Source: Calditrichia bacterium
GTDB lineage: Bacteria > Calditrichota > Calditrichia > Calditrichales > J004
Assembly (NCBI GenBank): GCA_027006055.1
Contig: JALTKX010000260.1
Location: 1-35,613 of the forward strand
Length of the DNA: 35,613 nt
Direction: 5' to 3'
The translations under genes were made by a program, and so were the position numbers. Below, one piece after another: positions 1-35,613 of this stretch (position 1 is its first letter; each line of letters starts with the position of its first letter). The notes under the pieces are model-generated. The model was not told the origin of the DNA, did not search any database, and saw nothing but the letters and a program-made list of their open reading frames with translations.

Positions 1-1076
1 GGTACCATGTTTTTATTTACGGTAATACCGGCGGCATGCAGGGCGTTTTCGGCCGCCTTGCCGGTAATGCCCTTATTGCTCAGATCCACAAGAAAAACAT
101 GATTATCGGTTCCGCCGGAGACGATATCATAACCCTTCTCCACCAAAGCGGCGGACAGAGCGGCGGCATTATCAATTATCTGCCGTGCATATTTTTTAAA
201 TTCCGGTTTCAGGGCTTCGCCGAAGGCCACGGCCTTGGCAGCAATGATGTGCATCAGCGGTCCGCCCTGGATGCCGGGCATCACCTGGCTGTCGATCAAC
301 TCCGACCAGTTTTTAACCCGACCGCTTTTAGGAGCGATTTTACCAATGGTGTTTTCCGCATCCTTACCCATCAAGATCATGCCGCCGCGCGGCCCGCGCA
401 GGGTTTTATGGGTGGTGGTGGAGACCACATCACAATAGGGTATGGGGCTGGGATGCACTCCGGCGGCCACCAGTCCCGCGGGATGGGCGATATCGCAAAA
501 AAGAAAAGCGCCGACGGCGTCCGCTATTTCACGAAATTTGTCAAACTCATAATGGCGGGAATAGGCCGAGGCGCCGACGACGATCATCTTCGGTTTATGC
601 TCACGGGCCAGTTGGGCCACCGTATCCATATTGATACGTCCGCTTTCTTTATCCACGCCATAGGAAACAAAGTTAAACAACCGACCGGAAAAGTTAACCG
701 GAGAACCGTGCGTCAGGTGTCCCCCATGGGACAGGTCCATGCCCAGAATGGTATCTCCCGGATTAAGGAAGGTAAAGTAGACCGCCATATTGGCCTGGGA
801 GCCGGAATGGGGCTGCACATTGGCGTACTCGCAGGCAAACAGCTCCCTGGCACGGTCTCGGGCCAGGTTTTCCGCCTTGTCCACAAATTCGCAGCCGCCG
901 TAGTACCGCTTGCCGGGGTAACCCTCGGCATATTTATTGGTCATCACCGAACCGGCCGCTTCCAGAACCGCCGTGGAAACAAAGTTTTCCGAGGCGATCA
1001 GCTCAATGGTATTGTTTTGTCTTGCTTTTTCCGCTTCAATAAAAGAAAACAACTCCGGATCCTGCTGCGCTAACAT
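1..1076 (-). CDS. glyA: Serine hydroxymethyltransferase (C-terminus cut by window edge)
   Basis: This PLP enzyme interconverts serine and glycine while charging tetrahydrofolate with a one-carbon unit, in the cytoplasm. I read about 358 codons in one open frame; the family is about 415-430 residues, so only the C-terminal part is missing. Visible hallmarks are ELIASENF near residue 30, the substrate-loop sequence [17 protein letters not shown], and the PLP-lysine motif [16 protein letters not shown]. Two ATGs occur (1082 and 1076); I chose 1076 because AAAGGAG lies 6 bases before it, whereas the upstream ATG touches the ribosome site. That ribosome site overlaps the rpiB stop codon, so the two genes are probably translationally coupled. 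rpiB-glyA proximity is known from other bacteria such as Bacillus. Identification is secure. Confidence 0.97.
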
Positions 1077-1087
1077 CTTCATCTCCT

Positions 1088-1528
1088 TTACAATCCGGTT
1101 AAAGTGGTAATCAATTTCAGTCTGTTTTCATGCCGTCCCCCTTCAAAGGAGGTGTTTAGCCAAACATCCACCATTTCCAGGGCCAGTTTTTCTTCCAGCA
1201 CGCGGCCGCCAAGGCACAACACATTGGCGTTGTTATGCAGTCTGCTCATGCGCGCCGTTTCCAGGCTGTGTACCAGGGCGGCGCGGATGCCTTTTACCTT
1301 GTTGGCCGTTATACTCATCCCTATGCCCGTGCCGCAAATCAGGATGCCGTAATCCACCTCGCCGTCGGCCACGGCCTTACTGACCTTAAGGGCATAATCG
1401 GGATAGTTGACCGACTCTTCCTTAAAGGTGCCGTAATCCACAAAGTCCAGCTTTTTCTCTTCCAGATGCTTAATTATGGCGGACTTCAATACATAGCCGG
1501 CATGATCCGATCCGATTCCAATTTTCAT
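1088..1528 (-). CDS. rpiB: Ribose-5-phosphate isomerase B
   Basis: This enzyme interconverts ribulose 5-phosphate and ribose 5-phosphate in the non-oxidative pentose phosphate pathway. The 146-residue length is typical of the RpiB/LacAB family. It opens with [11 protein letters not shown], where Asp8 and His9 are family active-site positions. Cys65 lies in the GTGIGMS anion-binding loop and acts as the catalytic base in characterised homologues. His98 sits in [14 protein letters not shown]. It lies 11 bases downstream of the TPR gene and runs into the glyA ribosome site, placing it late in the long minus-strand gene set. A LacA/LacB-type galactose-6-phosphate isomerase is an alternative family member but less likely given the neighbours. 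Confidence 0.96.
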
Positions 1529-1539
1529 GAAAGTACCCG

Positions 1540-2793
1540 TTATTTAATGAAACTATAGCAATCGCTTGTTATTTTGATTCCCGGGTTCATAAACTTATCT
1601 TCCTTGGTGCGGATATACGGCTTAAGGTTGTTGTACTTATTACGGGCCTTTACTTTAACGGAAAGGTCTTTCATCGCTTTTTTATACTGCGCCTGGGCGC
1701 GTTCATAAACAAGCTTGTCTTCCAGCTCCGTTTTATTGCTGCCCCGTTTTTTCTGGCAAAAAAGAACGGCGGTTTCGTACAACTCTCCCTTTGCGATGTA
1801 AGCGGCGCCGTAACCGGGCTTTTTGGCCAGGACCTTATTAATCCAGTTGTTTGCCGTTTTCAAACTGCCGGCGGAAGAGTAGTTATAGGCTATTTCCAGC
1901 ATAATATCCAGATTGTCCGGCTCCAGTTTAAGCCAGGCTTTTAAATCCGCAATGGCCTTGGAATATTGTTTTAGGTTAGAGTACGCCAGGGCACGATATT
2001 TATAGTCGTCCGCCTTGGGGTCTTTATTTATGACGGCCGTTAGCGGTTCAATGGCTTCCTCAAAAGAACCTTCCACAACCGCTTCCTTTCCGTAACTACG
2101 CGCGGCCTTGATATTGTTATGATCCTTTTTAAAAGCTTCGCGCCATACTTCTATGGCCGAGCCCAGCAGAGCCTGGGTATAGGAACCCAGCTTTTCGGCA
2201 GCCTTAACATCATCGGGATAGAGTTCGGTTACTTTTTGCTGAACTTCTATGGCTTTTTCATCTCCGACACGGAAATAAAGCAGGGCCAGCTCCTGCATAT
2301 AGTTTTTATTTTTGGGGTTTTGCTTAACCAGGCTCTCATAATGAGGAATGGCGCATTTGTAACGTCCCAGCTTATTTTCCAGATAACCGGCATAATAGTG
2401 CAGTTTCTGCTGATCCGGGAAAACTTTTAAACCGATGTAGCAGGCCAGCAGGCTGCTATCGGCCTTTTGTTTTTTAAAATAGGCTTCGGCAATTTTACCA
2501 ATCGCACGGTTGGCGTATTTACCGCTGTCGTTGTAAAACACTTTCCACAGGTAAGGAAGCGCCGCGTCATAATTTTTATTTTTTTGATGCTCGCTGCCGA
2601 AACTGTACCACCTTTTCACGTCCGTGGGCGTCTCGGCGGTTCCCTTGTAAGCTTCAAAAGGTACGGTTAAAGTATCCGGGATACACTTAACCTCTTCCTG
2701 CGTATCCATTTCCTCTTCATCATCCAAAAGCAACTCATCCTGAGCCAATGCCATCAGGGGAAAAAGCAGCAGTAATAACCAAAGGTATCTCAT
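1540..2793 (-). CDS. Exported TPR-repeat protein
   Basis: The first ~17 residues form a Sec signal peptide (Leu-rich core, likely cleavage after ALA), followed by an acidic stretch (DDEEEMDTQEE). From about residue 60 to 320 the sequence is a series of 34-residue TPR units with recognisable G-x-Y/A-x-A and P-x-x-x patterns, for example the unit around LAYSNLKQYSKAIADLKAWL. TPR arrays are protein-binding scaffolds, so a periplasmic partner-binding role is inferred; no enzymatic domain is visible. The start is fixed by a perfect AAGGAGGTG ribosome site whose first bases include the stop codon of the beta-barrel gene. It forms a tight trio with the barrel protein and the lipoprotein upstream. 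Precise function is unknown. Confidence 0.85.
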   Translation of the reverse strand: MRYLWLLLLLFPLMALAQDELLLDDEEEMDTQEEVKCIPDTLTVPFEAYKGTAETPTDVKRWYSFGSEHQKNKNYDAALPYLWKVFYNDSGKYANRAIGKIAEAYFKKQKADSSLLACYIGLKVFPDQQKLHYYAGYLENKLGRYKCAIPHYESLVKQNPKNKNYMQELALLYFRVGDEKAIEVQQKVTELYPDDVKAAEKLGSYTQALLGSAIEVWREAFKKDHNNIKAARSYGKEAVVEGSFEEAIEPLTAVINKDPKADDYKYRALAYSNLKQYSKAIADLKAWLKLEPDNLDIMLEIAYNYSSAGSLKTANNWINKVLAKKPGYGAAYIAKGELYETAVLFCQKKRGSNKTELEDKLVYERAQAQYKKAMKDLSVKVKARNKYNNLKPYIRTKEDKFMNPGIKITSDCYSFIK

Positions 2794-2802
2794 AGCACCT
2801 CC

Positions 2803-4005
2803 TTAATTTTCAATATTTACAAACCATAATTCATTTGCGCTGATGCTCAGGCCCAGGCGAAGAACCCATTCCTGTAGATTGTTTTGAGTCAAATCGCCCC
2901 GTTTGGATACATTCAGGTATAGATCCAACTTTGAACGAAAGCGTGTTAAGGGAAAGCTTGCCCCCAGTGAAGCGCCGATTTCCTTAACGGCGGTCTTGTT
3001 CAGTTCAAACGGAAGCTGACTGTAAAACATTCCAACGCGCCAGTCTATAAGACGGGAGTAATTTACAAAGCGCCTCGGGCTTCCCGAGCGCTCCAAACCG
3101 ATACCAAGGCGGTAAAACGGCACATAGCCCGGGGTTGTACTCCCATCCGTCTTATATCCGTTTTGCCAATCCTGGTATATAAAATCGGCGCCCAAAGAAT
3201 AACGATCTATTCCATTATATTCAAATCCAAAATTGTATTCGGCCGGCAACTGAACGGAAAGCTCCGAGCTGCTGTTCAATCCCGTCGAGGGCGTATCTCC
3301 TGAGCGGGTAACGGTGGCCTGTACGGCGGGACGAAGCAAAAGGCCCAGCTCGAAACCGTCAAACGGTTCCGCGTGCAGGCTAAGGGCCACGCCATGCCCG
3401 TTCAACTGATTGCGGTAGGTAAAATTCAGACGGCTGGCAAAATTGTCATCAATGTCCAAAAGTACCTGCTCGCTTACCAGGCCAAAGGTATATTCATAAC
3501 CCAGGCTTACGGAAAGACGCTCCATCATCTTCCAGGCCATCATGATATTGGCCCGGGACAAACCGCCGTGCATGTAAATATTTTGGGTGGCTTCATTGGT
3601 ATCCACCAGGGCGATGGTTTTCAGCCTTTGCTCAATGCCGGTATAGGGCTGGATATTCAGTCCGAGTATCCATTTACGCGGCTTAATGGGAATCCCGAGA
3701 GCGGCGCCCTTAAAGTTGGCGTTATCCAGTTGGCTTGTGCGTGTTTGGTTTTGGGCATATAAAACGCCATACTCGCCATTCACCGTAAGCGTCGTGTAGG
3801 GCAGGCCGGTCCAGGCGGCAAAGTTGCGGTAGTTCAGCTGTAGGGAATCCCTGGCCGCAATGCCGAATGAACGTCCGAGACCCTTGGCGGAATAGGGTGT
3901 AAGGATATTTCCAAAACTGTTTTCCGCCAAACCGAAATAGGACTCTCCGGCAAACAGCGGCGAAACCATCAACAGGGCCAGGGTAATGAAATGTCTTTTT
4001 TTCAA
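2803..4005 (-). CDS. Outer-membrane beta-barrel protein (PorV/FadL-like)
   Basis: An N-terminal signal peptide (KKRHFITLALLMVSPLFAG) precedes about 380 residues of alternating hydrophobic/polar strands with aromatic girdles, as in PorV/PorQ and FadL-like barrels of the FCB group. The segment GLGRSFGIAARDSLQLNYRN resembles the common motif in which such proteins describe a Gly-rich N-terminus followed by D-S-x-x-x-N. The start codon is TTG at 4005; no ATG gives a complete signal peptide, so the TTG is supported by content rather than by a strong ribosome site. It lies 18 bases after the lipoprotein gene and ends in the ribosome site of the TPR gene. Its cargo or transport role is not evident; family assignment is by pattern only. 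Confidence 0.72.
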   Translation of the reverse strand: MKKRHFITLALLMVSPLFAGESYFGLAENSFGNILTPYSAKGLGRSFGIAARDSLQLNYRNFAAWTGLPYTTLTVNGEYGVLYAQNQTRTSQLDNANFKGAALGIPIKPRKWILGLNIQPYTGIEQRLKTIALVDTNEATQNIYMHGGLSRANIMMAWKMMERLSVSLGYEYTFGLVSEQVLLDIDDNFASRLNFTYRNQLNGHGVALSLHAEPFDGFELGLLLRPAVQATVTRSGDTPSTGLNSSSELSVQLPAEYNFGFEYNGIDRYSLGADFIYQDWQNGYKTDGSTTPGYVPFYRLGIGLERSGSPRRFVNYSRLIDWRVGMFYSQLPFELNKTAVKEIGASLGASFPLTRFRSKLDLYLNVSKRGDLTQNNLQEWVLRLGLSISANELWFVNIEN

Positions 4006-4023
4006 GGTAGTTATCCCAACTTT

Positions 4024-5151
4024 TTATTTTTCAAGATACTTGACGATTAACATCGGTTTTTGCGCGCTTTGTTGCCCGAAAAACCTTATCACGGAAAACA
4101 CATCCGATTCCACGGCATATTCAACGGAAAACCATTTGTGTTCAAGATTTTCATTTACTATCGATTGCACGATCTGGCTGGCAAAGCCGGACTGGTTGCT
4201 TATTTTTGTTGCCGTACCCTTTTCCGTTATCACATATGTTGAAGAGGGGTTTTCATTTTCCGCCGCCTCGTCATCAAACATGCGCAGGGTAAATGCACCC
4301 GGTTTATTCGGATTGGTATAGGGAAACGCATCGTCATAGGGAATAACCAGGTCCGCGTTATAATAAATCGCCCGTGTCGATAGCTGTGTAAAATCAAAGC
4401 GTACCAGATAGTGCCGGGGGATACCGCTGGCCACATAACGTCCTTGCGGAGAAAAAACCGTTCCGTTTATTTCGTCATAGCTAAAAATGGAAGCGTCATT
4501 GGTTGCCGTTACCGTATCGCTCGTGTCCTTATAGCTGTATATCAACCTGGGCGGCTGGGTGGACTGCAGGGAATTAAACTGAAGTACCATATTTTGAACC
4601 GAAGGGTTTAAGGTAAAATACAAACCCGTATTCAGGGAGTCGGCGCTTTGCCATTTTTTCAGCAAATCCATATCCAGCGCTATGTTGCTCTCGGCGGAAT
4701 CGGCCACCATCATGCTAACCGTTTTTAGGTAGGTACCCGGCGGTGCATCGTGCCAGGCGGCTTTTTCATTTATAATCGTTGTGGCGTCCCACACCTCGTT
4801 AACCTCGTAAATATCCACCAGTACCTCCTGGGGATCGCTGCCAAAGTGGCCCTCGGTAATAAAGTTCATTTTTATCTCTTTGAGGGTAAGCGTATCGTCG
4901 GGCAGGGTTAAATAGCGTACAACAAAGCCCGATGTAAATCCGGCCATATTGGCCAGGGTCAGGCTGCCGGCGTTATTGGTATTTACCGTATCCGCCACAA
5001 CCACGGAATCCAGTACGGCGTAGAGGGTATCTGTTTTAAATTGTCCGTAGCGGTTTGCATTATAGTCGGGATTGGCCACAAAATCCGGATCATTACTGCT
5101 ACAGGCAACTATTGTCAGCAACAGGGCCGCGGATAATATTTTTTTCATCAT
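4024..5151 (-). CDS. Surface/periplasmic lipoprotein, DUF4270- or DNRLRE-like
   Basis: The start is taken at 5151 (or the adjacent ATG at 5148) because the stop of gmhB and AAAGGA lie just before it; the longer frame would run deep into gmhB. The product of 375 residues begins with a lipoprotein signal ending LLLTIVAC, with Cys as the lipidated residue. The mature part has two similar beta-rich halves, each ending in a short segment like PRLIYSYK or KPMLIVKYLE, as in DNRLRE-type domains. Its opening, with 'LDSVVVADTVNTNNAGSL', is reminiscent of Bacteroidota DUF4270 lipoproteins, which I recall being encoded next to glycogen synthase; here glgA is two genes upstream. Function is unknown and the family link is tentative. 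Confidence 0.7.
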   Translation of the reverse strand: MMKKILSAALLLTIVACSSNDPDFVANPDYNANRYGQFKTDTLYAVLDSVVVADTVNTNNAGSLTLANMAGFTSGFVVRYLTLPDDTLTLKEIKMNFITEGHFGSDPQEVLVDIYEVNEVWDATTIINEKAAWHDAPPGTYLKTVSMMVADSAESNIALDMDLLKKWQSADSLNTGLYFTLNPSVQNMVLQFNSLQSTQPPRLIYSYKDTSDTVTATNDASIFSYDEINGTVFSPQGRYVASGIPRHYLVRFDFTQLSTRAIYYNADLVIPYDDAFPYTNPNKPGAFTLRMFDDEAAENENPSSTYVITEKGTATKISNQSGFASQIVQSIVNENLEHKWFSVEYAVESDVFSVIRFFGQQSAQKPMLIVKYLEK

Positions 5152-5156
5152 TTCCT

Positions 5157-5732
5157 TTAACTCGAATGTGGTTTGCATATTTTTTTTGCCGCTTCCAGTA
5201 AGTTTTCGGCCACCATGTCCGGCGGCCGCGTCCATTGTTCTTTTTGATGTGTATATTCACCGCGGCCATAGCCGCTTAAAACCATAACCGTTTTTAAGCC
5301 CATCTTACGGCCAAACTCCATATCCTTATACCGGTCTCCAATCATCAGGGATCGGCTCAGGTCGATATCCAACTCATCGCGCGCCTTTTCCAGCATGCCG
5401 GTTTTCGGTTTTCTGCAGTTACAGTCCCGGTCATATTTTTTTACCGGCGCTCCCGGAAGATGCGGACAATAATAAATTTTATCTATTTCCGCTCCGGCTA
5501 TCCGGGCCTCATCCATCAATGTTTTATGCACGGCGCGTAAAAGCTCTTCGGAAAAATAGCCCCGCGCCAACCCGGCCTGGTTGGTTATAACAATAATTTT
5601 ATAACCACATTCCTTTAATAACTTGATGGCTTCAAAGGTAAATGGAAATATCTTAAAGCGGGAAATGTGGTTAATGTACCCCATTTCCTCGTTAATGGTT
5701 CCGTCGCGGTCCAGAAAGATGGCTTTTTGCAT
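5157..5732 (-). CDS. gmhB: D-glycero-D-manno-heptose 1,7-bisphosphate 7-phosphatase
   Basis: This HAD-superfamily phosphatase removes the 7-phosphate of heptose bisphosphate in the pathway to ADP- or GDP-heptose for lipopolysaccharide or glycan synthesis. The 191-residue length is typical. HAD motif I is FLDRDGT (Asp8 nucleophile, Asp10 acid/base), motif II is ITNQAG, and motif IV is IGDRYKDME (Asp133, Asp137). The zinc-binding loop characteristic of GmhB is present as Cys89, His91, Cys104 and Cys106. The ATG at 5732 has no Shine-Dalgarno; it lies four bases after the U-tract of a hairpin that follows glgA. A histidinol-phosphatase (HisB N-terminal) relative is the main alternative, but no his genes are nearby. 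Confidence 0.92.
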   Translation of the reverse strand: MQKAIFLDRDGTINEEMGYINHISRFKIFPFTFEAIKLLKECGYKIIVITNQAGLARGYFSEELLRAVHKTLMDEARIAGAEIDKIYYCPHLPGAPVKKYDRDCNCRKPKTGMLEKARDELDIDLSRSLMIGDRYKDMEFGRKMGLKTVMVLSGYGRGEYTHQKEQWTRPPDMVAENLLEAAKKICKPHSS

Positions 5733-5736
5733 AATT

Positions 5737-5761
5737 AAAAAAGGCCATCATTTCGATGGCC
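5737..5761 (-). terminator. Intrinsic terminator or attenuator between glgA and gmhB
   Basis: On the minus strand a 7-bp GC-rich stem (GGCCATC/GATGGCC, loop GAAAT) is followed by six T residues. It starts five bases after the glgA stop codon. Its T-run ends only four bases before the gmhB ATG, so it must either end the upstream transcript or act as an attenuator in the gmhB leader. Confidence 0.8.
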
Positions 5762-5766
5762 GAAAG

Positions 5767-7236
5767 TTACTCTCCCGTTACCCGTTTATATATATCCAGA
5801 TAACGCTGTGCCGAAATATCCCATGAAAAATCCTCCGCCATTATCTGTTTTTGAACGGCGCGCAGCTTTTCCTTATCATTGTATAAGTCAATGGCCCGGC
5901 GCGTTGCCTCCACCAACGAAGCCGCGTCCAGCTTTTCCATAACAAAGCCGGTGCCGTCTTCTATGGTTGGGTCATAGTCTTCCACCGTATCCAGCAGGCC
6001 GCCGATGGGTGACACCACGGGCAGGGTGCCGTAACGCAGGCTGAAAATCTGATTAAGGCCGCAGGGTTCATAGGTGCTGGGCATAAGGTAAATATCCGCC
6101 CCCGCTTCAATCAGGTGAGCGATTTTATCATCGTAGGTTACGTTGATACTCAACTGACCGGCATAGGTTTTCTGAGCCTCCATCAGCGTGTTGGCAATTT
6201 CCGGGTCGCCTTCACCCATAATACATAGCTGAACATCCATCTTCATAATTTCGGGCAGGGCCTCTATCAAGATATGCAGCCCCTTTTGTTTTGTCAGCTT
6301 GGAAATCATGCCCAACAGGGGGCGGCCTTCCCTGTATTCCAGCCCCAGGCGCAGGAGCAAGGCTTTCTTGTTTTCCTCCTTGCCCTCGATTTCCTCAAAA
6401 GAGTACTTGGTCGGCAAGGCCTTGTCTTTTTCCGGCGTCCATACGGTATAATCCACACCGTTCAGGATTCCTTCGAAGAACTCACCTTTTTCCTCCAGCA
6501 GCTTACCAAAACCATAACCGATTTCATCGCGTTCGATGATCTCATCCGCGTAGTTTTCCGAAACCGTGGTTATAAAATCGGAAAAATAGATGGCGGCCTT
6601 TGTCAGGTTCAACTGGCCATCCTTACCGAACATGCCATCTTCCTTAACTTCGTTTTCATCAAAGTCGATTTGTTTGGCCACCGATTTATCAAAGGCGCCC
6701 TGGTTTGTCAGGTTGTGCAGGGTATAAACGGTTTTAATGCCTTTAAAAAACTCTTCTCCCTGATACAGGGTTTTCAGGTAAACCGGAACATAGGCGGTTT
6801 GCCAGTCATTGCAATGGATCAGGTCCGGCTGCCAGGAAAGGGTTTTTAGCGTTTCCATGGCCGCCTTAGCAAAAAAGGCATAACGGATCGCATTGTCTTC
6901 GTAAGGTTCGTTGGTATGCGGATCATGATAGATGCCCGGCTTGTTAAAGAAATCCGCCACTTCGATGAAATATATCTGTACTTTACTTTCGGGTAGAAAT
7001 GCCGACTTAACGTTGGCCAGCTCCGTGCGCCCATTGATGGTTACGGGAATATTTCTCAAACGGATGACCTCACGCAAAACATATTTCCGTTCGTTGATAA
7101 ATTTATACTTGGGCATCATAATACGGATTTCCTGATTGAGATCCTTTAATGATTTCGGCAGGGCGCCCGTAACATCACCCAGTCCGCCGGCACGGGCAAA
7201 CGGTGTCACTTCTGAAGCCAGGTATAAAATCTTCAT
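5767..7236 (-). CDS. glgA: Glycogen (starch) synthase, GT5 family
   Basis: This glycosyltransferase extends alpha-1,4-glucan from a nucleotide-glucose donor. At 489 residues it matches bacterial GlgA. It has the N-terminal GT5 domain (ILYLASEVTPF, the glycine loop RAGGLGDV, HCNDWQTAYVP around residue 140) and the C-terminal GT domain (SKLTKQKGL, MPSTYEPCGLNQ, LRYGTLPVV). The ADP-glucose loop, K-x-G-G-L in E. coli, has Arg in place of Lys here; this conservative change also occurs in other GlgA lines, so activity is expected. The start ATG lies 10 bases after the galT-like gene, suggesting cotranscription. A hairpin terminator follows immediately. The donor (ADP- or UDP-glucose) cannot be decided from sequence alone. 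Confidence 0.96.
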   Translation of the reverse strand: MKILYLASEVTPFARAGGLGDVTGALPKSLKDLNQEIRIMMPKYKFINERKYVLREVIRLRNIPVTINGRTELANVKSAFLPESKVQIYFIEVADFFNKPGIYHDPHTNEPYEDNAIRYAFFAKAAMETLKTLSWQPDLIHCNDWQTAYVPVYLKTLYQGEEFFKGIKTVYTLHNLTNQGAFDKSVAKQIDFDENEVKEDGMFGKDGQLNLTKAAIYFSDFITTVSENYADEIIERDEIGYGFGKLLEEKGEFFEGILNGVDYTVWTPEKDKALPTKYSFEEIEGKEENKKALLLRLGLEYREGRPLLGMISKLTKQKGLHILIEALPEIMKMDVQLCIMGEGDPEIANTLMEAQKTYAGQLSINVTYDDKIAHLIEAGADIYLMPSTYEPCGLNQIFSLRYGTLPVVSPIGGLLDTVEDYDPTIEDGTGFVMEKLDAASLVEATRRAIDLYNDKEKLRAVQKQIMAEDFSWDISAQRYLDIYKRVTGE

Positions 7237-7246
7237 ATTCTTCTAT

Positions 7247-8155
7247 TTACCTCATTAAATGTTTTTTTAAGACCGCAAAACTTTCTTGCGGAGCCATGGG
7301 CATGATATGCAGACCCGTGGCCAGTTCAAGTCCGGCAAATTGTGCTAACCGGGGTATAATGGCAATATGCCAGTGAAAGTTCCAGTTTTTATGATACAGG
7401 CCGTTTTGCAACAAAATATTGTAATGAACATCGGGCTTTGCCTTTGTTAAGGCGCCGATGGCTTTCCGCAGAACCCCGGCCAGGTGTTCGAGGCTCTGCT
7501 CGTCCGTTTTCTCAAAATGAGAAACATGAACGGCGGGGATAATCAGCATCTCAAACGGCAAACGACCCGCCGGGTTCACTATCAGTTTATAATGCTTATC
7601 TTCGAGCAAGGCCTTTTCAGCATGGCTCTTTTCACAGAGCGGGCAACCGCTTTCCCGATCCGCCGCATAACGCACCCGGCGATAGGCCTTCGCCAGAGTT
7701 TCCGGCAAAAAGTTCAGGCGGACTATTTGTGAATGCGCATGGCTTACCGTTGCTCCGGCAAGGCGCCCTTCATTTTTGAACCAGGTAATATAACGGCACC
7801 CTCCGCTTTCACGGGAAATCGTTTCCATCCTTTGGCGAACAAAACGGAGCAAGGCTAAAAAATGATCTTCGGCATAGCTTTGCGGCCGTTGTTCATGATC
7901 CGGGGTTTCTACAACCACTTCCTGATAGCCCAGGGGGTTTTTTTCCGTTGACGGAAAAACAGGATACTTGTTTTCAAAGGATCGAATTTGCCATTTATCC
8001 GTTTCCGGAAATCGGGCGCGGGTCGCCGGTGTCAGCGCTTCGTGCCCGGGACAAAAGGGACATTTCGCGGATTCTCGCACTCTGGGCCGCTTATCGCGTT
8101 CCGGTGACAGAACAAGCTGATATCCGGGAAACTTCTCCTTTAGTAGCTCTACCAT
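7247..8155 (-). CDS. galT: GalT-like nucleotidyltransferase (HIT superfamily)
   Basis: The 302-residue product has the two-half HIT fold of galactose-1-phosphate uridylyltransferases. A metal-type pair CPFCPG (Cys32, Cys35) is followed by FENKYPVF, and the active-site region is ATVSHAHSQIV (His139, His141, Gln143), where classical GalT has HPHxQ. A second pair, Cys170-x2-Cys173, starts the C-terminal half, which ends with NWNFHWHIAIIPR. The enzyme should transfer UMP or AMP between a sugar phosphate and a nucleotide sugar. Its place directly before glgA makes an ADP-glucose phosphorylase-like role plausible, as in plant GalT-like homologues, but galactose metabolism is the default family role. 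No galK or galE is in the window. Confidence 0.85.
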   Translation of the reverse strand: MVELLKEKFPGYQLVLSPERDKRPRVRESAKCPFCPGHEALTPATRARFPETDKWQIRSFENKYPVFPSTEKNPLGYQEVVVETPDHEQRPQSYAEDHFLALLRFVRQRMETISRESGGCRYITWFKNEGRLAGATVSHAHSQIVRLNFLPETLAKAYRRVRYAADRESGCPLCEKSHAEKALLEDKHYKLIVNPAGRLPFEMLIIPAVHVSHFEKTDEQSLEHLAGVLRKAIGALTKAKPDVHYNILLQNGLYHKNWNFHWHIAIIPRLAQFAGLELATGLHIMPMAPQESFAVLKKHLMR

Positions 8156-8200
8156 GCAAACTCTGCGGTTAAGCGGGTAAAGTTACCTAATTTACAATTT

Positions 8201-8986
8201 TTAATCAAGTTGCTTAGCCCCGGAGGTCATAGACAGCTTTTGAATAAAGCTTTCGCTTTCACGGAGAACGACATCCTTGTCATTATCAAGAGTAAGAATA
8301 TGGAAAGAGTTTTTTAATTCCAGAAAACGCTTGTTCCTGGAAGATATGTTCTCATATACCTGCCGGCTTCCCTTAAAATCTATGGTATTGTCATGCTTGG
8401 AATGGGCGATTAAAACGGGAATATGAATATCCTGCAGATCATCCCAGACATGTTTTATCATTTTACGAAGTTCGTTTAAGGCCCTCAGGGGGATGACATC
8501 ATAGCTTATTTCTTCATTCCGGCCCTTTAGGTTTTGTATATCCGGGCCATCCTTTTTTTTCCAGCTCCCCTTAAGCGGAGAGATAAGCGGGGTTAATGAA
8601 GTGAGCCGGCTTTTAAACACCATGGCCGGCGCCAGCAATACAATACCCTCCACAAGATAGTGGGCGGCCAGGTGCAGAGCCAGGGTGCCCCCCATGGACT
8701 GCCCGATGATAAATATCCGCTTGCAATGCGCGCGCATCTCAAACAGATTTTTTTTTACGGTATCATACCAGCCCTTCCACACACACTGGTTCAATTGCCG
8801 CGCGTTCGTGCCATGTCCGTCCAGCAAAGGCACGCGCACGGTATAGCCCTGCTCTTTAAAATGTCTGAAAAACTCCACATATTGCGCGGGCGTTCCCGTA
8901 AAACCATGGAGCATAAGTATGCCTGTTTCCGACCCCGTATGTTCCAGGGGCCCCGCTCCGGGTAAAATTTCAACTGTAGTTTTCAT
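8201..8986 (-). CDS. Alpha/beta-hydrolase, carboxylesterase/monoacylglycerol lipase type
   Basis: A serine hydrolase of 261 residues without a signal peptide, so probably cytoplasmic. The oxyanion-region motif LMLHGFTGTP lies near residue 25 and the nucleophile elbow GQSMGG near residue 95. A likely acid Asp sits in AHSKHDNTID and the catalytic His in NSFHILTLD, completing the triad. The pattern matches Est30-like thermostable carboxylesterases that cleave short acyl esters or monoglycerides. Its ATG at 8986 overlaps the end of the transporter gene by 17 bases, indicating translational coupling. The natural substrate cannot be told from the sequence. Confidence 0.9.
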   Translation of the reverse strand: MKTTVEILPGAGPLEHTGSETGILMLHGFTGTPAQYVEFFRHFKEQGYTVRVPLLDGHGTNARQLNQCVWKGWYDTVKKNLFEMRAHCKRIFIIGQSMGGTLALHLAAHYLVEGIVLLAPAMVFKSRLTSLTPLISPLKGSWKKKDGPDIQNLKGRNEEISYDVIPLRALNELRKMIKHVWDDLQDIHIPVLIAHSKHDNTIDFKGSRQVYENISSRNKRFLELKNSFHILTLDNDKDVVLRESESFIQKLSMTSGAKQLD

Positions 8987-11042
8987 ACAACTCTCTTATT
9001 CCATCCGGATAGCCGATCACGGTCAGCGTATCCCCTTCCATCAGTTCCACGTCCCCCTTGGGTACCACAATATCGTTACGCCGGTGAATAATGGCAATCA
9101 AACACCCTTCCGGCAACTCTGTCTCTTTTATTTTTTGTCCTACAAACCGTCCGGTTTTCTTTTTTCGGCTAAGCTTAAGCCGGATGTAACGGTCATCGCG
9201 TAACAACAGCTCTTTCAGGTCCTGCTCATTGGCTGCTTTTTTCCAGCCGTCCATAAAATGCGGATTATCCACATGGCTCGCTATTTGGGCCAATATGCGT
9301 AAATGCTGACCGGGGTTATCTTCCGGGCTGATCAAAAAGAAAAAGGCCTGAATTTTATAAGTATGGGTGGACGTGGCGGACATATCCGGGTCCAGGTTGA
9401 CCACAACGCCTTTTTTAGAACGGACTATGACCAGTTCGGAGTGGGTAATATCCGGCAGGCGCAGGTGCGGCAGGGCCGCCCCCCTGGAAACGGGCGTGGC
9501 GCCGATAAGCGTGCCGTCCAAAAACTGCCGGGCCAGTTGATCGCGATTCTGACCCAAAATACGGGCCAATCGCTTGGCGGCAATATCAACCACCTCGTTA
9601 AAGCTCATTTCCTCCGCGACATCCACAACCTCGGCGCTGGCAATAACCGCGTCAAAGGGGTCCGTATCCCGCAAGCCCTTTTCCTTAAGTATGCCGCGCA
9701 GTTCCGTATCCAGGCCTTCAAAGCGGTTTTCCCCCAAACGGGCAAAAAGGTGGTAAATGGCCCCGTCGCGCACCACCCTGCCCCGGGCATAATAAAGGTA
9801 CCAGGCGATACCCACCACAAAAAACATAATGGTGAACAGAGCGGACAGCCAGCCCATTTCTATGATAAGCCATACCGGCGCCACGATGCCAAAAATCTGC
9901 ATCCAGGGATACCATGGCGACTTAAAGCCGGGATCGTAGGACTCTATTCTGCTCTCGCGCATCACAATAACCGCCAGGGAGTTTAAGGCAAACAAGGTTA
10001 ATTGAAAGGCGCCGGCCAATTTGGCAATACGTGTGGGGTCCAGCGCCGTTAGGATAAAAACAACAATGCCTACCGTTGCAATAATAGCATACACTGGGGT
10101 CTGGGTCTTTGTCAGTTTTCTAAAGAAAGATGGCAATAAATGATCGCGACTCATGGCCAGCGGATAGCGGGAAGCACTCATAATGCCTGCATTGGCCACG
10201 GAAAGAAAGGCAAACACCGCCGCGCCCGTCATTAACAGGCTGCCCCACTCCCCCATAAAAAATTTTGCCGCCGTGGCCACGGGCGTCAGATTGTTACGAA
10301 AGACTCCGGCCGGGATGACGGCAATCATAACCAGGTTTCCCAGAACATAAACGACCAATGCCGTTCCCAGGGCTAAAAACATGGCCCGGGGAATATTTTT
10401 TTCCGGCTTCCTTACCTCTTCCGAAATGGACGCCACCTTGGAGAGCCCCACATAACTGACATAAACCAGGCCCGCCGTACTAAAAACGGACGGCCATTCT
10501 GTACCCACAAAGGATATATTAGAAACATCCACCTGAACAATGCCGCTGCCGGTGAACCACAACAGAAGAAGCAGAAGAAGAAAAACAAAGACATTTTGTA
10601 TGCCACTGGTTTTTTTTGCTCCGGACAAATTTAACAGTCCAAAAAGGATGGCGAAGCCTATGGACAGGGGGAGGATGGGAATATTTGGAAAAAAGATACC
10701 AAGATAGGCCCCGATGCCGACCAGGGCAAAAGAGGTTTTAAGCATCAGAACAATCCAGGTTCCCAGACCTCCGATAGAGCCCATCATGGGCCCCATGCTG
10801 CGATCCAGGAAAAAATAGACGCCGCCCGCGCGGGGCATGGCCGTGGAAAGTTCCGTTTTGCTGAAAATAGACGGTATAACGGGAATGGCCGCAATCAGAT
10901 AACTTAGAATCATCGCCGGTCCGGCCTTATCAAAAGCTATTCCGGGGAGTAAAAAGAAACCGGACGCTATGGTGGAGCCGGTGGCAATGGCATATATGCT
11001 AAACAGGTTCAGCTCTTTTTTGAGGGTAACGATTTTTGCCAA
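8970..11042 (-). CDS. APC-superfamily permease fused to EIIA-like and RCK_C (TrkA_C) domains
   Basis: Residues ~10-430 form an APC-type amino-acid/polyamine permease with about 12 hydrophobic segments, including the glycine-rich TM1 (TGSTIASGFFLLPG) and the loop SKVASISEEVRKPEKNIPRA typical of the family. Residues ~460-615 resemble a fructose-type PTS EIIA domain, with a His526 in AALPHLRLP where EIIA carries its phospho-histidine. Residues ~620-690 form an RCK_C domain (GCLIAIIHRRNDIVVPKGD, GDTLTVIGYPDG), a ligand-sensing module found in K+ channels and transporters. The start codon is TTG at 11042 with AAAGG upstream. The transported solute is unknown. It follows murQ by 15 bases and overlaps the esterase gene. 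Confidence 0.88.
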   Translation of the reverse strand: MAKIVTLKKELNLFSIYAIATGSTIASGFFLLPGIAFDKAGPAMILSYLIAAIPVIPSIFSKTELSTAMPRAGGVYFFLDRSMGPMMGSIGGLGTWIVLMLKTSFALVGIGAYLGIFFPNIPILPLSIGFAILFGLLNLSGAKKTSGIQNVFVFLLLLLLLWFTGSGIVQVDVSNISFVGTEWPSVFSTAGLVYVSYVGLSKVASISEEVRKPEKNIPRAMFLALGTALVVYVLGNLVMIAVIPAGVFRNNLTPVATAAKFFMGEWGSLLMTGAAVFAFLSVANAGIMSASRYPLAMSRDHLLPSFFRKLTKTQTPVYAIIATVGIVVFILTALDPTRIAKLAGAFQLTLFALNSLAVIVMRESRIESYDPGFKSPWYPWMQIFGIVAPVWLIIEMGWLSALFTIMFFVVGIAWYLYYARGRVVRDGAIYHLFARLGENRFEGLDTELRGILKEKGLRDTDPFDAVIASAEVVDVAEEMSFNEVVDIAAKRLARILGQNRDQLARQFLDGTLIGATPVSRGAALPHLRLPDITHSELVIVRSKKGVVVNLDPDMSATSTHTYKIQAFFFLISPEDNPGQHLRILAQIASHVDNPHFMDGWKKAANEQDLKELLLRDDRYIRLKLSRKKKTGRFVGQKIKETELPEGCLIAIIHRRNDIVVPKGDVELMEGDTLTVIGYPDGIRELYENYS

Positions 11043-11057
11043 AAGTAACCTTTCGCG

Positions 11058-11978
11058 CTATTCCGATTGAAAATCCAAAATGGCCTTTTTTAACAACCCT
11101 TCATTTTTCTCGATATACTTTTTGGCTATATCGGCTGTTTGCCCTGTTTTTGCCATAAAAATAGCCGTTTTTACATGTCCGTTTGCTTCGTCTAAATACC
11201 GGGCCGCTTCATCATAATCCACGCCGGTGGCCGACATGATGATTTTCTTCGACCGTTCCACAAGCTTAACATTGTTCAACTGCAGGTCGATCATCATATT
11301 TTCATATACCTTACCCAACTGGATCATGGAGGCGGTGGTAAGCATATTCAAAACCATCTTCTGGGCAGAACCCGCCTTCAGGCGGGTGGAACCCATAACC
11401 ACTTCCGGGCCGGGTACCGGACAAATAGCCACATCCACTTCAAACTGTAACTGTTCCCGGGGGTTACATACAACCGCCAGTGTTTTGGCGCCGCGCTTTT
11501 TGGCTTCTTCAATGGCGCCAAGGACATACGGCGTGCGCTTGCTGGCCGCGATGCCACACAAAACATCTTTTTCATTCAAATCTATGGAGGCCACATCTTT
11601 GGCCCCGTTTTCAGGGAAATCCTCAAAACCCTCCACCGCCTGATACAGAGCCTCTATGCCGCCGGCAATCAACCCGACAACCATGCCGTTCGGCACACCG
11701 AAAGTCGGGGGACATTCCGCCGCATCCAAAACCCCCAGCCTGCCGGATGTCCCGGCCCCGGCGTACACAAGCCTTCCGCCGTTTTTAAAGGCATGGGCTA
11801 TTATTTTAACCGCTTCCGCGATATAGGGTATTTCCTTTTCAACCGCGGGAGCCACCTTTTGATCTTCCCTGTTCATCAAAACCAGCATCTCTTTCACGGG
11901 CAATATGTCAATATCGGTTGTCAGCGGATTTCTACTTTCCGTTACCAGCGAGGCCAATTCATCAAATACCGTCTTCAT
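11058..11978 (-). CDS. murQ: N-acetylmuramic acid 6-phosphate etherase
   Basis: MurQ cleaves the lactyl ether of MurNAc 6-phosphate to GlcNAc 6-phosphate and D-lactate in cell-wall recycling. The 306-residue length matches the family. The SIS domain carries the signature RLVYAGAGTSGRLGVLDAAE at residues 69-88, with Glu88 in the position of the catalytic acid. The second motif, GPEVVMGSTRLKAGSAQKM, is also present. The ATG at 11978 overlaps the end of rsmG by 17 bases, and an AAAAAGG sequence precedes it. No murP, anmK or nagZ is adjacent, so the recycling partners lie elsewhere. The regulatory protein GKRP and GckR-like SIS proteins are distant relatives but lack this full signature. Confidence 0.96.
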   Translation of the reverse strand: MKTVFDELASLVTESRNPLTTDIDILPVKEMLVLMNREDQKVAPAVEKEIPYIAEAVKIIAHAFKNGGRLVYAGAGTSGRLGVLDAAECPPTFGVPNGMVVGLIAGGIEALYQAVEGFEDFPENGAKDVASIDLNEKDVLCGIAASKRTPYVLGAIEEAKKRGAKTLAVVCNPREQLQFEVDVAICPVPGPEVVMGSTRLKAGSAQKMVLNMLTTASMIQLGKVYENMMIDLQLNNVKLVERSKKIIMSATGVDYDEAARYLDEANGHVKTAIFMAKTGQTADIAKKYIEKNEGLLKKAILDFQSE

Positions 11979-12633
11979 CCTTTTTCCCTATAATTAAATA
12001 TTTTCTATGCGCCAAATAATCTCCCAGGGCAAGCCACGCATCCCCGGGCTCTACAACACGTAAAGCATGGCCGGAAAGGCCTACCATCTCCCGTTCATAA
12101 TCCCGACCCTTTATAACATGCAGCTGCCCCCCATCCCTTAACAAAGGAAACGCATACCGCACCAACAGGGGCAGCGCGGCCAGGGCCCGGGCCGTAACAA
12201 TATCAAAACTTTTAAAAAAGCGGGGCTCCAGCCGCTCAATCCGTTCATTTACCACAGTATAGGAAAGAGAAAGCTCTTCTTTAACTTTTTTTAAAAACAA
12301 GGTTTTCTTTCTAACACTCTCCAACAGAACAATATCATTTTCAGGAAAAACAATAGAAAGAATAACACCGGGCAACCCCCCGCCCGTACCCATATCCACC
12401 AGTCGCGCCCGCGGCGGAAAGAGCGTCAAAAGGTTTTTCACATAAAAAAAACACTCCAAAAAATGCCTTCTCACCAGATTGCCTCTATCCGCGGCGGAAA
12501 CCAGACTCATCCTACCCGAATAGGTATACAACATCGAGGCAAAACCTTCCAACTGCAAAAATTGTTTTTCCGAAAGCCCTATTCCCTGGCTCTCAAGAAA
12601 CTCATTAAGACTTTGTAGCGAGAGCTGTTCCAC
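11962..12633 (-). CDS. rsmG: 16S rRNA m7G527 methyltransferase
   Basis: RsmG (GidB) methylates N7 of G527 in the 530 loop of 16S rRNA using S-adenosylmethionine. The 223-residue length is usual. The SAM-binding motif DMGTGGGLPG is at residues 80-89, followed by the acidic ribose-binding region LLESVRKKT and by DIVTARALAALPLL. The start codon is GTG at 12633; this matches the homologous N-terminus (helix SLQSLNEFLESQGI) and no better start exists. The first codons overlap mnmG by 29 bases, and the GTG itself lies inside a parS-like site. The mnmG-rsmG order is conserved in many bacteria; the usual following parA-parB pair is replaced here by murQ. Confidence 0.96.
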   Translation of the reverse strand: MEQLSLQSLNEFLESQGIGLSEKQFLQLEGFASMLYTYSGRMSLVSAADRGNLVRRHFLECFFYVKNLLTLFPPRARLVDMGTGGGLPGVILSIVFPENDIVLLESVRKKTLFLKKVKEELSLSYTVVNERIERLEPRFFKSFDIVTARALAALPLLVRYAFPLLRDGGQLHVIKGRDYEREMVGLSGHALRVVEPGDAWLALGDYLAHRKYLIIGKKDEDGI

Positions 12634-14494
12634 GTGAAACGCCCGTCTTTTTAAACTTGTCTATATAGATCATCAATACGGAGATATCCGAAGGCGTGAC
12701 TCCGCTTATGCGCGATGCCTGTCCCAGACTTCGCGGCTTTAAAAGCGAGAGCTTCTCCCGGGCCTCGGCAGATAAAGCCTCGATTTTTTCATACTCAAGC
12801 TCCGCCGGTATCGTAAGGGATTCCGTCTTTAAAAACTTCTCCATCAGCGCCGCCTGCCGCTCCAGATAGCCGGCATACTTTACACCGAATTCAACATCCA
12901 GAATGGCGCTATCCATATAGTCTGCCGTATTAACCAGAGACAACAACCCCTTTAATGATACCTCGGGGCGCTTTAGCAGTTTTTCAACAGAATGGTTTTG
13001 TTTTACCGGCGTTGACAGCCCCCCATATAAGCGATTAAAATCTTCCATGGATACTTTTCGACCAAGAACATCTTTTTTCAAAGCTTCGATTTGTTCCCGG
13101 CGGCGGATCATTTTCTCATAAGCCTTTTCATCAACAATACCCAGGGAACGCGCCTCATCCATTAACCTCAGGTCGGCATTATCCTGCCGCAACAACAAGC
13201 GGAACTCAGCCCTGGAGGTAAACATTCTATACGGTTCCTCATGAATCTTGTTTATAAGGTCATCGATCAGAACACCGATATAAGCCTGTGATCTTTTTAA
13301 TACAAACGCTTCCCTGCCGGTAAGTTTAAGAGCGGCGTTTATGCCGGCCATCAGACCCTGGGCCGCCGCCTCTTCATAACCCGAAGTGCCGTTTATTTGA
13401 CCCGCAAAATAAAGATTGGCCACCGGCTTTGTTTCAAGGCTTGCCTTCAATTGATCCGGAGGAAAAAAATCATACTCCACGGCATACCCCAGGCGCACTA
13501 TCCTACACTTTTCCAACCCCCTGACCGTGCGAATGGCCCTTTCCTGAATTTCCGCGGGAAGGCTGGTGGAAAAACCATTAACATACACTTCCCGGTTGTG
13601 ATACCCTTCCGGTTCAAGAAAAAGCTGGTGGCGGTTCTTATCGGCAAAACGGTCTATTTTATCTTCAATGGAAGGACAATACCTTGGGCCCACGCCTTTT
13701 ATACGCCCGGTAAACATCGGCGAGGCATCAAACCCCTGGCGCAGAATATCATGGGTCTGCTCATTGGTGTAACCTATAAAGCAGCTGATCTGCCTTCTGT
13801 CGATTTTATCTGTGGAAAAAGAAAAAGGTTGCGGCTTTTCATCCGGCTTTTGTTCTTCCATAACAGCATAGTCGATATAATCGCGGTGTATTCTTGGCGG
13901 GGTTCCTGTTTTCAATCTCCCCGTTCTGAACCCAAGGGCGGATAAGGTTTCACTCAACCCCTTGGCAGGCAAGTCGCCGGCCCGACCCGCGGCCAGGTGA
14001 TTTAAACCGACATGAATGATGCCGTTTAAAAAAGTGCCCGCTGTTAAAATTACGGCCCTTGCAAAAATCCGGCTTCCACAAGAAAGTACAACGCCCTCAA
14101 CCCGGTCGGAAGCTGTTATAATATCATTAACCCGCCCCTCAATAAGTTCCAGGTTTTTCAACCTGTTTAAATACCCCTGGGCCACCCGGGCATAATAGGG
14201 ACGGTCCGCCTGGGCCCTTGGCGATTGAACAGCCGACCCCTTGGAGGTGTTAAGCATTTTAAAATGAATACCGCTGTCATCGATAATCTTACCCATCAGG
14301 CCGCCGAGGGCGTCCACTTCCCTGACAAGCTGCCCTTTTGCCAGACCGCCGATGGCCGGATTGCAGGACATCAAACCGATTTTTTTCCTGTCCAGGGAGA
14401 TAAGAGCCGTGGACATACCCATCCTGGCGGCAATATTAGCGGCTTCAATTCCGGCATGACCGCCACCTATAACTACAATATCATACTTTTTCAT
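12605..14494 (-). CDS. mnmG: tRNA uridine 5-carboxymethylaminomethyl modification enzyme, FAD subunit
   Basis: MnmG (GidA) works with MnmE to place the cmnm5 group on the wobble uridine of certain tRNAs, using FAD, glycine or ammonia, and a folate-bound carbon. The 629-residue length is standard. The dinucleotide motif VIGGGHAG occupies residues 8-15, followed by SCNPAIGGLAKG. The region GPRYCPSIEDKI carries a conserved Cys, and INGTSGYEEAAAQG is the second FAD signature. The C-terminal helical domain ends in the RISGVTPSDISVL motif. The ATG at 14494 has no Shine-Dalgarno; the bases just upstream are instead a parS-like palindrome. mnmE lies 19 bases upstream, so both partners are made from adjacent genes. 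Confidence 0.97.
   Translation of the reverse strand: MKKYDIVVIGGGHAGIEAANIAARMGMSTALISLDRKKIGLMSCNPAIGGLAKGQLVREVDALGGLMGKIIDDSGIHFKMLNTSKGSAVQSPRAQADRPYYARVAQGYLNRLKNLELIEGRVNDIITASDRVEGVVLSCGSRIFARAVILTAGTFLNGIIHVGLNHLAAGRAGDLPAKGLSETLSALGFRTGRLKTGTPPRIHRDYIDYAVMEEQKPDEKPQPFSFSTDKIDRRQISCFIGYTNEQTHDILRQGFDASPMFTGRIKGVGPRYCPSIEDKIDRFADKNRHQLFLEPEGYHNREVYVNGFSTSLPAEIQERAIRTVRGLEKCRIVRLGYAVEYDFFPPDQLKASLETKPVANLYFAGQINGTSGYEEAAAQGLMAGINAALKLTGREAFVLKRSQAYIGVLIDDLINKIHEEPYRMFTSRAEFRLLLRQDNADLRLMDEARSLGIVDEKAYEKMIRRREQIEALKKDVLGRKVSMEDFNRLYGGLSTPVKQNHSVEKLLKRPEVSLKGLLSLVNTADYMDSAILDVEFGVKYAGYLERQAALMEKFLKTESLTIPAELEYEKIEALSAEAREKLSLLKPRSLGQASRISGVTPSDISVLMIYIDKFKKTGVSRGTALATKS
12626..12641. other. 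parS-like ParB-binding site 1
   Basis: The plus strand reads TGTTCCACGTGAAACG, which matches the parS consensus TGTTTCACGTGAAACA at 14 of 16 positions and keeps the CACGTG core. It spans the end of mnmG and the GTG start codon of rsmG. The site at 14495 reads almost the same on the opposite strand (15 of 16 bases), which makes chance unlikely. Confidence 0.8.
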
Positions 14495-14510
14495 GGTTTC
14501 ACGTGGAACA
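14495..14510. other. parS-like ParB-binding site 2
   Basis: The plus strand reads GGTTTCACGTGGAACA, matching the parS consensus at 14 of 16 positions. On the minus strand it is TGTTCCACGTGAAACC, the same as site 1 except for its last base. It touches the mnmG start codon and occupies the place where a ribosome-binding site would be expected. Confidence 0.82.
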
Positions 14511-14513
14511 CGT

Positions 14514-15884
14514 TTATTTGCCTATACAAAACTTAGAGAAAATATTATTCAAAATTTCATCGGTGGTTACGGCGCCGGTAAATGCCCCAAGCGTATCAAT
14601 AAGAGAGCGGAAGTCTATCGCTAAAAATTCCGGCCCCGTTTTCGCTTTGGTTGATTTTATGGCGCGTTCCGTTTGTTCCCTTGCCTTTTTTAAAAGATTA
14701 TAGTGCCGGATATTGGTAACGATATTTGTATGTTGATCGCTTAAAGTGTTTATCTTTCCGGCAATTTCTTTCTTCAATAAATCAATGTTTGTTTTTTTCG
14801 TTGCGGATATCTTTACCGTTGGAGTCTCCGGGAAATATTTCCCTATCTCGCTTATTGTTTCTTCTTTTACTTTTTTGTCTGTTTTATTCACCACGGCAAT
14901 AAGGTTTGTGTTAAAGTTTTTTACCAGGTTTATGATACTTATATCTTCTTCGTCGAGGGGGCGGGAACCATCAAAAATAAAAAGTATAAGATCACTTTCG
15001 CCAATGAGTCCCTTGGCACGTGAAACACCCTCTTTTTCGATTGACTCTGCCTTATCGCGAATACCCGCGGAATCTATCAGACGTACAAAGGTATCGTCTA
15101 TTATAATATCTTCGTGAATATGATCCCTGGTGGTTCCGGGGGTGGAAGATACGATAACTCTTTCCCTGTTTATAAAGGTATTCATAATGCTGGACTTACC
15201 CACATTTGGTTTTCCGAGAAGCAAAATCTGAATAAGGTCGGAAACCGATTTGCTCGATTCATAGGAGTCTATCAGCTTTATAATTTCTTTCAACACCTTT
15301 TGTAGATGCAGAACTATTTTATCGTAGGGAATAATTTCAATATCTTCTTCGGAAAAATCTATTTCCAGTTCAACCAGGGAAGCCAGGTTTATAAGTTCTT
15401 TTTTTAGTTCGTTTATTTTAACGGACAGGGAGCCGTGTAGTTGCTTTAAGGAATTTTTTACCGCCCGCCTGCTTCTGGAGGCAATAATGTCGGCAACGGC
15501 TTCCGCCTGTATTAAGTCTATTTTTGAATTTAAAAAAGCCCTTTTGGAAAATTCTCCCGGCTCGGCCAGCCGGCAACCTTTTTCCAAAAACAGACTTATT
15601 ATTTCTTCGGTTATAAAAAAATTGCCATGACAACTAATTTCAATAACATCTTCACCGGTATAGGAATGGGGCGTCCTAAAAACATAGACTATAACATCAT
15701 CTATGGTTTCATTATTTTTTTTAAGCTGCCCGTGGTAAAACCGCCCCCCTTCCGAAGAAATAATCTCTCGTGAAAAAAAACCATCCACCAGTTCAATAAC
15801 GCCATTGCCGGAAAGGCGAATCAAATTGACACTACCCCCCTGGGTCGCGCTTATGGGTGCAATTATGATATCGCTGTTATCCAT
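14514..15884 (-). CDS. mnmE: tRNA modification GTPase
   Basis: MnmE (TrmE) is the GTPase partner of MnmG in wobble-uridine modification. I chose the ATG at 15884 (456 residues) over an upstream TTG at 15890, as it starts directly with the family N-terminus (DIIIAPISA). The N-terminal folate-binding domain is followed by a helical domain and an inserted G domain: P-loop GKPNVGKSS near residue 225, switch region STPGTTRD, DSAG, and base-recognition NKTD. The C-terminus ends FCIGK, the family hallmark whose Cys is needed for modification. It lies 9 bases after yidC and 19 before mnmG. The protein is complete with all GTPase motifs intact. Confidence 0.97.
   Translation of the reverse strand: MDNSDIIIAPISATQGGSVNLIRLSGNGVIELVDGFFSREIISSEGGRFYHGQLKKNNETIDDVIVYVFRTPHSYTGEDVIEISCHGNFFITEEIISLFLEKGCRLAEPGEFSKRAFLNSKIDLIQAEAVADIIASRSRRAVKNSLKQLHGSLSVKINELKKELINLASLVELEIDFSEEDIEIIPYDKIVLHLQKVLKEIIKLIDSYESSKSVSDLIQILLLGKPNVGKSSIMNTFINRERVIVSSTPGTTRDHIHEDIIIDDTFVRLIDSAGIRDKAESIEKEGVSRAKGLIGESDLILFIFDGSRPLDEEDISIINLVKNFNTNLIAVVNKTDKKVKEETISEIGKYFPETPTVKISATKKTNIDLLKKEIAGKINTLSDQHTNIVTNIRHYNLLKKAREQTERAIKSTKAKTGPEFLAIDFRSLIDTLGAFTGAVTTDEILNNIFSKFCIGK
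15012..15027. other. Possible degenerate parS half-site inside mnmE
   Basis: The minus strand reads TGTTTCACGTGCCAAG: the first 11 bases equal the parS consensus and the other arm is degenerate (12 of 16 overall). It lies within the mnmE coding sequence, 500 bases from site 2. Weak on its own; reported because it clusters with two stronger sites. Confidence 0.35.
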
Positions 15885-15893
15885 TATCAAAAC

Positions 15894-17633
15894 TTATTTT
15901 TTCTTTTTTCCCGATGGCTTTTTAACCGTAGGTTTTATCTCTTCATCATCAACATGAATATATTTTTGTTGAACTATCGTCAACAAGTTGAACAGAGTAT
16001 AATAAAGGTTCAATCCTGAAGGAAACCGGTTAAAAAGCACAAGCATAAACAGGGGCATCATATAGATCATGGATTTCTGCTTGGGATCCTGCATAGTCAT
16101 TTTAGATTGGAAGAACATGGTCAGGGCCATTAAAACAGGAAGCAGATTAAATTCATTTCCATAAAACGGAAGCGAAACCGGCAAAGTAAACAAAGCTTCC
16201 GAGGTAGATAAGTCATTGATCCAACCGGGAATAAACATTGCTCCTCTTAACTGTATGGTAGACTTAAAAACCTGATATAAGGCAAATAACAAAGGCATCT
16301 GTAAAAGCATGGGCAGGCAACCGGACATGGGATTGCCGTGTTCCTTATACAGCTTCATCATTTCTTTTTGTTGCCTCTGTTGATCGTTTTTATATTTTTC
16401 CTTTATCTCATTCATCAAAGGCTGCATTTTTTGCATTCTTTTTTGACTTTGATAACTATGCTTGGTAAGCGGAAAAAGAATCAGTTTGACCATTATGGAG
16501 AAAATTATAATCACCAGACCATAATTGGGAATAAAAGAATTCAACCATTCCAATACCGGTAATATTAAATAGCGGCTTATGGGACGGAAAATACTCCAGC
16601 CATCACTCATAATAAGTTCGTCAAGGCTGTTGTCATAGTGAGCCAATTCCTTATAATCCAGAGGCCCTATATAAATACTAAATCTATCTTCGCTTCCGGC
16701 TTTTACATAATAGCCCGCATTATAATATTTATAAAGTATTTCATTTTTCTTTACGCCAAAGCCATTAAAAAAAACACCTTCGGAAACATCCGCTTTCCTG
16801 GCCACAATGGCGGACACAAAATATTTATTTCTAATGGCAATCCATTCGGCAATACCGGAAAAATCCTCCTGTTCGGCAACGCCCTCTTCATCTATTTTGT
16901 AAGGTTCCAGTTCATCCGCCATATAGGCAAAGGCTTCGTTATAGGTATAATCATCTTCTATATAGGCTTCCGTGGCAGGTAAACCGTTTTTCCATATCAA
17001 TTGATAGGAACGGTTTAAAAACAATTCTTCAGGATGAGAAACAGAGACCCCCAAATCAAAATGATAACGGTTATTATAAAAGGTAAATCTTTTTTTAATT
17101 ATTCCATCTTTTGTATTCAGGGAATACTCAAGAACAAGAGAATCTTCATTCTTTAAAGTATACTCTCCCTGCTTGTCCACGGAGAAAAGCATCTTATCCA
17201 GCTTAACAAAATCTCCCTCCATGTTCTGAAAAGAAATATTTATACCATTTTTTATTTCCTCGGAAACAAGCTCCACCAAGCTGGAATCATAGGTTTTATA
17301 TTGTGTTAACTGATAATGTAATAATGATCCGCCACCCCGGTTACTTATCACAAGATTATACTTATCCGTGTTTATTGTAATGACCTTCTCAATACTGTCA
17401 CCCCTGGCATTGGAAAGGGTTTCCTTAATCGTTTCCCCTTTTTCTATTTCGGGAAGGGGCTTTTCTTCCGTTATTATTTTTTCCGGGGCCGGAGAAGGTT
17501 CAACTTCCGCGGGTTTTTCGATCACCTCGTTTTTTTGTTCAGGCTTTATTCCCAGAACATATTCATTGTAATAAGGCATCAACACTATAATTATGGCAAC
17601 AATAATCATTGCCAAAAAACTTTTTTTGTCCAT
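15894..17633 (-). CDS. yidC: Membrane protein insertase YidC
   Basis: YidC inserts and folds inner-membrane proteins, alone or with SecYEG. The frame opens at a GTG inside rnpA (17648), but I chose the ATG at 17633 (579 residues, MDKKSFLAM) as it begins exactly at TM1. After TM1 comes a Lys/Glu/Pro-rich linker and a large periplasmic beta domain (about residues 75-345), as in Gram-negative bacteria. The conserved 60KD_IMP domain covers about 360-560, with SGCLPMLLQMPLLFALY. In the first segment of that domain a Lys (IMVKLILFPLTK) stands where E. coli has the groove Arg366. The tail is Lys-rich (KKPSGKKKK), suiting ribosome contact. It follows rnpA with the start 7 bases past the rnpA stop. 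Confidence 0.96.
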   Translation of the reverse strand: MDKKSFLAMIIVAIIIVLMPYYNEYVLGIKPEQKNEVIEKPAEVEPSPAPEKIITEEKPLPEIEKGETIKETLSNARGDSIEKVITINTDKYNLVISNRGGGSLLHYQLTQYKTYDSSLVELVSEEIKNGINISFQNMEGDFVKLDKMLFSVDKQGEYTLKNEDSLVLEYSLNTKDGIIKKRFTFYNNRYHFDLGVSVSHPEELFLNRSYQLIWKNGLPATEAYIEDDYTYNEAFAYMADELEPYKIDEEGVAEQEDFSGIAEWIAIRNKYFVSAIVARKADVSEGVFFNGFGVKKNEILYKYYNAGYYVKAGSEDRFSIYIGPLDYKELAHYDNSLDELIMSDGWSIFRPISRYLILPVLEWLNSFIPNYGLVIIIFSIMVKLILFPLTKHSYQSQKRMQKMQPLMNEIKEKYKNDQQRQQKEMMKLYKEHGNPMSGCLPMLLQMPLLFALYQVFKSTIQLRGAMFIPGWINDLSTSEALFTLPVSLPFYGNEFNLLPVLMALTMFFQSKMTMQDPKQKSMIYMMPLFMLVLFNRFPSGLNLYYTLFNLLTIVQQKYIHVDDEEIKPTVKKPSGKKKK

Positions 17634-17640
17634 TGTATTT

Positions 17641-18304
<664 letters not shown>

Positions 18305-18348
18305 TTAATAACATTCATAAATTTATATTTTTCAAATACTTATAATAG

Positions 18349-18388
18349 TTATCCACGAATTCACATCCCCTATATACTATTATTAACT
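18349..18388 (+). other. DnaA-trio-type unwinding element (BUS-like)
   Basis: TTATCCACG (18349-18357, one mismatch to the DnaA box) is followed directly by a degenerate box AATTCACAT, a short CCCC run, and then CTA-TTA-TTA (18377-18385). This order of box, weak box, C-rich spacer and triplets of A-N-T type on the complementary strand is that of the basal unwinding system described in Bacillus subtilis. AT-rich DNA follows. The element points toward dnaN. Similarity was judged by eye. Confidence 0.6.
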
Positions 18389-18408
18389 TTTAAATATATA
18401 TTTATAAT
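18380..18408 (+). promoter_or_regulatory. Possible dnaN promoter
   Basis: A perfect TATAAT lies at 18403-18408, about 84 bases before dnaN. At a 17-base spacing the -35 position reads TTATTA, a poor match. It overlaps the trio/AT-rich tract, so DnaA binding could affect it. The region is so AT-rich that chance is possible. Confidence 0.35.
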
Positions 18409-18491
18409 ACTATCAATATAAAACAAAGCGTTGTAAACCTTGAAAATTTGCCATGTTTTGTTTAGCTTTTCCTGTTTATCTGGGAGGAAAA

Positions 18492-19607
18492 ATGAATTTT
18501 AAAATTGAACGAGATCATTTCTTTAGGGTATTACAAAAGGTAATCAGTGTCATCCCTACAAAATCAACGGTGGAGATTCTCTATAATGTGCTTATCCAGG
18601 CTAAGGATTCTCGCTTATCCATAACCGCCACCGACCTTGAAATCACACAGATTGCCTGGACCGATTGCTCCGTGGTGGACCCCGGTGAAATAACGATTCC
18701 GGGAAAAATATTGCTGGATATTATCCGCGAGCTGCCCAATGTGGAAATTGAATTTAACGCCGACGAGAATAATAAGATTTTAATAAAATCCGAATTAGGT
18801 GAGTATAAACTTTCCGGCGAGAGTAAAAACGAATATCCGTCTTCTCCTCAGATAGAGTCCGATAATAAAATAAACATATCCAATGACGCCTTGAAGCATA
18901 TGATTGAAAAAACAATCTTTGCCTGTTCTTCCGATCATTTCCGTCCGGCGCTGACGGGTGTGTATTGTCAGTTTTTTGAAAATGAATATCGCATGGTTGC
19001 CACGGATGGACACCGGCTTGTGAAACTGGTTAATCCCTCCGTTACCTCTACCTTTACGAAGGATATAATTATCCCGACCAAGGCGCTTAATTTTACCGCC
19101 CGTAATTTAAAAGAGGGAGAAGAACATCAGATAACAATCAGTGAAAACCATATCCTGTTTGAATTGCCGGATACCCATATTTACTCCAGAATAATTAAAG
19201 AAAGCTATCCGGACTATGAACGTGTTATCCCGGCTTCGTTCACAAAGGAAATGAAAATAAACAAGAATGATTTTATTTCTTCGGTCAAGCGTGTTTCGCT
19301 TTTTTCAAACCCAATAACCTCGCAGGTACGTTTGCGCCTCGAATCAAATGTACTTCAGGTCTCCGCCCAGGATATTGAGTTTGGCGGCGAAGCCAATGAA
19401 CATATTCCCTGTTCCTTTGAAAGTGAACCTTTGGAAATAGCCTATAACGCCAATTACCTGTTGGATTTACTAAGACATTTTGATAGCGACAGGATAAGAA
19501 TGACTTTTAATGATTCCGATAGTCCTGCCCTGATATATCCCGATGAGGATAATCCCAGGGAAATCGACCTTGTTATGTTGATTATGCCGGTGCGAATTAA
19601 CAGTTAA
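18492..19607 (+). CDS. dnaN: DNA polymerase III beta subunit (sliding clamp)
   Basis: The beta clamp encircles DNA and tethers polymerase III and repair proteins. I chose ATG 18492 (371 residues) as GGAGG lies four bases before it and the product then begins MNFKIERDHF as the family does; the 13-residue upstream extension of the frame lacks support. Typical clamp features include SVIPTKSTVEILYNVLI, ATDLEITQ, the TDGHRLVKL segment near residue 170 and the C-terminal MLIMPVR, a variant of the conserved M-P-M/V-R end that forms part of the peptide-binding pocket. It is the first gene rightward of the origin and its TAA overlaps the recF ATG by one base. Confidence 0.97.
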   Translation: MNFKIERDHFFRVLQKVISVIPTKSTVEILYNVLIQAKDSRLSITATDLEITQIAWTDCSVVDPGEITIPGKILLDIIRELPNVEIEFNADENNKILIKSELGEYKLSGESKNEYPSSPQIESDNKINISNDALKHMIEKTIFACSSDHFRPALTGVYCQFFENEYRMVATDGHRLVKLVNPSVTSTFTKDIIIPTKALNFTARNLKEGEEHQITISENHILFELPDTHIYSRIIKESYPDYERVIPASFTKEMKINKNDFISSVKRVSLFSNPITSQVRLRLESNVLQVSAQDIEFGGEANEHIPCSFESEPLEIAYNANYLLDLLRHFDSDRIRMTFNDSDSPALIYPDEDNPREIDLVMLIMPVRINS

Positions 19608-20710
19608 TGTTTTTACAAAGTTTGCATCTTAAAAATTTCAGAACCTTTGAAAAAATAGAGACGACTTTTTATCCTGGTATCAATCTTATTACCGGAGAAA
19701 ACGGTGCCGGCAAAACAACGCTTTTGGAAGCTATTTACTATTTAGCCTTAACAAAAAGTTTTAGAGAACACCAGGATAAATTTTCCGTGGCTTCGGGAAA
19801 ATCTTTTTTTGATGTGGAAGGATATTTTAAAAGAGAGAAAAACATTTTTTCCTTACGACTTTTCTATTCCGCGGAAGATGGAAAGCGTGCCTTTTATAAT
19901 AAAAATAAAGTAAATCAGTTTTCAGAGATTATCGGCATGATACCCGTGGTGATTTTGTCTCTTGATGATATGGATATACTTTACGGCTACAGCAGTGTCC
20001 GAAGAAAATGGCTGGATATCCTGTTATCTCAACTGGATATGCATTATCTGAAAGACCTTAAGCATTATAAGAAAACGCTGGCCCACAAAAACAGGCTGTT
20101 ATCCCGGTATGATATTGGCTACGCCGAAGTAGATAACTGGAATATACAACTGGCTGCTTACGGCGCAAGCATTATAAAAAAAAGAAATACTCTTATTGAG
20201 GATTTTAATAAAAAAATCGCGGAGATATATATAAAGATTTCCGGTAAAAAGGAGAACATAGCTATTTCCTACCGCCCCAGTCTGGAAGATAAGGAAGATT
20301 TGTCTTCTCAACTTTATGATAAACTAAAGAACTCCTTTGAAAATGAAAAAGCAAAAGGAGCTACCTTTATAGGACCTCACCGGGATGAAATTCTGTTTTT
20401 AAAAGATGAAAAACCCATAAAAAAATTTGGTTCTGTAGGTGAAAATAAAACGTTCCTAATAAGTTTGAAAATTTTGGAAAAGATTAAAATAAAGCAAATG
20501 AAGGATGTTTCCCCTTTTTTGCTGTTGGATGATATATTTGGGGAACTGGATAACAACAGGGTTCATAATTTTTTTGATTTGGTTGAAAACGACAGTCAAA
20601 CGTTTATTACAACCACCAACTATCACCGTATGAGTGAAATGCTTGCCTTAAATTTTCATCACTATAACATTGCCAATGGGGAAATCCGTTATGAGAAAGC
20701 GTTATGTTAA
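19607..20710 (+). CDS. recF: DNA replication and repair protein RecF
   Basis: RecF is an SMC-like ATPase that, with RecO and RecR, loads RecA at gaps during repair. At 367 residues it is of normal length. It begins FLQSLHLKNFRTF, has Walker A GENGAGKTT near residue 32, and LTKSFRE typical of the family. Walker B with D-loop is LLLDDIFGELDNNR near residue 305. The signature region before it reads SVGENKTFLISLKI, where most RecF have an S-x-G-Q-Q motif, a mild divergence. The start codon shares one base with the dnaN stop (TAATG), so translation is coupled. Confidence 0.95.
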   Translation: MFLQSLHLKNFRTFEKIETTFYPGINLITGENGAGKTTLLEAIYYLALTKSFREHQDKFSVASGKSFFDVEGYFKREKNIFSLRLFYSAEDGKRAFYNKNKVNQFSEIIGMIPVVILSLDDMDILYGYSSVRRKWLDILLSQLDMHYLKDLKHYKKTLAHKNRLLSRYDIGYAEVDNWNIQLAAYGASIIKKRNTLIEDFNKKIAEIYIKISGKKENIAISYRPSLEDKEDLSSQLYDKLKNSFENEKAKGATFIGPHRDEILFLKDEKPIKKFGSVGENKTFLISLKILEKIKIKQMKDVSPFLLLDDIFGELDNNRVHNFFDLVENDSQTFITTTNYHRMSEMLALNFHHYNIANGEIRYEKALC

Positions 20711-20975
20711 CATCGGGCAGGTGTTGGCAAAGATCATAGATAAAAATAATGTGCCTGTTTCCTGGGAACTGGAGCATATTAAAACCCACTGGAACAGTCT
20801 GGATGCGATATTGATAAAACAGGCCGAGCCGGTTAAATATTTTAGCCGTACCCTGATTTTGAAAATTGCGGACCCCGTATGGAAGGAAGAATTCGAAAAA
20901 AATAAGGAATCCGTTATCCTAAGAATTAGAACAAACCTGCGGGGTATAAAAGTAGAAAATGTTGAATTTATATAA
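20691..20975 (+). CDS. dciA: DUF721/DciA-family protein, candidate helicase loader factor
   Basis: The 94-residue product begins MRKRYVNIGQVLAKIIDKN and shows the DUF721 pattern: a short N-terminal helix (IGQVLAKII), a W (HIKTHWNSL, where the family has W-x-x-I/L-V-G), and a beta region ILKIADPVWKEEFEKNKESV near residue 60. DciA is the ancestral bacterial factor that helps load the replicative helicase DnaB. I took ATG 20691 rather than 20670, as it begins at the conserved part; it overlaps recF by 20 bases. Position between recF and gyrB is the same as reported for DUF721 genes in Actinobacteria. The assignment rests on position and pattern; the domain is poorly conserved. Confidence 0.78.
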   Translation: MRKRYVNIGQVLAKIIDKNNVPVSWELEHIKTHWNSLDAILIKQAEPVKYFSRTLILKIADPVWKEEFEKNKESVILRIRTNLRGIKVENVEFI

Positions 20976-20980
20976 AGTAA

Positions 20981-22903
<1,923 letters not shown>

Positions 22904-22908
22904 GACTT

Positions 22909-25374
22909 ATGGCTGATTCACAAAAAATAATTCCGATATTAATAGAACGGGAAATGCGGGAATCCTATTTGGATTACTCCATGTCCGTAATTGTTTCCAG
23001 AGCGCTGCCCGATGTACGGGATGGTTTAAAGCCGGTGCATCGCCGGGTACTTTACGGCATGCGGGAATTGGGTGTTGTTCATAACCGGGCCCATAAAAAG
23101 AGCGCCCGTATTGTTGGAGAGGTGCTGGGTAAATATCATCCGCACGGGGATTCCGCGGTTTACGATACCATGGTGCGCATGGTACAGGATTTTTCCCTGC
23201 GCTACCCCCTGATAGACGGTCAGGGAAACTTCGGATCCGTGGATGGAGACTCTCCCGCGGCCATGCGTTATACGGAAGTACGCATGAAGCAGATAGCCGA
23301 GGAATTGTTGGCGGACCTGGATAAAAATACCGTTAATATGACCCGTAACTTTGACGACTCGCTGGATGAACCGACGGTATTGCCGGCAAAAATTCCCAAC
23401 CTTCTGGTAAACGGCTCCTCCGGTATAGCCGTGGGCATGGCCACAAACATTCCGCCACACAACCTGAGGGAAGTGGCCAGCGCCATAAAGGCTCTCATCG
23501 AAAATCCGGATATGGATATTCTTTCCCTGATGGAATATGTTAAAGCGCCGGACTTTCCCACGGGTGGTATTTTATATGGCATGGAAGAGGTAAAAAAGGC
23601 TTATCATACCGGCCGGGGTAAAGCCATTGTACGGGCCAAGGCCGAAATTGAAGAGCTAAAAAACGGAAAATCCCGAATCATAGTAAAAGAGATACCCTAC
23701 CAGGTTAATAAACTCAATCTCATTAACAAAATTGTTGAGTTGGTTAAGGAAAAGCGCATAGAAGGTATTGCCGACTTGCGTGATGAGTCGGACCGGGATG
23801 GCATGCGCATGGTTATTGAAATAAAAAGAGACTTTGATCCCGAAGCCGTTCTGAACCTTCTCTACAAATATACCCAAATGCAGGTAACCTTTGGCATAAT
23901 TCTGTTGGCTCTGGTAAATGGCCGGCCCCAGGTATTAAACCTGAAACAGATAATCACGCACTTTATTGATCACCGTATCGATGTTATTGTCCGTCGTACA
24001 AAATATGATCTGGAAAACGCCGAAAAACGGGCGCATATTCTGGAAGGTTTACGCATAGCCATAGATAATATCGATGAAATAATCGAACTTATAAAAAGCT
24101 CGAAAAGTCCCGATCATGCGCGGGAAAGATTGATCGAACGGTTCGGCTTGAGCGAAGCCCAGGCAAAGGCCATATTGGATATGAGGCTGCAACGCCTTAC
24201 AGGCCTGGAAAGAGATAAAATAGAAAAGGAATACCAGGAGCTTCTTGTATTGATAAAAGACCTCAGGGAAATTTTAGCCAGCAAGGAACGTCAGTTGTCC
24301 ATCGTCGTTTCGGAACTGGATGAGGTTGTCGATAAATATGCCGACGAACGGCGTACGGAAATCGTTTTGAATTATGAAGAAATTTCCATGGAAGACCTTA
24401 TCACCGAAGAAGAAACGGTGGTAACTATTTCACATGGTGGTTTCATTAAACGTTTTTCCGCCAGCGCCTATAAAACGCAAAACCGCGGGGGGCGGGGTGT
24501 TTCCGGGGCAAAAACCAAGGACGATGATTTTATTGAACACCTGTTTACCGCCAGCACTCATGACTATATACTCTTTTTTACGGACAGGGGCCGATGTTAT
24601 TGGTTAAAGGTCTACGCCATTCCGCAATCGGGTAAAAACTCCCGCGGCCGTCCGGTTATTAATTTGATCGAGATTGAAAAAGGTGAAAAAATTCAAACCT
24701 TTATCACCATCAAAAATTTTGACCGGGAGGGCTATATTGCCATGGCCACCCAACAGGGTATTATCAAAAAAACAGAGTTGCGCGCCTTTAGCCGGCCTCG
24801 GCGAAATGGAATTATCGCCGTCAATATCCGGGAAAATGATAAGCTGATCAATGCTGAAGTAACAACCGGCAAGGATCATATCGTTGTGATAACCCGCAAT
24901 GGAAAATCGATTCGCTTTGATGAAAATGATGTACGTTCCATGGGTAGAAACTCAACGGGGGTTAAGGCCATTACCCTAAAAGGGGACGATCGCGTCATTG
25001 CCATGACCCTGGCGGATGATGAAAAAACCCTGTTGACCGTTGCCGAAAACGGTTATGGAAAAAGAACGCCGTTGCCGGAATATCGCTTGCAACACAGGGG
25101 GGGAAGCGGCATTATTGCCATGAAAGTATCCGAAAAAACCGGAAAACTGGTGTCGGCCATAAGCGTGGACGAAGACCAGGATTTGATGATAATTACAACC
25201 AAGGGCGTCGTTATCCGCCAACGGGTAAGGCAGGTCAGCGTTATTGGCCGCAGCACCCAGGGCGTAAAGGTTATTCGTTTGGATAAAAACGATACCGTAA
25301 GTGATATTGCCTTGTTGGATGCCTTTGATGAAGAAAACGAAGCAGAAGAAAGCAGCGAAAGTACGCAGGAATGA
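22909..25374 (+). CDS. gyrA: DNA gyrase subunit A
   Basis: GyrA makes the double-strand break and wraps DNA for supercoiling. The 821 residues include the N-terminal breakage-reunion domain ([39 protein letters not shown] with the catalytic Tyr) and a six-bladed C-terminal domain. The GyrA box reads QNRGGRG near residue 530, close to the usual Q-R-R-G-G-K/R-G; this supports gyrase rather than topoisomerase IV. Residues at the quinolone positions are Ser and Asp (HGDSAVYD), the susceptible-type combination. The tail is acidic ([15 protein letters not shown]), as in other gyrases whose tails modulate wrapping. Its stop overlaps the rex start as ATGA. Confidence 0.98.
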
Positions 25375-25994
25375 AAAAAATATCGGGATCAACCGTAACC
25401 CGTTTATCTCAATACTATAGAATCCTGAATGATCTGATAGAGAATAACGTGGAAACGGTTTCGTCAAGTGAAATTGCTCAGATAAACAGCATCACCGCCG
25501 CGCAGGTTCGCAAGGACTTATCCTTTTTCGGATCCTTTGGTAAGCGGGGGTTGGGTTATAATACCCGCGAGCTGAGAAATACAATCGCCGGAATATTAGG
25601 CCTGCATAAAAAGTGGAATGTGGCTTTGGTGGGCTATGGCAATATTGGCCGGGCCCTCCTTTTATATGATGAATTTCGCAAGCAGGGTTTCTTCTTTCAG
25701 GCTATTTTTGAAGTGGATGAGAATAAAATAGGCCGACGTGTACACGGAGTGGATATCGTACACGTTAAAGAGGCGCCCCGGATTTTATTCTCAAAGGAGA
25801 TAGAAATTGTAATAATTGCCGTTCCCGCAAAAAACGCCCAGGGCATCATTGATTTTTTTGTAAGCCTGGGCATAAAAGCTTTTTTGAACTTTGCCACAAC
25901 CAGCATACATGTACCCAAGGATGTTATAGTTAAAAATGAAAACATGTCCATAGAGCTGGAAGCGCTTACCTATTTTCTGACTAATAAAAAGTAA
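25371..25994 (+). CDS. rex: Redox-sensing transcriptional repressor Rex
   Basis: Rex represses fermentation and respiration genes until a high NADH/NAD+ ratio releases it. At 207 residues it has the family length. The winged helix is N-terminal ([41 protein letters not shown] split across two helices) and the Rossmann domain has [10 protein letters not shown] near residue 87. The motif [10 protein letters not shown] and the C-terminal domain-swapped helix ([11 protein letters not shown]) are present. It starts inside the gyrA stop (ATGA), so it should be co-translated with gyrase. No clear Rex operator (TTGTGAA-type inverted repeat) was found in this window. Confidence 0.96.
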
Positions 25995-26068
25995 CAGACA
26001 AAAAGAATATAATCATTTCTTAAGCTTTGAAATGAAGACTTAAAGAAGAAAAACGTTTTCAGGTAAAA

Positions 26069-26099
26069 AAAAAGGCGATTCGGAAAGAATCGCCTTTTT
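26069..26099. terminator. Strong bidirectional intrinsic terminator
   Basis: A perfect 13-bp stem (AAAAAGGCGATTC / GAATCGCCTTTTT) with loop GGAAA lies between the convergent rex and TPR-lipoprotein genes. The T-run on one side and the A-run on the other let it serve both transcripts. The rest of the 120-base gap holds only a weak inverted repeat. Confidence 0.93.
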
Positions 26100-26114
26100 G
26101 ATTTTCAAGAAAAC

Positions 26115-27197
26115 TTAGTTACCCAGTTTCTCTGCCTTGGCAAAAGCATCTTTTGCTTTTTTCTTTTGATTGGTATGGGCATAAGCCACGCCAAGGTTAT
26201 ACCACATATTGGCGTCATCCGGAAAATACTCAACCCCTTCGGATAAGGTATCGCGGGCGTCTTCATACTTTTCCAGCAAGAGTTCGCTTTGCCCTTTTAA
26301 TTGATAGGCTTCCTTAAACTCCGGGTCAATTTCCAGCACGCGGGTAAACATATCTATAGATTCGTTAAGCAGTGCCTTTTTATCTTCCGGGCTGGTATCC
26401 TTGGCATTGGCGGTGTTTACCAGCAGCAGGCCCAGGTTAAACGGCAGGGCCTTCTCTTCGGGATTAAGCTGAATGGCCTTACGATAGGCCTTGATGGCGT
26501 TTTTGCTATCCTTTTTAAAATCATAGGTTTGCGCCAAAAGCGTATAGGCATTGGCGTTGGCGGAATCCAACTCCAGCGATTTGTTCAAACTTTCTATGGC
26601 CTTATCATATTTCTGGGTAAAGAAATAGAGAGAACCAAGGTCGGAGTATGCTTCCGCGCTATCGGGATATGTTTGCGTCAGTTTTAAGTAAGCTTCGATG
26701 GCTTTTTCTTTGTCATTAAGTACCTGATAGCAGATTCCCACCATGCGCGCGGCCTGATAGGTGGGGTTGATTTCATTGGCAACGCGAAAATTGTTTATGG
26801 CGCTTTTCATGGTCTCCTTGGCCTTTTCCGGATCGGACTCAAGAAGTTTCGCGTAATTTTGATAGTCTTTTACGCCGTCATTATAACTTTGGGCAAAAAA
26901 GCGTTGGCGGTCATTGGTAATTTGCAATAAGTACTGATTGCCCAGGGATTCAGACTTCTTAAAAGCCTCAATCATTTTGTCATAGTTCTTAAGTTGACCG
27001 TTTAGCTGGCCATAAAGGTACCAGGCCTCCGGGTTGTCGGGATAAAGCTTAATGGCCTTTTCCAATTGAACCAGGGCGTCGTCAAAGCGCCGATTTTTTA
27101 AATGTACCTTGGCGCCTTCTATTTCCGGCGGACTGCAAGAGCTTATCAAAAAAATAAGCGCCATCAGCAGCGCGCCTGTTATACTGGATCGTAACAT
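26115..27197 (-). CDS. TPR-repeat lipoprotein
   Basis: The product of 360 residues has a lipoprotein signal (LLMALIFLISSC) with the lipidated Cys at about residue 21. From residue ~27 to the end it is made of TPR units, for example IEAYLKLTQTYPDSAEAYSD and ANAYTLLAQTYDFKKDSKNA; I count about eight, close to canonical spacing with N-P-x-x at unit starts. It is likely an envelope-attached scaffold. It converges on rex across a terminator and diverges from the exported-protein gene at 27337, so it is probably a single-gene unit. AAGGAG precedes the ATG at about 7 bases. No partner is identifiable from the repeats alone. Confidence 0.85.
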   Translation of the reverse strand: MLRSSITGALLMALIFLISSCSPPEIEGAKVHLKNRRFDDALVQLEKAIKLYPDNPEAWYLYGQLNGQLKNYDKMIEAFKKSESLGNQYLLQITNDRQRFFAQSYNDGVKDYQNYAKLLESDPEKAKETMKSAINNFRVANEINPTYQAARMVGICYQVLNDKEKAIEAYLKLTQTYPDSAEAYSDLGSLYFFTQKYDKAIESLNKSLELDSANANAYTLLAQTYDFKKDSKNAIKAYRKAIQLNPEEKALPFNLGLLLVNTANAKDTSPEDKKALLNESIDMFTRVLEIDPEFKEAYQLKGQSELLLEKYEDARDTLSEGVEYFPDDANMWYNLGVAYAHTNQKKKAKDAFAKAEKLGN

Positions 27198-27336
27198 CTT
27201 TTTTCTCCTTATATAAAATGTTCCAAACGATAAAATGAGTTTAATGATTTGCTTGTTTTTGGTTTTTTATTGGAATAGTTTTTAAGCTAAAAAAATGCTA
27301 ATTTACTTGCAATAAATTTTATTAACCGGGGAAATC
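27198..27336. other. Divergent intergenic region
   Basis: This 139-base AT-rich gap separates two divergent genes and must hold their promoters. I see no -35/-10 pair convincing enough to name, no strong hairpin and no repeats. Confidence 0.5.
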
Positions 27337-28134
27337 ATGCGAATCCTTAAGTTTTTACTTGTTTTAACTCTCTTTGTTCAGGCGCAAAGTTCCAACTTTG
27401 ATGAGAAAAAGTTTTTTGAAACCATACAATCTTCCTACTACAATTTAAAAAATACGGAACTAAAAAATTTTCTGGTTTTGGTACAAAATCAATCCACGCA
27501 AAACATTGCCCGGCAATATTGGCAAAACCCGGACGTGTTCCCCTTGCAGCTTATTTGGTTAAACCCTGATCATGTATTTTTATCCGAACAGGGGGTACCT
27601 GCCCTGCCCGATACCGTTTCCAGTCAATACGGCGCCCTGGTTTCAGACCTTAAACGACAGGTTAGCGGGTTATTGTTCGATTTAAAACGTTTTTATCTGA
27701 CGGGCATATTTGAAACGATCTCCAATAATTACCGCATTGATGTTTTGGATAAGCTGGTGCGCGTTGCCTATAATGAAGTTAGCGGAGCGGATACCACCCT
27801 GAATGTTTACTACTTCGGTTTTAACGGTCTGCTATTAAAAAGCGACAGCTTTTCCCCCGACGGACGGCGTAAGGTTACCACCCGACCGAAATTTAAAATT
27901 GTTAAAACCAAGTGGCTTTGTGTAGGCTGGGAAGCACAAATGTGGCTGGACGACAAAGTGGAAAGCGGCTTTATTATCGGTTTGGATATGCAGGAATATC
28001 AAAACATTTGGATTCCCTATAACATAGATATTGTGGTACAGCAGGCTCGTTTTAAGGGGGCAACCTTTACGGACAGACTCTTTTTCAGGAATTATATTTA
28101 TAATCAGTCTTTGCAGATGATAAAGGGGCAATAG
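27337..28134 (+). CDS. Exported protein of unknown function
   Basis: I do not recognise this 265-residue protein. A signal peptide is clear (MRILKFLLVLTLFVQAQ, likely cleaved around residue 15-17). The mature part is a mix of helix (residues 20-60 and 85-125) and beta-rich sequence with many aromatics (residues 150-260), for example LNVYYFGFNGLLLKSD and LCVGWEAQMWLDD. The layout, with a helical start and antiparallel strands carrying paired aromatic residues, loosely resembles LolA/LppX-type lipid carriers, but I see no decisive motif. GGGGAAATC lies before the ATG as a weak ribosome site. Its TAG stop abuts that of the sigma-factor gene on the other strand. Confidence 0.75.
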   Translation: MRILKFLLVLTLFVQAQSSNFDEKKFFETIQSSYYNLKNTELKNFLVLVQNQSTQNIARQYWQNPDVFPLQLIWLNPDHVFLSEQGVPALPDTVSSQYGALVSDLKRQVSGLLFDLKRFYLTGIFETISNNYRIDVLDKLVRVAYNEVSGADTTLNVYYFGFNGLLLKSDSFSPDGRRKVTTRPKFKIVKTKWLCVGWEAQMWLDDKVESGFIIGLDMQEYQNIWIPYNIDIVVQQARFKGATFTDRLFFRNYIYNQSLQMIKGQ

Positions 28135-28713
28135 CTATTTTTTTAAGCGGGTACTTTCATTAATGTAGCCTCTGTTTTTAGCGTATCCCCATAATTGTCT
28201 CTGTAGCAGCTTGCGTCCCCTGTAAAGGCGGGACATAACCGTTCCCAACGGGCAGCCGATGATCTGGGCGATTTCATTGTAGCTAAACCCTTCCACATCA
28301 CATAAAAGTATAACCAGCCGAAAAGGCTGGGGCAGGCGGTTTAAGGCTACCAGGATATCGTCGTCAAAATCCATCTGACCGCTCTGCATTCTCTCCTCTA
28401 TATTGGGAAGGGCCTCTTCAAGGATATTTTTATAGAGAATGTGTTCTTCAAGGTCATCATAGCTTATTTTTTGCGGTTGTCTGGATTTTTTGCGGTATGA
28501 GGTTATATAAGTGTTTACAAGGATACGAAAAATCCAGGCGCGAAAATTGGTGTTTTTTTGAAATTGATCCAATGACCGGTAAGCCTTAAAAAAGGATTCC
28601 TGCAACAGGTCTTCGGCATCGGCGCTGCGCCGCGCAAGGCGCATGGCGGTACTCTTTAGGGCCGGCAGATGAGGCTGGAGCAGGGACGAAAAGAATTCTT
28701 GTTTAGGACTCAT
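28135..28713 (-). CDS. RNA polymerase ECF-type sigma factor
   Basis: The product is a 192-residue group IV sigma factor. Sigma region 2 covers about residues 15-80, with the core-binding and -10 recognition part DAEDLLQESFFKAYRSLDQF and FRAWIFRILVNTYIT. Region 4 covers about 120-175, with LPQPFRLVILLCDVEGFSYN and the helix-turn-helix IAQIIGCPLGTVMSRLYRGR. The linker is longer than usual and acidic. It should direct transcription of an envelope or stress regulon. No anti-sigma factor gene follows; the upstream gene, 64 bases away on the same strand, is a histidine kinase. I see no copy of its own likely promoter in the gap. Confidence 0.94.
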   Translation of the reverse strand: MSPKQEFFSSLLQPHLPALKSTAMRLARRSADAEDLLQESFFKAYRSLDQFQKNTNFRAWIFRILVNTYITSYRKKSRQPQKISYDDLEEHILYKNILEEALPNIEERMQSGQMDFDDDILVALNRLPQPFRLVILLCDVEGFSYNEIAQIIGCPLGTVMSRLYRGRKLLQRQLWGYAKNRGYINESTRLKK

Positions 28714-28777
28714 ATGGTTTTAGAAGCTATAGATTATTTCTTCAAGTATATGCAATAAAGCGTATACAATCAAATTC

Positions 28778-29965
28778 TCATCTAGGTAAATAAATGCGAA
28801 AGGTGCTTCCTTCCCCGGGTTTGCTGGCGGCCAAAATCAGTTTTCCCTTGTGGTACTCTTCAATGATTCGCTTGGAAAGGCTTAAGCCGAGTCCCCACCC
28901 TCTTTTTTTTGTACTAAAGCCCGGTTTAAAAATTACGGTTTTGTGTTTAGGCAGAATGCCTTTTCCCGTATCGCAAATATCTATCATAATATATTTTTCG
29001 TTTTGGCCGAGTTTTACCTCGATTTTACCTACCTCGTCCACCATGGAATCGATGGCGTTTTTTATGATATTTTCCATAACCCACTCAAAAAGATCGGTAT
29101 TAAAGGCAACCGTTACATTGTCGGGAATCTCCGCCGTTAATGTAATCCGCCGGTTAAGATGGGGCAGGCGGTTTTGAAAATAGGAGATCGTACCGTTCAG
29201 CACTTTGGAAAGGTTTCCTGGTTTCAGGCGTGGAACGGAGCCAATTTTTGAAAAGCGGTTGGCGATTTTATTCAAACGGCTCAGGTCATTTCCCATCTCA
29301 CGGATAATTTCATCGGCATTGTCCGGTTGTGAAGCGAGCAGTTCTATCCACCCGGAAAGAGAACTGAGCGGCGTACCCAGTTGATGGGCGGTTTCCTTGG
29401 AAAGCCCCACCCAAATGGATCGCTGTTCGCTGCGTTTTATATAAGTGAATCCGAAATATCCCAGCAATATAAAAACAATACCGGCGCCGATGATAAAAAA
29501 AGGCAAGGTACGCAGCTTATATATTTCCGGGGGATAGCCATAATAATAATAGCCCAGCACGGCATTTTGGTATTTTATGGGAATCGGCTTATTCTCACCG
29601 GCTATCTGTTTTAGGGTGTTTACAAGTAACAGGGAGTCCTGCCGGTTCAATGTGGTCAGGCTGTCAATGCGGGGGGCTATGTTTTTCCAGCTTTGAGGGC
29701 GACCGGAACTGTCGGTATAAATAATGGGATAGTCCGCTTTTTGAATGACCTCGTTAAAAAAAAAGTTAACATCAACGTCACTGGTGGGGTTGTTTATATT
29801 TTGTTCAAAAATCTTTATGCGAAACTGCACAAATTCGGTGGACTTAACTTTTAAGGTATTTACAAGTTGCTGGGTATACCATAAAACGGAAATGGTTGTA
29901 ACGATACCTAATAAAAAGAGCAGCCCCTTAAACCGGGCGCTGCTCCGTGGTCTGAGTTTTATCAT
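28778..29965 (-). CDS. Membrane sensor histidine kinase without adjacent response regulator
   Basis: The protein of 395 residues has TM1 at about 14-32, a ~120-residue extracytoplasmic sensor region, and TM2 at about 155-176. There is no HAMP domain; a short linker leads to the H-box KETAHQLGTPLSSL with His194. The ATPase domain shows the N-box ENIIKNAIDS (Asn303), G1 DTGKGI, F-box FKPGFSTKK and G2 GLGLSLSKRI. The HQLGTPL form of the H-box is one I associate with FCB-group kinases. No response-regulator gene is in the window, so its partner is unlinked. It starts 9 bases after the TPR gene, likely as part of the same operon as the cyclophilin lipoprotein. Confidence 0.93.
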   Translation of the reverse strand: MIKLRPRSSARFKGLLFLLGIVTTISVLWYTQQLVNTLKVKSTEFVQFRIKIFEQNINNPTSDVDVNFFFNEVIQKADYPIIYTDSSGRPQSWKNIAPRIDSLTTLNRQDSLLLVNTLKQIAGENKPIPIKYQNAVLGYYYYGYPPEIYKLRTLPFFIIGAGIVFILLGYFGFTYIKRSEQRSIWVGLSKETAHQLGTPLSSLSGWIELLASQPDNADEIIREMGNDLSRLNKIANRFSKIGSVPRLKPGNLSKVLNGTISYFQNRLPHLNRRITLTAEIPDNVTVAFNTDLFEWVMENIIKNAIDSMVDEVGKIEVKLGQNEKYIMIDICDTGKGILPKHKTVIFKPGFSTKKRGWGLGLSLSKRIIEEYHKGKLILAASKPGEGSTFRIYLPR

Positions 29966-29974
29966 GTTTTTATT

Positions 29975-30718
29975 TTAAAGATCGTTTAACAACTCTTGGG
30001 CTTTTTTCTTGTGCTCCTTATCCTTGGCGGAACTGATGGGCAGGGCAAGGCAGGCCTCAAATTGCTGGCGGGCCAGGTCGTCCTTGTCCATCATTTCATA
30101 GGTAATACCGAGCTCCAGATGATGATTGATATAATCGGGATTAATTTCTATCGCCTTTTTAAAATTCTCGACGGCGGCTTCGTTGGAGGCGTCCTTGGGC
30201 ACGCCGCCCAAAAACATATCGGCAAAGCCTTTTTCTATCCAGCTCAGGTTGGAAATTTTTCTGTGCCACCTGCCAAGAACATGATAGGCCAGGTCATTTT
30301 CGGGATTAAGCTTTATGGCCAATTCTGCTTCCTTGCGGATTTCCTTGGACATTTTTATCCGTTGCTTGGCGCTGGCATCCAGGGCAACCCGGCCCAGGGC
30401 GATGGCCAGATAAAGGTGTCCGTTGCTGCCGTCGTTTTTTAACTCCACGGCCTTGCGGGCATATTTTTCCGACTTTTTGTAGTAATCCTCGCGGGCTTCG
30501 CCTTCCAGGGTTTCACCGACGTCAACATAAGCGCGCGCAAGCTTCCAGGCGATTTCATAATTGCCGGGTTCATTATCAAAGGCCTTCTGGTAGAATTCGA
30601 GGGCCTGTTTATTATTAAAACTTTTATAGGCGTCATCGCCTTTTTGCAGAAAAGAGACTTCCTGCGCATTTACTGAAAAGGCAATCAGAATGGATAAGAA
30701 AAATATTTTGCTAAACAT
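29975..30718 (-). CDS. Exported TPR-repeat protein (RMD1-like)
   Basis: I chose the ATG at 30718 (247 residues) over a GTG at 30727 since GAGGTG lies 6 bases before the ATG. The N-terminus is a signal peptide (MFSKIFFLSILIAFSVNAQ) with cleavage expected after NA. TPR-like helical pairs follow: residues ~25-60 (ALEFYQKAFDNEP), ~85-125 and ~180-240 (AAVENFKKAIEINPD). The spread of repeats and the LAYHVLGRWHRKISNLSW segment recall the family of regulators of microtubule dynamics (RMD1-like), which in bacteria has no known role. The upstream gene's stop codon forms part of its ribosome site, so the two are coupled. Confidence 0.82.
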   Translation of the reverse strand: MFSKIFFLSILIAFSVNAQEVSFLQKGDDAYKSFNNKQALEFYQKAFDNEPGNYEIAWKLARAYVDVGETLEGEAREDYYKKSEKYARKAVELKNDGSNGHLYLAIALGRVALDASAKQRIKMSKEIRKEAELAIKLNPENDLAYHVLGRWHRKISNLSWIEKGFADMFLGGVPKDASNEAAVENFKKAIEINPDYINHHLELGITYEMMDKDDLARQQFEACLALPISSAKDKEHKKKAQELLNDL

Positions 30719-30729
30719 GGGATACACCT

Positions 30730-32754
30730 CTATTTAATGGAAAGTTGAATCGTTAAAATGGTATCTCCGGGTAAAACGGCGTCCACAACCGACATACCCT
30801 CGGTTACCCGTCCAAAGGCCGTATAATTACCGCGCAAATGAGGTTGCGGGGAGTGGCAAATAAAAAACTGGCTTCCCCCCGTGTCGAAACCGGAGGTGGC
30901 AATGCCAAGGGTGCCTCTTTCAAAGGGCAGCCCGTCCTCGGAGGGAATGGTATACCCGGGACCGCCGTAGCCGTCACCTCCGGGATCGCCTCCCTGGATA
31001 ACAAAATCCGCCACAACCCGGTGAAAGCTTAAGTTATTATAAAATCCGGTGGATGCAAGCTTTAAAAAGTTTATTACCGTAAGAGGCGTTTCTTTGGTGA
31101 AAAACTCCAGGACAACCTCTCCCCGGTTGGTTAGGATACGGGCGGTAATCTTTTTTCCGAGGATAGTAAGGGCGGAGTCGGCGCTGATATAGGCCGGATG
31201 AACGGCGGCGATCCCCGCACCGGCATAGGCGGGTTGCAGTTTTTCCCGGTAGATGCGGGCAACGCGTTCCGAAGAGATGGCCTTTTCCAATATTTTGAGC
31301 TGAGCGCTGTCCACCCCCTGCTTGTTTTGTGACAGGAGTTCTATGATAAGTTCCTGAGATTCAAAATGATCCGCCTTGCGAAACCGTTGAAAGGCCTCGA
31401 TAAGCAGCCGAGGTTCCACGCTTTTAGCGTGTCTTTTTTGCCAGCCCAGCACTTCGTTCAACACCCCGTAAAATGGGGTGGACATCAAGGCTTGAACATC
31501 GCGGAAGCGCAACCACTTTTTTTTATCCAACAGCGAAAAAGCTTTGTGCACCAGCAGGGGATCACGGGTGTTTAAAAAGTTGCGCAGGGTTTGCCGAACC
31601 ATCCGGTTGTTGATATGGGCCAGTGCCTCCAATAAGGACGCTTTAAAGGTACTGTTTCCTTTGTCCAGATATTGATTAACCAACTGGTAGCCCAGGGATT
31701 GCTTGGTTTTGCTGATCAAATTAATCAAAAGAGCCTTTTCCGCCGGGGATTTTGTTTTTTTAAGGCGTTCCAGCAGAAGGGAAAGGGACTTGTTTCCCGC
31801 AATACTTTGAAAAGCCTTAAGCGATTCAAACCGGACATGGGGCACCATGTGGTTCATACTTTGCCTGACCAGGGGCATGGCGCTGGAGTCGGCCAAAAGG
31901 TTTGCAATATGCAGGGCATGGTACAGTTCATTCCACGAAGGCTTATACTTTAAGGAGAGATTTGTGTTGAGCCGTGTACCCAGCACGGATTTCATGGAAT
32001 CGTTAAGAACGGTTCCCGCATTTAGGATTCGAGAAAGAGCTTTAAGGTAATATTTTCGCGCTTCACCGGGTTGCACGGTCAACTGATTTTGCAGGTAGTC
32101 AATATCCTTCCTGCCGGCGGCATAATATAAAAAATAGGCGTGGGGAAAACTACCGCTATATTGCCAGCTAGAGTCTGTGACCGTTTGGTAGATACTCCGG
32201 GTGTCGATCTTTTTTCTGGCCAGAATACCCGCGGTAATTAAGGCGGGCCGGTACAGGGTGGCGTGGGACAAGAGGTCTTTTATAGCGGGCACCGATGCCG
32301 TGCCGCCGCATTGTCGGAGAGCAAGGAGGGTTTCCTTTTTGAGGCTGTCTCCAAACGAGGAAAAGCGTTTCAATAACCGGCTTTCCGCTTCGCTTCCCGC
32401 GGTTTGACCGAGGGCAAAGACAATAGCACGCTTTTCCGGCAGGGAAAAGGGGCGATCCAAAAGGGAATCCAAAAAAGGCACAAGAGCGGCTTGTTTAATA
32501 TGACCAAGAGAACGAAAGGCTTCCCGCCGGATATCCGGGCTTTGTTTTGTCTCCGTAAAAGGGCGCCAGGCGGCCGGATCGGCTTCACGGCGATATTCCA
32601 TTTTCTTAATGGTCTTTATGGCCTCTTCGGAGGGGCTTTGTTGCGTACACTGCAAGAACAGAGCGAAAAAAAACAGAAAGATTAAAAGAGTCTTCAAGAG
32701 CGATTTCCTTCCCGTGATGGCGATGTTTGGCGCTGGCAAGTTAAGGTTTGACAT
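30730..32754 (-). CDS. Lipoprotein with HEAT-like repeats and C-terminal cyclophilin PPIase domain
   Basis: The 674-residue product carries an N-terminal hydrophobic segment ending FALFLQC, a probable lipobox with Cys near residue 36. Residues ~70-500 are helical HEAT-like repeats (for example [20 protein letters not shown] and [20 protein letters not shown]). Residues 536-674 form a cyclophilin-type peptidyl-prolyl isomerase: [16 protein letters not shown], then GGSQFFI and NYTAFGRV, with the key Arg in FHR (about residue 579). It would be an envelope folding factor with a large scaffold. The ATG at 32754 lacks a Shine-Dalgarno and the n-region is long (about 17 residues), so the start is less certain. 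It heads the likely TPR-kinase-sigma operon. Confidence 0.88.
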
Positions 32755-32781
32755 TAATTTAGCTTTTACTTAATTTTTAAC

Positions 32782-32810
32782 TTGTTTTTTTTTCGCACAC
32801 TCACTTTATA
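32782..32810 (+). promoter_or_regulatory. Possible promoter of the coiled-coil membrane protein gene
   Basis: TTGTTT (32782-32787) and TTTATA (32805-32810) are spaced by 17 bases, 24 bases before the chosen start, in the 79-base gap between divergent genes. The spacing is ideal and both elements are moderately matched. Confidence 0.35.
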
Positions 32811-32833
32811 AAATTTCAATGTTTGGAGGCGTA

Positions 32834-34528
32834 ATGGCTAAAGTTTCTGAAAAAGGCTCACCACTATTTGTACTGCTGATTATTTTGCTTTCAGTGGCGC
32901 TGGTGATCGTAATAACCGTTCCCCAGAAAATCTGGGATACGGAGAAATTAGAAAAGACACAAGCCGAATACAATATGAACAGTATTTATCAGGCAGAAAA
33001 ATTTTATCATCGCCTGACTAAAAAATACACCACGGATACGGATGTTCTTTTAAATACCCTGGCGCAGGACTCCACGCTTAAGATGGCTGAGAAACTGGTT
33101 CATTACACCAATGAGCTCAGAAAACTTATTAATGATTATCTTACTCTGCCCTATGTTAAAAATCTTTTAACGGTAAGCCAGAATATAAACCGGATTTCCG
33201 AAGACTTTACGACCAACAAGCGTTACTTTAAAATGGTGGAAGAAATTTTAAATGAATCGGAACAGCTTAACCTCAGCCTGCAGGTCTTTCACAACGATGT
33301 GAAGCTTCCAAACTATGTGGCAACGGTAGCCACCCTGGACAGCATCTATCAACTCCGGCGTGACCTTTCCGACTATAACCTGCAAACGGCGGCCATGCAA
33401 CTGAGCCAGATGACTTCTGCGGCGAACGGCCATTTAGCGGATGTTGAAATTAATGACTTTGAGGCCCAGTGGAAAGAACTGACGGGTCGTATTTCCGAAT
33501 TTGTAAAAAAGGTCAACAACTCTAAAATTGTAAACTTCACAAGTACAAGTGATCGTATTAAAGATTTTAACAATGCCGTTAACAAGGCCCTGAATAATAT
33601 TTCTCAGTTGAATAAGGAAAACAATATAGCTCAGGCCAAAGAGATCCAGGGAAAAATCGACGAAGCCTATCAAACATTTTTAAAAGACTTTATCGTTACC
33701 AACCGTACCGCTCAGTATCGCCTGGCCGAGCAGGATTCGCAGGTGTTGTATATTACCAAAGACAATTTTTTCAGCCCCATAAACGGCGATCCCTATGTGA
33801 TAATGATCGACAAGGATTCTGCTGATGTAAAGGTTGAAAGTCCCGTTCTTTTAAAGGAGCTTCAGGAAAAGGTTCAACCCATCGCCCAACAAGCCTCCGG
33901 CTTTAGCTTCCTCTCCCCTTTTGGGGCCTATGCCGATACCCTGGCCAAAATTCACAAGAAAGCCCTGGATATTAAAAAGAAAATTCGCCGTAACATTGCC
34001 ATTACCATTAAGAACAAGGAAATTAACGAAAGTTTTGGCAAGTATCGTGAAAGCATTGAATACGACGCCTATAAAAACCTGATGCTCTTTATTGATGTGG
34101 CCAACAACTCGCAAAGTTTCAGCGATATTGTCGATGCCAGCGAAGGCGGCCGCAACGCCGTAAGTATTTTTAAACAGCTTTATGGCGAAAGCCTGTTTAA
34201 TAACCTGGATTCCATTCATGCCAAAATAAAAGCGGATCTGGAAGAATATAACGGTATCCTGGCCAAGGTGCGCCGCCTGCCCCGGGGAGTGGAAAATTTT
34301 GAAAAAGACATCGCCGACCTGGACTCGATAAATGCCGCCATTAAGGCCGCCGGATCAACAACGGATGCAAAAACGCTGGAAGATATTCAGAAACAACTTG
34401 AAGAGACCATCTCCTTTGCCAAGAACGGCATAACCATACCGGTCTACTATATTTTTGAAAAAAGTATCAAGAACTTTGGATACGTCTATAAAAATACACG
34501 CAGCTGGGAAGAGAAAAAAGAAAAGTAA
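32834..34528 (+). CDS. Membrane-anchored coiled-coil protein of unknown function
   Basis: I do not recognise the family. The start at 32834 (564 residues) is set by GGAGG four bases before it. One membrane segment (about residues 10-30, SPLFVLLIILLSVALVIVITV) is followed by about 530 residues outside the cytoplasm. Much of it is predicted helical with heptad-like patterns, notably residues ~60-130, ~190-290 and ~470-530 (DRIKDFNNAVNKALNNISQL, KTLEDIQKQLEETISFAK). It is rich in Asn, Lys and Asp with no Cys. A single-pass anchor with a long coiled-coil suggests a structural or tethering role in the envelope. A PilM-like gene follows, which may link it to a pilus or secretion apparatus. Confidence 0.82.
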   Translation: MAKVSEKGSPLFVLLIILLSVALVIVITVPQKIWDTEKLEKTQAEYNMNSIYQAEKFYHRLTKKYTTDTDVLLNTLAQDSTLKMAEKLVHYTNELRKLINDYLTLPYVKNLLTVSQNINRISEDFTTNKRYFKMVEEILNESEQLNLSLQVFHNDVKLPNYVATVATLDSIYQLRRDLSDYNLQTAAMQLSQMTSAANGHLADVEINDFEAQWKELTGRISEFVKKVNNSKIVNFTSTSDRIKDFNNAVNKALNNISQLNKENNIAQAKEIQGKIDEAYQTFLKDFIVTNRTAQYRLAEQDSQVLYITKDNFFSPINGDPYVIMIDKDSADVKVESPVLLKELQEKVQPIAQQASGFSFLSPFGAYADTLAKIHKKALDIKKKIRRNIAITIKNKEINESFGKYRESIEYDAYKNLMLFIDVANNSQSFSDIVDASEGGRNAVSIFKQLYGESLFNNLDSIHAKIKADLEEYNGILAKVRRLPRGVENFEKDIADLDSINAAIKAAGSTTDAKTLEDIQKQLEETISFAKNGITIPVYYIFEKSIKNFGYVYKNTRSWEEKKEK

Positions 34529-34553
34529 TCGTATAAAAATCTAAAAGATTAAA

Positions 34554-34597
34554 GGTTTCATTCGAATAGGAACTATCTGTTCGAATGAACCTTTTTT
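34554..34597 (+). terminator. Hairpin terminator or attenuator before the PilM-like gene
   Basis: A long stem pairs GGTT-CATTCGAA (one bulged T) with TTCGAATG-AACC, extended by AG/CT around a 7-base loop, and is followed by TTTTTT (34592-34597). The T-run ends six bases before the next ATG at 34604, leaving no room for a promoter or ribosome site between them. Confidence 0.82.
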
Positions 34598-34603
34598 AAT
34601 ATT

Positions 34604-35479
34604 ATGCAGCATATCGGTATCTCGTTTTCGCAAAAATCTTTTCAAATTGTCATGCCCGCCGAGGGCGCGCCTCGTGAAGTGCTGTATTCTAAAAATATTT
34701 CATTTTCACAGCCCGTGAATGATTTTCGTCTCTTTTCCGATTCCGTTCTTTCCGACTTAAAGGATGGTATTGCCGGATTTTTAGCGGAGTACAATGTCTC
34801 ATCCGCCTATTTGAATATTGCCATTCCCTATAACCAGGCCTATACCTGTTGGGTTTATATACCCGCCGGGGCAAGCAAGGCGGTTAAGAAAAAACAGGTG
34901 GAGTGGACCTTAAGCCGGCAACTTGCCCCGGACTTGAGCGCCTACAAAATTTCCCTGTTAAAGGAACAGCCTCATACGCAGACGTCTGCAAAGCTTTTGG
35001 TGGTCGCTCTTCAAAAAAATCTTATTCGCCGTTTTATCTCCGTTGCCTCGGATTTAAATATTGAATTGAACTCCCTGTTGCTGGATAGTCTGGCTCTGGA
35101 AAGCTTTATTCAAACGGAAGAGAATAAAAACCTCTCTTTGCAATTGGTTAAGGTGGCCTACCCCCTTATTGAAAACCATTTTTTTGAAAATGGAGAATAC
35201 ACCCTTACCTATCTGGATAACCTCGCCCTGGATACACGGCCCCTTGGGGAGCAGGTTGCGGAAATTGTAAACGGAAAAAACAAGGAATTTCTGCAAGGCC
35301 GGGAAAAAAATTCCGACAAGCCCATAAAAACCATTATTTATGGCGATGAGGAGTTGTTACGCTGCCTGCCGGACGTTGAAAAAAAGATCAACGGCCCGTT
35401 CGGACAGCCCGCTTTGACCGCAAGCGATTCAAACACGACACATTCCCTGGCTATGGAAGCTTTGGGGTCTATTATTTAA
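34604..35479 (+). CDS. PilM-like actin-fold protein (degenerate)
   Basis: The 291-residue protein opens with HIGISFSQKSFQIV, which aligns by eye with the IGIDIGSSSVKLV strand pair of PilM. It continues in PilM style: VSSAYLNIAIPYNQAYTCWV, then KKKQVEWTLSRQLAPDLSAY near residue 97, AKLLVVALQKNLIRRF, and ELNSLLLDSLALESF. PilM is a cytoplasmic actin-like ATPase that holds PilN in type IV pilus and related secretion systems. The nucleotide-loop glycines are mostly lost, and the C-terminal half is short, so ATP binding is doubtful. The ATG has no Shine-Dalgarno and sits just after a terminator hairpin. Assignment is by pattern and needs structure comparison. Confidence 0.6.
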   Translation: MQHIGISFSQKSFQIVMPAEGAPREVLYSKNISFSQPVNDFRLFSDSVLSDLKDGIAGFLAEYNVSSAYLNIAIPYNQAYTCWVYIPAGASKAVKKKQVEWTLSRQLAPDLSAYKISLLKEQPHTQTSAKLLVVALQKNLIRRFISVASDLNIELNSLLLDSLALESFIQTEENKNLSLQLVKVAYPLIENHFFENGEYTLTYLDNLALDTRPLGEQVAEIVNGKNKEFLQGREKNSDKPIKTIIYGDEELLRCLPDVEKKINGPFGQPALTASDSNTTHSLAMEALGSII

Positions 35480-35503
35480 TCTCTGTGTATACTGGAGAAA
35501 ACT

Positions 35504-35613
35504 ATGGCAAAGTATAATCTTCTTGATGATGATGATATTTTTGATGATAATGATGATCTGTTAAAAGATGACAGCGACGATGATGTATCTGATTTGTTGG
35601 AAGAACAGCCGGA
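35504..35613 (+). CDS. Start of an Asp-rich protein (truncated by window edge)
   Basis: Only 36 full codons lie in the window. GGAG precedes the ATG at 35504 by six bases. The sequence begins MAKYNLLDDDDIFDDNDDLL and stays extremely acidic (runs of Asp encoded largely by GAT repeats). It lies 24 bases after the PilM-like gene, so it is probably in the same operon; a PilN-like protein with an acidic cytoplasmic extension would be a natural neighbour, but no such domain can be seen yet. Confidence 0.75.
   Translation, partial: MAKYNLLDDDDIFDDNDDLLKDDSDDDVSDLLEEQP

Follow-up and report, generated by a model that had tools for sequence, protein, structure and literature searches.

The 35,613-nucleotide stretch of DNA analysed here (the window), which comes from a Calditrichota genome of the class Calditrichia, carries three adjoining genes, of which two probably specify the part of a Bacteroidota-type BAM complex that lies in the outer membrane and on the cell surface, and the third an exported TPR protein that may act as a periplasmic factor of the same machine. 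We place such a system in the Calditrichota because of homology to solved complexes. The extracellular canopy over the Bacteroidota BAM complex consists of BamG and BamH, as published in October 2025 (PMC12611786, PMC12578637), and what is new here is the third gene, a conserved exported TPR protein beside bamG. The initial annotation had guessed at an undescribed outer-membrane transport or assembly complex; assembly is borne out, with barrel and lipoprotein corresponding to BamG and BamH of a Bacteroidota-type BAM, and 'undescribed' holds for the TPR partner but not for the published pair.

The three genes lie on the minus strand of the window and comprise a bamH-like gene for a DUF4270-type surface lipoprotein of the BAM canopy (4024..5151, 375 aa), a bamG-like gene for a FadL-family outer-membrane barrel (2803..4005, 400 aa, TTG start) and the gene of the exported TPR protein (1540..2793, 417 aa). 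The gap between lipoprotein and barrel genes is 18 bases and that between barrel and TPR genes 9 bases, and within the latter we read a Shine–Dalgarno sequence for the TPR gene (AAGGAGGTG, 2796..2804, minus strand) that overlaps the barrel stop codon. The conserved neighbours are also on the minus strand: the lipoprotein start is 5 bases past gmhB (heptose bisphosphate phosphatase; 5157..5732; NF006506, E 2.9e-52), beyond which is glgA (glycogen/starch synthase; 5767..7236; TIGR02095, E 2.8e-158, over cut-off), and on the other side are rpiB (1088..1528; PF02502, E 1.6e-61) and glyA (3..1082), an ORF truncated by the window end, conserved in relatives and named by sequence reading without a family search. 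The tight spacing, the export signals and the position behind glgA and gmhB are thus as initially described, and no gene fusions among the trio were found in the ORFs of the fetched loci.

The barrel begins with a signal peptide, ends in ...ELWFVNIEN, and is a full-length homologue of BamG. Its residues 41–396 match the NCBIfam BamG model NF053685 (E 6.9e-50, 170.2 bits), residues 23–397 match the solved BamG chain 9n2d_B (E 1.6e-17), and the profile of its family matches three solved BamG chains with E values of 1.3e-45, 4.1e-34 and 1.4e-27. The score does not reach the 250-bit cut-off of NF053685, which is an equivalog naming threshold, and we therefore call the barrel a BamG homologue and not a named equivalog. 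In a Bacteroidota-like phylum, that of genome G101, which we take to be Bacteroidota because of DUF4270, BamG over the cut-off and a Bacteroides control, at least 250 bits are reached in 45 of 118 genomes and E <= 1e-30 in 91 of 118. The second-best match in the window's own genome scores 62.6 bits, leaving the trio barrel as the only strong copy.

The lipoprotein has a lipobox (...TIVAC) followed by SSNDPDF, as read from the sequence. The rule given for BamH as a surface lipoprotein is at least two acidic residues within six after the Cys (PMC12578637), and the window protein has two within six (CSSNDPD); at least two within seven are found in 20/34 members of its family, against 5/27 lipobox-like background ORFs. 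Its predicted fold matches, along the whole protein, all three solved BamH chains, 9hjm_G (Z 21.0, rmsd 6.4, 327 residues), 9n2d_C (Z 19.8, rmsd 5.9, 334 residues) and 9his_G (Z 18.2, rmsd 6.0, 335 residues); Foldseek by itself listed one BamH chain, 9hjm_G (E 1.5e-13), the other two coming from a second comparison. The next-best structure has a Z of 13.7, and among the matches listed in the fold comparison no non-BamH structure matches over the full length. Residues 51–207 resemble a chondroitin-binding CBM (Z 13.7), a likeness pointed out for F. johnsoniae BamH in the Nature BAM paper.

By predicted fold, then, the window lipoprotein is BamH, lying beyond the reach of the Pfam model: neither DUF4270 (PF14092) nor CBM96 matches it at E <= 1, and a likeness to DUF4270 or to CBM96-DNRLRE-like domains is seen in some of its relatives (DUF4270 touched in 6 of 28, best E 1.4e-4; CBM96 in 3 of 28, best E 5.2e-7). 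Relatives of the same class reach up to 23.2 bits against a DUF4270 cut-off of 27, except for a second, Bacteroidota-type DUF4270 copy in G011 that falls outside this below-cut-off pattern. The resemblance to DUF4270 proposed at the outset consequently stands for the relatives, for the fold and for the family profile, which matches 9hjm_G ('DUF4270 domain-containing protein') at E 2e-5, but not for the window protein's own Pfam search; a structural match to the DUF4270 type, set beforehand as a test, was found in the 9hjm_G superposition.

The TPR protein carries a signal peptide ending in ...LMALAQ, matches Pfam TPR_14 with 58.8 bits (cut-off 23.5) and is predicted to form a superhelix (pLDDT 90.4) with helices throughout residues 45–402; its localization signals indicate secretion in Calditrichota and lipidation in most other lineages seen. 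Searches of NCBIfam, of solved sequences and of folds returned generic TPR proteins and no specific family or fold: it shares the superhelix with MamA, whose model it matches at 77.7 bits (cut-off 200), and with PrsT-type TPR proteins, but no specific family fits. Of the 19 NCBIfam families that it matches at E <= 0.1, none is TIGR03302 (BamD/YfiO); the best 50 matches listed likewise contain no BamD or BamP chain, which proves nothing. BamD is encoded by a separate gene of the window's genome (G000:C4:15434-16129; TIGR03302, 138 bits, cut-off 81.4) and exceeds the cut-off in 40/40 Calditrichota genomes, so that the TPR protein is no stand-in for BamD, a role we considered and ruled out. In two loci of other lineages (L174 and L246) bamD lies near bamG. 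We likewise dropped the idea that an acidic BamG C-tail (ending in NIEN, NLED and similar), present in most members of f1, f2 and f4, is a docking peptide for the TPR protein, because f3, f5 and f6 carry the TPR gene without this tail.

Comparison of gene order across genomes shows that bamH stands directly before bamG in 33/33 Calditrichota loci, 25/31 loci of other lineages (genomes classed 'same domain') and 20/33 loci of the Bacteroidota-like phylum, and that a TPR gene follows bamG directly in 31/31, 10/29 and 12/33 loci respectively, as scored with a model (TPR2) that includes ten members from other lineages; the remaining TPR models contain none of these. Loci short of flanking sequence are left out of each count, as are those without a usable bamG (L073, L090, L093 and L100 in Calditrichota; L182 and L187 in other lineages); L081 and L084 were kept out of the Calditrichota set, and L247 was scored as without a TPR neighbour despite a weak overlapping match by an earlier model. 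Since both arrangements are invariant in Calditrichota, where the median gaps are 11 bases (bamH–bamG) and 20 bases (bamG–TPR), the packing of the trio exceeds chance, and the co-occurrence in relatives on which the proposed association had been staked is found. Of the 23 Calditrichota genomes with a completeness of 90% or more, one (G009) lacks all three genes, and the other 22 have strong matches to each.

The TPR candidate could be traced across lineages by a model trained on one phylum. With that model, made from Calditrichota alone and taking one best match per whole genome, the best TPR match in the Bacteroidota-like phylum lies beside bamG in 38 of the 45 genomes that have a match at E <= 1e-15; the binomial figure for this adjacency assumes a target of roughly 6 kb and should not be taken as a formal test. 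Of the 118 genomes, 27 are BamG-less at E <= 1e-30, and in none of these does the TPR protein find a counterpart at E <= 1e-15; the corresponding Fisher test takes genomes as independent, most of the BamG-less ones being of one family, f192. The TPR gene is absent at the same threshold from 46 of the 91 BamG-bearing genomes, and is therefore not essential to the machine everywhere.

The window system resembles the BamADGH core of the Bacteroidota BAM (PDB 9n2d, 9hiv/9his, 9hjm) in its BamG sequence homologue and BamH fold, in the presence of BamD in the genome and in a BamH lipobox followed by acidic residues. It differs in that bamH and bamG share one operon here, whereas in F. johnsoniae and B. 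thetaiotaomicron the main copies lie apart, to judge by locus tags (PMC12611786, PMC12578637), and in the exported TPR gene after bamG. An organizational parallel is BamG2-BamH2 of B. thetaiotaomicron (Bt1785-Bt1786), in which barrel and lipoprotein also form one putative operon (PMC12578637); B. thetaiotaomicron can do without BamG2-BamH2, which went undetected in its proteome (PMC12578637), whereas the window pair is the only strong copy in its genome and is accompanied by a TPR gene. No TPR partner is reported in the complexes purified from F. johnsoniae, B. thetaiotaomicron and P. gingivalis, and the words TPR and tetratricopeptide are absent from the main texts (PMC12611786, PMC12578637). 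In the open-licence PMC literature we found, among the matches listed since 2024, BamG in the two BAM papers only and in neither of them tetratricopeptide, and no paper on Calditrichota with outer membrane and β-barrel assembly.

By analogy with the solved complexes, the FadL-like barrel BamG would be placed behind that of BamA and would hold BamH, a surface lipoprotein with a crescent that would overhang the site at which BamA inserts new barrels. The TPR superhelix may work on this machine from the periplasm, where it could bind BamG, BamD or the BamA POTRA domains, or feed substrates to them; we infer that it is a candidate periplasmic BAM-associated factor. The conserved TPR gene beside bamG offers a concrete candidate partner of the canopy.

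Operon membership by itself is no proof of contact, because the linkage of rpiB and glyA is no looser, and it is a serious possibility, if one we put somewhat below an even chance, that the TPR protein has a housekeeping role in the periplasm, travels with the operon as these enzymes do and never touches BAM. Its presence beside bamG in only 10/29 and 12/33 loci outside Calditrichota and its absence from the published complexes are consistent with this, but the TPR gene keeps to bamG where the enzymes are missing, both in the order coaX-bamG-TPR without rpiB/glyA (L302, L304, L314; the names coaX and lptC were searched at L302 and read by eye elsewhere) and in glgA-bamH-bamG-TPR without rpiB or glyA (L286, L293, L294, L296, L297, L299, L307), and its product is exported, as any BAM partner must be. 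That the barrel instead imports hydrophobic compounds as an ordinary FadL-type protein does, or is a PorV-like shuttle, with lipoprotein and TPR protein as helpers, seems extremely unlikely: BamG is itself a member of the FadL family, its family profile touches TodX (E 1.8e-4), and in L246 bamG adjoins a gene that weakly resembles PorV/PorQ (36 bits, cut-off 90), yet BamG chains are matched at E 1.3e-45 against 1.8e-4 for FadL-family chains, and the adjoining lipoprotein has the BamH fold and, among the matches listed, resembles nothing else over its full length.

The initial annotation also stated that DUF4270 sits by glgA in Bacteroidota, and in the phylum taken as such 27 of 30 DUF4270 (BamH) loci are indeed directly behind a glgA-type gene. 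In Calditrichota, bamH is directly behind glgA in 14 of the 27 loci with room and glgA is absent from the other 13, and the genes flanking the trio vary (gmhB, rpiB, glyA, glmS, coaX, lptC). The suggested link between glgA and a surface complex therefore holds as adjacency, while the evidence does not support a connection in function with glycogen synthesis. The adjacency is very deep, and the CBM-like domain of BamH might be thought to sense or bind glucan; such a tie to glycogen or glucan metabolism is nevertheless very unlikely given the loci that lack glgA, the unrelated enzymes that make up the remaining neighbours and the fact that GlgA is a cytoplasmic enzyme. Glycogen and glgA go unmentioned in PMC12611786 and PMC12578637, and no paper on DUF4270 with glycogen synthase, or on BamH with glgA, was found in the open-licence PMC literature. 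The best reading of the glgA-gmhB-rpiB-glyA surroundings is that of an operon order of long standing that is gradually being lost, which accounts for the puzzling glgA-DUF4270 adjacency without glycogen biology.

Tentatively, and with slightly less than even confidence, we suggest that several phyla of the FCB superphylum share an ancestral BAM with the TPR protein as a periplasmic subunit not described so far, and that its operon was split in classical Bacteroidota and the TPR subunit often lost. The order glgA-(gmhB)-bamH-bamG-TPR-(rpiB)-glyA would be ancestral, and the shared gene order also points to an early adjacency of bamH and bamG; in classical Bacteroidota bamH would have stayed with glgA, and bamG would have moved beside coaX and lptC. 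In many Bacteroidota lines the TPR subunit would have disappeared, its place perhaps taken by further accessory subunits, BamP for example.

Against a BAM role, TPR paralogues adjoin YceI or a T9SS-sorted protein; in favour of one, the nearest TPR relative in G014, a genome without strong bamG or bamH matches, adjoins a patatin-POTRA-Omp85 gene.

The window is assigned to the class Calditrichia (Calditrichota), and its operon is read from the minus strand in the order glgA (5767-7236), gmhB (5157-5732), a lipoprotein gene (4024-5151), a beta-barrel gene (2803-4005), a gene for an exported TPR protein (1540-2793), rpiB (1088-1528) and glyA (3-1082, truncated at the window end). By direct reading of the sequence, the three envelope genes are separated by only 18 and 9 bases, and the stop codon of the barrel gene is overlapped by a Shine-Dalgarno sequence.

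By sequence, the barrel is BamG-like. The NCBIfam BamG model (NF053685) matches residues 41-396 with an E value of 6.9e-50, at a score (170 bits) that lies under the model's 250-bit cut-off, and the second-best match in the window's own genome scores 62.6 bits. The single sequence recovers solved BamG 9n2d_B (E 1.6e-17), and the family profile matches three solved BamG proteins with E values of 1.3e-45, 4.1e-34 and 1.4e-27, the next match being TodX of the FadL family at 1.8e-4. The lipoprotein, used as a single-protein query, gave nothing convincing in Pfam or PDB sequence searches, and a profile of 28 relatives matches Porphyromonas gingivalis BamH (9hjm_G) at E 2e-5, with six of the 28 touching DUF4270 and three CBM96. 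Its AlphaFold2 model (pLDDT 86.9, 18 sequences) aligns with three solved BamH chains across 327-335 residues with Z scores of 21.0, 19.8 and 18.2, and the next fold match, over residues 51-207, is a carbohydrate-binding module (Z 13.7), the same module that is described as the nearest fold of Flavobacterium johnsoniae BamH (PMC12611786). The residues following its cysteine, SSNDPD, also satisfy the rule of two acidic residues described for surface lipoproteins (PMC12578637), and on its modelled fold we identify this protein as BamH.

In the published complex BamG is placed behind BamA, BamH forms a canopy above the folding site, BamADGH constitutes the core, and BamG and BamH are stated to occur in six of the seven other FCB phyla (PMC12611786; PMC12578637). 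The BamG-BamH pair is thus a known kind of system, for which we found no detailed description from Calditrichota in open-licence PMC papers; what is new is the variant of the operon that includes the TPR gene.

Gene order was counted at 35 bamG loci in Calditrichota, 31 in other lineages and 33 in a Bacteroidota-like phylum. Among Calditrichota loci with sufficient flanking sequence, bamH is immediately upstream of bamG in 33/33 and the TPR gene immediately downstream in 31/31, with glyA downstream in 21/21, rpiB in 15/21 and glgA upstream in 14/27; these 14 comprise every such locus of families f1, f2 and f4, and the 13 without glgA belong to f3, f5 and f6. The corresponding counts are 25/31 (bamH), 10/29 (TPR), 11/27 (glyA), 7/27 (rpiB) and 4/26 (glgA) in other lineages, and 20/33, 12/33, 6/31, 3/31 and 19/33 in the Bacteroidota-like phylum. 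Outside Calditrichota the operon is complete or nearly so at four loci (L173, L178, L244 and L285) and also across two contig ends of one genome (L192 and L198), and bamD lies near bamG in two other lineages (L174 and L246). One Calditrichota MAG (G011) carries, besides the normal operon, an additional Bacteroidota-type bamH-bamG pair (L081/L209, contig C15; NF053685 306 bits, DUF4270 105 bits), which could be contamination, a transfer or a BamGH2-like pair. Another Calditrichota genome (G009), 97% complete, lacks a strong match to bamH, bamG and the TPR gene alike, reflecting either operon loss or an assembly gap.

The initial annotation had proposed that glgA also sits beside DUF4270 genes in Bacteroidota, and this is borne out: in the Bacteroidota-like phylum, 39 of 118 genomes have a DUF4270 match, and at 27 of the 30 loci examined the gene directly upstream, in the same orientation, is of glgA type. 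One such neighbour proved to be a Glyco_transf_5 protein of 275 aa (E 1e-55); on the downstream side, one neighbour is a glutamine-amidotransferase/SIS protein that we read as glmS. The exceptions are L210, L231 and L237, the last two having the lipoprotein gene followed by bamG. The main texts of PMC12611786 and PMC12578637 mention neither glgA nor glycogen. The adjacency either predates the split of these phyla or was rebuilt repeatedly; we favour an old operon order, because the companion genes encode unrelated enzymes and vary from locus to locus.

The TPR protein has the highest mean column identity of the trio in Calditrichota (46%, versus 41% and 30%), with four invariant cysteines (C37, C147, C346 and C412), and is predicted to form a TPR superhelix (pLDDT 90.4); PDB and NCBIfam searches yielded no specific relative. 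In Calditrichota and in most Bacteroidota-like members the protein carries a cleavable signal peptide; most other lineages show a lipobox. Searched with a model from Calditrichota members only, 45 of the 118 Bacteroidota-like genomes give a match (E <= 1e-15). Each of these 45 has 14 to 61 first-look candidates. The best match is beside bamG in 38 and elsewhere in six; in G244 it falls on a different contig end, and a second one adjoins bamG. Among the 118 genomes, none of the 27 without a BamG match at E <= 1e-30 has a TPR match at E <= 1e-15. At three coaX-bamG-TPR loci (L302, L304 and L314) the TPR gene is still beside bamG, with bamH, glgA, rpiB and glyA absent there.

These data show the homology and the fold, together with the export signals and the conserved gene order. 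BamG and BamH would act in Calditrichota as they do in Bacteroidota, and the TPR protein may serve the same BAM machine from the periplasmic side. Three points weigh against such a role of the TPR protein: none of the three solved complexes contains it, half of the BamG-bearing Bacteroidota-like genomes lack its gene, and plain enzymes of the operon are linked just as tightly. The main texts of PMC12611786 and PMC12578637 contain neither 'TPR' nor 'tetratricopeptide'. We regard the TPR protein as a good candidate for a BAM partner not described so far.

Several further arrangements were observed. The TPR gene occurs twice in tandem after bamG in one non-Calditrichota lineage (L178:1696-4293). 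G014 lacks strong bamG or bamH matches, and its closest TPR relative is followed on the same strand by a patatin-POTRA-Omp85 gene (L084:3805-7453). In each of two Calditrichota genomes a TPR paralogue comes directly after a gene for a YceI-domain protein (L135:2043-4004 and L141:9189-11275). Another paralogue adjoins a gene whose product bears a Por secretion tail (L126:9980-13326), a sequence feature pointing to a type 9 secretion system in Calditrichota. Elsewhere in the window, at 11962-25374, a minus-strand group (rsmG, mnmG, mnmE, yidC) and a plus-strand group (dnaN, a recF-like gene, gyrB, gyrA) diverge near 17.7-18.4 kb, an arrangement common near replication origins, and 30730-32754 encodes a HEAT-repeat protein with a cyclophilin-type PPIase domain at its C-terminal end.
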